From positions 682,001 to 746,000 of the forward strand of contig JAJQRF010000001.1 of assembly GCA_021228405.1 (NCBI GenBank): a stretch of DNA of 64,000 nucleotides, given 5' to 3'. Each line of letters begins with the position of its first letter. Position 1 is the first letter of the stretch. Shown one piece after another: positions 1 to 64,000 of the stretch. A program made the position numbers and the translations under genes. Source of the DNA: Pyrinomonadaceae bacterium. Lineage in GTDB: Bacteria > Acidobacteriota > Blastocatellia > Pyrinomonadales > Pyrinomonadaceae. The notes beneath the pieces were generated by a model. That model saw only the letters and a program-made list of their open reading frames with translations, had not been told where the DNA came from and ran no database searches.

Positions 1-947
1 CAGGCTGGAAAGTTTCGGACATCGGCTACGGAATGTGGGGAATGGGCGGTTGGAGCGGCTCGGATGACGACGAATCTCTCCAATCTTTACAGCACGCCGT
101 CAATCTCGGATGTAATTTTTTCGACACGGCTTACGTTTACGGCAACGGGCGCAGTGAAAATCTGCTCGGTCAGATAATTCGCGCCAATCCCGACAAAAAG
201 ATTTACACGGCAACGAAGATTCCGCCGAAAAATATGCAGTATCCGACGCTTCCCGAATATTCTCTGGAAGAATGTTACCCGCCCGAACATATCGAGGAAT
301 TTCTGCATAAATCATTGAAAAACGCGGGATTGGAAAGTTTCGATCTGTTGCAGATTCACACCTGGAACGACGATTGGACCGACGCAACCGGCTGGTCGGA
401 TATGCTCGATTCACTGAAACGGCAGGGTTTGATCCACGCTTGCGGAATCTCGATAAATCGTTGGGAACCCTGGAACGGTGTAAAAGCCGTCAAAAGCGGA
501 AAGATAGATTCGGTACAGGTTATTTATAATATTTTCGACCAGAATCCCGAAGACGAACTTTTTCCCGCTTGCGAAGAAATGGACGTTGCCGTGATCGCGC
601 GTGTGCCGTTTGACGAAGGAACGCTCACGGGAACTTTGACAAAAGAAACGACTTTTCCCGCAGACGATTGGCGCAGTGGATATTTTACGGCGGAGAATCT
701 GATTCCTTCGGTCGAACGCGCCGATGCCTTAAAGCCGCTCGTTCCCGAAAATTCGACGATGGCGGAAATGGCTTTGCGCTTTATTTTGAGCAACGATTCC
801 GTTTCGACGATCATTCCCGGAATGAGAAAACTCAGAAACGTCGAAGCAAATATCGCCGCAAGCGATAAGGGAAATCTCGACGAAAATCTTCTGGCAGAAC
901 TGAAAAATCATAAATGGATTCGCAAACCTGCGCCGTGGTCTGATTGA
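1..947 (+). CDS. aldo/keto reductase, 5' end outside the window
   Basis: NAD(P)H-dependent oxidoreductase of the aldo/keto reductase superfamily, a cytosolic TIM barrel. The reading frame is open from base 3, and GWKVSDIGYG precedes the first in-window ATG at 33, which matches the usual AKR start (LGxTGxxVSxIGxG). Roughly the first ten residues and the true start therefore lie upstream of the window. The expected catalytic tetrad is visible: Asp and Tyr in FDTAYVYGNGRSE, Lys in IYTATKIP and His in LLQIHTW. The NADP-binding end is conserved as STIIPGMRKLRNVEAN. The substrate cannot be predicted. A strong terminator follows at 969. Confidence 0.9.
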   Translation, partial: GWKVSDIGYGMWGMGGWSGSDDDESLQSLQHAVNLGCNFFDTAYVYGNGRSENLLGQIIRANPDKKIYTATKIPPKNMQYPTLPEYSLEECYPPEHIEEFLHKSLKNAGLESFDLLQIHTWNDDWTDATGWSDMLDSLKRQGLIHACGISINRWEPWNGVKAVKSGKIDSVQVIYNIFDQNPEDELFPACEEMDVAVIARVPFDEGTLTGTLTKETTFPADDWRSGYFTAENLIPSVERADALKPLVPENSTMAEMALRFILSNDSVSTIIPGMRKLRNVEANIAASDKGNLDENLLAELKNHKWIRKPAPWSD

Positions 948-968
948 TTGCTTCAAATTCAGGACAAC

Positions 969-1014
969 AAAAAGGTTCGGAGATTTCCCATCGAAAAGTT
1001 CCCGAACCTTTTTT
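969..1014 (+). terminator. rho-independent terminator after the aldo/keto reductase
   Basis: Inverted repeat AAAAAGGTTCGG (969-980) and CCGAACCTTTTT (1002-1013) with a 21-nt loop; the T-rich arm serves as the tail. The rest of the gap up to 1285 is AT-rich and I see nothing else in it. Confidence 0.85.
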
Positions 1015-1285
1015 AATTTTAAAGACAATATCGGTCAAAATGAGCATCGACTGCATTAAAAAAATCCGAAATGACTTATTTTCCTACAAATAAATGAATT
1101 TTTCGGTGCATCGAAACTTGTCGTAAATGATTGAAATTTCATCACAATTCTCAAAAAAACTTTCCAACTTTTATTTTTTTTTATAAAATGTGACACAAAA
1201 TCGAAATATTTCCCGCGTTTAAAGATGAAGCAGACAATTTATTGAGCAAATGGCTCAAAATTTGCACGTCAGCTTTTATGGCTTT

Positions 1286-2233
1286 ATGGTAAAACACTTA
1301 ATATTTACAAAATATTTCCCTGTTTTCGCGCTTATCGGCAGTTTTTTCGTGACTGCAATACAGGCGCAAGAGCATAATTTTACTGTTTCGCCAGGTGAGG
1401 AGAAACATATTCTGAACTTGCCCGCGACATCTTCGCTCAAAAAACCCGACCTTCCCGAATTGAAAAATTTTTACAGCGTTCTCGAACAAACTTTGGTCAA
1501 AAGAGGTAAGAAAAAAGAAGACATTTGCGACGAAAAAGATATGGTTGCAAGTCGCATTTTGCGCGAATACGGTTCGGTTTTTCTCGTGATCGATACGGCT
1601 TTGCCGCCGCCGGTTTGTATGTTTTCGAGTTCGGAAGACGTGGAAATTTTTCAAAAGCAACTCGGAATCGAAAAACAGATATTCGACGGAACGGTGATCG
1701 AACTTCAACCGGTTGCGATGAAAGCATTGCTCAAAGCGCGGACGGAAGCGATATTTGAAGGTTTGAGCATCACGCCGCGCGACGGTTCGATCGCCGGACG
1801 GCGAGGTTTCAGCGAAACGCTTCGCCTGTGGAATTCGCGTTTTGAACCCGCTTTAAATTACTGGCTGAAAAAAGGACGTTTGACGCAGGAACAAGCGGAC
1901 AAGCTCAAGGCTCTGCCGATGAAGGAACAGGTCAAGGAAGTTTTACAACTTGAGAAACAAGGAATTTATTTCAATTCCGCCTTCAATAATTCGATTCTTT
2001 ATTCGGTCGCCGCGCCCGGCACGTCACAGCATCTCGCCCTGCTTGCCTTTGATGTTGTCGAATTTGAAAACGAACAGGTGCGCGAAATCTTAGCCAAACA
2101 CGGCTGGTATCGAACCGTCCAAAACGACCGTCCGCATTTTACGTTTCTCGGTCACAAGGAAGAAGATTTACCGAATTTCGGTCTGAAAAAGATCGTCAAC
2201 GGGAATGGTAAATTCTGGATTCCGAATACATAA
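1286..2233 (+). CDS. secreted M15 (VanY/D,D-carboxypeptidase-like) peptidase
   Basis: Probable exported peptidoglycan peptidase of 315 residues. I chose the ATG at 1286 because it gives a classic signal peptide (MVKHLIF, hydrophobic core to about residue 25, AQA-like cleavage site); an ATG at 1250 would add 12 residues. Near the C-terminus, SVAAPGTSQHLALLAFD followed by DRPHFTFLG resembles the metal site of M15 enzymes, with candidate zinc ligands His249, Asp256 and His284. The usual SxHxxGxAxD is altered to SQHLALLAFD, and the normal ExxH region is RPHFTF. The long N-terminal part (residues 30-215) is not recognised. It is convergent with preA across a shared hairpin. Confidence 0.7.
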   Translation: MVKHLIFTKYFPVFALIGSFFVTAIQAQEHNFTVSPGEEKHILNLPATSSLKKPDLPELKNFYSVLEQTLVKRGKKKEDICDEKDMVASRILREYGSVFLVIDTALPPPVCMFSSSEDVEIFQKQLGIEKQIFDGTVIELQPVAMKALLKARTEAIFEGLSITPRDGSIAGRRGFSETLRLWNSRFEPALNYWLKKGRLTQEQADKLKALPMKEQVKEVLQLEKQGIYFNSAFNNSILYSVAAPGTSQHLALLAFDVVEFENEQVREILAKHGWYRTVQNDRPHFTFLGHKEEDLPNFGLKKIVNGNGKFWIPNT

Positions 2234-2239
2234 AAATAG

Positions 2240-2326
2240 AAAAGGAACAACGGATTTACGCTGATCGGCACGGATTTTATTTTAAAGATAATCTGGGCTG
2301 ATATGCGTAAATCGTTGTTCCCTTTT
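2240..2326. terminator. shared hairpin between convergent genes (repeat-type)
   Basis: Arms of about 22 bp (AAAAGGAACAACGG... and ...CGTTGTTCCCTTTT) pair with one indel and are followed by T-rich DNA. It starts 6 nt after the stop of the peptidase gene. The internal GGATTT-containing units resemble the 9-nt-unit hairpin at 43025. Confidence 0.65.
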
Positions 2327-2327
2327 C

Positions 2328-3563
2328 TTAAATGATTGTTCTCTCTTTCCAGCTTTGCGGGTTGCTTCCGTCGTCCAATCTGACCATTTCGACCGCGCCG
2401 GGCGACGGGCAAACCAACGTGCAGAGATTACAGCCGACACATTCGGCTTCGTCAACGTAGGGAAATTTGTTTTCGTCAAAGTGAAAACATTGATGTGCGC
2501 CGTCTTCGCAAGCGACGTAACAAAGATTGCATTTGATACATTTTTCGGGGTTTACACGCGCCACGACCTTGTAATTCAAATCCAGATTTCCCCAATCGGT
2601 CACACGATTGACGGATTTTCCGATAATTTCATTGACCGAAGCGAAACCTTTTTCGTCGAGATAATTGTTCAAACCGTCGATCATATCTTCGACGATTCGA
2701 TAACCGTAGTGCATCACTGCCGTGCAAACCTGCACTGTTCCTGCACCGAGCAGTAAAAATTCGACCGCATCGCGCCAGGTGTTGATGCCGCCGATGCCGG
2801 AAATCGGGATGTTGAATTCGGCATCACGCGCAAGTTCCGAAACCATATTGAGCGCGATCGGTTTGACCGCAGTTCCGCAATAACCGCCGTGCGCCGCCAT
2901 TCCGTTGACGTTCGGATACGGAATCATCGTGTCAATATCAACGCCCATCACCGAATTAATCGTATTTATCAGCGAAACTGCGTCCGCACCGCCTTTTTGT
3001 GCCGCGCGTCCCGGTGGAACGATGTGCGTCACGTTCGGCGTAAGTTTGACGATTACGGGTAGATTTGAAACTTCCTTTACCCATTCCGTGACCATACAGG
3101 TGTATTCGGGAACTTGTCCCATCGCCGCCCCCATTCCGCGTTCCGACATTCCGTGCGGACAGCCGAAATTCAGCTCAAAACCGTCGCAACCCGTGTCCTG
3201 CGTCCGCTTCACGATTTCGTGCCAAGCCTCGCGTTTCGATTCGACCATCAACGACGCGATCACGGCATTATTCGGATATTTCTTTTTGCACTCATACATT
3301 TCGCGCAAATTGACTTCCAAAGGTCGATCGGTAATGAGTTCGATGTTGTTCAAACCGATCATCCGCAACGCGCCGTTATCGAGCGAAGCGAGTCGCGACG
3401 AAACATTCACGATCGGCTCGCCCAGAGTTTTCCAAACCGCGCCGCCCCAACCCGCATCAAACGCCCGTTCGATCATCGAACCCATATTAGTCGGCGGCGC
3501 AGAAGCCAGCCAAAAAGGATTCGGCGATTTTATTCCCGCAAAATTTACACTTAAATCTGCCAT
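2328..3563 (-). CDS. preA: dihydropyrimidine dehydrogenase subunit PreA
   Basis: FMN- and iron-sulfur-containing subunit that reduces uracil or thymine to the 5,6-dihydro form, the first step of reductive pyrimidine catabolism. The flavin barrel covers residues 1-300 (LASAPPTN, ELNFGCPHGMSERGMG, ISGIGGI). Two 4Fe-4S motifs follow, CxxCxxCxxxC at Cys342-352 and Cys375-385. In the active-site loop GAAMGQ occupies the place where mammalian DPD has ACGQ with its catalytic Cys (family knowledge). No preT partner lies alongside. The start is 2 nt from the stop of the upstream decarboxylase gene, so the two are probably co-transcribed. Confidence 0.92.
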   Translation of the reverse strand: MADLSVNFAGIKSPNPFWLASAPPTNMGSMIERAFDAGWGGAVWKTLGEPIVNVSSRLASLDNGALRMIGLNNIELITDRPLEVNLREMYECKKKYPNNAVIASLMVESKREAWHEIVKRTQDTGCDGFELNFGCPHGMSERGMGAAMGQVPEYTCMVTEWVKEVSNLPVIVKLTPNVTHIVPPGRAAQKGGADAVSLINTINSVMGVDIDTMIPYPNVNGMAAHGGYCGTAVKPIALNMVSELARDAEFNIPISGIGGINTWRDAVEFLLLGAGTVQVCTAVMHYGYRIVEDMIDGLNNYLDEKGFASVNEIIGKSVNRVTDWGNLDLNYKVVARVNPEKCIKCNLCYVACEDGAHQCFHFDENKFPYVDEAECVGCNLCTLVCPSPGAVEMVRLDDGSNPQSWKERTII

Positions 3564-3565
3564 AG

Positions 3566-6175
3566 TTATTCCTCTTCCTCTTTTATCAGTTTTCTAGCTG
3601 ATGATTGAGATGCCTTGTGCAATTCAATAATGAACTCTTTAACTAAATTTTGATCGGTTTTTTGTCTGATCGAAGAGATATACGGATTCATTATCGTCGC
3701 TCTGAGAACAGTCAAGCCTTTTTCGATATATTCTCTCTTCGCACTTCGTAAATTGCAGTCATTGAAAAATCCTTCAAATGAATCAAAGTTGTAATAATTA
3801 TGCTCCATTTTAGTCTTTGAGATAAAGAAAGGTTGTGAGTAGCTGTGTTGCTTATCGCCTAATTCCGCTTGAATTGTAAAATAATTATAGACTTGTTCGG
3901 TCAATTTATTTATTCCGTTGATGGTTTCATTGTTTTTATCTTTAATGGCAAACACCACAACATTGGTATCAGGAACGGCTCCGAAAGTCGTAAATTCGTA
4001 AAGCAGATTTTTCCCCAATGCCTTCTCTGCAAATTTATTCCAACTATTCAGCCATTCATAAAGTTCTCTGGCGGCAAGCAGAGAAGATCTTATTATTAAG
4101 CCGTGATTTTTTCTGTTCAGAGGCACAGTCTTAGTAGATAACCAAAGCGAAGCCGCCGCCGCTCCGGGTTTGGAACCTTCCAGAATAAAAGGCGCAAACG
4201 CATCCGTCCCGATTTGATAAACATCGTATGGAGCGTTTTGTTCTTTCAGCTTTTTAAAGTCAATATTTTTGATGTGTCGCGGCGGATTATGAATTAGGGC
4301 ATTGTGCGAAGAAGAAGTTATATAAGGAGCACGTTGCATAATAAAATGCCTTACCCTGTCATTTTTGAAAGCCACTACTCCGCACGGATATTGAATGTAA
4401 CCCATTTTATGCGGATCTACGGTTATTGAATCGACATTCTTAAAAGCCAAAAAAGAACTGATTAATGGTTTTCCACCCCATTTAATCAAACGCTCTTCCT
4501 GATGATTATTCAATTTAATGGTGATTTTATCGCTTACATATTCCGATGTTTCATCTGATCTGTCAGTGATGCTTAATTCAAAAATTTTGCTATCCGACAA
4601 TTTCTCGATTGCATCGCGGTTTTTCTTAAATGATATTTTCGTTCCGAAATCGACGATCAATTTTTTTAACTCGCTGATGAATGACAAATAATCCTTCACA
4701 TTAGCCCAGTAAGACAATGAATCCAGCCTTCCGCCGTAGCCTTCCAATGTCTGCCTTAAAACAGAAGCATCTTCCTTTTCAAATTTAGTGTCGGTTTCTT
4801 TTGAAGTTTCTGCCGTTTCAACTTTGTTCGATTGATTGTCGGCTTCTTTGGCTACTTCTATCGTGTCATTTTCGAAAGAGTTAAGAATTAATTGTATTTT
4901 TTCGCCGAGCGACAAGGGTTTCGAATCTAAAATATTTAATTGAAAAAGAATTTTATCTAAGATAATGCTGACTTCCTCTTCCTCTTCAAGTCTGAACAGA
5001 GAGGCGATATATCCGCCCCACGCGGAATCGACGTGAAGCCAAAAGCTTATATCTTTTTCATTTTGAAATTTCTCGCGCAAATCCAGAATTTCGTGAACGG
5101 GATCAACCGCACCTTCTTCCGTCGTCGAACCTACTGCGACAACAGCTAAAGGCACTTTTCCCTGATCTAAAGCCTGATTTATTTTCAACTCCAGATCTTT
5201 CACATCCATTCTGAACTGGGAATCGGTTTTAACGACAACGACATTATTTCTTCCGATTCCCAAAATATCGGCGGCTTTTTTAACTGAATAATGAGCCGCA
5301 CCGGATGTAAAAATAACCGGAGGAAATTCACTGAACACTTTTCCCAAATGTGCGCCGACTCCGTATTTCGATTTACTCAGCCAGTCGGAAGCAATCTCGC
5401 CTACCTTGTCGATCTCCGTATTTTGATTTGCCTGTTTAACGGCATCGACGAACTTGGCATAGAGATAAATCGATTCATTAGGTTTGATATTTACGATCTC
5501 ATATTTTGACAACTCGTCTATTTTGTTCGGCTCATCGGTCGGCTTGGCACCAGGTTTTTTTACTTCAATGGATAAACCTTTCGTTTTAGCAACTTCCTGA
5601 ACTGCCAAAGGAAAATATTTTACGATTCTTGCAACCCAGAGGGCTTCAATATTGGCAACCGTTCCGCCCGAAGTAATATGTCCCCAGCCGAACTGACTCT
5701 TTAGTTCTCTTTCATAAACTTCCCAGTCTTTTTTCGAAGCATCCTTTTTAGGCGGAGTCGGCGCAGGCTTAAAACCAAGCATTTTCAAAATTTCATTGCA
5801 AGCCTCGATTTCCCATTCGACCGTAACCGGTGCCGCCTCCGGCGTGACATTATTCGAGTTATAAAGCATTCCGGCGAAATATCCCAACATTGACGGCATA
5901 GATACGTCGGACAGCATATGTGCAATGTATCGAGGGCTGTAAAACGGAAAATTTCTTCTTAACAAAGACATCATCTCCGTCACGTTCTGGTAGAGTTTGT
6001 CGTGCTCTTCCTCGTGCTCTCTTTGCATTCTTTTTGTAATTAGTAAATTATCGCTCGGGTAGTAATTCCTTCGCCAATGAATGTAATCCTGAATGATAGC
6101 CATCAATGTATCAACGAAAAGCTCGGAATTTTCTGCCTTAGGTCCTAAAAACCAAGCCAAATGTTTGTCATCCAT
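3566..6175 (-). CDS. PLP-dependent group II decarboxylase with a large insertion
   Basis: Fold type I PLP decarboxylase, closest by eye to bacterial tyrosine/aromatic amino acid decarboxylases (YSPRYIAHMLSDVSMPSMLGYFAGML and NNVTPEAAPVT near residues 79-118). TSGGTVANIEALW lies at 168-180 and HVDSAWGGY at 381-389 (Asp and Ala/His contacts of PLP). The Schiff-base Lys is K590 in VDPHKMGY. At 869 residues it is longer than the roughly 620 of bacterial tyrosine decarboxylases. About 180 extra residues (roughly 395-575), acidic and partly low-complexity, separate the HVD and DPHK motifs. Codon use looks more AT-rich than in the neighbours, which hints at transfer. The substrate is unknown. Confidence 0.85.
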   Translation of the reverse strand: MDDKHLAWFLGPKAENSELFVDTLMAIIQDYIHWRRNYYPSDNLLITKRMQREHEEEHDKLYQNVTEMMSLLRRNFPFYSPRYIAHMLSDVSMPSMLGYFAGMLYNSNNVTPEAAPVTVEWEIEACNEILKMLGFKPAPTPPKKDASKKDWEVYERELKSQFGWGHITSGGTVANIEALWVARIVKYFPLAVQEVAKTKGLSIEVKKPGAKPTDEPNKIDELSKYEIVNIKPNESIYLYAKFVDAVKQANQNTEIDKVGEIASDWLSKSKYGVGAHLGKVFSEFPPVIFTSGAAHYSVKKAADILGIGRNNVVVVKTDSQFRMDVKDLELKINQALDQGKVPLAVVAVGSTTEEGAVDPVHEILDLREKFQNEKDISFWLHVDSAWGGYIASLFRLEEEEEVSIILDKILFQLNILDSKPLSLGEKIQLILNSFENDTIEVAKEADNQSNKVETAETSKETDTKFEKEDASVLRQTLEGYGGRLDSLSYWANVKDYLSFISELKKLIVDFGTKISFKKNRDAIEKLSDSKIFELSITDRSDETSEYVSDKITIKLNNHQEERLIKWGGKPLISSFLAFKNVDSITVDPHKMGYIQYPCGVVAFKNDRVRHFIMQRAPYITSSSHNALIHNPPRHIKNIDFKKLKEQNAPYDVYQIGTDAFAPFILEGSKPGAAAASLWLSTKTVPLNRKNHGLIIRSSLLAARELYEWLNSWNKFAEKALGKNLLYEFTTFGAVPDTNVVVFAIKDKNNETINGINKLTEQVYNYFTIQAELGDKQHSYSQPFFISKTKMEHNYYNFDSFEGFFNDCNLRSAKREYIEKGLTVLRATIMNPYISSIRQKTDQNLVKEFIIELHKASQSSARKLIKEEEE

Positions 6176-6372
6176 TATTTGAGTTTCCTGAAGTTATTTT
6201 ATTTTTTGTAAAGCTTTAAGAGTTTATAATATATTTGCAAATTTTACTTCATCAATCTTCAACAAGTTAAAAATAATTGCTTTATATTTGCCAATTTTTC
6301 ATTCAAAGCGGGTAGAAATCGCCTGTTACTCGAAATATCATTTTCGATATTTTGGTTTCGCGTGAATTTTTA

Positions 6373-7425
6373 TTACTTTTTAAGCAATTGGTAAATCTTT
6401 TTATTCAGAACTTTTTCGTCGTCGAAATCGAAACTTTCGTCAATGTAGGCGATCTTTCCTTTTTTGTCGATAATCACCGAAACGCGGTTGTTATAGCCGT
6501 TCGGATTGTAGCTGAAATATTTTTGAGAGATCGAGTAATCGGGATCGTTTGCATATTCGACGTTATGCGTGCCGAGAACATTTTTCCATTTTTCGAGTAA
6601 AGATGCGGTCGAACTCGAAATGACGATTCGTTTTGCTTCGTTTTTTGAGTTTTTAATATCGTCTATTCCGTCTATTTGAAATGCGCAGGACATCGAGTTT
6701 GCTTTGTTGGAAAAAATCGGAACTTTGAGAGCTTCGACAGGTTTCGGCAAGGTTCCGCTGAAAGCCGCCGGATAGAATGAAAGCAGAACGACGTTTCCGC
6801 GCAGATCGGAGAGTTTTGTTTGCCTGTCGATTTGAAAATCGGGTGCGAGTTTTCCGGTTTTCAAAGGTTTTACTTCGTCCGGCGAAATTGCTTTTTTATA
6901 AATTCCGTTCAGTTCTTTGAGTTTGTTTTCGAGCGGTTTCAAATGTTCGCCCTGCGCACGGTAATTTTTGTCAATCAACGCAATTATTTCATTTGAATCG
7001 AGCAGGAAAACGGTCGCATCGGCGTTTTTGTCTTTCGGTAACGTTATTCCGAACGAAGCAAAAATCTCGCCCTTTTCGTCGTAAATGACATTCATTTTAC
7101 CGAAAATATTTTGCGTGCTTACGGCGGCGTTTTGTTTGTCGTTCACAACCAGAAAAATTTCGGTTTGCGGACTTTTCGCCAGGTCTTCAAACGCTAGTTT
7201 CTGATCGAAATAATAATAAAACGATTGCGTCAACATACTCGCGTAATCGCAATCGTATGTCAGCGACGGCATAAAAACGATGAGTTTGTTATCCGAAACT
7301 TTTTTTTCGGTTATCAACTTCTCAACCGGAAATTTTGCGCCAATCTCAAAATTAGCCGCGCGAATTTCCGGCATCAAAACGCAAAGCGAAAATAAAATCA
7401 AAAGCAGACAATTTTTCCATTTCAT
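6373..7425 (-). CDS. exported peroxiredoxin-like protein lacking the peroxidatic Cys
   Basis: 350-residue protein with a signal peptide (MKWKNCLLLILFSLCVLMPEIRA). Two thioredoxin-fold segments are suggested. The second is clearly AhpC/TSA-like: GKLAPDFQI near 192, LSDLRGNVVLLSFYPAAFSG at 205-224 and a C-terminal SVIIDKKGKIAYID. In peroxiredoxins the catalytic Cys sits in FYPxxFTxxC; here that position is a Leu (226), and Cys is found only at residues 6, 15, 59 and 247. It is therefore unlikely to be an ordinary peroxidase. It may be a redox-inactive binding or structural protein, or may use Cys59/Cys247. It is monocistronic, with AT-rich DNA on both sides. Confidence 0.7.
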   Translation of the reverse strand: MKWKNCLLLILFSLCVLMPEIRAANFEIGAKFPVEKLITEKKVSDNKLIVFMPSLTYDCDYASMLTQSFYYYFDQKLAFEDLAKSPQTEIFLVVNDKQNAAVSTQNIFGKMNVIYDEKGEIFASFGITLPKDKNADATVFLLDSNEIIALIDKNYRAQGEHLKPLENKLKELNGIYKKAISPDEVKPLKTGKLAPDFQIDRQTKLSDLRGNVVLLSFYPAAFSGTLPKPVEALKVPIFSNKANSMSCAFQIDGIDDIKNSKNEAKRIVISSSTASLLEKWKNVLGTHNVEYANDPDYSISQKYFSYNPNGYNNRVSVIIDKKGKIAYIDESFDFDDEKVLNKKIYQLLKK

Positions 7426-7580
7426 AAAACTTTTCCTCGAATACAGAATTTCCCGATCTTTTCGGCTTATGTCTAAATGGATGAATCGAAATTAGAGAAA
7501 GTTCGTTGACAACACAAAATATATTGCAAAGCAGATTAACTTATAGCAATTTCGGGCGTTTTTGACAATAAAAAATACAA

Positions 7581-7613
7581 AAAAGCGGAAGACTTAAAAA
7601 ATCTTCCGCTTTT
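7581..7613 (-). terminator. rho-independent terminator of the TonB receptor gene
   Basis: Perfect 12-bp stem (AAAAGCGGAAGA with TCTTCCGCTTTT) with a T-rich continuation on the minus strand. It lies just beyond the receptor stop codon. Confidence 0.85.
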
Positions 7614-7634
7614 TGTTTTTTAACTGCAATCAAC

Positions 7635-10600
7635 TTAAAAATCGAAGCGTGCACCGAGCTGGAATTCGCGGTTGTAGTTTGAGTTGAGCGTAAACGACGG
7701 CGAACCGGAAACGAACGTTCGCACCGTACCGAAATTCGTTGCCGGAAGCGACAAGCGCGGCGGAACGGGCGTTCCCGAAATCGTTCCCGCCGGAAGGAAT
7801 GTGTAAAGCGTATTGTTGACGGTCTGAACGTTTGCGCGGTTGAACAGGTTGAAGCCTTCCGCAAACAGCGACAGTTTGTAGCGTTCGCCGAAACGGATGA
7901 TCCTGCCGACGCGCAAATCGACGATATATATCGACGGACTCGTAAATTCGTTGCGTTTCGTTCCCGGAACGCGGTCGGTCGAAAAGATGCCGTCACCGTT
8001 CGGATCGCCCGCGACGAGTGCCGAATATGCCAGCCCCGATTGCGCCGTGAAAATTCCCGTGAAAACATAATCGCTCAAAAGTGCGCGAACGACCTTGTTT
8101 TCGCTTTGCTTGAAAGTTCCCGTTTCATAAACCGGGCTGAAAATGAAACGATGGCGCACGTCCAGATCGGAACGTCCGTATTCGCCCGAAAGATCGAATT
8201 GATTTTCGGCGATCTTCGCATCGTCGCCGCCGCCAGGAACGACCGAAGTTTGATCGGGTTTATCGTCCTTCGCTTTGGAAAGCGTGTAGCTCGTATTGAA
8301 TTGCCAACGGTTTGCAAAGCGTCGGTTAAACTCGAACGTCAAGCCCTGATAGAAGGATTTCGCCGTGCTTTCAAAGAGCGAAACGCGCTGGAAAGACGTG
8401 ATCGGACGCGGATTTGAAAATCTCTGGAAGGTAAAAGATTCGCTTGTTTGCGTGGTTCCGTTATACACAAAAACAGGTGTCGAAACGGGCGCGCTCAAGT
8501 TTGCATTGCGTGTTCTCGACAAATTCTGCCCGCGAAACATCGTGTATTGCACCGAAAAGATCGTGTTTGCAAACAATTCGCGCTCATACTGCGCACGCGC
8601 CTGATGCGTGAACGGCTGTTTGTAATCTTTGCCGAAAAGATAAAGATTCGGCGTAACGGCGGCAACATTCGTCGGGATGCCCGGAAAAACGTTCGGGTAT
8701 GACGGGCAGGTTCCTGCCGGAGCGGTCGTGCAATTGATGTCGATGGCGACGACCTGAATGCCGTTTTGCGAATGTGCCGTTCCCGTCATAATGGCGGTCG
8801 TGCGTCCGAAAAAGATTCCGTAACCGCCGCGAATGACCGATTTTTCGTCGGGTGCGTAGCTGATGCCGAAACGCGGTGCGAAATTGTTTTTATCCTTCGG
8901 CTGAAAACCCGTATCGAATCCGGCGGCAAGCAAAGCCGCGTTCGGATTTTGGATCGGCGGTTTGGCGATCGTTTGATAATCGTAGCGCAACCCTAGATTG
9001 ACTGTCGTTTTCGGCGAAACGCGCCAGTCGTCCTGCACGAAAAACCCGTATTCGCGGTTGTTCGGCTTCGTCGTGCCGCCCGTCGTGCCCGGTCCCGCAA
9101 AACTCTGGCGGTAACGCGAAGGAATTCCCGCCGCCAGATTCGCATAGCTCGTAAACGTGTAAGAACCGCCGAAAAGTCCGGGGAAAAAGTTAAAAATCTG
9201 GTCGAACAGCAAATCCGCGCCGTATTTAATGGCGTGGTTTCCCGTCAGAAAAGTCTGGTTGTTAATGAACTGGTAACGCGTGATCGTCGTTTCGCGCGGG
9301 CTGAAATTGTTGCGTCCGAAACTGAAGGTTCCGTCGTTGATACCGCCCGCGTTTGCCGTCACTGAAACCTCGGGTGCGTCAGAATTTGCCAAACCCGGTT
9401 CCTTATCGCGTGAAAACTGGAAACGAAACTCGTTGATCCACGTCGGCGTGATCGAATTTGTCCATTGCGTCGTCAAAGCCGAAGTCTTCACGTTGCTGTT
9501 TCCCGTGTGTTCTTCCGCGCTCAACGGTCCCGAATTTTCGAGGTTCGTTCCCGTAAAATTCTGCTGATTGAAGCGCACCCAGAGTTGATTGTCTTCGTTG
9601 ATGTTGAAATCGACCTTGCCGAGAAAAGTGTCCTGCTGGCGGTTGATATTGTATGAAGCAACCTTCGGGGTCAGCAGTGTTATGATCGCCGCCGGAGCGA
9701 ATGGAAGCGAATTGAGCACGACCGGATTCGGCAGATCGGAACGCTGTCCTTCATAAGCCGCGAAAAAGAAAATCTTGTCTTTTTTGATCGGTCCCCCCAA
9801 AACTCCGCCAAACTGATTGATCTGTCCCGAATTTCTTTTATTCGGCAATCCGCGAATGGCTTGCGTTGATTTTGTATTCGGTGAATTTGCATTGAGCGAT
9901 TCATCGCGGAAATATTCAAAAGCACTGCCCGTAAATCTGTTTGTGCCCGATTTCGTGACGACGTTGATGACCGCGCCCGCCGCCCGCCCGAATTCAGCCG
10001 AAAAGCCGTTCTGGTTAACCTGAAATTCCTTGACCGTATCGATCGAAAACTGCGACGGCGCGCGTCCCGAACCGATGCGTCCCGAAGATTGTCCGAAAAA
10101 CGTGTTGTCCGAGCTTGTGCCGTCGATCTGGATGCTGTTTAAGGTTCCTTTTTGACCGCCGACGGCGAGATCGCCCTGCCGTGTCGGGTCGCGGACGATG
10201 CCGGGCGTTAAGGTCACAAAATCCAGAAAGTTGCGCCCGTTCGTCGGCAGATTGATGACTCGTCGCTCTTCAACCGTCGAAGAGATCGAAGTCCGCGTGG
10301 CTTCCACGCCCTGACCTTCAGCGTTCACGTCAACCACGTTGACCGAACCGCCCGTCGAGAGCGTGATGTCGAGCGAAGTTTTCGCGCCGACCGTGACTTT
10401 GACGTTTTCATACGTCGAAACCGCGAAACCTTTGGCGGCGGCGGTTTCGACCTTGTAATTTCCGGGCGGCAGTAAAATAAACACAAAATATCCTTCGTCG
10501 TTTGAAAGAACGGTTTTGCCGAAGCCCGTATCCTGATTTGTCGCCGAAACCGTAATTCCCGGCACGACCGCCCCGTTCTGGTCAGCGACGGTGCCCTCGA

Positions 10601-10685
10601 TATTTCCGGTAGTCGATTGCGATTGTGCAAATAAATTTATACTTAATGCCGTAATTGCTATAAAAAATGTAAATATTTTTTTCAT
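7635..10685 (-). CDS. TonB-dependent receptor, Oar-like, with N-terminal carboxypeptidase-regulatory domain
   Basis: Outer-membrane beta-barrel transporter of 1016 residues. It has a signal peptide (MKKIFTFFIAITALSINLFAQ), then a CarboxypepD_reg beta-sandwich (GNIEGTVADQNGAVVPGITV to about 110), then a plug (LPTNGRNFLDFVTLTPGIV; QIDGTSSDNTFFG; GRAAGAVINVVTKSGTN near 230-260). The rest is a barrel with aromatic-rich strands ending in LGARFDF, a C-terminal Phe as needed for BAM recognition. This architecture is typical of the many SusC/Oar-like receptors of Acidobacteriota; the substrate (oligosaccharide, peptide or siderophore) is not readable. The gene stands alone, with a long AT-rich upstream region and its own terminator. 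Confidence 0.93.
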   Translation of the reverse strand: MKKIFTFFIAITALSINLFAQSQSTTGNIEGTVADQNGAVVPGITVSATNQDTGFGKTVLSNDEGYFVFILLPPGNYKVETAAAKGFAVSTYENVKVTVGAKTSLDITLSTGGSVNVVDVNAEGQGVEATRTSISSTVEERRVINLPTNGRNFLDFVTLTPGIVRDPTRQGDLAVGGQKGTLNSIQIDGTSSDNTFFGQSSGRIGSGRAPSQFSIDTVKEFQVNQNGFSAEFGRAAGAVINVVTKSGTNRFTGSAFEYFRDESLNANSPNTKSTQAIRGLPNKRNSGQINQFGGVLGGPIKKDKIFFFAAYEGQRSDLPNPVVLNSLPFAPAAIITLLTPKVASYNINRQQDTFLGKVDFNINEDNQLWVRFNQQNFTGTNLENSGPLSAEEHTGNSNVKTSALTTQWTNSITPTWINEFRFQFSRDKEPGLANSDAPEVSVTANAGGINDGTFSFGRNNFSPRETTITRYQFINNQTFLTGNHAIKYGADLLFDQIFNFFPGLFGGSYTFTSYANLAAGIPSRYRQSFAGPGTTGGTTKPNNREYGFFVQDDWRVSPKTTVNLGLRYDYQTIAKPPIQNPNAALLAAGFDTGFQPKDKNNFAPRFGISYAPDEKSVIRGGYGIFFGRTTAIMTGTAHSQNGIQVVAIDINCTTAPAGTCPSYPNVFPGIPTNVAAVTPNLYLFGKDYKQPFTHQARAQYERELFANTIFSVQYTMFRGQNLSRTRNANLSAPVSTPVFVYNGTTQTSESFTFQRFSNPRPITSFQRVSLFESTAKSFYQGLTFEFNRRFANRWQFNTSYTLSKAKDDKPDQTSVVPGGGDDAKIAENQFDLSGEYGRSDLDVRHRFIFSPVYETGTFKQSENKVVRALLSDYVFTGIFTAQSGLAYSALVAGDPNGDGIFSTDRVPGTKRNEFTSPSIYIVDLRVGRIIRFGERYKLSLFAEGFNLFNRANVQTVNNTLYTFLPAGTISGTPVPPRLSLPATNFGTVRTFVSGSPSFTLNSNYNREFQLGARFDF

Positions 10686-10904
10686 TTATTCCTCTTTTGT
10701 AACTATCCGCAGAAAATTTCCAAAGGAAAACTTTCTACGAAAACACATACAAAAACACAGCTTCGAGCCGTGTTTTGCACACAAAAACCCGCAAACTTCC
10801 CAATGTTCGGTTATAAATTTAGGTGAATCAACAAAAATAATAAATTACACAGAGAAATTGTGGCAAACAGGAAAAGAGTAAATTTATGTTACAAACGCCG
10901 TGAA

Positions 10905-11040
10905 ACGGATAGTGGATAACTGATAACTGATAACTGATAACTGATAACTGATAGCTGTTCTATCACTATCAACTATCAACTATCCACTATCCACTATCCG
11001 TTCTATCACTATCCACTATCAACTATCCGTTACCCGTTAC
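10905..11040. repeat. heptamer-repeat hairpin (TGATAAC / ACTATCM units)
   Basis: At least five tandem TGATAAC-type heptamers (10913-10950) are followed by ACTATCA and ACTATCC heptamers on the complementary side, with outer arms ACGGATAGTGGAT and TCCACTATCCGT. A second run reaches into the last codons and stop of moaE. The rest of the 10686-10904 gap is AT-rich receptor upstream DNA in which I could not pick out a convincing promoter. Confidence 0.9.
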
Positions 11041-11439
11041 CCAGATTTCGCCGTCGGCATAGACTTCTTTTTTCCAGATCGGGACGGTTTTCTTGAGTTC
11101 TTTGATGAGCCATTCGCAAGCCTCGAAAGCGGCGCGGCGGTGCGGCGATGCGACGGAGATGACGACGCTCGTTTCGCCGATCTCCAACCTGCCCAGACGA
11201 TGCACGATGCCGACATTGGCGATCTCGAAGAGTTGTTTCGCACGTTCGCCGAGCTTTTCCATTTCCTTCAAAGCCATCGGCTCATAGCCTTCGTAAACGA
11301 GATACTGCGTTTCGCGTCCTTTCGTAAATTTGCGGACAAATCCATCCAAAGTAACGATTGCCCCGCATTCTACGGGCACGACCCGCCGCGCAATCTCGCC
11401 GACATTCAAAGGCTCGTTTGTAATTTCGTAAAAATCCAT
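11023..11439 (-). CDS. moaE: molybdopterin synthase catalytic subunit MoaE
   Basis: Catalytic large subunit of MPT synthase, which adds two sulfurs delivered by MoaD thiocarboxylate to cyclic pyranopterin monophosphate. Family hallmarks are GAIVTLDGFVR, LVYEGYEPMALKEM, IVHRLGRLEIGETSVVISVASPHRRAAFEAC and VPIWKKEVYADGEIWV (catalytic Lys region). I chose the start at 11439 (MDFYEITNEPL, 138 residues), which matches the normal MoaE N-terminus; an upstream ATG at 11475 would add 12 residues translated from an intergenic repeat. The last codons (VTGNG-stop) are made of repeat sequence. It lies downstream of moaD. Confidence 0.93.
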   Translation of the reverse strand: MDFYEITNEPLNVGEIARRVVPVECGAIVTLDGFVRKFTKGRETQYLVYEGYEPMALKEMEKLGERAKQLFEIANVGIVHRLGRLEIGETSVVISVASPHRRAAFEACEWLIKELKKTVPIWKKEVYADGEIWVTGNG

Positions 11440-11450
11440 AAAATTAATTG

Positions 11451-11510
11451 CCGCAAAGAAGCACAAAAATATCAAAAAAATTATTTTGTGTTTTTTGTGC
11501 CTTTTCGCGG
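11451..11510. repeat. intercistronic hairpin between moaD and moaE
   Basis: Imperfect palindrome with arms CCGCAAAGAAGCACAAAAA and TTTTTTGTGCCTTTTCGCGG. It begins 4 nt after the moaD stop and belongs to the 9-10-nt-unit hairpin group. Confidence 0.7.
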
Positions 11511-11514
11511 ATAT

Positions 11515-11754
11515 TTAACCGCCTGAAACCGCCGTAAAAATTGCGAGTTCGTCGCCGTTTTTGATGATTTCGCCGCCGTCCGCGTATTCCTGGTTGACGG
11601 CAAAAAGCAATTTATGCGCCTTCAAACGCGGATATTTTTCGACGATCTCCGCAAACGCCCGTTCCGCGCTGATGTTTTCGTCAAACGAAAATTCGATTTC
11701 TCTTTCGCCCGTTTCATCGGCAGTCGCCCCGAAAAATAAAACCTGCACATTCAT
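11515..11754 (-). CDS. moaD: molybdopterin synthase sulfur-carrier subunit MoaD
   Basis: 79-residue ubiquitin-like beta-grasp protein. Its C-terminal Gly-Gly (AIFTAVSGG) is adenylated and thiocarboxylated and then donates sulfur in MPT synthase. The typical start VQVLFFGATADETG and the LLFAVNQEYA segment support the call over ThiS. It directly precedes moaE on the same strand, so the two MPT synthase subunits form one unit; no moaA/B/C or moeB is present in the window. Confidence 0.92.
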   Translation of the reverse strand: MNVQVLFFGATADETGEREIEFSFDENISAERAFAEIVEKYPRLKAHKLLFAVNQEYADGGEIIKNGDELAIFTAVSGG

Positions 11755-11761
11755 AAAAAAC

Positions 11762-12100
11762 TCAATTGATAAAACTCGAACCCGAATATTTCAAAAGATT
11801 ACAATTTCGGCAATTTGATATAAAAATCGGACTTGTCGCAAAAAAGGAAGATGTAAAAAACCTTTTGGAGCAACGCGGGCATTTCCAATTATTAAAACGA
11901 ATCCAAGCTCTCAAATAGAAAAAAATCCAAATACTAACCACTAAATATATGATCCATTCTTGCTTTACTTTCAATAAACTCATAAGGCTGGCAAGAATCA
12001 TTATTCCAAAAGAACCAAGAAAAAAAGTCCCGAAATCGGCATTCCTCAAACGCCGATATTCTCCCCATTCTTTTTGGTAAGGATATTTTTCGCCATTCAT
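11762..12100 (-). CDS. small membrane protein with a C-terminal zinc ribbon
   Basis: 112 residues, function unknown. Two adjacent hydrophobic segments (FGTFFLGSFGIMILASLMSLL and WIIYLVVSIWIFFYLRAWI, about 24-75) are followed by a four-Cys motif CPRC...CRNC (about 83-104) that would bind one zinc on the cytosolic side. It ends 7 nt before the moaD start on the same strand, so it may be co-transcribed with moaDE, but nothing in the sequence links it to molybdopterin synthesis. Confidence 0.65.
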   Translation of the reverse strand: MNGEKYPYQKEWGEYRRLRNADFGTFFLGSFGIMILASLMSLLKVKQEWIIYLVVSIWIFFYLRAWIRFNNWKCPRCSKRFFTSSFFATSPIFISNCRNCNLLKYSGSSFIN

Positions 12101-12117
12101 TGCAGAATTATTTTACC

Positions 12118-12448
12118 AAAGACGTTTTCAAACGTCTTTCGCCGAAGGCGCAACCGATTCGCCGCCGCATCCGTTTATGGCGCGGTTATGTGCCGCTTCG
12201 CGAAAAGCCTTTGAACAAGGCTGAGATTATTCTCAAAATTTACACACGACCGATTGCAAATTACACACGAGCGTTTTTCACTCAAATATGAGCCAATGAC
12301 GGACGCTTCGACTGGCGCGCAGACATCCTTACCTGCAAGATTGCGGCGCGTTTCGCGCAACAATCTAACGAAGTGCAGTTAAAACTCAACTTGAAGTTAA
12401 CTAAACTTCGTCATCGTTTTTCAAACGCTTGCAGGCATCCTCGCCTGC
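12118..12448. other. hairpin-dense non-coding stretch
   Basis: No convincing gene. Short perfect palindromes follow one another: AAAGACGTTT with AAACGTCTTT (12118-12139), CGCC-GAA-GGCG (12140-12150), AGCCTT with AAGGCT (about 12209-12225), TGAGA with TCTCA just after, and GCAGGC-ATCCTC-GCCTGC (12431-12448). A degenerate direct copy of the last one lies at 12319-12336. It could be a structured RNA or a pile-up of repeat elements. Confidence 0.55.
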
Positions 12449-12482
12449 GCTCCAGTCATTCAGACGTTTTTCGCACACACAC

Positions 12483-12776
12483 CCGAAACTTTTGCACGAA
12501 CGACAGTTTCCTTTGCAAACGAATCCGAAACTTTTGCACACGAACCCTGAGCTTTTGCAAGCCTACCCGAACCTTTTGCACGTCAACCCGAAAGTTTTGC
12601 AGACGAACCCTGATGTTTTGCAATTCAATCCGAAAGTTTTGCAAAGTCACCCGAAACTTTTGCAAACCTATCCGAAAGTTTTGCAGACGAACCCGAAACT
12701 TTTGCACGTCAACCCTGAACTTTTGCGAAATCATCCGAAAACTTTGCAAAAACGTCCGAAAGCCTTGCAGAATCAC
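12483..12776. repeat. 21-bp tandem array 1 (14 units)
   Basis: Fourteen consecutive units of exactly 21 nt, core CCGAAACTTTTGCA followed by a variable seven bases. Because 21 is a multiple of three, several frames stay open. In the plus frame the units read as heptads PKLLHTN, PELLQAY, PKVLQTN and so on. Pro varies only as CCG/CCT, and the last codon of each heptad almost always ends in a pyrimidine. No start codon or ribosome-binding site precedes it. It is bounded by a heptamer repeat at 12782. Confidence 0.92.
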
Positions 12777-12781
12777 GTTTT

Positions 12782-12815
12782 CAATTCGTAATTCGTAATT
12801 TGAAATTCGTAATTG
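12782..12815. repeat. 34-nt heptamer-type repeat, copy 1
   Basis: AATTCGT/AATTTGA-type units. The 34 nt are identical to 13710-13743. Each copy lies 2-5 nt beyond the stop codon of a thi gene (thiG here, thiS there). Confidence 0.9.
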
Positions 12816-12819
12816 ACGC

Positions 12820-13590
12820 TTACTTTATCGCGCCTTCGATCGGACTCGATGCGGAAGCGTAAAGACGTTTCGGCATCCTGCCCGACAGATACGAAAGTCT
12901 TCCCGCTTTGACCGCATAACTCATCGCCGTCGCCATCATCGCGGCATCTTTTGCTTCGGCGATGGCAGTATTCATCAAAATCGCATCCGCGCCGAGTTCC
13001 ATCGCAATCGAAGCGTCCGACGGAACTCCGACTCCGGCATCGACGATGATCGTTGCATCCGGCAATTGCTCGCGCATAATGCGAAGATTAGAAGGATTCT
13101 GCACTCCCATTCCCGAACCGATCGGCGCGGCAAGCGGCATCACCGCCGGACAGCCGATGTCAAGCAGTTTTTTCGCCATAATCAAATCATCCGAAAAATA
13201 AGGCAACACGATAAAGCCTTCCTTCACCAAAACCCGCGCCGCTTCGAGCGTCTGCTCGTTGTCCGGCAAAAGCGTTACTTTGTCGCCGATGACTTCGAGT
13301 TTGATCCAATCCGTTTCCAGAGCTTCACGCGCCAGCCGCGCCGTGCGGATCGCGTGTTCGGCATCGTAACAGCCCGCCGTATTCGGCAAAATCTGCATCG
13401 AAGAATCGAGGTAATCCAGAAAGGATTCCGTCGCCCGATCGAGCGGCACACGATTGACCGCAACCGTCACCATCTCGGCTCCCGAAGCCTTATGCGCCGC
13501 CTGCATTTCCTGATAACTGCGGTATTTTCCCGTCCCGATAATAAGACGCGAATTAAATGTTTTTCCTGCTAATGTAAATGAATCTGTCAT
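12820..13590 (-). CDS. thiG: thiazole synthase ThiG
   Basis: 256-residue TIM-barrel enzyme that makes the thiazole phosphate of thiamine from 1-deoxyxylulose 5-phosphate, dehydroglycine and ThiS-thiocarboxylate. Diagnostic segments are [36 protein letters not shown] (the Lys forms the imine with the sugar), [20 protein letters not shown] and [11 protein letters not shown]. Length is normal. It lies downstream of thiS with a repeat-filled gap between them. No TPP riboswitch is seen upstream of either gene. Confidence 0.95.
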
Positions 13591-13595
13591 ATGAA

Positions 13596-13743
13596 CAATT
13601 ACGAATTACGAATTTCAAATTACGAATTTATGAATAAAATTGATGTTCCTAATGTTATACAAAAACGGGCGCAAAAGAAATGCGGACTAAATTAGAAAAA
13701 TTTAATCCGCAATTCGTAATTCGTAATTTGAAATTCGTAATTG
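13596..13743. repeat. heptamer-repeat hairpin between thiS and thiG
   Basis: ATTACGA/ATTTCAA units at 13596-13628 face the complementary AATTCGT/AATTTGA copy at 13710-13743. Together they can form a hairpin of about 33 bp around a loop of about 80 nt, in the thiS-thiG mRNA. Confidence 0.88.
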
Positions 13744-13745
13744 AA

Positions 13746-13946
13746 CTAACCGCCGCCAACGAAATGAACGATCTCGATCTTGTCCGCCTCACTCAAAACC
13801 GTGCTTTCCCAGTCTTTTTTGCGCACGATCTCTTTATTTAATTCGACCGCGATGCGCTGACCGGAAAGATGTAAAGTCTGCACGAGTTCGCTGACCGTCT
13901 GCGTTTCGCCGAATTCCCTTTTTTCACCATTCAACGTGATCTGCAT
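13746..13946 (-). CDS. thiS: sulfur-carrier protein ThiS
   Basis: 66-residue beta-grasp sulfur carrier for thiazole synthesis. It has the N-terminus MQITLNGEKREF, the middle RIAVELNKEIVRKKDW typical of ThiS, and the C-terminal IVHFVGGG with the Gly-Gly that is thiocarboxylated. It precedes thiG on the same strand, the usual partner order. Confidence 0.93.
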   Translation of the reverse strand: MQITLNGEKREFGETQTVSELVQTLHLSGQRIAVELNKEIVRKKDWESTVLSEADKIEIVHFVGGG

Positions 13947-14010
13947 AATGATTGAATTTTAATTCATTGCACACAAAAAGTGCGAATGGAAGTCGGCTAA
14001 AACTTCTTCC

Positions 14011-14037
14011 AATCGCAAATCGAAAATCGCAAATATT
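14011..14037. repeat. short heptamer run (AATCGCA)
   Basis: Three and a half AATCGCA/AATCGAA heptamers directly abut the stop codon of the gene that ends at 14038. No complementary arm is visible nearby. Confidence 0.65.
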
Positions 14038-15210
14038 TTACCCGTGCGAAACGACGCGGCGCAGTTCGGCTTCCTCGCCGTCGCTCATCCCGCGCACGAG
14101 AATCGCGGCGCGTCCCGAACGAAAATGCGGAAGCTGTAAATGCACGACCGCAATGCCGTTCTGATCGGTTTTTGCATGAAAAATCAGCGGACGAAAGCTC
14201 GAACCGAGAACTTTCACCATAATCTGCGCGCCGCTGATGCCTTTGCCGTGCCCGCCGCGCGAAACCAGAATGCTGACAGTTTTGCGCTCACCGCCGCGAA
14301 AGTTTGTTTCGGTCAGAAACTCAACCTGTAATTTATTGCTGACGGGCGGTTCGACCTTGACGTAATCGCCGACGATCTCGACCGCTTCCGCCGGAAGAAT
14401 CAATTCGTCGTCCTCGATGATCTCGACCGCCTCGATAATCATTTCCTCTTCGTCGCCGCGAACTTCGACCGATCTGATCGGAAAATCCCAGATTTCTTCC
14501 TGCTTCGGTTTCGGAATTGCCGTTTCGGTTTTCGCAGACTCGTTTTTCGGAACTTCAAACGGCGGATTTTTTAACGGTTGGGTCGTTCGGTCGGGCGGTG
14601 TTGTCTGTGCCGATTCATTTTTGCCGTGGTAAACCGTCGGCTTCGGCAAAGCTTTAAAATCTTCGAGCTTAGGTTTCGGAATCGGGGATTGTGAAATGAT
14701 TGTTTCCTTATGTTCCGAAACTTTTTCGACGATCTTCCCGACGGACTTTTCAGGCGGGTTTTCAGCAATTTTTTCCGTTACGGGCTTAACATCTTTCTGA
14801 ACATTTTGCCCGTTACCATTGATAAAAACGGGATTCTCGACCGGCGCAGGTTCGGAAACGGTGACGGTCGGCTTCGATTCTTTGAGCGTTACGTTTGCAC
14901 CGATCTCTTTTTTGACGTTTTTCTGTTTCGCGGCAGACTCTTTTTCGGTCATCCGCTTCAAATCTTCGATGCGCCCGGCGCGAACCGCCGCGCAGATCAG
15001 TTTGTGCTGTTTCTGCAAACGCTGGGCAAGAACTTTTTCATCGAACTTGTCCGCTAACAGATCGTCATAAGACGCACGTTTACTCGCCAGGATCGTGCCG
15101 CGATTGTAAACCAGCGACAAAATCAGCGGCGTATCCAAACCTTTATCCTCGGTCTGAACATGATACGTTACGCCTTCATATTCGATGTCTGTATTGAATC
15201 CTGTAATCAC
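14038..15210 (-). CDS. uncharacterised two-domain protein with a proline-rich linker
   Basis: 390 residues, function unknown. The N-terminal domain (1-75, MITGFNTDIEYEGVTYHVQTEDKG then LSLVYNRGTILASKRASYDDLL) resembles a conserved region that I recall from acidobacterial proteins. Residues about 85-290 form a low-complexity linker rich in Lys, Pro, Glu and Thr (KPKLEDFKALPKP, IPKPKQEE), and an acidic patch follows (EAVEIIEDDELILPAEAVEIV). The C-terminal 90 residues look like an Ig-like beta-sandwich (GISGAQIMVKVLG, KTDQNGIAVVHLQLP, GRAAILVRG). There is no signal peptide. It may be a scaffold or surface adaptor; this is not established. Confidence 0.6.
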   Translation of the reverse strand: MITGFNTDIEYEGVTYHVQTEDKGLDTPLILSLVYNRGTILASKRASYDDLLADKFDEKVLAQRLQKQHKLICAAVRAGRIEDLKRMTEKESAAKQKNVKKEIGANVTLKESKPTVTVSEPAPVENPVFINGNGQNVQKDVKPVTEKIAENPPEKSVGKIVEKVSEHKETIISQSPIPKPKLEDFKALPKPTVYHGKNESAQTTPPDRTTQPLKNPPFEVPKNESAKTETAIPKPKQEEIWDFPIRSVEVRGDEEEMIIEAVEIIEDDELILPAEAVEIVGDYVKVEPPVSNKLQVEFLTETNFRGGERKTVSILVSRGGHGKGISGAQIMVKVLGSSFRPLIFHAKTDQNGIAVVHLQLPHFRSGRAAILVRGMSDGEEAELRRVVSHG

Positions 15211-15442
15211 AGTTGTTTTAGTTAAACGGTTTGGCGAGCGTTAGAACGAGCAGCATCAGGCGAAATCGCCTATATTGAAATTACCACAGCCTTTGTTGGC
15301 GGTCAATAATTAATTGTTTCGCTACTGTAAAAATTGTCCCTTTAAAGCCGAATCCGATTTTTGAATCCGGATCGCAAACATTTGATAAGATTAAGCGATT
15401 TTTCGGATTAACTTGCCTAATATAAATTGGTTCCTTACTGTC

Positions 15443-15471
15443 TTGACTCTCTTTCTAGCTTAACTTACGAT
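15443..15471 (+). promoter_or_regulatory. candidate sigma-70 promoter of the nuo operon
   Basis: TTGACT, 17 bp, TACGAT; predicted transcription start about 7 nt downstream and a leader of about 86 nt to nuoA. The remainder of the 15211-15563 gap shows no gene. Confidence 0.5.
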
Positions 15472-15563
15472 TGAATTTGTGCAATAATTCTCAATCTTAT
15501 AGATAAAATAAAGCGCAATTTCGTATTTCTAAAACAGGCAAAAAGGATTTAAGATTAAAACAA

Positions 15564-16055
15564 ATGAACGATTTTAATATTATCGATTACGCACCGATTG
15601 GCATTATGTTTATTGTCGCCTTCGGATTTGCCGCAAGTCAGATTTTGGTCACACAGCTTGTCGGTCCGCGCAAACGAACGGCAACTAAGCTGATGCCGTA
15701 TGAATGCGGCAAAGACCCGGTCGGCTCGGCGCGCGACAGATTTTCGATCAAATTTTATACGGTCGCCGTTATCTTCCTGCTGTTCGACATCGAAGTTTTA
15801 TTTATGATCCCGTTCGCGGTCGCGTTCAAATATCTTTTGGATCAGGAAAAACTGAGCGGCGTTGCCTTCGGAACGATTGCGTTTATTGAAATTCTGGTTT
15901 TCATCTCGACTCTTGTCGTCGGATATATCTATGTCTGGAAAAAAGGCACCTTCGATTGGGGATTACAAGCCCGCGCCGAAGCCCGCGAAGAAGCCAAACA
16001 AGCCTTGAAAGAAAGAAAACAACAGGCGATCAGAGATTTTCAGCGCGCGGCGTAA
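15564..16055 (+). CDS. nuoA: NADH-quinone oxidoreductase subunit A
   Basis: Membrane subunit of complex I with three TM helices (about 12-35, 68-90, 96-120). The signature LMPYECGKDPVGSARDRFSIKFYTVAVIFLLFDIEVLF contains the conserved Glu/Cys loop that reaches the quinone channel. At 163 residues it is longer than usual because of a charged Ala/Arg/Glu tail after the last helix. First gene of the nuo run; nuoB follows after 15 nt with a GGAG site. Confidence 0.96.
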   Translation: MNDFNIIDYAPIGIMFIVAFGFAASQILVTQLVGPRKRTATKLMPYECGKDPVGSARDRFSIKFYTVAVIFLLFDIEVLFMIPFAVAFKYLLDQEKLSGVAFGTIAFIEILVFISTLVVGYIYVWKKGTFDWGLQARAEAREEAKQALKERKQQAIRDFQRAA

Positions 16056-16070
16056 ATATTGGAGTAGATA

Positions 16071-16718
16071 ATGGGTTTAGAGAATACAATTTTTGAATCG
16101 CTTCCTGACGTAATCACCGTCAAACTCGATGCCGTCGTCAATTGGGCACGCAAATCGTCATTGTGGCCGGCTACGTTCGGTCTGGCTTGCTGTGCGATTG
16201 AAATGATGAACAGCGTTTCGGCTCGTAACGATTTGTCGCGTTTCGGCGCGGAAACATTTCGTGCCAGCCCGCGTCAGGCTGACGTAATGATCGTTTCGGG
16301 ACGCGTTTCGAGAAAGATGGCTCCGGTTTTGCGCCGAATTTACGATCAGATGCCCGAACCGAAATGGGTTATCTCAATGGGTGCCTGTGCAACTTCGGGC
16401 GGCGTTTTCGATAATTACGCGATCGTTCAGGGCGTTGACAAAATCGTTCCGGTCGATATTTATATTCCCGGATGCCCGCCGCGCCCGGAAATGCTCGTTC
16501 ACGCGATCACGATGTTGCAGGAAAAGATTATGAACGAATCGGTGAAAGACCGCCGCGATACTTTTGAAGAAGAATCGCGCGTTTCGATCGTTCCGGGCAC
16601 GTTGCCGGTCACGGAAGGAACGGCTTTGGAAAGAGAAAAAGAGATCGAAGTCGCGCAAAACAAAGTTTCGCGTCCTTATTCGGTTCCGTCGCGCCACGAA
16701 CGTCGCAAATCTTCGTAG
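16071..16718 (+). CDS. nuoB: NADH-quinone oxidoreductase subunit B
   Basis: Peripheral-arm subunit that holds the terminal 4Fe-4S cluster N2, which passes electrons to quinone. The four ligands are visible as Cys40-Cys41 (LACCAIEMM), Cys106 (MGACATSGG) and Cys135 (PGCPPRPE). The core ends near residue 160; an extra charged tail ([13 protein letters not shown]... ending HERRKSS) makes the protein 215 residues. Confidence 0.97.
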
Positions 16719-16757
16719 TATTTTCAGCGGTAATTATTGCCGCTTTTTCATTAAAAT

Positions 16758-17243
16758 ATGGCTGATACCGCAGTTTTATTAGAATTTGTCGAAAAGTTAA
16801 AAACGGAAAGTTCCGTCTGGGTGACGGACGTAAAAAACGCGCTCGGCGAAGTTACGGTTACGGTTCCGCGTGAACACATCAACGAGGTTTGTTATTTCTT
16901 AAAGACATACAGCGGATTCGATATGCTCGCCGATCTGTGCGGCGCAGACCGCGGACCGGAAGAAGACCCGCGTTTTGAAGTGAATTATCATCTGCTTTCA
17001 ACGAAACATCATAATCGGATTCGTCTGAAAGTTTTGTTGTCCGAAGACGAACCGAATGTCGAAACCGTTTCAAATATCTGGAAAACGGCAAACTGGCACG
17101 AACGCGAAACTTACGATCTGGTCGGCGTGATCTTTGACAATCATCCCGATCTGCGAAGAATTTTGCTGCCGTCCGATTTTGACGGTCACGCGTTGAGAAA
17201 AGATTATCCGCTCAGAGGCTATGAGCCGTATAGTTTGAGCTAA
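16758..17243 (+). CDS. nuoC: NADH-quinone oxidoreductase subunit C
   Basis: 30-kDa-type peripheral subunit without cofactors that helps dock the quinone module. The family region WKTANWHERETYDLVGVIFDNHPDLRRILLPSDFDGHALRKDYPLRGYEPY is complete. It is a separate gene, not fused to nuoD. A heptamer hairpin fills the gap to nuoD. Confidence 0.96.
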   Translation: MADTAVLLEFVEKLKTESSVWVTDVKNALGEVTVTVPREHINEVCYFLKTYSGFDMLADLCGADRGPEEDPRFEVNYHLLSTKHHNRIRLKVLLSEDEPNVETVSNIWKTANWHERETYDLVGVIFDNHPDLRRILLPSDFDGHALRKDYPLRGYEPYSLS

Positions 17244-17246
17244 ATT

Positions 17247-17297
17247 CAGATTTTGGGATGAGTCAAATCCAAAATCACAAATCCAAAATCCAAAATT
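17247..17297. repeat. heptamer hairpin between nuoC and nuoD
   Basis: GATTTTGG (17249-17256) pairs with CCAAAATC (17269-17276); further AAATCCA heptamers run up to the nuoD ATG at 17301. It starts 3 nt after the nuoC stop. Confidence 0.8.
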
Positions 17298-17300
17298 GAT

Positions 17301-18521
17301 ATGAGCGTTGCAGTAGAAAATTTACCGAAAGATGTTGAAGTTTTAGACCAGCCGTTAGAGTCGGAGATGACTCTTTCGATGGGACCGCAACACCCTTCGA
17401 CGCACGGCGTTTTGCGCCTCGATCTGCGGCTTGACGGCGAGCTTGTCGTCAAAGCCATTCCCGACATCGGCTATTTGCACACGGGAATGGAAAAGCTGTT
17501 TGAATACAAAAAATATCAGCAGGGCATCGTCATCACCGACCGCATGGATTATCTGAATCCGCTCGGCAACAATCTGGTGTATGTGATGGCGGCGGAAAAA
17601 TTGCTTCAACTCGAAATTCCCGAACGCGCCCAAACGGTTCGCGTTTTGATGTGCGAATTACAACGCATCGCTTCGCATATGGTTTGGCTCGGCACGCATT
17701 GCCTCGACATCGGCGCGATGAGCGTCTTCTTTTTCTGTTTCCGCGAACGCGAAAAGATTCTGAATATGATCGAATCGGCTTCGGGCGGACGAATGACTCC
17801 GAGTTATTTCCGTATCGGTGGTTTGATGATGGACTTGCCCGCCGGTTTTGAAAGCCGCTGTAAACAGTTTTTGGACGGTTTTCTTGACGCGATGAATACG
17901 TTTGAAACGCTGGTAACGGGAAATACGATCTGGCAGTCGCGCACGCAGGGAATCGGAATAATTTCGAGCGAAGAGGCGATCGATTGGGGATTGACGGGAC
18001 CGTGTTTGCGCGGAAGCGGTGTCGATCTTGATCTGCGCCGCGACAATCCGTATTCGGGCTATGAAACTTATGATTTCGAGATTCCGGTCGAAAACGACGG
18101 CGACGTTTGGGCACGCTTCAAGGTGCGGATGCGCGAATGTTACGAATCATACAAAATCGTCAAGCAAGCCTTGGAAAGACTGAAACCCGGACCGATCAAA
18201 GCCGACGCGCCGAAAGTCGTTCTGCCCGACCGCGACGATATGCGGAAACATATGGATTCGCTGATTCATCACTTTTTAATCGTCGCCGAAGGTTTCAATG
18301 TTCCCGAAGGCGAAGTTTATCACGCGATCGAAGCGTCGAAAGGCGAGCTCGGCGTTTATATGAAATCGAACGGAGGACCGAAACCCGAACGTGTTCATTT
18401 CCGCGGTCCGAGTTTTGTCAATTTGCAGGCTCTGCCCGTGATGAGCGAAGGCGAAATGGTTGCCGATGTGGTGGCAATCATCGGCTCGCTCGACATTGTT
18501 TTGGGCGAAATCGACCGATAA
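17301..18521 (+). CDS. nuoD: NADH-quinone oxidoreductase subunit D
   Basis: 49-kDa subunit that forms the quinone-binding pocket with NuoB. Hallmarks: MGPQHPSTHGVLR (His-rich loop contacting quinone), DIGYLHTGMEKL, TDRMDYL, and the C-terminus ending in GEIDR, as usual for this family. 406 residues, full length. A coiled-coil gene starts 5 nt after its stop. Confidence 0.97.
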   Translation: MSVAVENLPKDVEVLDQPLESEMTLSMGPQHPSTHGVLRLDLRLDGELVVKAIPDIGYLHTGMEKLFEYKKYQQGIVITDRMDYLNPLGNNLVYVMAAEKLLQLEIPERAQTVRVLMCELQRIASHMVWLGTHCLDIGAMSVFFFCFREREKILNMIESASGGRMTPSYFRIGGLMMDLPAGFESRCKQFLDGFLDAMNTFETLVTGNTIWQSRTQGIGIISSEEAIDWGLTGPCLRGSGVDLDLRRDNPYSGYETYDFEIPVENDGDVWARFKVRMRECYESYKIVKQALERLKPGPIKADAPKVVLPDRDDMRKHMDSLIHHFLIVAEGFNVPEGEVYHAIEASKGELGVYMKSNGGPKPERVHFRGPSFVNLQALPVMSEGEMVADVVAIIGSLDIVLGEIDR

Positions 18522-18526
18522 AAGCT

Positions 18527-18865
18527 ATGACTGAAAATCAGGAAAAAGAAGTCTTTCTATTATTGAATACGATTGTCACCGAACTTCGCGCGGTTAAATC
18601 TGACGTTACGGAAATTCGCCAGACGCAAGATAAACATTCGGAAATCCTGGAAGATCATTCGCAGATTTTGAATAAACATTCGCAGATTTTGGATAAGCAT
18701 TCACAAATTTTGGACAAGCATTCGCAAATCTTAGAAAATCATTCGCAGGTTTTGAAAAGATTGGAAGCAAAAACGGATAATATTGCGGAAACCGTTATGA
18801 GTCATGAGCTTCGCTTGACGAAGGCGGAAAAAAATATTGAAGATTTACAAGGCGGAGTTCATTAA
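18527..18865 (+). CDS. heptad-repeat coiled-coil protein inside the nuo operon
   Basis: 112 residues, not a complex I subunit. After an N-terminal helix (NQEKEVFLLLNTIVTELRAVKSD) come near-identical heptads KHSQILD/KHSQILN (about residues 38-79). These are encoded by 21-nt DNA repeats between about 18633 and 18760, followed by more helix (LEAKTDNIAETVMSHELRLTKAEKNIEDLQ). A parallel coiled-coil oligomer is likely. The start is 5 nt after the nuoD stop, suggesting translational coupling. No membrane segment or signal peptide. Function unknown. Confidence 0.75.
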   Translation: MTENQEKEVFLLLNTIVTELRAVKSDVTEIRQTQDKHSEILEDHSQILNKHSQILDKHSQILDKHSQILENHSQVLKRLEAKTDNIAETVMSHELRLTKAEKNIEDLQGGVH

Positions 18866-18877
18866 TTTTCTAAAAAT

Positions 18878-19408
18878 ATGGCATCAGCACTTGCAACAGA
18901 TTTTACAAACAAAATCGTTTACACGGACGAAGTAGCGGAATTTTCGCCCGAAGTTGTTGAAGAGATGAAATCGCATCTCGTTAAATATCCGCCCGAAAGA
19001 AAGCGTTCGGCGTTGATTCCTTTGCTTTTCGTCGTTCAGCGCGAACGCGGCTGGATCGACAATGCGGGTGTAAATTTTCTGGCGAAATTTCTCGAATTGG
19101 AAGTGACGGACGTTTGGGAAACGGCGACGTTTTATTCGATGTTCAATCTGCGAAAGATCGGCAGACATCACATCCAAATCTGCAAAACGCTGTCGTGCAA
19201 GATTATGGGCGAACCCGAAATTACCGAGCATATTTGCAATAAGCTTAACATTCATCCGGGCGAAACGACCGCCGACGGAAAGTTTACGGTTACTTTGGTC
19301 GAATGTCTGGGAAGTTGCGGAACCGCGCCGATGATGCAGATCGGATTTGATTATCACGAAGATTTAACGACTGAAAAGGTCGATCAGATTTTGGACTCGT
19401 TAAAATAA
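18878..19408 (+). CDS. nuoE: NADH-quinone oxidoreductase subunit E
   Basis: 24-kDa subunit of the NADH dehydrogenase module with the 2Fe-2S cluster N1a. The four ligands are Cys102 and Cys107 (ICKTLSCKIMG) and Cys143 and Cys147 (ECLGSCGTAP). 176 residues, a normal thioredoxin-like fold with a helical N-terminus. Its usual partner nuoF lies 1.75 kb downstream, separated by three unrelated reading frames. Confidence 0.96.
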   Translation: MASALATDFTNKIVYTDEVAEFSPEVVEEMKSHLVKYPPERKRSALIPLLFVVQRERGWIDNAGVNFLAKFLELEVTDVWETATFYSMFNLRKIGRHHIQICKTLSCKIMGEPEITEHICNKLNIHPGETTADGKFTVTLVECLGSCGTAPMMQIGFDYHEDLTTEKVDQILDSLK

Positions 19409-19409
19409 A

Positions 19410-19574
19410 ATGGAAGTTAAATTTGAAGTTTTTCGCGGGACATTCGCAAGTTGGGAAACTTTGTTCCAGCAAGCCGCCGAATTTGCGAGCCGCATCGGGC
19501 GCGATAGATTGATCGGCATTTCGCACTCCTGCGACAACAACGACGGCGTTGTGGCAGTTTGGTATTGGTTCTAA
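19410..19574 (+). CDS. small acidic protein of 54 residues after nuoE
   Basis: Starts 1 nt after the nuoE stop, with an intact ATG-TAA frame. The sequence (MEVKFEVFRGTFASWETLF, then EFASRIGRDRLIGISHS, and the ending DGVVAVWYWF) has even hydrophobicity and aromatic strands, like a small alpha/beta domain and unlike random translation. I recall similar short proteins from other bacteria but cannot name a family. Probably translationally coupled to nuoE. Confidence 0.65.
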   Translation: MEVKFEVFRGTFASWETLFQQAAEFASRIGRDRLIGISHSCDNNDGVVAVWYWF

Positions 19575-19713
19575 TTGATCGAAATTTGAAAATTAATTAT
19601 TTCTCGTAAAAGCCACTTTTGCTCAACTTAGGGCATCAGATTTGGAAAGCAGTTCAAAAAAACCGCCAACTCTTCCCGCGGTCAAATCCAAATCAAACAA
19701 AAAGAGGTAAACT

Positions 19714-20625
19714 ATGAGAAAAGCGTTTTTTATTTTGAGCATTTTGCTCTTTGTCAATTTAGCAGCTTTCGCACAGGAGCGTTCAAACGCTTCGACTTAC
19801 GGAAACACACAATCGCGTCCGACGTATGCCACCGGCGACCTTTCTTCGATGGAAACGACCAAAGACGTAACGGAAATTTATTTTCTCGAAGCGACTGTTT
19901 TGATGAATGTCAAAGCCGATGAATATGTTGCATCCTTCGGCGTTCAGGGTGAAGCGGCAACCGCTTTGCAAAGTGAGCAAATGGTCGACTCCAAAATGGA
20001 TGCGTTGAAAGCGAAACTTGCGGCGGTCGGAATTACGGAAACTTTCGTCGATTTTATCAATCAAGCTCCGTTTTATGAATATGATGCGTCAGGCAAAACC
20101 GCAACGGAAAAGCTGAAGGGTTATAAAACGGCGAAAAATATTTTGATTCGCTATAAAGACCGCAATGCGCTCCGTAAAATTACGAATTCGGCAAACGAAG
20201 TCGGCATCTACGATTTGATAAAGATCGATTTCGTTATCAACGATTTTTCGGGCATCAAAAGCCGAATGATGACGGAAGCGGCGAAAATCATTAAAAGCAA
20301 AGAGCAGACCTATTCAACTCTCGGCATTAATTTGAAACCTGTCGGCGCGGTTTATGAAAAATTTCAAACCTTTGCGCCCGATGAGCTTTATCAGGATTAC
20401 ACGGCATACGAATCGGGGAACACGCAAGGCTATAAACGGGTGATTCAAAAGTCGAAGGCATCGACTTCGTATTACAGCGGCTTTGATGGAAAAGATTTCG
20501 ATCTGACCATTAATCCGAGCAGTTTGGAACCGAATACGCAAGCCGTTATGTATTTGAAAGTAAAATATTTGCCGACAAATTTTCCGCCCAAAACGGAATG
20601 TTGCGCGGAAAACAAACCGAAATAG
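19714..20625 (+). CDS. exported SIMPL (DUF541) domain protein
   Basis: 303 residues with a signal peptide (MRKAFFILSILLFVNLAAFAQ). The middle matches the SIMPL/DUF541 pattern: repeated use of conjugated residues around KADEYVASFGVQGEAATALQSEQ, VGITETFVDFINQAP, GYKTAKNILIRYKD and GIYDLIKIDFVINDF. SIMPL proteins are periplasmic beta/alpha oligomers linked to oxidative stress or signalling, with no known catalysis. It has a good AAAGAGG ribosome-binding site and lies among nuo genes without an obvious functional tie. Confidence 0.75.
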   Translation: MRKAFFILSILLFVNLAAFAQERSNASTYGNTQSRPTYATGDLSSMETTKDVTEIYFLEATVLMNVKADEYVASFGVQGEAATALQSEQMVDSKMDALKAKLAAVGITETFVDFINQAPFYEYDASGKTATEKLKGYKTAKNILIRYKDRNALRKITNSANEVGIYDLIKIDFVINDFSGIKSRMMTEAAKIIKSKEQTYSTLGINLKPVGAVYEKFQTFAPDELYQDYTAYESGNTQGYKRVIQKSKASTSYYSGFDGKDFDLTINPSSLEPNTQAVMYLKVKYLPTNFPPKTECCAENKPK

Positions 20626-20645
20626 TTCGGTGATGAAGATTCGGG

Positions 20646-21158
20646 CTGAATAAAGGACTGAAGTGCGGACTTTTATTGTTTGCACAATTATTAGTTTTTT
20701 GCTGTTCAATTGTTGGTTGCGGAGTTGGCTTAGTAAAAGTACTGACCGAAGCGATGCAGCCAACAATTAAAATCGGCGGAAAAGCAATGATCGATGAAAC
20801 TGCTTATTCATCGAACGAACGGCTTAAAAGGTTGGACATTGTGCTTTATAAAGCACCTGTGAGCGAACAATACCGGAAAATTGGTATCGACGAAAATACC
20901 AAATTCATTTTTCGTATAATCGGACTCGGCAGTGAAAAAGTTGAAATAAAAAAAGGAACGATCTGAATCAGTGACAAATCATTGGATGAGCCGTTTGAAA
21001 AAAATAAGTTCGATGAAAATTTCGGACCGATCATCGTTCCGCAAAATGAATTTTTTCTTTTAGGCGACAATCGTCCCGAAAGTTTCGGCAGTAGAAACTG
21101 GAAACCTTCTACGATCAAACGTGAAAATATTTTGGGAAAAGTTGTAAAGATTTTTTAA
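20646..21158 (+). pseudogene. broken signal peptidase I-like (S26) gene
   Basis: One frame read through an internal TGA (20964-20966) gives a compact S26 protein: N-terminal TM (about LLLFAQLLVFCCSIVGCGVGLV), EAMQPTIKIGG, FRIIGLGSEKVEIKKGTI, stop, ISDKSLDEPFE, FFLLGDNRPESFGSRNW and the ending ILGKVVKIF. In active enzymes the first motif is SMxPT with the catalytic Ser and the second is KRxxG with the catalytic Lys; here they are AMQPT and FRIIG, so both catalytic residues are gone. No in-frame ATG precedes the TM; only CTG (20646) or TTG (20676) is available. It lies 3 nt upstream of nuoF. Confidence 0.7.
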
Positions 21159-21161
21159 TTT

Positions 21162-22472
21162 ATGGAAATCAAAGCAATCGGATGTGAACCGTTACAGCTT
21201 AAGCGAATGCACATTAAAGACGGGCATACGCTGAAAGTTTATCAGGAAACGGGCGGCTACGAATCGCTGAAAAAAGCGATGAATATGTCGCAGGACGATA
21301 TTATTAACGAAGTCAAAGCGTCAGCCTTGCGCGGGCGCGGCGGCGCGGGTTTTCCGACTGGAATGAAATGGAGTTTCGTTCCGCGTCAATCGCCGAAGCC
21401 GAAATATGTCGTTTGCAATGCGGACGAATCCGAACCCGGCACTTTCAAAGACCGTTATCTGCTCGAACGCGACCCGCACGCCTTGATCGAAGGAATGCTG
21501 ATCGCCGCTTTCGCGCTCGGCGCGGCGGCTTGCTACGTTTATTTTCGCGGCGAATATCGGTATTTGATCGATATTATGGACAAAGCCATCGACGAAGCAC
21601 GCGCGGCAGACATAGTCGGGAAAAACATTCTCGGTTCAGATTTTTCGTGCGAATTTTTCACGCACACCGGCGCGGGCGCATACATTTGCGGCGAAGAAAC
21701 CGCTCTTTTGAGTTCGCTCGAAGGCTATCGCGGGCATCCGCGTATGAAACCGCCGTTTCCCGCGATCGAAGGACTTTATGCGTGTCCGACGGTTGTAAAT
21801 AACGTCGAAACGCTGACCGCCGTTCCGCAAATTATCGAAATGGGCGGCAAGGCGTGGCAGGAATTAGGAACCGAAAAATCAGGCGGAACAAAGCTCTGGT
21901 CGGTTTCGGGTCACGTCAAAAAACCCGGCGTTTACGAGCTTCCGATGGGTTACAAGGATTTGGAAAAATTCATTATGGAAGACTGCGGCGGGATGTTGCG
22001 CGACGATAAAAAATTGAAAGCCGTCATTCCCGGCGGTTCGTCGGTTTACATTATGAACGCCGAACAGATCGTCGGAAAAGGCGTAACGATGGATTACGAA
22101 GGTTTAGTCGTTGGCGGTTCGATGGTCGGTTCGGGCGGTTTTATCGTGATGGATGAAACCGTTGATGTAATGGAATCGACAAAAAATCTGACCGAATTTT
22201 ACAAACACGAATCCTGCGGCTGGTGCACGCCCTGCCGCGAAGGAACGGATTGGCTGGTCAAAATCTTTAACCGCATCTCCGAAGGCGGCGGTCGTCCCGA
22301 AGACGCGCAACTCCTTTTGGATATTTGCGACAACATCGAAGGAAAATCGTTCTGTCCGCTTGGCGACGCAGCCGCGTGGCCGATTCAAAGCGCGGTCAAA
22401 CGTTTTCCTGAAGATTTCAAGAAATGGCTTTTGAATAAAACGAACGGCAACGGAGTCGTTGCCAATATTTAG
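21162..22472 (+). CDS. nuoF: NADH-quinone oxidoreductase subunit F
   Basis: 51-kDa subunit that oxidises NADH through FMN. Glycine-rich NADH/FMN site [14 protein letters not shown] at 58-70, [13 protein letters not shown] at 86-98, [19 protein letters not shown] near 170-188. N3 4Fe-4S ligands are Cys352, Cys355, Cys358 (SCGWCTPC) and Cys398 (SFCPLGD). 436 residues, full length. Confidence 0.97.
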
Positions 22473-22494
22473 AATTTTAGAGAGGAGAAATATT

Positions 22495-22617
22495 ATGGGA
22501 AGAGGCGATAAAAGAACACGTCGCGGGAAAATTTTTGCAGGAAGCTACGGAAAAACACGTCCGCAAGGCAAAAAGAAAACCGCAACCGCAAAAGAAACAA
22601 CCAATAAATCGGAATAA
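22495..22617 (+). CDS. 30S ribosomal protein Thx (bTHX)
   Basis: 40-residue, strongly basic protein ([20 protein letters not shown], then TRPQGKKKT...). It matches the Thx family of Thermus and Bacteroidetes/Acidobacteria (MGKGDxxTxRGKIxxGxxGxxRP), a tiny protein buried between rRNA helices in the 30S head. It has the best Shine-Dalgarno in the region (AGAGGAGA, 6-7 nt spacing), in keeping with strong expression. It is placed between nuoF and nuoG, so it is probably made from the nuo transcript or an internal promoter. Confidence 0.88.
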
Positions 22618-22643
22618 ATTTTTAGTTTTATCAAGTTAAGATA

Positions 22644-24926
22644 ATGTCAGAACTTATCAAAGTTACAATTAACGAACAGGATTTTGAGGTCGAAAAAGGC
22701 GCGCGTTTGATCGATGTTTGCCGTGAAAAAGGCTTCAACATTCCTTCGTTTTGTTATTACAGCGACCTTGCTTTGCAGGCTTCGTGCAGAATGTGTCTGG
22801 TTCGGATCGAAAAGATGCCGAAACTGCAAACTTCCTGCACGATCACCTGCACAGACGGGATGATCGTCACGACGCAGAGCGAAGAAATCGAAAAAGCACA
22901 GCGTGCGATGAGCGAATTTTTGCTTGCCAATCATCCGCTCGATTGCCCTGTCTGCGACCGCGGCGGCGAGTGCGAGCTTCAGGAAATGATTTTCGATTGG
23001 GGCGATGTCGAAGAGCGTTTTACCGAAAAGAAAAACGTCGAACCCGAAAAATTCCTGTCGCCGATCGTCGCCAACGATCCGCAACGCTGTATCGTTTGTA
23101 AAAGATGCACCCGCGTCTGCGATGAATGGATGGGCGAAGATGCCATCGAAGCCGGAAATCGTGGCGTTAATACGGTTATCGGGACTTACGGCGGCTGGCT
23201 CAATTGTTCGCAGTGCGGAAATTGTATCGAAGTTTGTCCGACGGGGACGTTGCTTGACGGCGTTTATCGTCACGAAACGCGTCCGTGGGAACTCGATCAG
23301 ACGATTACGACGGATGTTTACGGTTCTGACGGAATGCAACTTTCGATCGGTTCACGCGGCGGTTTGGTTCACCGGATCGTTGCCCGCGACCGTTATGTAA
23401 ACGGTTTGAACGGCGAATTTCTCGATGTCAAAGCCCGCTTTGCACACGAATTCGTCAATCATCCCGATCGCATCAAAACGCCTTTGATTCGCTATAAAAA
23501 AGGCGGAAAACTGATTCCTGCAACCTGGGACGAAGCGATTCATTTTGTCGGTCAAAAATTGACGGAAAGCGGAAAAAATGTCGGCGTGGTCGCAAGTCCG
23601 CGACTGACGAACGAAGCGATCTTTACGCTCAAACGTTTTGCGAAGGAAGTTGTCGGAACCGATAATTATGCAGTTTCCGACCGCTACGATCTTTCGGTGT
23701 TTTTCGACAATTTGAGTGCCCCGCTTGCGACACATAAAGAAATCCGTAAAGCCAAAACTTTGGTTTTGATCGGCGGTGAACCCGAAGAAGAACAAACATT
23801 TACCGCGAAACAGATGCGTCAAGCCGTGCGCAATGACGGCGCAAAATTGATAATCGTCAATCACACGCCGATTCGTCTTTCCGCACAGGCAAGCCAATTC
23901 ATTCATATTAATCCGAATTCATACGATGCGTTCGTTTTGGCGTTGACCGATTCGGCAAATGACGACGCAAACGCGAAGAAACTCGGAATCGAAACGAAGG
24001 ATTTGGCGGATTTCCGCCAAACTTTGAGCGAAACCGAAGGCGATACGGTCGTGATGTTCGGCGGCGATCTTTCTCCGCAGGCGCAATCCGTTTTGGCAAA
24101 TTCCGCCGATGCTTTCGACGGCACAAATGCGAAAGTTTTGTTTCATCCTTTGCCGCTCTATAACAATTCGGTCGGCGCGAACGATCTGATGGAAGGCAAA
24201 AAATCTTTGTCCGAAGTCCTGAAAAACTCGAAAGCATTATTGATCGGCGGAAGTTTGCAGGAGGCAGACACTAATTTATTGGCAAATAAGGATTTTATTG
24301 TCGTTCAGGAACTTTTTGAAACCGAAACGACGAAATACGCCGATGTCGTTCTGCCCGCCGCGAGTTTTGCCGAGGTTGACGGAACGTTTACCAACAACAC
24401 GGGCTTCGTTCAGCGCGTTCGCCAGGCAATCGAGCCGGTCAATCAATCGAAAGCCGATTGGATGATTACGACCCTGATCGCCCGCGAAATGGGTGCGGAT
24501 TTCGGTTACAATTTCTCGGCGACGATGGTTTTCAAAGCTATCGCCGATTCGGTAAGTGCTTATGAAGGATTGCGTTACCCGGCTTTGAAGGATGAATCGA
24601 AGCCCGTTCAGGTGAAACACGCGATTTCGGCGAAAAAGGATTTATCGAAGGAATTTGATGTTTTGAAATCGAACGTCGAAAAACTTTCCGACGAAGCGAA
24701 CAAGCTGACGGCGACACCGCGCGTCGGACACAAGCTTCATCGCCTGACGACCCTGACGAGCAAAACGGCGCAATTCCATTTGCTTGCGCACGGAAACCCG
24801 AAACCGGAAAATCTACTCGTTTCGCCGCTCGTGCAATTTAATTTAGACGGAACTCCGCGCACCGAAACGGCTGATGCCGCCGCTGTCGGAGTGACAGACA
24901 GAATCAATCTGAAAGTCGAATACTAA
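22644..24926 (+). CDS. nuoG: NADH-quinone oxidoreductase subunit G
   Basis: Large iron-sulfur subunit of the peripheral arm, 760 residues. The N-terminal ferredoxin domain carries N1b (Cys37, 48, 51, 65). N5 follows with His97, Cys101, 104, 110 (HPLDCPVCDRGGEC), then two CxxCxxCxxxC sets at Cys149-159 and Cys188-198. From about 220 a molybdopterin oxidoreductase-like domain continues without a cofactor site expected. The C-terminal 150 residues are less conserved and partly charged. Confidence 0.96.
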   Translation: MSELIKVTINEQDFEVEKGARLIDVCREKGFNIPSFCYYSDLALQASCRMCLVRIEKMPKLQTSCTITCTDGMIVTTQSEEIEKAQRAMSEFLLANHPLDCPVCDRGGECELQEMIFDWGDVEERFTEKKNVEPEKFLSPIVANDPQRCIVCKRCTRVCDEWMGEDAIEAGNRGVNTVIGTYGGWLNCSQCGNCIEVCPTGTLLDGVYRHETRPWELDQTITTDVYGSDGMQLSIGSRGGLVHRIVARDRYVNGLNGEFLDVKARFAHEFVNHPDRIKTPLIRYKKGGKLIPATWDEAIHFVGQKLTESGKNVGVVASPRLTNEAIFTLKRFAKEVVGTDNYAVSDRYDLSVFFDNLSAPLATHKEIRKAKTLVLIGGEPEEEQTFTAKQMRQAVRNDGAKLIIVNHTPIRLSAQASQFIHINPNSYDAFVLALTDSANDDANAKKLGIETKDLADFRQTLSETEGDTVVMFGGDLSPQAQSVLANSADAFDGTNAKVLFHPLPLYNNSVGANDLMEGKKSLSEVLKNSKALLIGGSLQEADTNLLANKDFIVVQELFETETTKYADVVLPAASFAEVDGTFTNNTGFVQRVRQAIEPVNQSKADWMITTLIAREMGADFGYNFSATMVFKAIADSVSAYEGLRYPALKDESKPVQVKHAISAKKDLSKEFDVLKSNVEKLSDEANKLTATPRVGHKLHRLTTLTSKTAQFHLLAHGNPKPENLLVSPLVQFNLDGTPRTETADAAAVGVTDRINLKVEY

Positions 24927-24936
24927 AATTTTCAGT

Positions 24937-26025
24937 ATGGAAGAAATTTTAAAAACAGCTTTCCCATTAATCGTTGCCGTAGTCGGCTGTTCAATCGCGT
25001 TCGTGATCGTGATGGGCGTGGTCGCCTACACGGTTCTGGCGGAACGCAAAGTTCTGGGTTGGATTCAGGGACGAATCGGACCGAACCGTGTCGGACCTTG
25101 GGGAGTTTTGCAGCCGTTTGCCGATCTTCTGAAATTTATCTTTAAAGAAGACCTCGTTCCCGACAAATCGACGAAATTCATCTATTTTCTCGCGCCCGTG
25201 CTTGCCGTCACGTGCGCGATGATGCCGATGGTGGTTTATCCGTTCGGTCCGGCGATCACGACGATCGATTGGAGTTTTCTGCCGTTCGGTTTAGGCGAAG
25301 GCATCAGACAACTGCCTTTGGTCGTCGCAAGGATAGACGTTGCCGTTTTGTATGTTCTCGGCGTTACGTCGGTCGGCGTTTACGGAATCGCACTGGCGGG
25401 TTGGTCGTCAAACAACAAATACAGTTTGATGGGCGGACTTCGTTCGTCGGCGCAGATGATTTCATACGAACTGGCGATGGGCGCATCCGTCATCGGCGTT
25501 GTGATGCTTGCCGGAACACTGGAACTCAACGGCATCATCGAAGCGCAATCAAAATCGCCTTTCAGATGGTATATCATCCCGCAATTTATCGGGTTCTTAG
25601 TATTTTTGATCGCGGCATTTGCCGAAACGAACCGCGTTCCGTTCGATTTACCTGAAGCCGAAACCGAGCTCGTCGCAGGTTTTCACACGGAATATTCGGC
25701 ACTGAAATTCGCACTGTTCTTTATGGGCGAATATATCAATATGTTTACGGTTTCGGTGATGGGAACGGTGCTGTTTCTTGGCGGCTGGTATATGCCGGGT
25801 TTGAGTCATCTTTTTACGGTCGGCTCGATTCCCTACGCCGTCGTAAGTTTCCTGATATTTATGGTCAAAGTCTGCGGATTTTTGTTCCTTTATATCTGGA
25901 TTCGCGGAACTTTGCCGCGTTTCCGTTTCGACCAATTGATGAATTTCGGTTGGAAATTTCTTTTACCGCTCGCGTTGGTAAATGTGCTTTTAACGATTAT
26001 TGTCGTTTATTTTTTGAATAGTTAA
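24937..26025 (+). CDS. nuoH: NADH-quinone oxidoreductase subunit H
   Basis: Membrane subunit at the junction of the peripheral arm and quinone site, with eight predicted TM helices. Signatures: [32 protein letters not shown] at about 36-67 and [26 protein letters not shown] near 225-250 (conserved acidic loop). 362 residues. nuoI normally follows nuoH; here nuoJ begins only 4 nt after the stop. Confidence 0.97.
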
Positions 26026-26029
26026 AAAA

Positions 26030-26608
26030 ATGGCAACAACTGCTCTGTTTTTTCTTTTTGCCGGACTTGCGATCGCTTGCGCGATCTCGACGGTTTATCA
26101 CAAAAACCCGCTTTACAGCGCGGTTTCGCTGATCGGTGTTTTCGTTTCGCTTTCGTGTATTTACATCACGCTTGCCGCGCCGTTCATCGCCGCCGTGCAG
26201 GTTCTGGTCTATGCGGGCGCGATCATGGTTTTGGTCGTTTTCGTGATTATGCTTTTGAATCTCGATGACGATAAACCTTTACAGCGTTTAAATTATCTAT
26301 ATGCAGTCGGCGCAGGTTTGGGCTTGATTCTGCTCGTGCAGACGTTCTTTATTTTCTATGCCGTCGTCAAAGCGCCGAACAAACCGCAGGAGGAATCAGG
26401 CGTGGGCAAAACTTTGAGCATCGGTTCGGCGATGTATACGGAATATCTTCTGCCGGTCGAGATCGTCGGAGTTTTGCTTTTGATGGCGATCATCGGCGGC
26501 GTGATTCTGGCGCGCCGGTTGAGCCAGCCCGAGCTCGAACTGGTGGTCGATAACGAATTGGAAAAACGTCACGAAAACGATCAGGACGATTTCCGGATCG
26601 CAATGTAA
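26030..26608 (+). CDS. nuoJ: NADH-quinone oxidoreductase subunit J
   Basis: Antiporter-linked membrane subunit with five hydrophobic helices. Conserved segments NPLYSAVSLIGVFVSLSCIYITLAAPFIAAVQVLVYAGAIMVLVVFVIMLL and the C-terminal VEIVGVLLLMAIIGGVILARR are typical of NuoJ/ND6. 192 residues. The start is 4 nt from the nuoH stop. Confidence 0.95.
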   Translation: MATTALFFLFAGLAIACAISTVYHKNPLYSAVSLIGVFVSLSCIYITLAAPFIAAVQVLVYAGAIMVLVVFVIMLLNLDDDKPLQRLNYLYAVGAGLGLILLVQTFFIFYAVVKAPNKPQEESGVGKTLSIGSAMYTEYLLPVEIVGVLLLMAIIGGVILARRLSQPELELVVDNELEKRHENDQDDFRIAM

Positions 26609-26618
26609 TTTTTTGAAA

Positions 26619-27266
26619 ATGAATATCTCCGTCAATCAAATTTTGGAAATGCCGAACGCCGCGCTTTTAGCGGAACGTCTGCAAAACGCTTTGCAGGCGG
26701 AACAGGAAAATCGTCGGCATTTTTACGAAATTATTGAAGAAGATAAAAAAATGGAATTTATCAACGGCGAGATAATTTTCCAGTCGCCTGCCAAATTAAG
26801 GCATACGAATTCTATCAAACTTCTGACAAATTTATTGAGTAATTTCGTTATCAAAAACGATCTCGGATTTGTCGGAAGCGAAAAAATGTTGATCTCCTTG
26901 ACGCGCAACGATTACGAGCCGGACATTTGTTTTTTTGAAAAGGCGAAATCTAACAGTTTCAAATCCGATCAGATGCAGTTTCCCGCGCCCGATCTGGCAG
27001 TCGAAGTGCTTTCTCCTTCGACCGAAAAATTCGACCGCGAGATAAAATTTCAAGATTATGCGGCACACGGGATTAGAGAATATTGGATAATCGACCCCGA
27101 AAACGAATTTATCGAACAGTATTTTTTGCAGACGGAAGAATACGAACTTTTGTTAAAGGCGAAGGACGGAACGATCGAAAGCATTGTTTTACCGGAATTT
27201 AAAATTCAAATTCGCGCCGTTTTCGACGAAAAGTTGAATTTGGAAGAATTGAAAAGATTGATTTAA
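26619..27266 (+). CDS. Uma2-family (DUF820) putative endonuclease
   Basis: 215-residue protein of the Uma2 family, a restriction-endonuclease-like (PD-(D/E)XK) fold common in cyanobacteria and Acidobacteriota and of unknown role. Candidate active-site residues are Asp in YEPDICF and Glu in DLAVEVLSPSTEKFDRE, with K further on; the family ending YAAHGIREYWIIDPE is clear. I chose the ATG at 26619, two codons after a TTG. It interrupts the usual nuoJ-nuoK adjacency; a heptamer hairpin follows. Confidence 0.85.
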   Translation: MNISVNQILEMPNAALLAERLQNALQAEQENRRHFYEIIEEDKKMEFINGEIIFQSPAKLRHTNSIKLLTNLLSNFVIKNDLGFVGSEKMLISLTRNDYEPDICFFEKAKSNSFKSDQMQFPAPDLAVEVLSPSTEKFDREIKFQDYAAHGIREYWIIDPENEFIEQYFLQTEEYELLLKAKDGTIESIVLPEFKIQIRAVFDEKLNLEELKRLI

Positions 27267-27278
27267 TTTTGTTCTTTG

Positions 27279-27330
27279 CCAAAGTTAAAAGTTTTCGGAC
27301 TTTGGACTTTGGACTTTGGACTTTGGACTA
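27279..27330. repeat. GGACTTT heptamer run before nuoK
   Basis: Four to five perfect tandem GGACTTT units (27297-27329). CCAAAGT at 27279-27285 can pair with any of them. The run stops 7 nt before the nuoK ATG and leaves no Shine-Dalgarno. Confidence 0.9.
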
Positions 27331-27336
27331 AAAAAG

Positions 27337-27642
27337 ATGGAACCGAGTTTAGGAAGCTATTTAGCACTTTCAGGAATTTTATTTACGATTGGCGCGGTCG
27401 GCGTGATCTACAAGCGCAACGCGATCGGGATGTTTATGTGCATCGAGTTGATGCTCAACGCCGTAAACCTCACGTTTGTCGCTTTTTCGCGTTATTACGG
27501 CGACGTGACCGGACAGCTTTTCGTTTTTATGGTGATGTCGGTCGCGGCGGCGGAAGCGGCGGTCGGACTCGGAATCATAATCGCATTTTTCCGCAACCGT
27601 GTTTCGGTTGACGTTGACGATGCAAGCATTTTGAAAAATTAA
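27337..27642 (+). CDS. nuoK: NADH-quinone oxidoreductase subunit K
   Basis: Small ND4L-type membrane subunit with three TM helices, 101 residues. [22 protein letters not shown] holds the conserved membrane Glu used in proton transfer, and [17 protein letters not shown] holds the second. I chose the ATG at 27337 ([12 protein letters not shown]); an upstream in-frame start at 27316 would translate heptamer-repeat DNA. Confidence 0.95.
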
Positions 27643-27647
27643 TTATT

Positions 27648-28121
27648 ATGTCTGTCTTAATTCGCCGCGCCGATTCCGGCGATGCAAAGAAAGTCGGCGA
27701 ATTAGCCTATAAACTCGCGGTTCAGCATCGCGATTACGACGCAAAACGTTTTTCGGTTTTCGCAGAACCCGAACAAATTGAGCAATTTTACGGCAGACAA
27801 ACACAAACAAATAATGCGGCGGTTTTGGTCGCCGAACTCGAAAAAGAAATCGTCGGCTTTGCATATTTGGCATTTGAAGCCAGAAATTACGAAGAATTAC
27901 TTGAAAACGCCGTCTGGCTTCACGACATTTATATCGAAGAAGCCGCGCGCGGAAAAAATGCCGGAAAGCTTTTGATCGAAGCTTCCGTCGAAACCGCAAG
28001 AGAATTAGGCGGGGATAAATTGATGCTTTCCGTCGCGGCAAAAAACGAATTTGCCCGAAACTTTTTCGAGATGCAAGGATTTAAGCCTACAATGGTCGAA
28101 ATGATGTTGGATTTGACCTAA
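27648..28121 (+). CDS. GNAT-family N-acetyltransferase between nuoK and nuoL
   Basis: 157 residues with a single GNAT domain. Motif A is HDIYIEEAARGKNAGKLLIEASVETAREL (about 88-117; the RGKNAGK loop binds CoA pyrophosphate), followed by LSVAAKNEFARNFFEMQGFKP. The acceptor is unknown. It starts 5 nt after nuoK and ends 9 nt before nuoL, so it is embedded in the operon. Confidence 0.88.
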   Translation: MSVLIRRADSGDAKKVGELAYKLAVQHRDYDAKRFSVFAEPEQIEQFYGRQTQTNNAAVLVAELEKEIVGFAYLAFEARNYEELLENAVWLHDIYIEEAARGKNAGKLLIEASVETARELGGDKLMLSVAAKNEFARNFFEMQGFKPTMVEMMLDLT

Positions 28122-28130
28122 AACAAAGAA

Positions 28131-30371
28131 ATGACTGAAAACAATTTTTTAAGTCTAATAATTTTCGCGCCGCTCGTTGGTGCAGCGATCAACGGATTTC
28201 TCGGCAAGCGAATGAAAAACGAGCTTTTCAGCGGTGTCGTGGCTTGCACGGCGGTCGGCGTGGCGTGTGTCGTGGCGTTTATGATCGCTTTCGGTATCGG
28301 AACGCCGCACGCGGGTGCGCTAACGGCGGCTTCGGAAGGAAAGCCGGTTCTCGATCATATCTGGACGTGGATTCAAGTCGGTGGATTTCGCGCCGATTTC
28401 GGGCTCGGAATGGACAGACTTTCGGGAATCTACGTCTGCTTTATCACGTTCGTCGGATTGCTGATCCACATTTTTGCGACAGGGTATATGCACGGCGACA
28501 GCGGATTTTACCGCTTTTTCGCTTATCTGAACCTGTTTATGTTTTCGATGCTGACGCTCATTTTGGCGGATAATTATCTGCTGATGTTCGTCGGTTGGGA
28601 AGGCGTGGGATTGTGTTCGTATCTGCTCATCGGCTATTACATCAAGAAAGACGAAGCCCGCAAAGCCGCGAAGAAAGCGTTCGTAATGAACCGCATCGGG
28701 GACTGGGGCGTGTTGATGGGAATCTTCCTGACATACAGCCTGACGGGTTCGATCTCGTTTTTCGATAAAACGGTAGACGGTGAAAAGGTTCAGAGCGTTT
28801 TCAGTTGGATTTCGCAAAATGTGATGACGGCTGACCCGTTCACCTGGGGCGCGATCATCGGCGGCGGTTTGACCTCGATCGGCGTATTGATGTTTATCGG
28901 TGCTTGCGGAAAATCGGCGCAGATTCCGCTTTTCACGTGGCTTCCCGACGCGATGGCGGGTCCGACTCCCGTTTCCGCACTTATTCACGCGGCGACGATG
29001 GTTACGGCGGGCGTTTATCTCGTCGTGCGTTCAAACGCAATTTATCAGCTTTCGCCGACGGCAATGTGGATCATTGCAATTGTCGGTGCGGCAACCGCGA
29101 TCTTTGCGGCTTCGATCGGTTTGGCGCAGAACGATATTAAGAAAGTTCTGGCTTATTCGACGGTTTCGCAGTTGGGATATATGTTTCTGGCTTGCGGTGT
29201 CGGCGCGTTTACGGTCGCGATCTTCCACGTGATGACGCACGCATTTTTCAAAGCTCTGCTCTTTTTGGGTTCGGGTTCGGTAATTCACGGAATGCACCAC
29301 GAACAGGATATGCGCAAGATGGGCAATTTGAGAAAATATATGCCGATCACGTTTGCAACGATGTTCACGGGTTGGCTGGCGATCGCGGGAATCCCGATCT
29401 TTGCGGGATTTTTCTCGAAGGACGAAATTCTCTATAAAACATTTGCCGCCGACAGTTATTTCCCTGCCGGAGCATTTCCCGGAAACGAGATTTTGTGGGG
29501 CATCGCCGTTGTGACCGCGCTTTTGACCGCAGTTTATATGACCCGAATGATGGTGATGACCTTCTGGGGCACAGAGCGTTTTCACGATGAAGAAGCCGAC
29601 GTTCACGCATATATGGAACACGGTCACGACGATCAGGACGCACACGCGGACGATCACAGCGACGAAGATGAAGAAGAACATCATCACCATCTGCCGCACG
29701 ATTTCAAACCGCACGAATCGCCGTGGGTAATGACCGTTCCGCTGATCGTTCTGGCGTTTCTTTCAACTGTCGGCGGATTGGTCGGCGTTCCCTACGCGAT
29801 GAGTTCTCTGGTCGGTGCGGGCGATGTCAATGTTTTTGAACATACGCTCGAACCCGTTATCGCAAAAGTCGGAAAGAACGAAGCGCACTCCGAACATTCG
29901 ACGACCGAAAAGAAAGAAGTAAAACATTTCTTCGCCGAAACCAAAGGCGCGGCAACCTCCGAAGATCACGGCGGACATTCGCCCGAAGTTATCTTTAAGG
30001 AAAGAATGCTGGCGGTCTTTTCAGTCGTGATCGCATTGCTCGGCATCGGTATCGGTTGGTTTATTTTCCAGAAAGACCCGCTCAGGAAAATGCCGAAGAT
30101 TTTGGAAGACAAATGGCGCATTGACGAACTTTATAACGGTTACATCGTTGACCCGCTGACGAAAGTTTCGCGCGAAGGTTTGTGGAAAGGTTTCGATGTC
30201 GGATTTATTGACGGAATCGTAAACGGAATCGGGCATTTAGTCGCCGCGCTCGGCGGCGTGGTGCGCGGAATTCAGGTCGGTTTCGTGCGAAGCTATGCGG
30301 CATTCATCCTTTTCGGCGCGTTGGTCGTCATCGGATATTTTATTTATTACGGCTTTAAGCTGATTGGTTAA
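28131..30371 (+). CDS. nuoL: NADH-quinone oxidoreductase subunit L
   Basis: Distal proton-pumping, antiporter-like subunit of 746 residues, with many TM helices and the long lateral helix at the C-terminus. Conserved core: DNYLLMFVGWEGVGLCSYLLIGYY, KSAQIPLFTWLPDAMAGPTPVSALIHAATMV (key Lys and His), AYSTVSQLGYMF. About residues 490-523 form a soluble loop very rich in His and Asp/Glu (YMEHGHDDQDAHADDHSDEDEEEHHHHLPHDF, given in part here), and a second His-containing loop lies near 585-625. Both are unusual for NuoL. Confidence 0.96.
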   Translation: MTENNFLSLIIFAPLVGAAINGFLGKRMKNELFSGVVACTAVGVACVVAFMIAFGIGTPHAGALTAASEGKPVLDHIWTWIQVGGFRADFGLGMDRLSGIYVCFITFVGLLIHIFATGYMHGDSGFYRFFAYLNLFMFSMLTLILADNYLLMFVGWEGVGLCSYLLIGYYIKKDEARKAAKKAFVMNRIGDWGVLMGIFLTYSLTGSISFFDKTVDGEKVQSVFSWISQNVMTADPFTWGAIIGGGLTSIGVLMFIGACGKSAQIPLFTWLPDAMAGPTPVSALIHAATMVTAGVYLVVRSNAIYQLSPTAMWIIAIVGAATAIFAASIGLAQNDIKKVLAYSTVSQLGYMFLACGVGAFTVAIFHVMTHAFFKALLFLGSGSVIHGMHHEQDMRKMGNLRKYMPITFATMFTGWLAIAGIPIFAGFFSKDEILYKTFAADSYFPAGAFPGNEILWGIAVVTALLTAVYMTRMMVMTFWGTERFHDEEADVHAYMEHGHDDQDAHADDHSDEDEEEHHHHLPHDFKPHESPWVMTVPLIVLAFLSTVGGLVGVPYAMSSLVGAGDVNVFEHTLEPVIAKVGKNEAHSEHSTTEKKEVKHFFAETKGAATSEDHGGHSPEVIFKERMLAVFSVVIALLGIGIGWFIFQKDPLRKMPKILEDKWRIDELYNGYIVDPLTKVSREGLWKGFDVGFIDGIVNGIGHLVAALGGVVRGIQVGFVRSYAAFILFGALVVIGYFIYYGFKLIG

Positions 30372-30373
30372 TT

Positions 30374-30431
30374 CGGTCTTCGGTCTTTGCAAAAAACGAA
30401 GACCTAAGACCAAAAGCCAAAGTCCAAAAGG
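30374..30431. repeat. heptamer hairpin between nuoL and nuoM
   Basis: TCGGTCT units pair with CGAAGAC/CTAAGAC units across a loop of about 8 nt. The element begins 2 nt after the nuoL stop and ends 5 nt before the nuoM ATG; AAAGG from its end may serve as the ribosome-binding site. Confidence 0.88.
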
Positions 30432-30436
30432 TAAAA

Positions 30437-32026
30437 ATGGATTTCATAACAGAAAATCTTTTAACGATTTTAATTTTACTGCCCGCGTTTGGTGCGATTT
30501 CCGTGCTTGGACATCAGATGTTCTGGAAAAAGGACGAACAGGCAAAATGGGTGACGCTTTTTTGGGTCATACTCAATTTCGTTCTGTCCCTGCTTTTGCT
30601 CGGTTCGCACGCGGTTTCGGCAAGCGGATTCAGTTTTGAAAAAAACATTCCGTGGATCAAGGCGATCAACACGAACTATCACGTCGGCGTTGACGGACTT
30701 TCGATCTGGCTCGTTATTCTGACGACGTTCATAATGCCGATCGCGGTTCTTTCAACGTGGCACGCGGTCGAAAAGCGGCACACGGCTTTTTATGTTTTTC
30801 TGCTTTTGCTGGAAAGCGCGATGCTCGGCGTTTTTACTTCGCTCGATCTGCTCGTTTTCTATCTTTTCTTTGAAGCCTCGCTCGTGCCGATGTTCTTTCT
30901 GATCGGTATCTGGGGCGGCGAAAACAGAATCTACGCGGCAGTCAAATTCTTTATCTTTACCGCACTCGGCAGTTTGCTGATGCTCGTGGCAATTATCGCT
31001 CTGTATTACTTGCAAGCGTCGGCAACGGGAGTCGGTTCATTCGATTACGTCGTTTTGCTAAATTCGATGCAAGCCGGAAAACTCGTTCTGGCGGGCGGCA
31101 CGGGAGCACTTTTGTTTCTGGCTTTCGCGCTCGCTTTCTCGATCAAAGTTCCGCTTTTCCCGTTTCATACGTGGTTGCCCGACGCGCACACCGAAGCCCC
31201 GACCGCGGGTTCCGTTATCCTGGCGGCGGTTTTGCTGAAAATGGGAACTTACGGCATTATGCGTTTCTGCTTTACGCTGTTTCCCGAAGCGTCGCACGAA
31301 TGGGCTTGGCTGTTCATAATTCTGGCAATTATCGGAATTATCTACGGCGCGCTCGTCGCAATGGTTCAGCCCGATATTAAACGTCTGGTCGCATATTCGT
31401 CGGTCGCGCATATGGGTTTCGTAGTTCTGGGAATGTTCTCGTTCACCGAATACGGAATGCAGGGCGCGCTTTACCAGATGCTCAATCACGGCGTTTCAAC
31501 GGGTGCATTGTTTCTGCTCGTCGGTTTTATCTATGAACGCCGACACACGAGAGCGATCACCGAATACGGCGGACTGGCAAGCGTGATGCCCGTTTATACG
31601 GCGATCTTCATTTTCACGACGATGTCTTCGATCGGTTTGCCGTTCCTAAACGGTTTCGTCGGCGAATTTTTAACAATGGTCGGAATGTGGCAGTCAACGG
31701 CGGTTTCGCATCCGTGGGTCGCCACGATGTTTGCCGGAACGGGCGTGATCTTTGCGGCGGTTTATCTGCTCTGGATGGTTCAGCGTGTTTTCTTCGGAAA
31801 GGTTACAAACCCGAAAAATAAAAAACTGTCGGATTTGAACTGGCGCGAGCTCGGACTGATCGCACCGCTTCTGTTTCTGATGATTTTTATGGGAGTTTAT
31901 CCCTCGCCGTTTTTGAATCGTTCAAAGGAATCGGTCGTAGCGATCGAAGAAAGATTGAATAAACGCGCCGGCGGAACGATCGAGAAGGTCGAAGCAAAAA
32001 CTCAGACACACGAGTCAGGACATTAA
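30437..32026 (+). CDS. nuoM: NADH-quinone oxidoreductase subunit M
   Basis: Antiporter-like proton-pumping subunit, 529 residues, about 14 TM helices. Conserved: VGVDGLSIWLVILTTFIMPIAVL, FEASLVPMFFLIGIWG (key Glu), IKVPLFPFHTWLPDAHTEAPTAGSVILAAVLLKMGTYG, AYSSVAHMGFV. The charged cytosolic tail is normal. Confidence 0.97.
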   Translation: MDFITENLLTILILLPAFGAISVLGHQMFWKKDEQAKWVTLFWVILNFVLSLLLLGSHAVSASGFSFEKNIPWIKAINTNYHVGVDGLSIWLVILTTFIMPIAVLSTWHAVEKRHTAFYVFLLLLESAMLGVFTSLDLLVFYLFFEASLVPMFFLIGIWGGENRIYAAVKFFIFTALGSLLMLVAIIALYYLQASATGVGSFDYVVLLNSMQAGKLVLAGGTGALLFLAFALAFSIKVPLFPFHTWLPDAHTEAPTAGSVILAAVLLKMGTYGIMRFCFTLFPEASHEWAWLFIILAIIGIIYGALVAMVQPDIKRLVAYSSVAHMGFVVLGMFSFTEYGMQGALYQMLNHGVSTGALFLLVGFIYERRHTRAITEYGGLASVMPVYTAIFIFTTMSSIGLPFLNGFVGEFLTMVGMWQSTAVSHPWVATMFAGTGVIFAAVYLLWMVQRVFFGKVTNPKNKKLSDLNWRELGLIAPLLFLMIFMGVYPSPFLNRSKESVVAIEERLNKRAGGTIEKVEAKTQTHESGH

Positions 32027-32075
32027 TTTTTCGGTTTTGGTAATTGTTTCCGAAACCAAAAGTGTAATTTTTATA

Positions 32076-33614
32076 ATGAACACGATCTTATTACAAAATT
32101 TAGTTACTCCGAACGTCAGTTTACAGGCGGTTTTGCCTGAAATGATCGTCGCTTTTACGGGCATTATCGTGATGATCTACGACAGTTTTATGCCGAAACA
32201 GCGAATGGTCACAGGCGCGCTTTCGCTGATCGGGTTAGCGGCTTCGGCATTCGCACTGTTTTCGATGTGGGGCGAAGCTCCCGCAAGCTCTTGGAACGGA
32301 ATGATCGCCAACGACGGTTTGCGAATGAGCTTTACGCTCGTTTTTCTTTTCGTTTCGGCGATGACGATCCTGATCTCGACGGTTTGGACGGAACGCGAAA
32401 ACGTGCCGATCGGCGAATATCACGCACTTTTGCTTTTTGCGACCTTCGGAATGATGTTTATGGCGGCGGGAAATGATATGGTCATCATTTTTCTCGGGCT
32501 TGAAACGCTTTCGATCGCCACGTATGTTATGGCGGGCTTGCGAAAATCCGACTTGAAATCGAACGAATCCGCAATGAAATATTTCATTCTCGGCTCGTTT
32601 GCCTCAGCTTTTTTGCTTTACGGAATGGCTCTGATCTACGGCGCAACGGCTTCGACCAATATCACACAGATCGCGTCGATGGTCGGCAAGGCAAACTTTC
32701 CCGCGCTTTTACTGATCGGCGGCGCGATGCTCATCATCGGATTCGGATTCAAAGTTGCAACCGTTCCGTTTCACGTCTGGACACCGGACGTTTACGAAGG
32801 CGCGCCGACACCCGTTACCGGATTTATGGCGGCAGGTCCGAAAGCGTCGGCTTTTGCTTCGTTTCTGCGTGTTTTCGTGATCGGATTTCCGCTCGTTTCG
32901 GGCGCACAGGCTTCGGCATTTTTACACGAATCGTGGGTCACGGCGTTGACCGTGATGGCGATTTTGACGATGACGGTCGGAAACATTTCGGCGATCGTGC
33001 AAAATAACGTCAAAAGAATGCTCGCTTATTCTTCGATCTCTCACGCCGGCTATGCGATGGTCGGATTCATCGGCGCGGGCGTTGCGAAAACGATGCAGGA
33101 TCGCGACGAAGCGATTGCGGCAGTTGCGTTCTATATGCTGACTTACGCGGTGACGAATCTCGGCGCGTTCGCGATCGTGACTTTGATCGCCCAAAAAAAC
33201 GACCGCCGCACGGAGTTTGACGATTACAACGGAATCGGTTTCAAATCGCCCGTTCTCGCGTTTTCGCTTTCGCTCTTTATGCTTTCCTTGCTCGGTTTGC
33301 CTCTGACGGCGGGCTTTATGGGCAAAGTTCTGGTTTTCCGTCCCGCGCTTGAAGCAGGAAGCACGCTTTTGACGGTGATGGTCGTAATCGCGGTCGTCAA
33401 CACGGCAATCTCGGCTTACTATTATCTGCGCCTGATCGTCGTGATGTTTTTCCGCGAGAGAACTACTTCGTGGCTCGAACCGAAAGTTTCGGGTGCGCTT
33501 GCCGCAGTTTTAATCATTACTATCTTAGGCGTTTTCTATTTCGGAATTTTCAGCGACAACGTGATCGAAAAATTCTCCGGTAAACCGTCCGTCCAATCGG
33601 CGCAGATTAAATAA
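32076..33614 (+). CDS. nuoN: NADH-quinone oxidoreductase subunit N
   Basis: Third antiporter-like subunit, 512 residues. GLETLSIATYVMAGLRKSDLKSNESAMKYFILGSFASAFLLYG and FKVATVPFHVWTPDVYEGAPTPVTGFMAAGPKASAFA are diagnostic. I chose the ATG at 32076 (MNTILLQNL); an in-frame TTG at 32037 would prepend sequence without conservation. Last nuo gene; a hairpin repeat follows the stop. Confidence 0.96.
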   Translation: MNTILLQNLVTPNVSLQAVLPEMIVAFTGIIVMIYDSFMPKQRMVTGALSLIGLAASAFALFSMWGEAPASSWNGMIANDGLRMSFTLVFLFVSAMTILISTVWTERENVPIGEYHALLLFATFGMMFMAAGNDMVIIFLGLETLSIATYVMAGLRKSDLKSNESAMKYFILGSFASAFLLYGMALIYGATASTNITQIASMVGKANFPALLLIGGAMLIIGFGFKVATVPFHVWTPDVYEGAPTPVTGFMAAGPKASAFASFLRVFVIGFPLVSGAQASAFLHESWVTALTVMAILTMTVGNISAIVQNNVKRMLAYSSISHAGYAMVGFIGAGVAKTMQDRDEAIAAVAFYMLTYAVTNLGAFAIVTLIAQKNDRRTEFDDYNGIGFKSPVLAFSLSLFMLSLLGLPLTAGFMGKVLVFRPALEAGSTLLTVMVVIAVVNTAISAYYYLRLIVVMFFRERTTSWLEPKVSGALAAVLIITILGVFYFGIFSDNVIEKFSGKPSVQSAQIK

Positions 33615-33617
33615 GAA

Positions 33618-33695
33618 TTTGCCCACGAAACACACGAAAGAAACGAAAGAAAATCAAAGGACTTTTTCGTATTTTTCGTGTATTTCGTGGGCAAA
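33618..33695. repeat. nonamer-type hairpin after nuoN
   Basis: Arms TTTGCCCACGAAACACACG and its near-perfect complement ending CGTGGGCAAA, built from CACGAAANN units, with a loop of about 15 nt. Nearly the same arm is found at 51092. It may also end the nuo transcript, though no T-tract follows. Confidence 0.9.
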
Positions 33696-33709
33696 ATAGA
33701 TTTAAATTT

Positions 33710-34336
33710 ATGAAATACGTTGACGTTGAAAATTGGGCGAGAAAGCAAAGCTACGAGCATTTCAAAGATTACGATCAGCCATTTTTCAGCATCACGGCAA
33801 ATCTCGACGCGACCAGGCTTTATCGTTTCTGCAAGGAAAACGATCTTTCATTTTCAATCGCGACGCTTTTCTGTTCCGTTCAAGCCGCTAATCGGATCAG
33901 AGAATTTCGCATTCGTTTGATCGATGAAAAACCCGTCGAATTCGACGAAGTTCACGCCACGCAAACAATTCTCAATGACGACGAAACGTTTTCATTTTGC
34001 TATTTCGAGAACAAACAAAACATTTTCGATTACGACAAAGCGGGCAAGATTGCGACGGCGAAATACAAGAAAATGAAAACGCTCGATGTTGAAAACGAAC
34101 GCGTCGATCTGCTTTATTATTCGGTGATTCCGTGGATTTCGTTCACGAGCTTTAAGAATGCGATGAAGCGCGATAAATTTCAGACCGTTCCGCGCATCGT
34201 TTTCGGCAGGATGTTCGAGGAAAACGGCAAACGGCTTTTGCCGCATTCGGTTGAAGTTCATCACGCGGTCATAGACGGCATTCACGTCGGCAAATATTTT
34301 GAAATGATTCAAAAGAGATTCGACGCACCGGATTGA
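33710..34336 (+). CDS. chloramphenicol acetyltransferase-like (CatA fold) protein
   Basis: 208 residues of the type A CAT family, a trimeric acetyl-CoA-dependent enzyme. The family catalytic motif HHxxxDG is intact as VEVHHAVIDGIHVGKY, placing the catalytic His at 185 and Asp at 189. N-terminal FKDYDQPFFSITANLDATRLYRFCKE is also typical. Many chromosomal homologues in environmental bacteria have not been shown to act on chloramphenicol, so resistance should not be assumed. AT-rich surroundings; no resistance-gene context. Confidence 0.85.
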   Translation: MKYVDVENWARKQSYEHFKDYDQPFFSITANLDATRLYRFCKENDLSFSIATLFCSVQAANRIREFRIRLIDEKPVEFDEVHATQTILNDDETFSFCYFENKQNIFDYDKAGKIATAKYKKMKTLDVENERVDLLYYSVIPWISFTSFKNAMKRDKFQTVPRIVFGRMFEENGKRLLPHSVEVHHAVIDGIHVGKYFEMIQKRFDAPD

Positions 34337-34401
34337 CGTTTAAAGCGGAAATTTTCCGTCATTCAAAATATCTTTGAATGTGTTATCTTGTTAAATACAT
34401 T

Positions 34402-34878
34402 ATGGAAACTGCGGTCGAGATTCGGGAAAAATTGAAGGAAGAATGGCTTCCCTTTATTTACCGTGAAAAGGTGCGGACACAGCGGACGCGCGCTTATCAT
34501 CTCGACATTCCGAAAACCGAACATCGCGCCGAGATTCAATACACGCTTCTCGGCATTGAGTTGAAAGTCGGAAACAAACGTTTCAGCTGTCCCGATCTTT
34601 CGACGGCGCGTTATTTGCAGGTTTTCGCAAGAATCGGCTGTTCCGATGTGGCAATTCCCTACGACATTACGAAAATTTCGACTTTAGCCGACGAACTGGA
34701 TATTTCTTGGCACAAAACGCTTTTGTTTTTGGAAGAAATGTCGAAAAGTAAAGTAGCCTCGGCGCAAGGTCGGATGCGTTCCGCTTTGATAAAAGAGATT
34801 CGCCGCGAGATCGAAGAGATCGGCGCAGGTTCGCTGATGCCCGAATTCCGGCAGACTACCAAACAGCGCGAAGTTTAG
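34402..34878 (+). CDS. uncharacterised protein, helical, 158 residues
   Basis: Not recognised. N-terminal basic half (REKLKEEWLPFIYREKVRTQRTRAYHLDIPKTEHRAEIQYTLLGIELKVG), a central CPDLSTARYLQVFARIGCSDVAIPYDITKIS, and a helical C-terminus ending in a charged tail. There is no signal peptide or TM. I chose the ATG at 34402 (METAVEI); an in-frame ATG at 34378 would add eight residues. The stop codon lies inside a Y-shaped inverted repeat. Confidence 0.6.
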   Translation: METAVEIREKLKEEWLPFIYREKVRTQRTRAYHLDIPKTEHRAEIQYTLLGIELKVGNKRFSCPDLSTARYLQVFARIGCSDVAIPYDITKISTLADELDISWHKTLLFLEEMSKSKVASAQGRMRSALIKEIRREIEEIGAGSLMPEFRQTTKQREV

Positions 34879-34935
34879 AGTCCCGCCTTCAGGCGGCAAT
34901 TCGTTAAATGAAAAGCCTTCTAAAGAAGGGACTCT
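34877..34935. repeat. Y-shaped (three-way) palindromic element
   Basis: Outer arms AGAGTCCC (34877-34884) and GGGACTCT (34928-34935) enclose two perfect small hairpins, CCGCC-TTCA-GGCGG (34883-34896) and CCTTC-TAAA-GAAGG (34916-34929). The element overlaps the TAG of the preceding gene. The remaining gap to 35170 shows no gene. Confidence 0.85.
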
Positions 34936-35170
34936 GAACGCGGTTTCAAATTTTTAATTTTGCATTAAATTTTGCATTAACTGGTAAAAATTCGTGTCAA
35001 TCAGCGGGCTAAATCTTTATCCCTATTTTTCAAAAACCCTGCTTTCCAGGAAAACGGGCAAAGCCTTTTGCCGTAATTTGCATCTTAAATTTAAATTCGG
35101 CGTTACAAATAAGTGAAATCTTAAGGTATAATTAACGCCATTGCCGATAAACGGCGATCATATAAACGTT

Positions 35171-36103
35171 ATGTTAGACGCAGGTTTAGTCACAAAAAAA
35201 GAGTTAGAGCTTCCCTTTCCTTATAACAATCAAAATTTTTGCCGTTATGAGCCGATCGAAAAAAAGATCGAACACGCCAAAGTTTTGATAATGAATAATT
35301 GTTTGCGTTACGAATCCGATCTGTCCGAAACGGCGTTCAGGGAATGGGGCAGTGCGGTCGAAAGCAAATTGCGTTTCGAGAATAAAATCTCCGCGATGGC
35401 TTGCGACAATATCGCCAACAACGTCATTCGTCTGGTCAGACAGCCGAAATTTTTGACCGTTCATCTTTCCGAGATCGCCGAAGCCGCCGAAACCTTTAAG
35501 CCCGACGCAATTGTGATGAGCGGAACTTTAACCGATTTCGATTACTACAATCCAGTCCATCTCGAAAAAGCCGCTGATTTTATCAAAAAGACGAAAATTC
35601 CGATTCTGGCGATCTGCGGCGCGCATCAGCTTGTCGGCGTTTCGTTCGGGCATCAATTAAAGACGCTCGACGATCTCGTGCCGGCTGAAAAACGCACCAA
35701 CCGCGTCGTCGAATATCAATATCGTTTCGTCAAAATTACGGACACGACCGACCCGATCTTTGAAGGCATCGCCAGCGACGGCGACACGCCGGCAAGCCGC
35801 GTTTGGCAGGATTACACGCTTCAGGACGACATTTTGCGCGTTTGGCAAAATCACGGATTACAGGTCGAAGGCGTGCCCGAAGGCTTTAAGTTATTGGCGA
35901 CCGCGTATCTTTGCAAAAACCAGATGATGGTCAAACGCAGTGAAGGTCAATTGATCTACACCGTTCAGTTTCATCTCGAAAAATCGTTTGAAGACTGGTC
36001 AAAAAACCCGACGCGCTGGCAGCACGTCAACGAATCGCGCGACGGCAGAATTTTATTCGAGAATTTCCTGAAATTAGCGTTAAAGCATAAAAGCAAATCG
36101 TGA
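35171..36103 (+). CDS. class I glutamine amidotransferase-like protein
   Basis: 310 residues with a GATase1-type triad: nucleophile Cys149 in ILAICGAHQL (normally GxCxGxQ), His268 and Glu270 in VQFHLEKSF. The elbow lacks the first Gly and carries His instead of Gly before Gln, so specificity may differ from glutamine hydrolysis. I chose the ATG at 35171; a TTG at 35141 is in frame. It lies near, though not next to, a YbdK-type glutamate-amine ligase on the other strand; a joint role in amide metabolism is only a suggestion. Confidence 0.75.
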   Translation: MLDAGLVTKKELELPFPYNNQNFCRYEPIEKKIEHAKVLIMNNCLRYESDLSETAFREWGSAVESKLRFENKISAMACDNIANNVIRLVRQPKFLTVHLSEIAEAAETFKPDAIVMSGTLTDFDYYNPVHLEKAADFIKKTKIPILAICGAHQLVGVSFGHQLKTLDDLVPAEKRTNRVVEYQYRFVKITDTTDPIFEGIASDGDTPASRVWQDYTLQDDILRVWQNHGLQVEGVPEGFKLLATAYLCKNQMMVKRSEGQLIYTVQFHLEKSFEDWSKNPTRWQHVNESRDGRILFENFLKLALKHKSKS

Positions 36104-36109
36104 TCGCCG

Positions 36110-36325
36110 ATGGAAACAATAAGTCAGTCAATAAAACGAATTATAATTTACACGGTAACAGTTTTTACATTCTCGTTCTTATGGAATTACTTTACCCGCG
36201 ATAATCCCGGCGAAGCCTTAAAGTCAGCATTTGTCGTATTTCTGATAAGTTTAATCGGACTAACGATAACCGAAACTGCCTACCGCTACTATCAATCGAT
36301 TAATAAGTATAAAACGGATAACTGA
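36110..36325 (+). CDS. small two-helix membrane protein
   Basis: 71 residues with two predicted TM helices (IIIYTVTVFTFSFLW at about 11-26 and AFVVFLISLIGLTITETAY at about 40-58) joined by a short polar loop. It starts 6 nt after the amidotransferase stop, so it is probably co-transcribed. Function unknown. Confidence 0.65.
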   Translation: METISQSIKRIIIYTVTVFTFSFLWNYFTRDNPGEALKSAFVVFLISLIGLTITETAYRYYQSINKYKTDN

Positions 36326-36358
36326 TTATTTTTTTTCAATTTTCAGTCATCCGTTTTT
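36311..36358 (+). terminator. terminator overlapping the stop of the small membrane protein gene
   Basis: AAAACGGAT-ACTGA pairs with TCAGT-ATCCGTTTT and a run of T follows. It overlaps the TGA at 36323-36325. Confidence 0.75.
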
Positions 36359-36451
36359 TTTGATTTTAAGCCGCATATATCACATAATCTAATTGGCATT
36401 CAGCCGATAAAGTAGTATTCAACATATTAAAAACACACGGAAACCAACGCT

Positions 36452-36628
36452 ATGACATTACATATTAATGACGAAGAAAGAGAATTTTTACTGCATTTAC
36501 TGAAATCCGAACATATTTCCCTGCTCGACGAGCTGCATCACACCGAATCTTACGATTACAAGCAGATGCTCAAGCAAAAAGACGAATTACTCAAATCACT
36601 CAAATCAAAAGTGGAAAACAATGAATAA
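36452..36628 (+). CDS. small charged helical protein, 58 residues
   Basis: Intact ATG-TAA frame: MTLHINDEEREFLLHLLKSE then LDELHHTESYDYKQMLKQKDELLKSLKSKVENNE. Acidic/basic amphipathic helices typical of small cytosolic proteins of the kind found beside stress genes; no family recognised. The preceding AACCAACGCT has no clear ribosome-binding site. A heptamer hairpin starts at its stop codon. Confidence 0.6.
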   Translation: MTLHINDEEREFLLHLLKSEHISLLDELHHTESYDYKQMLKQKDELLKSLKSKVENNE

Positions 36629-36718
36629 GTGAGAAGTGAGAGGTGAGAACGGAGAACTGATAGTGAAGAGTGTTTCATTCTCAGTTCTCGCTTCTCGCTT
36701 CTCACTTGTCTTGACAAG
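36627..36718. repeat. heptamer hairpin (GTGAGAA / TTCTCGC units)
   Basis: GTGAGAA, GTGAGAG and GTGAGAA followed by CGGAGAA face TTCTCAG, TTCTCGC, TTCTCGC and TTCTCAC. A separate small palindrome CTTGTC-TT-GACAAG closes it at 36705-36718. Confidence 0.9.
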
Positions 36719-36899
36719 ATTTATTTTTGGAATATAATTTTTTTCAAATATTCCGCAGAGTCATTTTACCGACGGACTCGAAACAATTAACGCTAATGAA
36801 TATTCATCAAACGGATGAGTTCACGGCGTTTTTTATTTTGAGTCGGTCGGTTTTTCGATTTTTCGGATGATATTTGAGGAGATTTTTATAAATTTCTTC

Positions 36900-37067
36900 A
36901 AAGAAAATCTATTTTTCTTTACGGAAAAATCATTTTTCCTTAAAGAAAAACTATTTCGTCGTAAAGAAAATAAACTTTTCTTTAAAGAAAAACTATTTCG
37001 TCGTAAAGAAAATCTATTTTTCTTTACGGAAAAATCATTTTTCTTTAAAGAAAATAAACTTTTCTTT
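36900..37067. repeat. 21-bp tandem array 2 (8 units)
   Basis: Eight units of exactly 21 nt, built from four variants in the order A-B-C-D-C-A-B-D; the two A, two C and two D copies are identical and the B copies differ by one base. Most units are themselves nearly palindromic (AAAGAAAAT... with ...CTTTTCTTT), so each could form a small hairpin. A-tracts and T-tracts alternate about every 10 bp, a pattern that bends DNA. The array ends about 100 bp before the next gene. Confidence 0.92.
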
Positions 37068-37165
37068 AGAGAAATTTCGACTAAAACTACATTTTTACTA
37101 TTTTCATTTATTATTTTGAGGCTTCATAAATAGAAGCAAATACAAAACTTGGAGGAAATAAGACA

Positions 37166-37774
37166 ATGGCTGACCATAGAAAACTTAGTAATAGCGATTT
37201 TTTGAATTTGTTGAATGAAATAACGGCGAAAGCCGACGGAAACGCCGCGTCTTTCGGTTTAACGCAGGATTTAATTGACGAGGCAAAAACGAGGCGAAAC
37301 GGTTTTGAGGTAAAACTGACCGATCAGATTGCCAAAAAAGACGCATCGAAAGCGGCAACGACTTTGATGGGACAAACGCGGAAAAGCGACGACCAGTTTG
37401 TTTCGGAAATGAAAGCGACGATGCGGCTGGCAAAGGTTCCGCCGAATAAATTTGAAGAGTTAGGCTTAGATGCCGACGATTCGATTGCCTCGATCATTGC
37501 CCCGCAAACACCGACCGCACTTGTCGTTGAAGGATTTTCAAACGGCACGAACAAACTGAAATTCAACCGCAACGGCAATAAACAAAACACTATTTACATT
37601 ATCGAAGCCAAAAGCGGCGATGCCGCCGATTTCGTCATTGTCGGCACGACCACGAAAACAACTTTCGAGCATAAAAATCAAAAACCCGGCGTTAAAACCG
37701 TCTATCGCGTCCGCGCCCAACGCGGCGACGATTACAGCGACTATTCAAACACCGCAACCGTTTACGAAACGTAA
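37166..37774 (+). CDS. uncharacterised protein with a C-terminal fibronectin type III-like domain
   Basis: 202 residues. Residues 1-105 form a helical domain (FLNLLNEITAKADGNAASFGLTQDLIDEAKTRRNGFEVKLTDQIAKKDA). From about 110, TPTALVVEGFSNGTNKLKFNRNGNKQNTIYIIEAKSG, FVIVGTTTKTTFEHKNQKPG and TVYRVRAQRGDDYSDYSNTATV follow the strand pattern of a Fn3 fold. No signal peptide. Strong GGAGGA ribosome-binding site 11 nt upstream. A long-arm terminator follows. Confidence 0.65.
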   Translation: MADHRKLSNSDFLNLLNEITAKADGNAASFGLTQDLIDEAKTRRNGFEVKLTDQIAKKDASKAATTLMGQTRKSDDQFVSEMKATMRLAKVPPNKFEELGLDADDSIASIIAPQTPTALVVEGFSNGTNKLKFNRNGNKQNTIYIIEAKSGDAADFVIVGTTTKTTFEHKNQKPGVKTVYRVRAQRGDDYSDYSNTATVYET

Positions 37775-37831
37775 AAAAAGACAAAAAAATTCCCCTCCTT
37801 TGAAAGGAGGGGAATTTTTTTGTCTTTTTTT
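37773..37831. terminator. bidirectional terminator with about 29-bp perfect arms
   Basis: A continuous near-perfect palindrome: A-rich flank, GACAAAAAAATTCCCCTCC on one side and the exact complement with T-runs on the other. It separates the Fn3-like gene from the convergent ligase gene. Confidence 0.92.
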
Positions 37832-37846
37832 AGCCGCTTTTTATTG

Positions 37847-38995
37847 CTAGAAGCCTCTTTCGGGAACGCTTTCGAGCGTGTTTTTAATGAGCATATCGAC
37901 GACGGGGTAAAATTTTACATTTGGGTCTTTATCATCATGGAGTTTTTCGCCTAATTCTTTATAAACACGGAACTGTTCATCGGCTGAGGTGCCGCGTTCG
38001 AGAATCTTGTTAATATGTTCGATTTCTTTGCGCGAATCGAGATCGTCAACGACATCATCGACGAAATCAAGCAATTCCCGAATCAAATCACGCGCCGGAA
38101 CTTCTTTCTGTTTACCGAGATCAAGCAAATTTCCGTCCAAACCGTAACGGATCGCACGCCATTTGTTTTCCTGAATCAAACGGCGATGATAAAGACGAAA
38201 ACCCCAGTTTTTATCGATCATTACGTGAAGTTTGGCAACAATTGCCTGAAAAAGCGCGGCGACGGCGATCGTATCATCAACCCGCGTCGGAATGTCGCAA
38301 ATACGAAATTCGAGCGTCGGAAAGAACGGATGCGGGCGCAAATCCCAATAAATCTTTTTCGCATTATCAATGCAATTCATCGAGATCAGCAGATTGACGT
38401 AGTTTTCATATTGCGAGTAAGACTCGAAATGATCGGGAATATCCGTGCGCGGAAACTTTTTGAAAACTTCCGAGCGATACGATTTCAAACCCGTTTCATG
38501 ACCGAGCCAAAACGGACTCGAAGTTGTCAAAGCCAAAACGTGCGGCAAAAAATAACGCGCCGCGTTCATGATCTGAATGCGGCGTTCCAAACTTTCAATG
38601 CCGACGTGAACGTGCAAACCGAAGATCAGAAGACTTCGTGCAACCATCTTCAATTCTTCGACAATGACTTCGTAGCGTTCATCTTCAAATATCTTCTGCT
38701 CGCTCCATTTCGAGAAAGGATGCGTCGAAGCCGCAATAATTTCCAATCCCTTGTTTCGCGCCAAACTCGAAATAATATACCGAAGTTTCGTAATGTCTTC
38801 GCGGGCTTCCTGAATGTTCGCGCAAATGCCTGTGCCGACTTCGATCATCGATTGAATCATTTCGGGCTTGACTTGTTCGCCGAGCAGCATTTTGCCTTCA
38901 TCTAAAATTTCCGAAACGTGCGATTTTAACTCGCGCGTGTGCGGATCAACGATTTGAAATTCTTCTTCGATACCAAGCGTAAATTGATCAAACAT
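37847..38995 (-). CDS. YbdK-type carboxylate-amine ligase (GCS2 family)
   Basis: 382-residue ATP-grasp-like ligase of the glutamate-cysteine ligase 2 family. Opening motif FTLGIEEEFQIVDP, then GLHVHVGIESLERRIQIMNAARYFLPHVLALTTSSPFW, TLEFRICDIPTRVDDTIAVAAL and HRRLIQENKWRAIRYGLDG are diagnostic. E. coli YbdK has weak glutamate-cysteine ligase activity; the physiological substrate here is unknown. No glutathione synthetase is visible. Confidence 0.92.
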   Translation of the reverse strand: MFDQFTLGIEEEFQIVDPHTRELKSHVSEILDEGKMLLGEQVKPEMIQSMIEVGTGICANIQEAREDITKLRYIISSLARNKGLEIIAASTHPFSKWSEQKIFEDERYEVIVEELKMVARSLLIFGLHVHVGIESLERRIQIMNAARYFLPHVLALTTSSPFWLGHETGLKSYRSEVFKKFPRTDIPDHFESYSQYENYVNLLISMNCIDNAKKIYWDLRPHPFFPTLEFRICDIPTRVDDTIAVAALFQAIVAKLHVMIDKNWGFRLYHRRLIQENKWRAIRYGLDGNLLDLGKQKEVPARDLIRELLDFVDDVVDDLDSRKEIEHINKILERGTSADEQFRVYKELGEKLHDDKDPNVKFYPVVDMLIKNTLESVPERGF

Positions 38996-39091
38996 ATAAT
39001 TAGTTTTTTTCTCTCCCTTGCTGTTTTTTAGATTTGTCCTCTGTCGAAATTGAATACGAACTGATCGAAGAACAATTCAGACGAAACAAAA

Positions 39092-39424
39092 TTATTCGAG
39101 TTCCAACTCCTGTCTTAGAAATATTTCATCATCCGGTTTGATGTTTTGAAAACGAATCCCGACACCTTGCCCGGGATCGGTGTAAACGACCGTTCCGTTT
39201 ATCGAAATCTCGCGGTCGCCGACGTTCATTGTCATATAAAGCGGCGTTCCCGTTTCAAATTGAGTATTGGTGGTCATATACAACCCGCCGATGCCGATGT
39301 CGCGCGTGTTGGCAATGCCCGTCGCGTCGCCGTCCTCAAATTTAACGTCAACGATCAACTTCTTACGGTCGGATTTCCGTCTTTCCGAAGCGTCGATGGC
39401 TTCGGCAAAATCTTTTTCAGTCAT
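39092..39424 (-). CDS. PilZ-domain protein
   Basis: 110 residues, a single PilZ domain, the usual cyclic-di-GMP receptor. N-terminal SERRKSDRKKL supplies an RxxxR motif (about 15-21), and TRDIGIGGLYM (about 40-50) corresponds to D/NxSxxG, with Gly in place of the Ser. The ending VVYTDPGQGVGIRFQNI is typical. It may respond to the GGDEF/EAL protein encoded 17 kb away; that is inference. Confidence 0.88.
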   Translation of the reverse strand: MTEKDFAEAIDASERRKSDRKKLIVDVKFEDGDATGIANTRDIGIGGLYMTTNTQFETGTPLYMTMNVGDREISINGTVVYTDPGQGVGIRFQNIKPDDEIFLRQELELE

Positions 39425-39534
39425 TTTTTCCTCGCTGATTTTTGATATTTTTTTTCGTGAATACTTTCCCCGGTACGACTAAAAAAACCTGTTTAGATTC
39501 TAACTTATTTTCGCCCGATAGCCCCAATTTTTTT

Positions 39535-40416
39535 TTAACTGCTCATCTCTTTTGCAAGCTTCAGAAACATTTTCGCCGCGTGCGACAAAACCGAATTGCG
39601 GCGGTAAATGATGTTCAAACGCCGTTCCAGCTTCATTTCCTGCACCGACAAAGCCCTTAAATGCCCATCCGCGATTTCCGATTGCGCCGAAAGTTTCGGA
39701 ACAAGTGCCACGCCCGCGCCTTTTTCGACCAGTTTCTTGATCGCTTCCAAAGACGGGAGCTCGACAGAAATATTTAAACGCGTGTTGTTTTTCTCGAAGG
39801 TTTCGATGACTTTCTGACGATACGGCGAATGTGCATTATGCGCGATGAAGGTTTCAACGCCCAATTCCTTGACCGAAACGCTCGTTTTGTTGGCAAGCGG
39901 ATGCGTCGGCGCAACGATCAAAGCAAGCTCGTCAACTAAAACCGGAATCGATTTGACCGAAGTATCCGTCGGCTTAAACGAGATTACGCCGAGTTCGACC
40001 TCACGCGCCGTGATCTCTTTCGGAATCCGACTCGCCACGCCGCGCTGAACCTCGATCTTTATCATCGGATAAAGCTTCCGAAACTCGTGAATAATCGGCA
40101 AAAGATAGAAAACCGTATGCTCGTTTGCGCTGATCGTGACTTTTCCATGATGAAGGTCGCGCATTTCCTTAATCGCCGCGTGTGCCGTTTGCCGCAGATT
40201 TAACATCTGCTTCGCATAATCGAGCAAAACTTCGCCCGCCAGCGTCAAGGTTCCGTCTTTCGAGGAACGGTCGAAAAGTTTTTCCCCGATCTCGGTTTCC
40301 AAACGCCTGACGGCTTGGCTGATTGCCGGCTGTGTCCGGCTGAGGACTTCCGCCGCCCGCGAAAAACTTCTTTCACGCGCCACGACCACAAGAACTTCCA
40401 ATTGATTGATGTCCAT
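39535..40416 (-). CDS. LysR-family transcriptional regulator, divergent from leuA
   Basis: 293 residues. N-terminal winged HTH (MDINQLEVLVVVARERSFSRAAEVLSRTQPAISQAVRRLETEIGEKLF) and a C-terminal periplasmic-binding-protein-like effector domain (GKVTISANEHTVFYLLPIIHEFRKLYP, ELGVISFKPTD, LIVAPTHPLANK). Its position back to back with leuA suggests control of the leu operon, as in several bacteria where a LysR protein senses alpha-isopropylmalate. The effector is not proved. Confidence 0.93.
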   Translation of the reverse strand: MDINQLEVLVVVARERSFSRAAEVLSRTQPAISQAVRRLETEIGEKLFDRSSKDGTLTLAGEVLLDYAKQMLNLRQTAHAAIKEMRDLHHGKVTISANEHTVFYLLPIIHEFRKLYPMIKIEVQRGVASRIPKEITAREVELGVISFKPTDTSVKSIPVLVDELALIVAPTHPLANKTSVSVKELGVETFIAHNAHSPYRQKVIETFEKNNTRLNISVELPSLEAIKKLVEKGAGVALVPKLSAQSEIADGHLRALSVQEMKLERRLNIIYRRNSVLSHAAKMFLKLAKEMSS

Positions 40417-40468
40417 ATGATATTCGATTGGGCTGTAAATGTTAACTTTTAATGTCGTTAAGATTTTT

Positions 40469-40488
40469 CTTATGAAAACTTATATAAG
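40469..40488. promoter_or_regulatory. candidate LysR operator in the divergent region
   Basis: CTTAT (40469-40473), CTTAT (40479-40483) and ATAAG (40484-40488) occur in phase; CTTATATAAG is a perfect palindrome. It lies 53-72 nt upstream of the LysR start, where autoregulatory LysR sites usually lie. Confidence 0.4.
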
Positions 40489-40576
40489 ATAAACAAATGA
40501 TACTATAATTCCTGAAAAATACAATCCATTTTTTACACACTTTATCATTAAAAAGATTTATCTTTTAAGTAACATT

Positions 40577-40612
40577 ATAAGGTTGACTTTCAACCCGACT
40601 CTTATGTAGGAT
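40577..40612 (+). promoter_or_regulatory. candidate leuA promoter with overlapping palindromes
   Basis: TTGACT (40583-40588), 18 bp, TAGGAT (40607-40612). The perfect palindrome GGTTGA-CTT-TCAACC (40581-40595) covers the -35 box, and ATAAG (40577) and CTTAT (40601) flank it, so a bound regulator would contact RNA polymerase. The leader to leuA is about 42 nt. Confidence 0.5.
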
Positions 40613-40660
40613 TCATTTTTGGATTATCTAACTATTCAAAACATTGGAGAAATTCTAAAA

Positions 40661-41833
40661 ATGACAACGGAAAAGATAGAAATTTTTGACACGACATTGC
40701 GCGACGGTGAACAGTCGCCGGGCTGTTCGATGAATCTTAGCGAAAAGATCAAAATGGCGCGTCAGCTCGAATTTCTCGGTGTTGATATTCTCGAAGCGGG
40801 TTTCCCGATTGCCTCCGAAGGCGATTTTGAAGCCGTCAAAGCAATTGCCGCCGAAATCAGGGAAACAAAGATCGCAGCATTGGCGCGAACGACCGAATTG
40901 GACATTTCCCGCGCCGCGAAAGCTTTAGAGAAAGCGAAACACTCGCGCATTCACACATTTGTTGCCACATCGGACATTCATCTCGAATATAAATTAAAGA
41001 AAACCCGCGAACAGATTCTGGAAATGACGAGAAATGCGGTTCGTCTGGCGAAAAATTATGTCGAGGACGTTGAATTTTCAGCCGAAGATGCGACCCGCAG
41101 TGATGTCGATTTTCTTTGCGAAGTTTTTAAAGTCGCGGTCGAAGAAGGCGCAAAAGTTTTGAACGTTCCCGATACGGTCGGTTACACGTTGCCGACGGAA
41201 TATTCAAATTTAATCAAAACCGTTAAAGAAAGAGTTGTCGGCGATAAAAATGTGACGATCAGCGTTCATTGTCACAATGATCTGGGATTGGCGGTCGCAA
41301 ACAGTCTGGCGGCGGTCGCGGCGGGCGCAAGACAAGTCGAATGCACGGTCAACGGCATCGGCGAACGCGCCGGAAACGCTTCGCTCGAAGAAGTGATTAT
41401 GGTCTGCGCCGTGCGCGCCGACAAAATGTCTTTTCAGCACAATATCAAAACTTCCCGCCTTTACCCGACAAGTCAGATGCTTTCATCGATTATCAGTTTC
41501 GGTGTCCAACCGAACAAAGCAATCGTCGGGCGCAACGCTTTCGCACACGAAGCCGGAATTCATCAGCACGGCGTTTTGAGCAATCCGCTCTGCTACGAAA
41601 TTATGACACCCGAATCGGTCGGCGTTCCTTCAAACGACATCGTTCTCGGCAAACATTCGGGCAGACACGCGCTCATTGCGCGTTACAATGAGCTTGGCTA
41701 CGAACTGGATCAAAATGAGGTCGGCGAAGTTTATCAAAGATTTACGGCATTAGCGGATAAGAAGAAAAACATTTACGATCAGGATTTGCTGGCACTTTTG
41801 TTGATTCAAACGCCGGCACTGATGGCGGCTTAG
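40661..41833 (+). CDS. leuA: 2-isopropylmalate synthase, short form without regulatory domain
   Basis: Condenses acetyl-CoA with 2-oxoisovalerate, the first committed step of leucine synthesis. The catalytic barrel is complete: [13 protein letters not shown] (metal Asp, Arg), [21 protein letters not shown] (metal His-x-His), [18 protein letters not shown], and [13 protein letters not shown] near 300. The protein stops at 390 residues ([16 protein letters not shown]), before the LeuA dimer/allosteric domain that takes usual enzymes to about 510, so leucine feedback is probably absent or different. I chose the ATG at 40661, with GGAGA about 12 nt upstream. A homocitrate or citramalate synthase is an alternative, but the following leuBCD argue for LeuA. 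Confidence 0.9.
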
Positions 41834-41843
41834 ATTTTTGAAA

Positions 41844-41910
41844 CAAAGATCGACACTGATTATCGCCGATTTATTTTGAAAAATATCCTTGATAATCTGT
41901 GCAAATCTTT
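41844..41910. repeat. hairpin between leuA and leuB
   Basis: Arms AAAGATCGACACTGATTATC and GATAATCTGTGCAAATCTTT with a few mismatches; starts 10 nt after the leuA stop. Confidence 0.75.
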
Positions 41911-41926
41911 CTTTCTACTTTTCCAT

Positions 41927-43015
41927 ATGAAAATTACAGTTTTACCCGGTGACGGCGTTGGCGTTGAAGTAACACGCGAAGCCGTCAAAGTTTTATCGGC
42001 AGTTTCCGAAACGCTCGGTCTGGAAATGGAATTTACCCAACATCTGATCGGCGGCGCGGCGATTCACGCGACAGATTCGCCGCTTCCCGAAGAAACGCAA
42101 AAATCGTGTTGCGAATCCGACGCGGTTCTGCTCGGCGCGGTCGGTGCGCCGGAATTCGATCATTTATTGCCCGAACAGCGTCCCGAAATCGGACTTTTGA
42201 AACTTCGTCAGCTACTCGGCGGTTTCGCCAACCTGCGTCCCTCAAAAGCCTTTGACGCGCTGATCGATTCTTCGCCTTTGCGGAAAGAGGTTTTTGAAGG
42301 AACGAATATGCTCATTGTCCGTGAACTTCTCGGCGGACTTTATTTCGGACAGCCGCGTGAAATAAGTGAAACGGAAGCCTTTAACACGATGCGCTATTCG
42401 GTTTCGGAAGTCGAAAGGGTGGCGCGTGTTGCGTTTGAATCGGCGAAATTACGTAAAAAGAAAGTTACTTCGGTCGATAAGGCGAATGTCCTGGAAACAT
42501 CGCGTTTGTGGCGCGAAACGGTTGAAAAAGTGGCGAAGAGTTATCCCGAAATTGAATTGGAACACCTATTTGTTGACGCTTGCGCGATGCACTTAGTTAC
42601 AAATCCGACGCGTTTCGACGTAATCTTGACCGAAAATCTTTTCGGCGATATTTTATCGGACGAAGCGGCAGTTCTGACGGGAAGTTTAGGAATGCTCGCA
42701 TCGGCAACCATCGGCGGAAAGATCGATCTTTACGAACCCGTTCACGGTTCTGCTCCGGACATTGCGGGAAAAAACATCGCCAACCCGCTCGGCGCAATTG
42801 CTTCCGGCGCAATGCTTTTGCGCTACACGGCAAAAAACGAAGCGGCTGCCGAAGCCATCGAAAAAGCGATCAACAAAGTTTTAGCCGAAGGTTTGCGAAC
42901 TATCGACATTTCAAACGACAAAGAAAATTTTGCCAAAACCGACGAAATCGGCGATTTGGTCGCAAAATACGCGGTCGAATTTGCAAACACGAAATCAAAT
43001 TCTCAGACAGTTTAG
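41927..43015 (+). CDS. leuB: 3-isopropylmalate dehydrogenase
   Basis: NAD-dependent oxidative decarboxylation of 3-isopropylmalate, 362 residues. [15 protein letters not shown] opening, [14 protein letters not shown] (substrate Arg/Tyr region), [17 protein letters not shown] (catalytic Lys), [26 protein letters not shown] (metal Asp) and [20 protein letters not shown] (NAD-binding His/Asp). I chose the ATG at 41927; an earlier in-frame ATG (41876) lies inside the leuA-leuB repeat. Confidence 0.96.
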
Positions 43016-43024
43016 TTTTGAAGA

Positions 43025-43113
43025 ATTGGAACACGGATTGGACAGATTTGGCGGATTTCTACAGATTTTTCTATAAATAAATCCGCGAAAATCCGCCAAA
43101 TCCGCGTTCCAAT
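43025..43113. repeat. nonamer-type hairpin between leuB and leuC
   Basis: ATTGGAACACGGATT and GATTTGGCGGATTT units face AAATCCGCC, AAATCCGCG and TTCCAAT. Unit length is about 9-10 nt. It starts 9 nt after the leuB stop and ends 18 nt before leuC. Confidence 0.88.
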
Positions 43114-43131
43114 TTCCCGATATTTATTGAA

Positions 43132-44538
43132 ATGAAAACGCTTTACGACAAAATTTGGGACGCGCATATCGTCCACGAAGAAACGGGAAAACCCGCCCTT
43201 CTTTATGTCGATCTGCATTTGATTCACGAAGTTACGACACCGCAGGCATTTGCAGGCTTAAGGCTGGCAAATAGAAAAGTTCGCCGTCCCGATCTGACTT
43301 TTGCAACGCTAGATCACGCGATTCCAACAATCGATCGCAATCTGCCTTTTAATGATAAGATCGCCGAAAAACAAGTTGAAGCACTTCGTAAAAACTGTGA
43401 AGAATTCGGCATCAAATTATTCGATTTAGACCGTATCGAGCAAGGAATCATTCACGTTTTCGGTCCCGAACAAGGACTTGTTCAGCCCGGACAAACGATT
43501 GTCTGCGGCGATTCACACACTTCGACGCACGGCGCGTTCGGCGCGTTGGCGTTCGGTATCGGAACTTCCGAAGTCGAACACGTTTTTGCAACGCAGACCT
43601 TACCGCAAAGCAGATCGAAAAATATGCTTATCAAAGTCGAAGGCGAATTACCTTTCGGCGTTACTGCAAAGGACGTAATTCTTGCAATCATTAACGAAAT
43701 CGGCACGGACGGTGCAACGGGTTATGTCATCGAATACGCCGGAGCGGTTTTTGAAAATCTTTCGATGGAAGGCAGAATGACCGTTTGCAATATGTCCATC
43801 GAAGCCGGAGCGCGTGCCGGTTTGATTGCGCCCGACGAAAAAACCTTTGAATATCTGAAAGATAAACCTTTTGTGCCAAAAGGTAAAAACTGGGAAAAAG
43901 CCGTCGAATACTGGCAAACCTTGAAAACCGACGACGATGCGAAATTCGATAAGGTCGTCGAGATCGAAGCTGAAACGCTCGCGCCTTTCGTGACCTGGGG
44001 AACTTCGCCCGGAATGAGCGTCAAAGTGTCGGAAAACGTTCCTGATCTTACGGATGCCAAAAACGAAACCGAACGCAAATCGTTTGAACGGGCGTTTGAA
44101 TATATGGCTTTGAATCCTGCGCAAAAAGTTGAAGAAATCGAAATTGATCGTGCGTTTATCGGAAGCTGTACAAATTCGCGCATCGAAGATTTACGCGAAG
44201 CCGCAAAAGTTATCAAAGGTTATAAAATCAACGAAAAAGTCAGTGCGATGATCGTTCCCGGTTCGATGCAGATCAAAAAACAAGCTGAAGAAGAAGGTTT
44301 GGCGCAGATTTTTGTCGATGCGGGTTTTGAATGGCGCGACGCAGGTTGTTCGATGTGTCTGGCGATGAACGAAGACATTTTGCAATCGGGTGAACGATGC
44401 GCTTCGACATCGAACCGCAATTTTGAAGGTCGTCAGGGTCGCGGCGGACGCACACACCTCGTTTCGCCGTCAATGGCGGCGGCGGCGGCAATCGCGGGAC
44501 ATTTTGTTGATGTCAGAAATTGGAAATTTAATGATTAG
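43132..44538 (+). CDS. leuC: 3-isopropylmalate dehydratase large subunit
   Basis: 4Fe-4S aconitase-type subunit that isomerises 2- to 3-isopropylmalate together with Leu[38 protein letters not shown] start; [34 protein letters not shown]; cluster ligands in [13 protein letters not shown] and CSMCLAMN. 468 residues, normal. Confidence 0.96.
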
Positions 44539-44603
44539 ACGGTCTTTGGATTTTGGTCTTTGAAAAAACTTCAAAAGCCGACAACCGAAGACCGAAGACC
44601 AAA
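44537..44603. repeat. heptamer hairpin between leuC and leuD
   Basis: GGTCTTT, GGATTTT and GGTCTTT face GAAGACC, GAAGACC and AAAATG; the last unit contains the leuD start codon. It begins at the leuC stop. Units resemble those of the nuoL-nuoM hairpin. Confidence 0.9.
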
Positions 44604-45218
44604 ATGAATAATTTTATAAAACACAAAGGTTTAGTAGTTCCGCTTTATCGTGCAAATATCGATACCGACCAGATTATTCCGAAACAGTTTTTGAAAAGCA
44701 TCGAGCGGACAGGCTTCGGGCAGTTTTTGTTTTATGATTGGCGTTTTGATGAAAACGGTGTCGAAAAAACGGATTTTGTCTTAAATCAGCCGCGCTATAA
44801 AAACGCCTCCATATTGCTGACAGGAAAAAATTTCGGTTGCGGAAGTTCGCGTGAACACGCGCCCTGGAGTTTGGAAGATTTCGGTTTTCGTGTCGTCATC
44901 GCCTCGGCGTTTGCAGATATTTTTTATAACAATTGTCTTAAAGTCGGCATCCTTCCCGTGGTTTTAGATGAAGAGGTAATTGCCGAATCAGTCCGAAAAG
45001 CCGAAACGGTCGAAGATTATCAACTCACAATCGACCTCGAAAACTGCAAAATTTTCGATGAACACGGATTTGAAACCGCCTTTAGTATTGACGATTTCCG
45101 GCGTTACTGTTTATTGAACGGATTAGACGACATCGGTTTGACGCTTCAGTATGAAACTGAAATCGCTGACTTTGAAAATACTCGTCCGGGTTGGAAGAAT
45201 TTTGCCCGGGGCACGTGA
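44604..45218 (+). CDS. leuD: 3-isopropylmalate dehydratase small subunit
   Basis: Swivel-domain partner of LeuC, 204 residues. [72 protein letters not shown] and the GILPV segment are diagnostic. I chose the ATG at 44604 (MNNFIKHKG); upstream in-frame codons are repeat DNA. Confidence 0.96.
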
Positions 45219-45237
45219 ATTCTCACAGTTATCAAGT

Positions 45238-45267
45238 TTGACAGTTTTTATTTGAGAAAGTTACCAT
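45238..45267 (+). promoter_or_regulatory. candidate promoter of the metB-type gene
   Basis: TTGACA, 18 bp, TACCAT; predicted leader about 80 nt. No SAM riboswitch is seen in the gap. Confidence 0.4.
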
Positions 45268-45353
45268 AAAAACTCTACTTCAAAATTAGGCTATTTTGTT
45301 GAAAAGAGTTAGAATAATTGAGTTTTTCGAGATGAAAAACAAACTTTCAAATT

Positions 45354-46493
45354 ATGGGATTTTCCACTATTGCAATTCACGCGGGAAACGAACCCGATCC
45401 GGCAACGGGGGCGGTCAGCGTTCCGATCTATCAAACCTCAACCTACGCGCAGGAAGCGGTTGGCGTTCATAAAGGTTATGAGTATGCACGAACGCAAAAT
45501 CCGACCCGTGCGGCTTTGGAAAAAAATATCTCCGCGCTCGAAAACGCAAAGTTCGGTTATGCGTTTGCTTCGGGAATGTCGGCAACCGACGCAGTTCTAA
45601 AGTTGGTGAAAGCCGGCGATCACGTTATTTTAGGCGACAACACTTACGGCGGAACGTTTCGTCTTTTCAATAGAGTTTTATCAAATTACGGTGTCGAATT
45701 TGATCTGGTCGATACGACCGAAATTTCAAATCTCGAACAAGCCTTCAAACCGAATACGAAAATGGTTTTCGTCGAAACGCCGACCAATCCGATTATGTCC
45801 GTAACGGATTTGCAGGCGGTTTCCGACGTTTCGCACGCCCACGGCGCGAAAGTGGTTTGCGACAATACGTTTATGTCGCCGTATCTGCAACGTCCGATTG
45901 ATTTCGGCGTTGACATTGTCGTTCATTCGACGACGAAATATCTGAACGGACACTCGGATTCGGTCGGAGGCTTTGTCGCATTGAATGATGAAAAAGATGC
46001 CGAATGGATTCAGTTTATCCAAAACTCGGTCGGCGCAATTCTTTCGCCGATGGATTCGTTTTTAGTTTTACGCGGCACGAAAACGCTGGCGGTCAGAATG
46101 GAAGCGCACGACAAAAACGGCAGACAAGTTGCCAATTTCCTAGTCGAACATCCGAAAATTCAAAAAGTTTATTATCCCGGACTAACTTCACATCCACAGT
46201 ATGAATTAGCGAAAAAACAACAGAAAGGTTTTGGCGGAATGGTTGCATTTGAAACGGGTTCGCTTGATAATGCAAAAAAGGTTCTTGAACGCGTCAAACT
46301 TTGCACATTGGGTGAGAGTTTGGGCGGCGTTGAATCGTTAATTTCGCATCCGGCATCGATGACCCACGCATCCGTTCCGGTCGACAAACGTGAAAAACTC
46401 GGAATTACCGACGGACTTGTCAGAATTTCCGTCGGAATCGAAGATATTGAAGATATTTTAGAGGATTTAGATCAAGCACTTAGTTATTCCTAA
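45354..46493 (+). CDS. metB: cystathionine gamma-synthase/lyase-type PLP enzyme
   Basis: 379 residues of the Cys/Met-metabolism PLP family. SVPIYQTSTYAQ, YEYARTQNPTRAALEKNISALENAKFGYAFASGMSATDA (phosphate and Tyr contacts), VVCDNTFMSPYLQRP (PLP Asp) and HSTTKYLNGHSDSVGG with the Schiff-base Lys are all present, and SLGGVESLISHPASMTHASV closes the active site. Synthase (metB) and lyase (mccB/metC) cannot be told apart reliably by eye. It follows leuD but has its own promoter candidate. Confidence 0.88.
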   Translation: MGFSTIAIHAGNEPDPATGAVSVPIYQTSTYAQEAVGVHKGYEYARTQNPTRAALEKNISALENAKFGYAFASGMSATDAVLKLVKAGDHVILGDNTYGGTFRLFNRVLSNYGVEFDLVDTTEISNLEQAFKPNTKMVFVETPTNPIMSVTDLQAVSDVSHAHGAKVVCDNTFMSPYLQRPIDFGVDIVVHSTTKYLNGHSDSVGGFVALNDEKDAEWIQFIQNSVGAILSPMDSFLVLRGTKTLAVRMEAHDKNGRQVANFLVEHPKIQKVYYPGLTSHPQYELAKKQQKGFGGMVAFETGSLDNAKKVLERVKLCTLGESLGGVESLISHPASMTHASVPVDKREKLGITDGLVRISVGIEDIEDILEDLDQALSYS

Positions 46494-46572
46494 GTCTTGT
46501 GTCTTGAGTCCCGAGTCAAATCATATATAATTGTCTTGACTTTAGACTCAAGACTCAGAACTCAAAACTTCG
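46492..46572. repeat. heptamer hairpin after the metB-type gene
   Basis: GTCTTGT, GTCTTGA, GTCCCGA and GTCAAAT face AGACTCA, AGACTCA and GAACTCA across an AT-rich loop. It overlaps the stop codon and ends 7 nt before the next start. Confidence 0.88.
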
Positions 46573-46578
46573 TAAATT

Positions 46579-47514
46579 ATGTTGACTGTTGAGATACATG
46601 CTACATCGCACATCGGGCGCGTCCGCAAAGGAAATGAGGACAATTACCTTCTTTTAAATATTTCAAATCTGAAAGTCTGGACGAGTTCGCAGGAACCGAG
46701 CGATTTCATCATCGAATCGCAGAGATTTGACATAGATAACGAAGGCATCGTCCTTGCCGTTTCCGACGGAATGGGCGGCGCGTTAGCGGGTGAAGTAGCG
46801 AGCCAGATGGCTGTTGAAACCGTCAGCAAAAAACTTTTGGATAATGATCCCGAAAAGACCGTTACACCTGACGGATACGACGTTTCGCTGATCGGTAAAC
46901 TTTACGATGCAACGATTTACGCAAACTATCTGATCCATAATCAGGGACGCACCGACCCGCAGTTTCAGGGAATGGGCGCAACTTTTACCGGAGTCGGCAT
47001 CACACCCGAAGCGGTCGATCTGATCCAGATCGGCGACAGCCGCGCTTATCTGATCCGCAATAATAAAATTTATCAGGTTACGAAAGATCAATCGCTTGTT
47101 CAACAATTGATCGACGCACAACAGATTTCGCCGGAAGAAGCCGAAACTCACACGCTCAAAAACGTGATCCTGCAAGCTCTCGGGGCGCAAAGCGAGATTT
47201 ATCCCGTTTCGGCGCGTTTGATTCCGCAACAAGGCGACATTCTTTTGCTTTGCAGTGACGGTCTTTCAAATAAAGTGAGCGGTTCGGGATTGCAAAGAAT
47301 CGTTTTGGACAATCAGGAGCGACTCGAAATGGCTTGCGCGGAATTGATCAAAGAAGCCAACGAACGCGGCGGCGAGGATAATATTACGGTAATCATTGCG
47401 AGGCTTTCCGGCGACAGTTTGCCCGAACCGAAAGGCGAAGGCGTAAAATTGGAACTCTTGAATCTGGGCGATATTCACGACACTGCCGATCAGGATACTG
47501 CCGAAATCCTTTAA
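46579..47514 (+). CDS. PP2C-type serine/threonine phosphatase
   Basis: 311-residue metal-dependent phosphatase of the PPM/Stp1 type. Motifs: GRVRKGNEDNYLL (Asp), LAVSDGMGGALAGEVAS (metal Asp/Gly), LIQIGDSRAYLIR, KDQSLVQQLIDAQ, LLLCSDGLSNKV (metal Asp) and GGEDNITVIIARL (metal Asp). The cytosolic domain ends near 290 and is followed by a short acidic tail. It probably reverses phosphorylation by Hanks-type kinases, none of which is in the window. Confidence 0.93.
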   Translation: MLTVEIHATSHIGRVRKGNEDNYLLLNISNLKVWTSSQEPSDFIIESQRFDIDNEGIVLAVSDGMGGALAGEVASQMAVETVSKKLLDNDPEKTVTPDGYDVSLIGKLYDATIYANYLIHNQGRTDPQFQGMGATFTGVGITPEAVDLIQIGDSRAYLIRNNKIYQVTKDQSLVQQLIDAQQISPEEAETHTLKNVILQALGAQSEIYPVSARLIPQQGDILLLCSDGLSNKVSGSGLQRIVLDNQERLEMACAELIKEANERGGEDNITVIIARLSGDSLPEPKGEGVKLELLNLGDIHDTADQDTAEIL

Positions 47515-47535
47515 TAAAAAGATAGTTTTTGATAA

Positions 47536-47573
47536 AAAACGCAGACTGAATGTTGATTTTCAGTCTGCGTTTT
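47536..47573. terminator. bidirectional terminator
   Basis: Perfect 15-bp stem (AAAACGCAGACTGAA with TTCAGTCTGCGTTTT) between the convergent phosphatase and NfeD genes. Confidence 0.92.
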
Positions 47574-47591
47574 CTGCTTTTTGTTCTTTTA

Positions 47592-48074
47592 TTATTCCTC
47601 TCTCCAATTCGGCAGTTTTTTGTGTTCTTCAAACTTGCGGACGTAAAGCGACGCGCCTTGAACGCGGACTACTTCAACTTTGTCGCCTTCCAAAAGCGGC
47701 GTTTCTTCATCGACCGGAAACGCCGTCCACGTCGAACCGAAAACTTTTACCGAACCCTCGTTCATCGCGCCCTTACTAGAATTTATGACCGTCCCGACTT
47801 GTCCGGGTAAAGAATCGATGCCGGTTTTCACGGCATTTTCGTCATTGTGCGAGAAATAGTTGGAAAAGATCGCTCGCGACATTACCGTTAGAACGGTCGA
47901 AACCGTTGCAAATACAACGAATTGCCAAATAAAACCGAATCCGAAGAGTCCGACAACTGCCGCCGCCAATGCGCCGATCCCAAACCAGAACAAAACGAAT
48001 CCGAGCGTAAAAATTTCGGCAATTATCAAAATCACACCCAAAATCGTCCACAAAATCCACGCTGATTGTTCCAT
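47592..48074 (-). CDS. NfeD-family membrane protein
   Basis: 160 residues: two or three TM helices (WILWTILGVILIIAEIFTLGFVLFWFGIGALAAAVVGLFGFGF and WQFVVFATVSTVLTVMSRAIF) followed by a C-terminal OB-fold domain (LPGQVGTVINSSKGAMNEGSVKVFGSTWTAFPVDEETPLLEGDKVEVVRVQGASLYVRK). Short NfeD proteins usually pair with a stomatin/SPFH protein in membrane quality control; no SPFH gene is next to it here. Confidence 0.9.
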   Translation of the reverse strand: MEQSAWILWTILGVILIIAEIFTLGFVLFWFGIGALAAAVVGLFGFGFIWQFVVFATVSTVLTVMSRAIFSNYFSHNDENAVKTGIDSLPGQVGTVINSSKGAMNEGSVKVFGSTWTAFPVDEETPLLEGDKVEVVRVQGASLYVRKFEEHKKLPNWREE

Positions 48075-48198
48075 TTGTCTATTATGAAAAGAGTTTCTTC
48101 GCCAATCATAACATATCTTTCCAGTAATTACTTTTTTCGTAAATTTTCACTTTTGTTAAATTTATTTCGGAAATGGTGCAAAACCATAAAACATAAAT

Positions 48199-48227
48199 TT
48201 GAACTTGAAAGTCAGTCGTGTTAATCT
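48199..48227 (+). promoter_or_regulatory. candidate tRNA promoter
   Basis: TTGAAC, 17 bp, TAATCT; predicted start about 5 nt upstream of the tRNA. Confidence 0.4.
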
Positions 48228-48238
48228 CTTAATTCGTC

Positions 48239-48325
48239 GCTTGGGTGGCGGAATAGGTAGACGCACAGGACTTAAAATCCTGCGACTTTAGAGTCGTGCG
48301 GGTTCGATTCCCGCCCTAAGCACCA
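48239..48325 (+). tRNA. tRNA-Leu (UAA anticodon)
   Basis: Complete class II tRNA: acceptor GCTTGGG/CCTAAGC with one G-T pair, D stem GCG/CGC, anticodon stem CAGGA/TCCTG with loop CTTAAAA (anticodon TAA at 48273-48275), long variable arm CGACT-TTAG-AGTCG, T arm GCGGG-TTCGATT-CCCGC, discriminator A and encoded CCA. Confidence 0.97.
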
Positions 48326-48414
48326 CGAAAATTAAAAAGCTTTGAGAGTTTTCTCAAGGCTTTTTTCTTTTTTATGGTATATCATTTGCTCATCTGAGTT
48401 TCGGTGAGGTTTTT

Positions 48415-48996
48415 ATGAAAAAAATAATACAATTTGCGATCATTGCAGTTTTGGCTTTTACTTTTACGCAGGACACGTTGGCGCAAAATCAGTCGGTGTT
48501 GCGCGAAGCGGAAAGAATTACGAATGATAAATTCAAAGTTTCCGTCAATACTCCGAAAGGAGCGAAGGTTTACGCTGTCAAAAAGCCGAATGCACAAATG
48601 CTTAAGGCTATCGATCAGGGATTGACCGATCTTTTTGCAGTTTCCAGAAAAAACAATTACCGAAATCGTCTGAATTATTCGGACTACAGTATTTTTATCG
48701 GGAAAGCCGACCGCACGAAGGACAGTCAGAATCAATATTCGCCCGATATTGCCGTCGGTGCGGCGCAATATGCCGGAACGGATTACGACCAAGGCGGATT
48801 CATTTATGCCGCCGGAATGGTTATTTCAAACAATCCGATGTCATTTTTGATCGCCGAACACACGAAAAACTATAATCGCGTTGCGGATGTTGTGCGTTAT
48901 GAAGGCGAACATTTGGTGCTTTATCACAACGACCGCCGAAAATATAACGAAACCGCCGATCACAGCAGAGGCGGCGGACACCCGATCTTGCAGTAG
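48415..48996 (+). CDS. exported protein of unknown function
   Basis: 193 residues with a signal peptide (MKKIIQFAIIAVLAFTFTQDTLAQ). The mature part has regular alpha/beta character (AERITNDKFKVSVNTPKGAKVYAVKKP; DYDQGGFIYAAGMVIS) and ends in a conserved-looking RYEGEHLVLYHNDRRKYNETADHSRGGGHPILQ. The His-rich tail might bind metal. No recognised domain. A terminator follows. Confidence 0.65.
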   Translation: MKKIIQFAIIAVLAFTFTQDTLAQNQSVLREAERITNDKFKVSVNTPKGAKVYAVKKPNAQMLKAIDQGLTDLFAVSRKNNYRNRLNYSDYSIFIGKADRTKDSQNQYSPDIAVGAAQYAGTDYDQGGFIYAAGMVISNNPMSFLIAEHTKNYNRVADVVRYEGEHLVLYHNDRRKYNETADHSRGGGHPILQ

Positions 48997-49024
48997 TTTT
49001 TGAAAAAGTTAATTTATTTTTTTG

Positions 49025-49056
49025 AGGGAAATGAAAGGTTTATTTTTCATTTCCCT
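49025..49056 (+). terminator. rho-independent terminator
   Basis: Perfect 12-bp stem AGGGAAATGAAA with TTTCATTTCCCT, 8-nt loop. The stretch from 49057 to 49263 is AT-rich without a gene. Confidence 0.8.
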
Positions 49057-49263
49057 TTCCGTTTTTCGGGTTTATAAACTATATCGTGCAGAGCGTAAAC
49101 GATATTGTTGAGCGAATTTATTTTCATTTTTCGGATTTTGCGTGTAAAATGCGTAAAATCAAGCTATTTCGTAACTTTCCCCAATCTTTAAATCAATGGC
49201 ACAACCATTGCAAAACTACTTCGCGGATGTCGTTTGAAAAGTCCGCGAAGGTGGAGGTCAAAT

Positions 49264-49875
49264 ATGAACTTTTGGCTTAAAAAGACCAAAATCTTCGCAC
49301 TTTTAATTTTGCTCTTTGCAAGTTTTAATTTAACTAAAGCACAAGATTCGATTTATAAACTCCAAGCCGGAACAAAAATTCGGCTGAAGATGGAAACGGA
49401 AATAAATTCCAAGGTTTCCAGTGTTAACGATACGTTTTTGGCAAAGGTTTCCGAGCCTGTGAAAGTGCGCGACAGCGTAGTTTTGCCCGTTGGCACGGTT
49501 ATTGAAGGTCGCGTCGTTAAAGTCGCAAAGGCTTCGGCGGGCGGGAACGGCGGGAAGATGGAAGTCGTTTTTGAAACGATCCGTTTTGTCGAAGGTGAAA
49601 AACGCGAAATCGAAGGAGTTTTGGTCAAACCGCTGAAAGCCGAATCTTCGCAAAGTTTCGGTTTAATATCGATCCTCGGCGGCACAGCGGTCGGCGCGCT
49701 CATCGGCGCAGTTTCAAAAACCGATAACGGCGCACTGATCGGCGCGGGAATCGGGGCAGGCGCAGGAAGCGGAATTGCCTTTTCCCGCAAAGGTAAAGAA
49801 GTCCGCATCAAAACCGATGAAGAATTTGAGATCGAGTTAAAAAAGGAAGTTATTTTGCCTGTGCGTGATTATTAA
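49264..49875 (+). CDS. exported TrbI/VirB10-like domain protein with a glycine zipper
   Basis: 203 residues. Signal peptide (KTKIFALLILLFASFNLTKAQ), then a beta-barrel-like region similar in pattern to TrbI/VirB10 (LQAGTKIRLKMETEINSKVSSVNDTFLAKVSEPVKVRDSVVLPVGTVIEGRV), then a Gly-rich helix (GGTAVGALIGAVSKTDNGALIGAGIGAGAGSGIAF) that could insert in the outer membrane, and a charged end. I chose the ATG at 49264 because of GGAGG about 9 nt upstream. No type IV secretion genes nearby, so an envelope role is more likely. Confidence 0.7.
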   Translation: MNFWLKKTKIFALLILLFASFNLTKAQDSIYKLQAGTKIRLKMETEINSKVSSVNDTFLAKVSEPVKVRDSVVLPVGTVIEGRVVKVAKASAGGNGGKMEVVFETIRFVEGEKREIEGVLVKPLKAESSQSFGLISILGGTAVGALIGAVSKTDNGALIGAGIGAGAGSGIAFSRKGKEVRIKTDEEFEIELKKEVILPVRDY

Positions 49876-49935
49876 AAAGTTTGAAAATTTAAGTTTGGTC
49901 GTTGGCGAGAGATTTACGGCGACCATTATAGAAAG

Positions 49936-49969
49936 AACCGACGTGAAGGGGAGAGCGCGTCGGTTTTTT
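49936..49969 (+). terminator. rho-independent terminator
   Basis: AACCGACG (49936-49943) and CGTCGGTT (49958-49965) followed by T-run. Confidence 0.8.
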
Positions 49970-49994
49970 CTTTGCTCGAAAAAAGTCCGGATTT

Positions 49995-50204
49995 TCAATC
50001 AATTTCCCGTTTCCGCATAAATCGCAAACCGAAAACGATAAAAGATAATGAAAAAAGAATTCCTGCCGCCGCTGTCGGAGCAAAACAAATTCCCTGCTTT
50101 TGTTTTTCGCTTTCGGTAGATTTATCCAACGGTGCCATATCAGCGAAAACACTGCTGAAATTTATCAGTAAAATAAATGCAATCAAAATGATTTTCTTTC
50201 TCAT
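49995..50204 (-). CDS. small secreted/anchored protein, 69 residues
   Basis: Signal peptide (MRKKIILIAFILLINFSSVFA), a short polar mature part (DMAPLDKSTESEKQKQGICFAPT) and a C-terminal TM helix followed by Arg/Lys (AAAGILFSLSFIVFGLRFMRKREID). This is the layout of a surface-processed anchor (GlyGly-CTERM-like, though no GG is seen). Function unknown. Confidence 0.6.
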   Translation of the reverse strand: MRKKIILIAFILLINFSSVFADMAPLDKSTESEKQKQGICFAPTAAAGILFSLSFIVFGLRFMRKREID

Positions 50205-50334
50205 AGATTTTGCCTTTCAAAGCTGATTTTGAGGAAATTATATCATCAATCAATCAAAACTCTTTGACTTTTTTACTGGGTCAATAAAAAATAGTTGTGA
50301 ACATTAAATTGATAAATATAGGAGAATAAACTTC

Positions 50335-51069
50335 ATGACAGCAAAATTAAATCAAGTCATCGCCATCGAAAAAGGCGCGAAAAACAGACTTTACTCTGCC
50401 ATTACCGAATTACATAAAAACGCTCAAAAAGCCGATCTGTATTACGGTTTCAGCAAAAATTACGAACCGAAAGAAGAAGGAAGCGAACAATTTCCGCCCG
50501 AACAAAAGAAAGTTATGCTTCGCGCCGACGATGTTTTGTCGGAAACGAAAAAGATTTTCGCCGAATTTTTAGACATTACCGCGACCAAAGATTTCGCCAA
50601 TATGTCAGCCAAAGCCGACATTAAAATCGGCGGAAACGTTCTGGTTGCAGATGTTCCCGTTCCGTATCTGTTGTTTTTGGAAAAACAATTGACCGATCTG
50701 CGGACTTTTATCGACAAAATGCCGACTTTGGACGAATCGGAAGATTGGCGCAAAGACGAAGCGACCGGACTTTTCAAAACCGAACCGATCAAAACGCACC
50801 GCACGGCAAAAGTTCAGGAAGCGATCGTTTTATATGACGCAACCGAAAAACATCCGGCGCAAACACAGCTTATCACGAAAGATGTGATCGTCGGTTATTG
50901 GAATCAGGTCAAACAATCGGGCGCGATCACACGCGGCGAAAAACGCAAATTGCTCGAAAGGGTCGAAGCCGTTTTGAACGCCGTCAAATCCGCCCGCGAA
51001 GAAGCAAACTCAATCGAAGCACCGGATAAAAAAGTCGGCGCGGATTTGCTCGATTACATTTTTGCTTGA
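50335..51069 (+). CDS. conserved protein of unknown function (DUF7873-like)
   Basis: 244 residues, mainly helical: KLNQVIAIEKGAKNRLYSAITELHKNAQKADLYYGFSKNYEPK, VMLRADDVLSETKKIFAEFLDITATKDFANMSAKADI, PVPYLLFLEKQLTDLRTFIDKMPTLDESEDW, then VIVGYWNQVKQSGAITRGEKRKLLERVEAVLNAVKSAREEANS. I recall this family from several phyla as uncharacterised; the number DUF7873 is from memory. No TM. GGAG ribosome-binding site upstream. Confidence 0.7.
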   Translation: MTAKLNQVIAIEKGAKNRLYSAITELHKNAQKADLYYGFSKNYEPKEEGSEQFPPEQKKVMLRADDVLSETKKIFAEFLDITATKDFANMSAKADIKIGGNVLVADVPVPYLLFLEKQLTDLRTFIDKMPTLDESEDWRKDEATGLFKTEPIKTHRTAKVQEAIVLYDATEKHPAQTQLITKDVIVGYWNQVKQSGAITRGEKRKLLERVEAVLNAVKSAREEANSIEAPDKKVGADLLDYIFA

Positions 51070-51091
51070 TGTTTGATTGGAAAAAGATTTA

Positions 51092-51171
51092 GCCCACGAA
51101 ATACACGAAAATTATGAAAAAGAGAACTTTTTCATATTCAATCTTTCGTTTATTTCGTGTGTTTCGTGGGC
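51092..51171. repeat. nonamer-type hairpin, second copy of the nuoN-type arm
   Basis: GCCCACGAAATACACGAAA against TTTCGTGTGTTTCGTGGGC, with further CACGAAANN units; the arms match 33621-33691 almost base for base. Confidence 0.9.
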
Positions 51172-51209
51172 AAATTCCTTTCTTTAATTATTCTAAACGG
51201 TTGATTGAG

Positions 51210-51296
51210 AGATTAGCTTGAGTTAATCTTTCAAATGAGCCGTTTGGCTCAACTTGGACAAGCTTAATTTTAAGTTTAAGTTGAAAAAAGCTTCTT
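51210..51296 (+). other. structured leader of the tRNA cluster
   Basis: Two stable hairpins: AGATTA-loop-TAATCT within TTGAG...CAA (about 51216-51236) and GAGCC-GTTT-GGCTC (about 51237-51250). CTTAA/TTAAG palindromes follow up to the first T arm. No gene; probably part of the tRNA-cluster transcript. Confidence 0.5.
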
Positions 51297-51380
51297 GCAG
51301 GTTCGAGTCCTGCTCTCCGCACTACAAAAATTTTCTTACGCGGAGATGGCGGAATTATGGCAAACGCGCCCGTTTTTAAG
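51297..51380 (+). other. permuted tRNA-Leu-like element: 3' half, spacer, 5' half
   Basis: T arm GCAGG-TTCGAGT-CCTGC (51297-51313), then acceptor 3' strand TCTCCGC (51314-51320), A and CTA. After 15 further nt (51325-51339) comes GCGGAGA (51340-51346), the exact complement, with TG, D stem GCG/CGC (51349-51351, 51365-51367) and an anticodon-arm-like CCGTTTTTAAG. Joined, the halves resemble a tRNA-Leu with UAA-like loop, but no 3' anticodon strand could be placed with confidence (AAACGG near 51196 is a candidate). A decayed tRNA pair is the alternative. Confidence 0.5.
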
Positions 51381-51472
51381 CGAGTGAAGCCGATCAAACT
51401 CAATTTATTCCAAGAAGTTGAAAAACTCGGTTTGAATCCATCTCAAACTGTCAATACAAATTTGTTGTTGTT

Positions 51473-51540
51473 GCAGGTTCGAGTCCTGCTTTCCCCGCCA
51501 AAATTTTTATGGGGAAATAGCTCAATGGTAGAGTGGCGAT
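51473..51540 (+). other. second permuted tRNA-like element with encoded G-CCA
   Basis: T arm GCAGG-TTCGAGT-CCTGC (51473-51489), acceptor 3' strand TTTCCCC (51490-51496), discriminator G and CCA (51498-51500). After 10 nt comes GGGGAAA (51511-51517), the exact complement, followed by TA and D arm GCTC-AATGGTA-GAG. Discriminator G and the D arm would suit tRNA-Trp, -Asp, -Asn or -Gln. The anticodon region is unresolved. Confidence 0.5.
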
Positions 51541-51590
51541 ACTGAGATCTGAAGATTGACATTAAACGCCGTTGGATTTTGAAAGACCGA

Positions 51591-51662
51591 AGCAAAGTAG
51601 CTCAATGGTAGAGCAATTGCCTGAAAAGCAATGAGATGTCAGTTCGATTCTGACATTTGCAA
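51591..51662 (+). tRNA. tRNA-Phe (GAA)-like gene with a weak acceptor stem
   Basis: D stem GCTC/GAGC, anticodon stem ATTGC/GCAAT with loop CTGAAAA (anticodon GAA at 51623-51625), T arm GTCAG-TTCGATT-CTGAC, ordinary order. The acceptor strands AGCAAAG and ATTTGCA pair at only five of seven positions and no CCA is encoded. It may be a degenerate second tRNA-Phe. Confidence 0.6.
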
Positions 51663-51670
51663 ACACAATC

Positions 51671-51705
51671 GCGGGGTAGATAGGCTACATCTACTCCGCT
51701 TTTTC
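51671..51705 (+). terminator. terminator of the tRNA cluster
   Basis: GCGGGGTAGAT pairs with ATCTACTCCGC (one G-T pair) and a T-run follows. Confidence 0.85.
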
Positions 51706-51896
51706 TTTACCGATAAAAAATGCTGACAATCAGAAATGAAAAGGTATCAGCAAAATTCTGTTTCGGCGAATCTCGAATCGCCGAGTGTTCATACGGAAAA
51801 ATGATTATTTACCTTACGCGTTTGCCGACTCTGCGCCCGTCGTCATAAAATGAATCTTTTAATCTTTGATTTCAAAATCTTATTTTTTTCATATAG

Positions 51897-52841
<945 letters not shown>

Positions 52842-52866
52842 CCTTATAAATAAAAATCAATAAATT

Positions 52867-52901
52867 AAAAGGCAAGTTTCACGCGAAACTTGCCTTTTCT
52901 T
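52867..52901 (+). terminator. rho-independent terminator of mdh
   Basis: Perfect 14-bp stem AAAAGGCAAGTTTC with GAAACTTGCCTTTT, 4-nt loop. Confidence 0.93.
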
Positions 52902-53000
52902 TCGGTCAAATTGACAGATAAATGTCATCATTTTGACAGAATTAACTGATCGCCATTTCCCCTTAAAATGCTAAGTTCAATTATTTATCAACTTATGCTC

Positions 53001-53016
53001 TGGCACAGCTATTGAA
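53001..53016 (+). promoter_or_regulatory. sigma-54-like promoter candidate before the subtilase gene
   Basis: TGGCACAGCTATTGA has the -24 GG and -12 G at the exact sigma-54 spacing, but reads TTGA instead of TTGC. The start would lie about 45 nt upstream of the ATG. No sigma-54 activator gene is in the window. Confidence 0.35.
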
Positions 53017-53074
53017 TTAAGAAAGCGCGGCAAACTCTGCCGACGTTTACTTTTTTTAGGAGCTATTCAAGAGA

Positions 53075-55663
53075 ATGTTCTTCAAATTCAAGCCTTCTCT
53101 CATTAACAAAGCAGTCGCTTCAATACTGCTGTATTCGTTTATTTTCACCAATATTTTTATGGTGAAATCTTTCGCCGGGGAAAATGCCGGTCAGGTTTCG
53201 ATGCTTGATAAATTCACCACAGATTTATCGCAATTAGCCGAAAGCAACAGACTTCGTGAAAACGCCAATTTCAAAACGGAAGTCAATCGATTGATTCAAA
53301 TCTTATCGAACGAAAGCTCTGTTCAGCCGGTGATATTGGATGAAAAAGGTGAAAATCAGGAAATAGTTGTTGAGCAGATCGCCATCCGGATGGCGAAAGG
53401 CGATGTTCCGGCAAATTTGCGCGGAAAACGCCTGCTTCAATTGGAAACGAATTCGCTTTTTTCCGCTGCAAAATCGGCGGAAGAAGTTTCGCGTTTACTC
53501 GATGCCGTTTTAAACGAAACGATTCAGACCAAAACGGAAAACATCTTATTCGTCAACCAACTGACCAACTACATCGGCAACAAACAAAATAACGAAACAT
53601 TAAACCAGGCGATTCAAAACGGAAAACTCCGCATTATCGGAGGCAGTTCGCAGATCGCATACACGGAAAATATCGGATCGATTGCGGAAATTTCGGGTTT
53701 CTTCAAGCCTGTCGTAATCGGTGAAAATACAGTTTCAAACGAAGAAACGACCGCATCCGATGAAAACAGCGAAGGATTTCGCGGCGACAATGTTGCCTCC
53801 GATCTGCGCGAAATGATGGCACAAGACACGACGGGGACAAAGCGTGTCGAAGTTATCATCCAGGCGAAAGATGCCGAAAATCCGACACTCCGCGCAATCA
53901 TGGCGGAAAATAAAGTTCGTCTGCAAGACCGCATCGGCGATACGAATACCTTGGTTGTGAATTTGCCTTTGAGTGCGGTCGAAGTTCTGGCGCAAAGCGG
54001 CATTATTAACTATATGTCGCCGAACCGTAAAGTCACTTTTCTCGGTCACGTCGAAAATACGACCGGTGCAACCATGACACGTCAGCAAGCCGCAACCTCG
54101 ACCCGTGCCGCTTTCACGCTGGACGGAACAGGTGTCGGCATCGCCGTGCTCGATTCGGGAATGTTGGTCAATCACGACTCTTTCAAAGGAAATAACGGAA
54201 ACAACCGCGTCGTTTACAGCCAAAGCTTTGTGCCGACCGAAATGGATGTTGACGATAACTACGGTCACGGAACGCACGTCGCCGGAATTGCCGCCGGAAA
54301 CTCGAACAAAGACAACGGCGCGTATCGCGGCATTGCTCCGAATGCAAACATCATCAATCTGAAAGTTTTGGACGGACAGGGCAGAGGACAAACTTCGTGG
54401 CTTTTAAATGCTCTGGATTGGATCAAAACCAATCACGCGACTTACAATATCCGCGTTGTCAATCTGAGCCTTGGCGGTTTGGCGATCGATACCTACACGA
54501 ATGATCCGGTTTGCCGCAAAGTTCAGGAATTGAACGGCGCAGGAATTCTGGTAGTTGCCGCCGCCGGCAACGAAGGTAAAAATTCGGCGGGACAAAAATT
54601 ATACGGACATATTCATTCCCCGGGTAACGACCCCTCGGCACTTACCGTCGGTGCTTCCAATACCGTAAACACCGACGGTCGCAGTGACGACACGTTGGCA
54701 AGTTTCAGCTCACGCGGTCCGACGCGCAGTTTTTATGTGAATGCCGCGGGAACGAAGATTTACGATAACGCGATCAAACCCGATCTGGTCGCACCGGGCA
54801 ACAGAATTGTTTCAGCGCGCGCCAAATCGACATCTTATCTGGCTTTGAATTATCCGCTTTTGTCTGACGGTCTGGTTAATTTGCTTAATCCGAACGACAG
54901 TATGATGAATATGAGCGGAACCTCGATGTCAACGCCGGTGGTCGCAGGAGCGGCGGCATTGCTCTTCCAGATGAATCAAAATCTGACTCCGCAAATGGTC
55001 AAAATGATTCTGGAATATACGGCTCAACCTTTGAACGGTTTAAGCTCACTCGAACAGGGCGCGGGTCAGTTAAATCTCGAAGGCGCGGTTCGTCTGACGA
55101 AAGCGATCCGAACGGACATAAATTTCAAAGCAACGACGACACTGCCCGGAACGAGTCTTTTACCGGCAGGCGCAGTTTTCCCGACCCCGACCACAACGAT
55201 CAATGGAAATACGTTCAACTGGGCGCAGGGCATTATGACCAATCACGGTTATTTGAAAGGTCAAACGCTGGCAAACACTTTCCACGCCGCATACAAAGTA
55301 AATATGTGGTTTGAAAAAGGTGTCGGACACGACATTCTGAACCAGTTTGTCGTCAATACGAACTTTTCCAATACGGCGGGAATCACATTAACTCCTAAAA
55401 TAGTAAAGAGCAATGGTTTGACGCTCGGCGACGGTTCGGTGCTTTATGCCTTCGGCGTGTTGATAAGAGATGGCGTTTTGGTAAGTGACGGTGTTTTAGT
55501 CAGTGACGGCGTTCTCGTAAGTGATGGTGTTCTCGTCAGCGACGGCGTTTTGTTTAGCGACGGCGTTTTGGTCAGCGACGGCGTTTTGGTCAGCGACGGT
55601 GTTTTGGTCAGCGACAGCACGATGGCACACACCAGCGCAAATGCAATCAATGGTGATAATTAA
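53075..55663 (+). CDS. secreted subtilisin-like serine protease with hexapeptide-repeat tail
   Basis: 862 residues, S8 family. N-terminal membrane/signal segment (about 12-34), a long prodomain-like part to about 340, then the catalytic domain: Asp360 (GVGIAVLDSGM), His398 (NYGHGTHVAGIAAG), oxyanion Asn499 (VVAAAGNEG) and Ser617 (MSGTSMSTPVVAGAAAL). After a beta-rich region (680-790) come nine tandem GVLVSD-type hexapeptides (about 798-850), encoded by 18-nt repeats at 55455-55616, and a short end. Probably exported; the tail may act in surface display or oligomerisation. Confidence 0.93.
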   Translation: MFFKFKPSLINKAVASILLYSFIFTNIFMVKSFAGENAGQVSMLDKFTTDLSQLAESNRLRENANFKTEVNRLIQILSNESSVQPVILDEKGENQEIVVEQIAIRMAKGDVPANLRGKRLLQLETNSLFSAAKSAEEVSRLLDAVLNETIQTKTENILFVNQLTNYIGNKQNNETLNQAIQNGKLRIIGGSSQIAYTENIGSIAEISGFFKPVVIGENTVSNEETTASDENSEGFRGDNVASDLREMMAQDTTGTKRVEVIIQAKDAENPTLRAIMAENKVRLQDRIGDTNTLVVNLPLSAVEVLAQSGIINYMSPNRKVTFLGHVENTTGATMTRQQAATSTRAAFTLDGTGVGIAVLDSGMLVNHDSFKGNNGNNRVVYSQSFVPTEMDVDDNYGHGTHVAGIAAGNSNKDNGAYRGIAPNANIINLKVLDGQGRGQTSWLLNALDWIKTNHATYNIRVVNLSLGGLAIDTYTNDPVCRKVQELNGAGILVVAAAGNEGKNSAGQKLYGHIHSPGNDPSALTVGASNTVNTDGRSDDTLASFSSRGPTRSFYVNAAGTKIYDNAIKPDLVAPGNRIVSARAKSTSYLALNYPLLSDGLVNLLNPNDSMMNMSGTSMSTPVVAGAAALLFQMNQNLTPQMVKMILEYTAQPLNGLSSLEQGAGQLNLEGAVRLTKAIRTDINFKATTTLPGTSLLPAGAVFPTPTTTINGNTFNWAQGIMTNHGYLKGQTLANTFHAAYKVNMWFEKGVGHDILNQFVVNTNFSNTAGITLTPKIVKSNGLTLGDGSVLYAFGVLIRDGVLVSDGVLVSDGVLVSDGVLVSDGVLFSDGVLVSDGVLVSDGVLVSDSTMAHTSANAINGDN
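55455..55616 (+). repeat. 18-bp coding repeats of the subtilase tail
   Basis: Nine units of 18 nt (core GGCGTTTTGGTCAGCGAC) encoding GVLVSD; many differences are at third codon positions, so the peptide rather than the DNA is kept. Confidence 0.92.
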
Positions 55664-55692
55664 TAAGAGGAGAAAATAGGGAGATTATCACA

Positions 55693-56610
55693 ATGACATT
55701 GCAAATCGCTAAACACATTATTAAAAACGAACCGACCGACATTCTCAGAAATTTTGCACCCGTAATAGTTCCCGATCTGAGCCGTCTGCACTTATTGACG
55801 GAAAATGAAAAAGAAGAAGTTCTCGGTTTTCTTGCTCAACGCCCGGTTCACACGGTTGTGATGACAAGTATGATTCACGACAACGGGATCGAAAACGAGC
55901 AGAATCGCGGCAAATTCTTCGGCTATCGCAATGCTTCCGGCATTCTCGAAGGCGTTGCGCTGATCGGTCATACAACATTGGTTGAAGTGCACACGGAAGA
56001 AGCCTTAAAAGCTCTGGCAATGATCGCGCGCGAATCCGAAACACCGATCCACGTAATGATGTCGGACGGAAATTCGATCGAATCCTTCTGGCAGCATTTT
56101 TCGGGCGGCATCAAAGAACCGCGCTTGATCTGTTCGGAAAGACTTTTCGAGATCAGTTTTCCCCTGATGGTTAGAAACAATATAGACGGATTGAGACTTG
56201 CTTCCGAAGCCGAATTGCTTTCGATCGCCGAAGCTCACGCCGAAGTTGCTTTTGAAGAAAGCGGCGTTGATCCTTTGGTCAAAGACCGTGAAGGATTTCT
56301 AAAACGCGTTACGCGCCGCATCAATCAGGAACGTGTCTGGGTTGTTTTCGACGAAGCCGGAAAGCTGATTTTCAAAGCCGATGTCGTCGCCGAAACGCCC
56401 GAGGTCAAATATCTCGAAGGGATTTATGTTCATCCCGAATATCGCGGCAAAGGCATCGCGGCGGATTGCCTTTCGCAATTGAGCCGGAAACTTTTAGAAG
56501 AAGTTCAATATGTTTGTCTTCTGAGCAATGAAGAATTTCAGCACGCACACCGGACATATTTGAAGGCAGGCTTTAAATCTCAGGATTCCTGCGTCACGAT
56601 CTTTGTCTAA
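55693..56610 (+). CDS. GNAT-family acetyltransferase with an N-terminal DUF4081-like domain
   Basis: 305 residues. The N-terminal half (LHLLTENEKEEVLGFLAQRPVHTVVMTSMIHDNG, FFGYRNASGILEGVALIGHTTLVE) resembles DUF4081-type sensor halves. The C-terminal GNAT half (about 165-305) has VWVVFDEAGKLIFKADVVAETPEVKYLEGIYVHPEYRGKGIAADCLSQLSRKLL (acetyl-CoA loop YRGKGIA) and ends AHRTYLKAGFKSQ. Substrate unknown. It follows the subtilase gene after 29 nt with a TAAGAGGAGAAAATAG site, suggesting co-expression. Confidence 0.88.
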   Translation: MTLQIAKHIIKNEPTDILRNFAPVIVPDLSRLHLLTENEKEEVLGFLAQRPVHTVVMTSMIHDNGIENEQNRGKFFGYRNASGILEGVALIGHTTLVEVHTEEALKALAMIARESETPIHVMMSDGNSIESFWQHFSGGIKEPRLICSERLFEISFPLMVRNNIDGLRLASEAELLSIAEAHAEVAFEESGVDPLVKDREGFLKRVTRRINQERVWVVFDEAGKLIFKADVVAETPEVKYLEGIYVHPEYRGKGIAADCLSQLSRKLLEEVQYVCLLSNEEFQHAHRTYLKAGFKSQDSCVTIFV

Positions 56611-56623
56611 CGGGATCAGCCAA

Positions 56624-56699
56624 AAAAGGTATGGACAAAAGACGAATTTTCCCTCATACTATTTGAGGGCTAAAATTAAGTCCTTTGTTCATACCTTTT
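56624..56699 (+). terminator. long imperfect hairpin, probable terminator
   Basis: AAAAGGTATGGACAAA...AATTTT-CCCTCA pairs with TGAGGG-AAAATT...TTTGTTCATACCTTTT; several 1-nt bulges; T-rich end. Confidence 0.75.
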
Positions 56700-56859
56700 A
56701 TCAACCTACTGCTCCTTAACACGGTTTTTCCATCTGAACGCGCCTTCCACTCAAATTCATTTAGAAAAAAAATACAATTATATGAGATGTCTTTAGAGTC
56801 TATTTCCTGTCTTTATCCGCATTTCGGAAAAAGGATGATTTAGCCGCCACTTACTTACG

Positions 56860-59361
56860 ATGAAAAAGCAGGCTCTTATTAAAGGTTATATGCTGGCTGT
56901 GATTGCACTGGGATTCGTGTGTCTCGCCGTCGCATTTGCCGGAATGCCTTTTAACAGGATCGACCTGCAATTTTTATTTTTAGCCGCTTTCACGATCGGT
57001 CTCGGTTCGCGCATCACTATTGAAATTCCGCGCTTCAAATCGCACGTTGCGGTTTCCGACACTTTTATCTTTCTCGCTTTGTTACTTTACGGCGGCGAAT
57101 TTGCGATCGGGCTTGCCGCCGTCGAAGCGTTTTGTTCGGCGTGGCGTTTCTGCAACAAAAAGATCACCGTATTTTTCAATATGGGCACGATGGCACTTTC
57201 GACCTCGCTCGTCGTCATCACGCTTTATTTATTCGACATCGACACTTTTGAAGAACTTCACGGAACCACGCTTCAAGATTTCGTTATCACGCTTTCGATC
57301 CTGGTGCTGGTGCAGTTTTTCGCCAATTCGGGAATCGCGTCGGTTTACGGCGCGTTGAAATCCGAAAAGCCCTGGTGGGAAACCTGGAAAACCCATTATC
57401 TGTGGACATTCGTAACCTATCTGATCGGGGCTGTGGGCGCGGGGGTTCTCGTAAAATTGATCGATTCGGTCGGTTTTATCGTTTTGCTCGGAACCGCGCC
57501 GGTCATAATGTTCGTTTACCTGACCTATCGAATGTATCTGAAAAACGTCGAAATGTCGCTCTCGCAAGCCGAGCAAGCCGAACAGCACGCCGAAATTTTG
57601 CGGATGCAATCGATCGCCCTGCGCGAATCGGAAGAACGTTTTCGCAGTGCGTTCAATTACGCGCCGATCGGCATCGCGCTTGTTTCGCCGATGGGCAACT
57701 GGCTGAAGGTAAACCGCGCTTTATGCGAAATTCTGGGTTATACCGAAGATGAATTTTTGGCAACGGATTTTCAATCGATGATCTCGCCCGACAATCTCGG
57801 CAACACGCTCATCAAAATCAACGAACTGCTTTTGGGCAAGATTCCGACCTGCCAGATGGAACAGCGTTACATCAACAAACAAGGCGAAACCGTCTGGGCT
57901 TGGTGGAGCGTTTCGCGGGCGAGCGATATAAAGTCAGACCAACCGAACCTGATCTTCCAGATTCAGGACATTACCGATAAAAAACTCGTCGAGGACAAAC
58001 TGCAATACGACGCGACGCACGACGCTTTGACAGGTTTGCCGAACCGCAAATTCTTTATGACGCGGCTCACGGCGGCTCTCGAAAAATCGAATAACGATCA
58101 CGCTCACAAAGTCAGCGTCTTGTTTATCGACCTCGACCGTTTCAAGATCATCAATGACAGCCTCGGACACCTGATCGGCGACGAGCTTTTGATCGGCATC
58201 GCCGAACGTCTGCGCGATTGCGTCCGTCCGTCCGATACGGTGGCGCGGCTCGGCGGCGATGAATTTACCGTGCTCGTCGAAGGAAATTACGACAATAAGG
58301 AAGTCGTCCGCATTGCCGAGCGCGTGCAGGAAAAATTCTCGATTCCCTTCGATCTGAGCGGGCACGAAGTTTACAGTTCGGCAAGCATCGGAATTCTTCA
58401 CGCGACCGAAAATCATCTGACTTCGGAAGATATGATGCGCGACGCGGACACGGCAATGTATCAGGCGAAACGCGCCGGAAAAGCCCGCCACGAAGTTTTC
58501 GACGCGGATATGCACGAAGCGGCAAAGGAAATCTTAAAGCTCGAAACCGATCTGCGCCGCGCCGTCGAGAAACGCGATTTTACGGTTCATTATCAGCCGA
58601 TCTATTCGTTGATTACGGGAAACGTCGAAGGCTTTGAAGCCCTTGCGCGTTGGGAACATCCCGTTTTGGGAAATATTCCGCCGTCGAAATTCGTGCCGCT
58701 CGCGGAGGAAATCGGCATTATCAACGCGCTCGGCGAGCAGGTTTTACGCAAGGCTTGCACTGAAATGGCGGCGATCAGGCGCGATTTTCCGTCTGATTTT
58801 TCTTTCGTTTTAAACGTCAATCTTTCGTGCAAACAGTTTGCTTACCCGAATCTGGTCACAAAAATCAAAAATATTCTGGAAGAAACGGGATTTCCGCCAA
58901 CCAAATTAAAACTCGAAATCACCGAATCGGTCTTTTTCGACTACCGCGACAAAGCGATCCTGATGCTCAATCAATTGCGCGAACTCGGCATCGAGATCAA
59001 CATCGACGATTTCGGAACGGGTTATTCAAATCTGAGTTACCTGATGCAACTGCCGATCTCGACGCTCAAGATCGACCGTTCTTTTATCAGCCCGATCGAG
59101 CAGAACGGCAATAATATCGAGATCGTGCAGACGATCGTAATGATGGCGCGAAACCTCGGCTTGCGCGTGATCGCCGAAGGTGTGGAAACCGAAGCCCAGC
59201 TCGAACATCTCAAAAAACTCAAATGCGAAGGCGCGCAGGGACATCTTTTCTCGAAACCGCTTTCCTACGAAGAAGTTCAGCATTTCCTTAATGAAAACGG
59301 TATTCTCGACATTCCCGAAACAAGATTCAAAGACATTTCCATAGTTTCTACGATTCAATAA
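56860..59361 (+). CDS. membrane PAS-GGDEF-EAL cyclic-di-GMP enzyme
   Basis: 833 residues. Residues 1-225 form seven or so TM helices (MASE-like sensor), with a short coiled coil to 255. PAS is at about 257-375 (ESEERFRSAFNYAPIGIALVSPMGN; IQDITDKKLVEDKL). GGDEF follows with an intact active site at 465-469 (RLGGDEFTVL) and an intact RxxD inhibitory site at 456-459. EAL follows with E593-L595 (GFEALARWEHP), ITESVFFD, IDDFGTGYSNLSYL, KIDRSFI and IAEGVETEAQLEHL, so both synthase and hydrolase sites appear complete. Balance of activities cannot be predicted. Confidence 0.95.
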   Translation: MKKQALIKGYMLAVIALGFVCLAVAFAGMPFNRIDLQFLFLAAFTIGLGSRITIEIPRFKSHVAVSDTFIFLALLLYGGEFAIGLAAVEAFCSAWRFCNKKITVFFNMGTMALSTSLVVITLYLFDIDTFEELHGTTLQDFVITLSILVLVQFFANSGIASVYGALKSEKPWWETWKTHYLWTFVTYLIGAVGAGVLVKLIDSVGFIVLLGTAPVIMFVYLTYRMYLKNVEMSLSQAEQAEQHAEILRMQSIALRESEERFRSAFNYAPIGIALVSPMGNWLKVNRALCEILGYTEDEFLATDFQSMISPDNLGNTLIKINELLLGKIPTCQMEQRYINKQGETVWAWWSVSRASDIKSDQPNLIFQIQDITDKKLVEDKLQYDATHDALTGLPNRKFFMTRLTAALEKSNNDHAHKVSVLFIDLDRFKIINDSLGHLIGDELLIGIAERLRDCVRPSDTVARLGGDEFTVLVEGNYDNKEVVRIAERVQEKFSIPFDLSGHEVYSSASIGILHATENHLTSEDMMRDADTAMYQAKRAGKARHEVFDADMHEAAKEILKLETDLRRAVEKRDFTVHYQPIYSLITGNVEGFEALARWEHPVLGNIPPSKFVPLAEEIGIINALGEQVLRKACTEMAAIRRDFPSDFSFVLNVNLSCKQFAYPNLVTKIKNILEETGFPPTKLKLEITESVFFDYRDKAILMLNQLRELGIEINIDDFGTGYSNLSYLMQLPISTLKIDRSFISPIEQNGNNIEIVQTIVMMARNLGLRVIAEGVETEAQLEHLKKLKCEGAQGHLFSKPLSYEEVQHFLNENGILDIPETRFKDISIVSTIQ

Positions 59362-59406
59362 AAAGCAGAAACCTGCACATAAGCAAGAGTATTTAATAAG
59401 TGCCTT

Positions 59407-59488
59407 GAAACAAAATGAGCATAAGACGGTGGGAAAATTGCGCTGTTGCATCATCGCATTTTCGCATCGTCTTTTTATTTTGTTTCAT
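59407..59488 (+). terminator. long imperfect hairpin after the GGDEF-EAL gene
   Basis: GAAACAAAAT...AAGACG...AAAAT...GCG pairs with CGC...ATTTT...CGTCTT...ATTTTGTTTC. Repeat-type hairpin that may end the transcript. Confidence 0.65.
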
Positions 59489-59507
59489 TACCATTTTTTT
59501 TATAAAA

Positions 59508-59738
59508 GTCGGGATAAGAATTTTATTCTTTAGGATAAAATATTTATCTTAAAGAATAAATGATTTGTTTTTTAGGATAAATACTTTATCTGTTAGGATA
59601 AATTATTGAAACGTCGGGATAAATATTTCATCTTTTAGGATGAATTATATATTTGTTAGGAATTATTTAATATCCGTCGGGATAAATAATTTATCCCGAC
59701 GGATATTTTTTTACCCCACGGATAAATTTATTTTCCCG
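59508..59738. repeat. 21-bp tandem array 3 (11 units)
   Basis: Eleven units of exactly 21 nt starting GTCGGGATAAA, TTTAGGATAAA or GTTAGGATAAA; many are palindromic (GGATAAAT-A-ATTTATCC). Unrelated in sequence to arrays 1 and 2. The 59362-59957 gap holds no gene. Confidence 0.92.
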
Positions 59739-59864
59739 ACATTATTTTTATAAAATCATTCAATTTATTTTCGATTCGGATTAATCGAACCGCAAAACCG
59801 TTTGGTAATAGAGATGTATTAATCCGAGCAAATGAAAAGTGAAGCAATAAAAGCAGATACGTGC

Positions 59865-59943
59865 CTGTGAAGAATCGTTTTTCAGCATTTTAGATTGAAT
59901 TTTAAATCTTTAATCTTTAATTGTCCGACACGCTTCTTCACAG
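59865..59943 (-). repeat. hairpin with AATCTTT heptamers downstream of the channel gene
   Basis: Perfect outer stem CTGTGAAGAA (59865-59874) with TTCTTCACAG (59934-59943); inside, AATCTTT heptamers and an AGATT/AATCT stem. It lies 14 nt beyond the stop of the minus-strand channel gene and may terminate it. Confidence 0.75.
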
Positions 59944-59957
59944 CCTGCAAGAGTATT

Positions 59958-61985
59958 TTAATTTTCACTCAACACGATGACTTTATCGTTTTCCGAAAAG
60001 GTGATCGTTTCGTTTTTGCGGGGATTGACGCGCACGCCGTAAGCCTTTCCCGCATCGTTTGCGTCGGAATTCAGCCGATAACCGATAGCGGTTTCGCCGC
60101 GCCGTTTGGCTGATTCGAGAACGGTGTAAAAATTGACCGCTTCACCCGGTTTGATGTAATCTTTCGCCGGTTTCAGATAGATTTCCGCGCCGTCGGCATC
60201 GAACAGATCGTCGAAAACATTGCCGAGTTCCTTATTTTCCGCAACCTGCGTCAAAAGCAAACCCGCCAGTTCGTCGCTCACGATAAAATCGTCGGCTTTC
60301 GCGATTTCCGCCAGAGCGCGATTTTTCACGTCGAGCATTTCGCTCACGACGCTGTAGGCTTCGCCCTTTTTATGTTCGATGTCGCGCAGATGGAGAAGCG
60401 TCATCAAGGTTTTCGAGTCGGCTTCCTGAATCTCCATATCGTCAGCGTAACACAGCAAAATAACGTGCTGATACGAGGTCAGATCGAGGGCATCGAGCAT
60501 TTCGCGGTCGGAAGTGTCGCCGAAAACGAAATTAACCTTTAGATTCGTCAGTTCAGCCGCAATTTCTTCAACCGTTCTTCGTGCTTCTTCCAGATCGGCA
60601 ACGACCGTCAACCGTGAATCTTTGGAAACGTATTTGTCCATCTCGCGCACGATCGTTTCGCCTTTTTTGTTCCAGCCCAAAATCAGATTTTTCTCGGCTT
60701 CGGCTTTGCCCGACGGCTTTGCGACGATTGCCGTGTCCGAAAAATCGGTCTTTGCCGAAAGGTTTATCCGGTCATCGTCGGCGGCGATCACGACGACCTT
60801 ATCGCCTGCCGTGATTTTCGTGTCCATCGGCGGATTGAGTTTCGTTTTACCGTTCGCAAAACGAATCCCGATCAGAGCCGAATCAGCGAAAGATGCGAGC
60901 GATTCGCCGTAAGTTTTGCCCGCCAGCGAGGTTTGTTCGGAAAAATAAATCTCGTCGCCGCCGAAATCGAGCAATTCTTTGTAAACGACGCTCAAGCCCG
61001 TCTGCCGCGAAGTTTGCACCGTGATTCTCGAGATCAGATCGTCCGCCAAAACGATTTCGACCTCGTCCCTTCCGACCATTTTTGCCACTTCGACGTTTTT
61101 CGGATCGCGCAATTCGGCAACGATGTGATATTTTTCCTCGCGCCGGTTCGGGTTATTGGTGATTGCCAGAATCATCTTGATAACCTGCGCGTCAGGATCG
61201 GAAAATTCTTCAGGCGAAAGGATGATGATCGATTTCGTCGCGTGCGGATTGACGATTTCGAGATCGGAAAGATCGATCGGACTTCCCGAACGGCAGACGA
61301 CCTTCGTGCGTCCCGGGTCTTCGACCTTTGCACGAATTTCATCTTCCATTTCAACCTTGTCTTTGTCCGCCAGAATAACGACGCGCGGCTTTTTCGCGTT
61401 TTCGTTCGCCTTTGCAAGCTCTGAAATGACCAGAAAAATACGCGATGACCAACCCAGAATGAGCGTATGATTTTCTTCGCAGACGAACGAACGACCTTTT
61501 TGCAGTTCTTCCAGTTTCCCTTCTAAACCGCTCGTCAAAACGCCGATCAGACTGCTCACGATAAAAATTCCGCCGAGCGTGATGAGAAACATAAAACCGC
61601 GATATTTCCAGCCCGTATCGCCCGCGACCGTTCCCGCGTCGATCGAGTGCATCAAACTCTGCCAAGCCGCTTCCGCAAAACTGTAGCCTTCTTCCTCTTT
61701 CGGTTTTTCGGGTTCAGCCGGAGGTTTTTCCGCGTCTTTTTCGCCGGTTTCGATCTTTGCCGTTTCGTCTTTTGATTCGGGATTCCCGATCGTCTGCTCA
61801 ACTGCCGCCGGTTCGGGTGCGGGTTCCTCTTCGGGCTTTAATCCCGTCGCCACCAAAAAAACCGCCGCCGTCAAAACCATCGCCAGCGAAATCATCGCCA
61901 GCCACCCGATCAAACTTGCCGTTCCGCCCGATAAACTATTGTCGAACCAATAGCGCACGCGCTGCCAAAAAGTGATTCTTCTCAT
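59958..61985 (-). CDS. CASTOR/POLLUX-like ion channel protein with RCK/TrkA-N-like domains
   Basis: 675 residues. N-terminal TM helix (LIGWLAMISLAMVLTAAVFLVATGL), an unusual 60-residue Pro/Glu/Lys-rich periplasmic stretch (EEEPAPEPAAVEQ... PEKPKEEEG), a pore-like hairpin (AAWQSLMHSIDAGTVAGDTGWKYRGFMFLITLGGIFIVSSLIGVLTSGLEGKLEEL), then two Rossmann RCK-type modules (HTLILGWSSRIFLVISELAKAN at about 170; NLILGWNKKGETIVREMDKYV at about 440) with TrkA-C-like parts between and after. This matches plant CASTOR/POLLUX and their bacterial relatives. Ion selectivity unknown. Confidence 0.85.
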   Translation of the reverse strand: MRRITFWQRVRYWFDNSLSGGTASLIGWLAMISLAMVLTAAVFLVATGLKPEEEPAPEPAAVEQTIGNPESKDETAKIETGEKDAEKPPAEPEKPKEEEGYSFAEAAWQSLMHSIDAGTVAGDTGWKYRGFMFLITLGGIFIVSSLIGVLTSGLEGKLEELQKGRSFVCEENHTLILGWSSRIFLVISELAKANENAKKPRVVILADKDKVEMEDEIRAKVEDPGRTKVVCRSGSPIDLSDLEIVNPHATKSIIILSPEEFSDPDAQVIKMILAITNNPNRREEKYHIVAELRDPKNVEVAKMVGRDEVEIVLADDLISRITVQTSRQTGLSVVYKELLDFGGDEIYFSEQTSLAGKTYGESLASFADSALIGIRFANGKTKLNPPMDTKITAGDKVVVIAADDDRINLSAKTDFSDTAIVAKPSGKAEAEKNLILGWNKKGETIVREMDKYVSKDSRLTVVADLEEARRTVEEIAAELTNLKVNFVFGDTSDREMLDALDLTSYQHVILLCYADDMEIQEADSKTLMTLLHLRDIEHKKGEAYSVVSEMLDVKNRALAEIAKADDFIVSDELAGLLLTQVAENKELGNVFDDLFDADGAEIYLKPAKDYIKPGEAVNFYTVLESAKRRGETAIGYRLNSDANDAGKAYGVRVNPRKNETITFSENDKVIVLSEN

Positions 61986-62046
61986 CGCTCTGTTATTTAG
62001 TTTTTTTTGAATAATTGGGGCGAGAAAAGATTAACAGAAAAAATAA

Positions 62047-62073
62047 AAAGGTGAAAACCCCGGTTTCACCTTT
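62047..62073 (-). terminator. terminator overlapping the M48 protease stop codon
   Basis: AAAGGTGAAA pairs with TTTCACCTTT; the TGA at 62066-62068 is inside the stem and a T-rich tract follows on the minus strand. Confidence 0.8.
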
Positions 62074-63985
62074 GATAAATTTTCGCATTCGGAATTTCGT
62101 CCAAATACGGTTTCAGAGATTTGAATTCATTTTCGAGAACGATGAAAAAATGAATGCCGAATTCACCGAAACGCTCGACCATTACGTTCAAAAGATCGTT
62201 CGTATTGAGCGTTGTGCTGTCGCCGATCCAGCCTTTCTTTTTCGTATCGAGAAACATCACGTAAAACGGAACTTCCTCGTAATGTTCGACGACCTTTTTG
62301 GTCAGGTAAGCCGTTTGGATTTCATCGTAATATTGAATCTTACCGCGAATTTTTTCGAGCACGTCGTCCTTGAAATCGTGTTCGGCAAATTCATCTTCCG
62401 GCGACACGGAGGAACGTTCCTGCTGTGCCAGACCAAACGCTTCTTCTTCGTGTTCGATGGCGATAATGTATTTTTTCGCTTCTTCGTCACGACCTTTTCC
62501 GCGCAGAAAATAATAGATCGTTTCGCACCCTGAAATCTTCAAAGTGCGGTCGGCTTTCATCGCTTTTTCGATGTAGGCAATACCGTCTTCGTCTTCTTCT
62601 GAAAGCAGGATCGAACCGATGCCGAAATTTGCGTCGGCATTTTCAGGTTCGAGCACAATGATTTCACGCAGAATCGGCATAGCTTCATCTTGCCCGTATC
62701 TTTCCGAAACAAGTTTTGCTTTTTCAAACAATTCTTCTTTTGAAAGCGGTTCGGTCTGTGCTTTTTCGTTCAATTCGTCGATTCTTTTTTCCGCTTCGAG
62801 TAAATATTCGTGACGTTTTTTCCATTCATCGCGGACGCGTTCCTGCCACAGATCGTTAAAAATCCTGACGTATTTTTCTTCCGATCGTCCGAAATATTTT
62901 TGCACCGCCGTTTCGGAAGCTTCTTCGGGCAATTCGGGCAGATCGCCGTTTTTCCAGTAGCCGATCGTCCGCAAACGCTCCGACAGGCTCGGATGCGAAT
63001 CCGAATATCCGGTATTGATCGCGACGGCTTTCGATAAGTGCATTAAATCCTGCGGTTTGTTGCTTTCACGAAACGCGGTCGCCATTCGCGTAAAAAATTC
63101 CTTCGGCGGCGTTTGTTCGCGTCCGGCTTCGTCCAAAACGTCCTTCCAGAATTTCTGTGAAAGATTGAGCGTTTTTATTTCGAGATTTATCAATGCTTCG
63201 CCGAGCGGTTTCGCACCGACAAACTGCACGGCATAGTTATCGGCTTCGCGTTCGTGACGGCGGCGCAGAACGAACGAATAAGCACCGAAATAAGGAAAAT
63301 ACCAATTCAGGAATTTTTCGTAGAGAAAAGAAAGTTTATGCCCCTCCGCTTCCTGCGAAGCCAGAAATCTGCTCCAACTTTCCTGTAAACTGTATGCCCA
63401 GGTCGAATAACTTCCGTGTTTCTCAGAAATATGCCCGATCTCGTGAGCCAGAACAGCGCGCAACTGTTCAGGCGAAATCGCCTGGAGCAAAGGCAAACCG
63501 AGGATCAGATAAGTTCTTTTCCCGAACACGCCGTATTTCGGCAAAGTAACGACCGCCGCGTTAAAATCTTCGGTCAGCAAAATATGCTGTGGTCGCGGAG
63601 CTTTGAGATAATCGCTGGTTTCGTCAACCAATTGATATAGTTGCGGGATTTCTTCACGGCTCAACTCAAGCCCTTCGGGAGCGGGAATTTTCGTCCAGAA
63701 TGATTTCAGAAAACTCCAGATAACGCCGAAAAAGGAAGCAAATCCGATCAGGATCAGCCAGATCAATTTTCCGGCGAGTTTGACAACGACCCAGAGAAGC
63801 TGGGGCACGAAAAAGAGCAAAACGACGATCCCGACCGGGATCAGTAAAAGCGTTAACAGCAAGATACCGAAATATGCGTAACCGAGTGCGCCGAGTGCGG
63901 CAACGCGAAATTCGTAACCTTTCGGATTTTGTTCAGCATATTTTTCGAGTTTGGTAATGAGCGAAGTATATTGTTCGTATTTCAT
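62066..63985 (-). CDS. M48-family membrane metalloprotease with C-terminal TPR region
   Basis: 639 residues. Two TM helices (about 35-60 and 63-90), then an HtpX/Ste24-type catalytic domain: HEIGH at 181-185 and third ligand Glu247 in RRRHEREADNYAVQF. NTGYSDSHPSLSERLRTIGY is typical of the family. A charged helical segment (about 370-400) and TPR-like helices (YGQDEAMPILREIIVLEPENADANFGIGSILL) follow, ending in a domain I do not recognise. I chose the ATG at 63985 (MKYEQYTSL). The upstream region is cut by the window end. Confidence 0.92.
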   Translation of the reverse strand: MKYEQYTSLITKLEKYAEQNPKGYEFRVAALGALGYAYFGILLLTLLLIPVGIVVLLFFVPQLLWVVVKLAGKLIWLILIGFASFFGVIWSFLKSFWTKIPAPEGLELSREEIPQLYQLVDETSDYLKAPRPQHILLTEDFNAAVVTLPKYGVFGKRTYLILGLPLLQAISPEQLRAVLAHEIGHISEKHGSYSTWAYSLQESWSRFLASQEAEGHKLSFLYEKFLNWYFPYFGAYSFVLRRRHEREADNYAVQFVGAKPLGEALINLEIKTLNLSQKFWKDVLDEAGREQTPPKEFFTRMATAFRESNKPQDLMHLSKAVAINTGYSDSHPSLSERLRTIGYWKNGDLPELPEEASETAVQKYFGRSEEKYVRIFNDLWQERVRDEWKKRHEYLLEAEKRIDELNEKAQTEPLSKEELFEKAKLVSERYGQDEAMPILREIIVLEPENADANFGIGSILLSEEDEDGIAYIEKAMKADRTLKISGCETIYYFLRGKGRDEEAKKYIIAIEHEEEAFGLAQQERSSVSPEDEFAEHDFKDDVLEKIRGKIQYYDEIQTAYLTKKVVEHYEEVPFYVMFLDTKKKGWIGDSTTLNTNDLLNVMVERFGEFGIHFFIVLENEFKSLKPYLDEIPNAKIYQR

Positions 63986-64000
63986 ATTTCGCAAAAGAGA

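What the first reader, a model, noticed from the sequence alone, without database searches (positions are those of the whole stretch)
51297..51540. tRNA halves in permuted order with perfectly matching acceptor strands
Seen directly: a T arm plus acceptor 3' strand (TCTCCGC) is followed 20 nt later by GCGGAGA plus a Leu-type D arm. About 130 nt on, a T arm plus TTTCCCC-G-CCA is followed 11 nt later by GGGGAAA plus a D arm. In both cases the 7-nt acceptor strands of neighbouring 3' and 5' halves are exact complements. Read in the ordinary order, the same halves mispair (GCGGAGA against TTTCCCC; GGGGAAA has no partner). Circularly permuted tRNA genes are known from red and green algae and some archaea; I know of none established in bacteria. 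Anticodon arms could not be rebuilt, so decay and fusion of a normal tandem cluster (Leu, Leu, Trp-like, Trp-like) is the main alternative.
Basis: partly seen in the sequence, partly recalled or inferred. Interest (0 to 1): 0.78.

Follow-up and report, generated by a model that had tools for sequence, protein, structure and literature searches.

The report
Phage-borne twin permuted tRNA-mimic RNA
Behind a gene of unknown function (DUF7873) lies a roughly 500-letter non-coding RNA that carries two transfer-RNA look-alikes wired inside-out; the same gene-plus-RNA pair occurs in many phages and a few bacteria, I found no description of it, and it looks like a relative of bacterial Y RNAs with a different protein partner.

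Summary
Both neighbouring 3'/5' tRNA halves pair 7/7, and the element is conserved at 85% and 81% over ~505 nt in two other genera. It is a ~510-nt structured RNA (about 51194-51704) ending in a terminator hairpin, directly behind a DUF7873 gene (50335-51069). The same gene-RNA pair occurs in phages of Gordonia, Rhodococcus, Arthrobacter, Pseudanabaena and Klebsiella, in Streptomyces and Nonomuraea, and in IMG/VR contigs. A covariance model of the second module scores >=45 bits in 84 of 91 DUF7873 loci; 27 of its 29 pairs show compensatory double changes. Each module is a circularly permuted tRNA core with all tRNA elbow invariants, but it opens into a helix where the anticodon arm should be. 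That is the topology of the YrlA/Y RNA tRNA-like domain (RF02553, sub-threshold hit), not of a translational tRNA gene. It differs from YrlA: two modules, DUF7873 instead of Ro60, and conserved NC(C/U)A-YRU acceptor loops that can hold long inserts. The host keeps a separate Ro60-YrlA-RtcB locus. I read it as a new Y-RNA-like ribonucleoprotein cassette. Function is inferred, not shown.

The parts
50335..51069 (+). DUF7873 protein gene (244 aa), proposed protein partner of the RNA
   Evidence: Pfam PF25283 E=4e-98; the RNA lies beside it in 84 of 91 loci; AF2 with 63 homologues pLDDT 91
51194..51704 (+). whole conserved non-coding RNA element; ends at the terminator hairpin and T run
   Evidence: conserved 85%/81% in two other genera; folding z-score -5.3; ends are estimates from conservation and the terminator, no transcript data
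51207..51232 (+). 5' hairpin GAGAGATTA/TAATCTTTC
   Evidence: sequence and alignment of relatives
51236..51251 (+). 5' hairpin TGAGCC-GTTT-GGCTCA
   Evidence: sequence and alignment
51253..51258 (+). 5' strand of proposed long-range helix enclosing module A (CTTGGA; pairs with TCCAAG 51409-51414; GAGCG/CGCTC in actinobacterial relatives)
   Evidence: about 70-85% of rows paired per position, with compensatory changes; weaker than the modules
51290..51294 (+). GCTTC, anticodon-stem-equivalent helix of module A, pairs with GAAGC 51386-51390 (GTTTC/GAAAC in relatives)
   Evidence: by eye; relatives L061, L063, L065, L067
51297..51313 (+). module A T arm
   Evidence: T-loop invariants 43/43
51314..51320 (+). 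module A acceptor 3' strand TCTCCGC
   Evidence: 7/7 with 51340-51346; 41 of 43 loci 7/7, 28 distinct stems
51321..51339 (+). module A acceptor loop (ACTAC...)
   Evidence: NC(C/U)A-like start; loops in relatives 6-62 nt in the 43-locus set, ~170 nt in L060, ~620 nt with an HNH gene in L089
51340..51346 (+). module A acceptor 5' strand GCGGAGA
51347..51367 (+). module A positions 8-9 and D arm (Leu-like)
51409..51414 (+). TCCAAG, 3' strand of the proposed long-range helix
51434..51439 (+). GAATCC, basal helix of module B, pairs with GGATTT 51574-51579
   Evidence: helix 1 of A4: all 7 pairs covary
51440..51448 (+). conserved internal loop, 5' side (AUCUCAAAC; AUCGACC in actinophages)
51449..51455 (+). 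TGTCAAT, outer helix of module B, pairs with ATTGACA 51555-51561
   Evidence: helix 2 of A4: all 6 pairs covary
51473..51489 (+). module B T arm
51490..51496 (+). module B acceptor 3' strand TTTCCCC, followed by GCCA
   Evidence: 7/7 with 51511-51517; 43 of 43 loci 7/7, 30 distinct stems
51497..51510 (+). module B acceptor loop GCCAAAATTTTTAT
   Evidence: position 74 is C in 43/43
51511..51517 (+). module B acceptor 5' strand GGGGAAA
51518..51536 (+). module B positions 8-9 and D arm
51562..51573 (+). conserved internal loop, 3' side UUAAACGCCGUU, candidate protein-binding site
   Evidence: near-invariant UUAAA across phyla
51591..51662 (+). ordinary-order tRNA-like unit (ARAGORN: tRNA-Phe GAA); seen only in the acidobacterial family of the window, with changing anticodon loop
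   Evidence: an ordinary tRNA-Phe exists elsewhere in the genome
51671..51704 (+). 3'-terminal hairpin (loop AGGCTAC) and T run, intrinsic terminator
   Evidence: hairpins with a GG-UA-like loop at the same place in relatives

Best explanation
It is a structured non-coding RNA that forms a ribonucleoprotein cassette with the adjacent DUF7873 protein and works like a bacterial Y RNA. Shown by comparative sequence: one long RNA folds into two side-by-side helical arms, each tipped by a circularly permuted tRNA core (elbow plus acceptor stem, no anticodon arm). Inferred: DUF7873 binds the body of the RNA (candidate site: the conserved AUCGACC/UUAAACG internal loop), and the two tRNA mimics recruit or occupy enzymes that recognise the tRNA elbow and acceptor (PNPase-type exonuclease as in the Ro60-YrlA machine, or tRNA processing and modifying enzymes). 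This lets a phage, or a cell that has acquired the cassette, steer RNA decay or tRNA handling.
For: Permuted acceptor stems 7/7 with 28 and 30 different sequences in 43 loci, and U8, D-loop GG, G53, U54, U55, C56, R57, A58, C61, Y48 at 100%. Covariation 0.81 against 0.24 shuffled, 208 double-change cells against 61, sliding the partner collapses pairing from 95% to about 43%. Sub-threshold RF02553 YrlA hit over module B with the same topology and in phage loci; true YrlA of the same bacterial family shows the same permuted module. Gene and RNA travel together: model R1 over 162 class genomes scores >=89.6 bits in 9 of the 10 DUF7873 genomes and <=53.3 bits everywhere else; the tenth, G064, has the RNA at 75.5 bits in the local search. 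84 of 91 DUF7873 loci carry the RNA, and several misses are contigs that end first. No other gene family recurs beside the pair. In L164 the RNA sits on the opposite strand 1.2 kb away, so it is not merely a 3' UTR. YrlA bridges Rsr to PNPase and carries tRNA modifications (PMC8394870).
Against: No expression, binding or phenotype data. DUF7873 has no confident structural match, so RNA binding by it is inferred from linkage alone. The YrlA hit is below Rfam's gathering score (37.6 against 69). The enzyme target is unknown; PNPase is borrowed from YrlA.
Confidence: 0.62

Rival explanations
1. The RNA is a permuted precursor: RNase P and 3' processing remove the acceptor loops, leaving pieces held together by pairing with mature NC(C/U)A acceptor ends, as in two-piece tmRNA. 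The ends might then be CCA-completed or charged.
For: After each acceptor 3' strand comes N73, near-invariant C74 (40/43 and 43/43), C/U75, often A76; before G1 comes YRU. Bona fide YrlA loops nearby mostly lack this (AGCGAT, TTCGG, AAAACTTCTAT). Acceptor loops tolerate large inserts: up to 76 nt, ~150 nt (L059 B), ~170 nt (L060 A) and ~620 nt with an HNH endonuclease gene (L089 A). Two-piece tmRNA from a permuted gene is the precedent (PMC3985003).
Against: Many loops are a minimal 6-7 nt and could simply be a conserved cap. Some acidobacterial A loops lack C74. No RNA-end data.
Confidence: 0.25
2. The tRNA mimics act as a decoy or inhibitor of tRNA-attacking enzymes, an anti-defence or anti-toxin element of tRNA-rich phages.
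For: Mostly phage-borne (73 phage records; 215 viral contigs); 52 of 88 loci have tRNA genes within a few kb; a decoy role for the YrlA tRNA-like domain was suggested (PMC7790460).
Against: Modules lack the anticodon arm that most tRNA nucleases cut. No PADLOC match. The window's chromosomal copy has no tRNA array beside it.
Confidence: 0.2
3. Circularly permuted tRNA genes that are ligated into working tRNAs.
For: Order of halves and perfect acceptor stems.
Against: No anticodon arm in either module; flanks pair as body helices with covariation; the acidobacterial hairpin after D arm A varies and is not an anticodon arm; the genome has 61 ordinary tRNA matches over the Rfam cut-off.
Confidence: 0.03
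4. Decayed, fused tandem tRNA cluster.
For: Halves resemble Leu- and Trp-like tRNAs; an intact tRNA-like unit follows.
Against: Conservation in other genera, phages and phyla with compensatory changes.
Confidence: 0.01

Closest known systems
YrlA / bacterial Y RNA (Rfam RF02553; tRNA-like domain PDB 6CU1)
   Same: Permuted tRNA core: outer helix, T arm, closed acceptor stem, positions 8-9, D arm, outer helix; circular permutation relative to tRNA documented for 6CU1 (PMC11472068); genes beside an RNA-binding protein and often near tRNA arrays
   Different: Two modules in one ~400-510-nt RNA; partner DUF7873 instead of Ro60/Rsr; conserved AUCGACC/UUAAACG internal loop; NC(C/U)A-YRU acceptor loops with room for a whole gene; below the RF02553 gathering score
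Circularly permuted two-piece tmRNA
   Same: Acceptor 3' strand encoded before the 5' strand with an intervening loop; CCA-like signal in the loop
   Different: Two tRNA-like domains, no G3-U70 alanine identity (G-U in only 2/43 and 1/43), no tag reading frame recognised, partner is not SmpB
Circularly permuted tRNA genes of algae and archaea
   Same: 3' half precedes 5' half
   Different: No anticodon arm, no sealed junction expected; the open side is a body helix
GOLLD / ROOL large phage RNAs
   Same: Large ornate RNAs of phages, often near tRNAs
   Different: No Rfam match to them; smaller; built of tRNA mimics; protein-linked

Membership tests
YrlA / bacterial Y RNA (RF02553) | circularly permuted tRNA-like module (T arm, closed acceptor stem, D arm inside an outer helix) | tested here: met
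   compared with true YrlA
YrlA / bacterial Y RNA (RF02553) | reaches Rfam gathering score 69 bits | tested here: not met
   37.6 bits in the window; 27.9-37.9 in phage and actinobacterial loci
YrlA / bacterial Y RNA (RF02553) | encoded beside Ro60/Rsr | tested here: not met
   neighbour is DUF7873; Ro60 and a 62-bit YrlA hit lie together at G000:C19, elsewhere
YrlA / bacterial Y RNA (RF02553) | short RNA (90-150 nt) with one tRNA-like domain | tested here: not met
   two modules within ~400-510 nt
YrlA / bacterial Y RNA (RF02553) | tethers an effector such as PNPase | not testable with these tools
   needs pull-down or structure
circularly permuted tRNA gene | 3' half precedes 5' half with a matching acceptor stem | tested here: met
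circularly permuted tRNA gene | halves together supply an anticodon arm | tested here: not met
   flanks form body helices with compensatory changes
circularly permuted tRNA gene | termini joined into a continuous mature tRNA | not testable with these tools
   no RNA data
two-piece permuted tmRNA | permuted acceptor stem with intervening segment | tested here: met
two-piece permuted tmRNA | G3-U70 alanine identity pair | tested here: not met
   2/43 (A) and 1/43 (B)
two-piece permuted tmRNA | tag-coding reading frame and SmpB partner | not tested
   no frame looked for systematically; Rfam tmRNA models do not hit the window
DUF7873 (PF25283) | profile score above the curated cut-off | tested here: met
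   328 bits against 27

The most novel reading that the evidence does not exclude
A phage-spread RNA whose two permuted tRNA mimics are opened at the acceptor loops by the host's tRNA-processing enzymes, giving a multi-piece RNA with two mature tRNA-like acceptor ends bound to DUF7873: a third kind of tRNA-mimic machine beside tmRNA and Y RNA.
Probability: 0.22. Interest if true: 0.9.

Novelty: new variant of a known kind. Interest (0 to 1): 0.76.

Why it matters
Tandem tRNA mimics tied to an uncharacterised protein and carried by phages and bacteria of several phyla would extend Y-RNA-like biology beyond Ro60. It gives a function lead for DUF7873 and a ready covariance model, and it makes a concrete question testable: do phages carry RNA scaffolds that capture tRNA enzymes, and are permuted acceptor loops cut in vivo?

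Tried and rejected
Decay of a tRNA cluster: rejected by conservation and covariation. Ordinary-order pairing: 4.3/7 on average. Single-sequence folding of the window element mispairs the modules because both T arms are identical, so the comparative structure was used instead. Group I intron in a tRNA-Leu: considered from the sequence; spacers of about 105-130 nt are too short and Rfam shows none. AF2 from the single DUF7873 sequence failed (pLDDT 40); with 63 homologues it reached 91, but Foldseek gave no match at E<=0.001, and the best VIA row, 3kdq, is a protein of unknown function (Z 8.7, rmsd 7.9, 146 aligned). PHROGs, NCBIfam and PADLOC gave no family for DUF7873. No paper in the library mentions DUF7873. 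The key Y RNA papers (Chen 2014, Wang 2018, Sim 2020) are not held, so an earlier mention of tandem modules there cannot be ruled out.

Full report
What is there. ARAGORN and Rfam at gathering score see only an ordinary tRNA-like unit at 51591-51662 in this stretch. A permissive Rfam scan finds RF02553 (YrlA, Y RNA-like) across module B, 51448-51565, at 37.6 bits, E=1.3e-6, gathering score 69. The consensus structure of that family is itself T arm, closed acceptor stem, D arm inside an outer helix, that is, a permuted tRNA core.

It is conserved. The window's genome contains one copy. Two other genera of the same family carry the whole ~505-nt stretch at 85% and 81% identity, with compensated acceptor stems: TCTCCGC/GCGGAGA becomes TCTTCGC/GCGAAGG and TCCCGCG/CGCGGGA. 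The element lies behind a gene of family DUF7873 (PF25283). In the bacterial class, 10 of 162 genomes have DUF7873, and all have two permuted modules right behind the gene. The genes downstream differ between several of these genomes, which suggests a cassette that moves.

It is widespread. tblastn finds DUF7873 in 73 phage records (Vibrio, Gordonia, Rhizobium, Klebsiella, Serratia, Arthrobacter, Pseudanabaena, Rhodococcus, Microcoleus) and in Streptomyces and Nonomuraea replicons; an alignment query finds it in 215 viral contigs. The phage and actinobacterial loci that I opened have the same RNA behind the gene, several of them inside a tRNA array; the annotators left that stretch empty or filled it with small frames. 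The Vibrio, Rhizobium and Serratia records were not opened. A strict detector finds at least one module in 83 of 98 loci downstream, 10 of 98 upstream and 1.8 of 98 after shuffling.

Structure. In 43 non-redundant loci with both modules, the acceptor stems comprise 28 and 30 different sequences and are 7/7 paired in 41 and 43 of 43. The tRNA elbow invariants (U8, D-loop GG, G53, U54, U55, C56, R57, A58, C61, Y48) are at 100% in both modules; part of this is selection by the detector, which requires T-loop and D-arm motifs, but the acceptor pairing also holds without selecting for it (114 of 128). On a 24-sequence alignment of module B with its outer helices, 27 of 29 pairs show double compensatory changes. 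The covariation score is 0.814 against 0.236 in shuffles, and sliding the partner by one column drops pairing from 95% to about 43%. Outside the modules the RNA has a basal helix, a conserved internal loop (AUCGACC facing UUAAACG) and a second helix under module B; a proposed long-range helix around module A, CTTGGA/TCCAAG here and GAGCG/CGCTC in actinobacterial relatives, with weaker support; and a terminal hairpin that here is a terminator.

Link between gene and RNA. Model R1 built from module B was run over 162 class genomes: nine score 89.6 bits or more, all of them DUF7873 genomes, and no other genome exceeds 53.3 bits. The tenth DUF7873 genome (G064, L059) has an inserted module-B loop and scores 75.5 bits in the local search. 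The lower-scoring hits in that search include canonical YrlA RNAs, several beside tRNA arrays. Over 91 DUF7873 loci, 84 have an R1 hit of at least 45 bits, nearly all shortly downstream; of the seven misses, L104, L107 and L135 are contigs that end within about 320 nt of the gene. Twenty-four sequences trained the model, so its hits on those are by construction; L058, L059, L060 and most viral loci were not in training. No other gene family recurs beside the pair. In one contig (L164) the RNA lies on the other strand 1.2 kb away, so it can act in trans.

How it is unlike YrlA. The window's own genome has a separate RNA-repair cluster: a run of tRNA genes, a YrlA hit of 62.1 bits, a Ro60 homologue and RtcB. 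The DUF7873 RNA has two modules instead of one and another protein. Its acceptor loops begin with N-C-(C/U)-A (C at position 74 in 83 of 86 modules) and end with YRU before G1, which true YrlA loops mostly lack. The loops also tolerate large inserts: about 150 nt in L059, about 170 nt in L060, and in L089 some 620 nt with an HNH endonuclease reading frame, still flanked by a perfect CCGGGGT/ACCCCGG stem. That is the pattern expected if the loop is cut out, as in two-piece tmRNA (PMC3985003), or if the acceptor tip is simply free of constraint.

Mechanism. Shown: a conserved RNA with two permuted tRNA cores, genetically tied to DUF7873. Inferred: DUF7873 binds it; the mimics engage elbow- and acceptor-reading enzymes, as YrlA engages PNPase and the enzymes TruB and DusA (PMC8394870). 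DUF7873 folds confidently with 63 homologues (pLDDT 91) but has no confident structural match, so it gives no functional hint. The third, ordinary-order tRNA-like unit occurs only in the acidobacterial family of the window, with different anticodon loops (GAA, TTT, GTT and others). It is probably an addition to the cassette and not its core.

Literature. Bacterial Y RNA 6CU1 is circularly permuted relative to tRNA (PMC11472068), so the module topology is known. I found no description of the twin-module RNA or of DUF7873 in the library, but key Y RNA papers are not held, so priority is unverified.

Noticed in passing
L084 (G000:C19:332000-351000), 7591-16212: RNA-repair cluster of the same genome: a run of about 16 tRNA genes, Ro60/TROVE-vWA gene (10838-12403), RtcB (15013-16212) and a 62-bit YrlA hit (C19:342406-342550).
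   Followed up: partly
window 51091-51171 and 33623-33690: Inverted repeat with arms close to TTTCGTGTGTTTCGTGG, two copies in the window; one sits between the DUF7873 stop and the RNA, where most relatives have no gap. Looks like a small palindromic mobile element.
   Followed up: partly
L089 about 3300-3980: An HNH endonuclease gene sits inside the acceptor loop of module A of a viral relative, leaving the 7-bp acceptor stem intact.
   Followed up: yes
window 51591-51662: Ordinary-order tRNA-like unit whose anticodon loop changes among relatives (GAA, TTT, GTT and others) and whose acceptor stem is imperfect; probably not a normal tRNA-Phe.
   Followed up: partly
L071 1063-1591 (Gordonia phage Phendrix): A tmRNA gene (RF00023, 89 bits) inside the phage tRNA array, not listed in the record's annotation.
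   Followed up: no
L183, L180 and G105:C276:5058-5437: Tandem canonical-type YrlA-like permuted modules in relatives, two or three in a row.
   Followed up: no
L164 4445-4586, - strand: DUF7873-type RNA encoded on the opposite strand about 1.2 kb from the protein gene, so the two need not be co-transcribed.
   Followed up: partly
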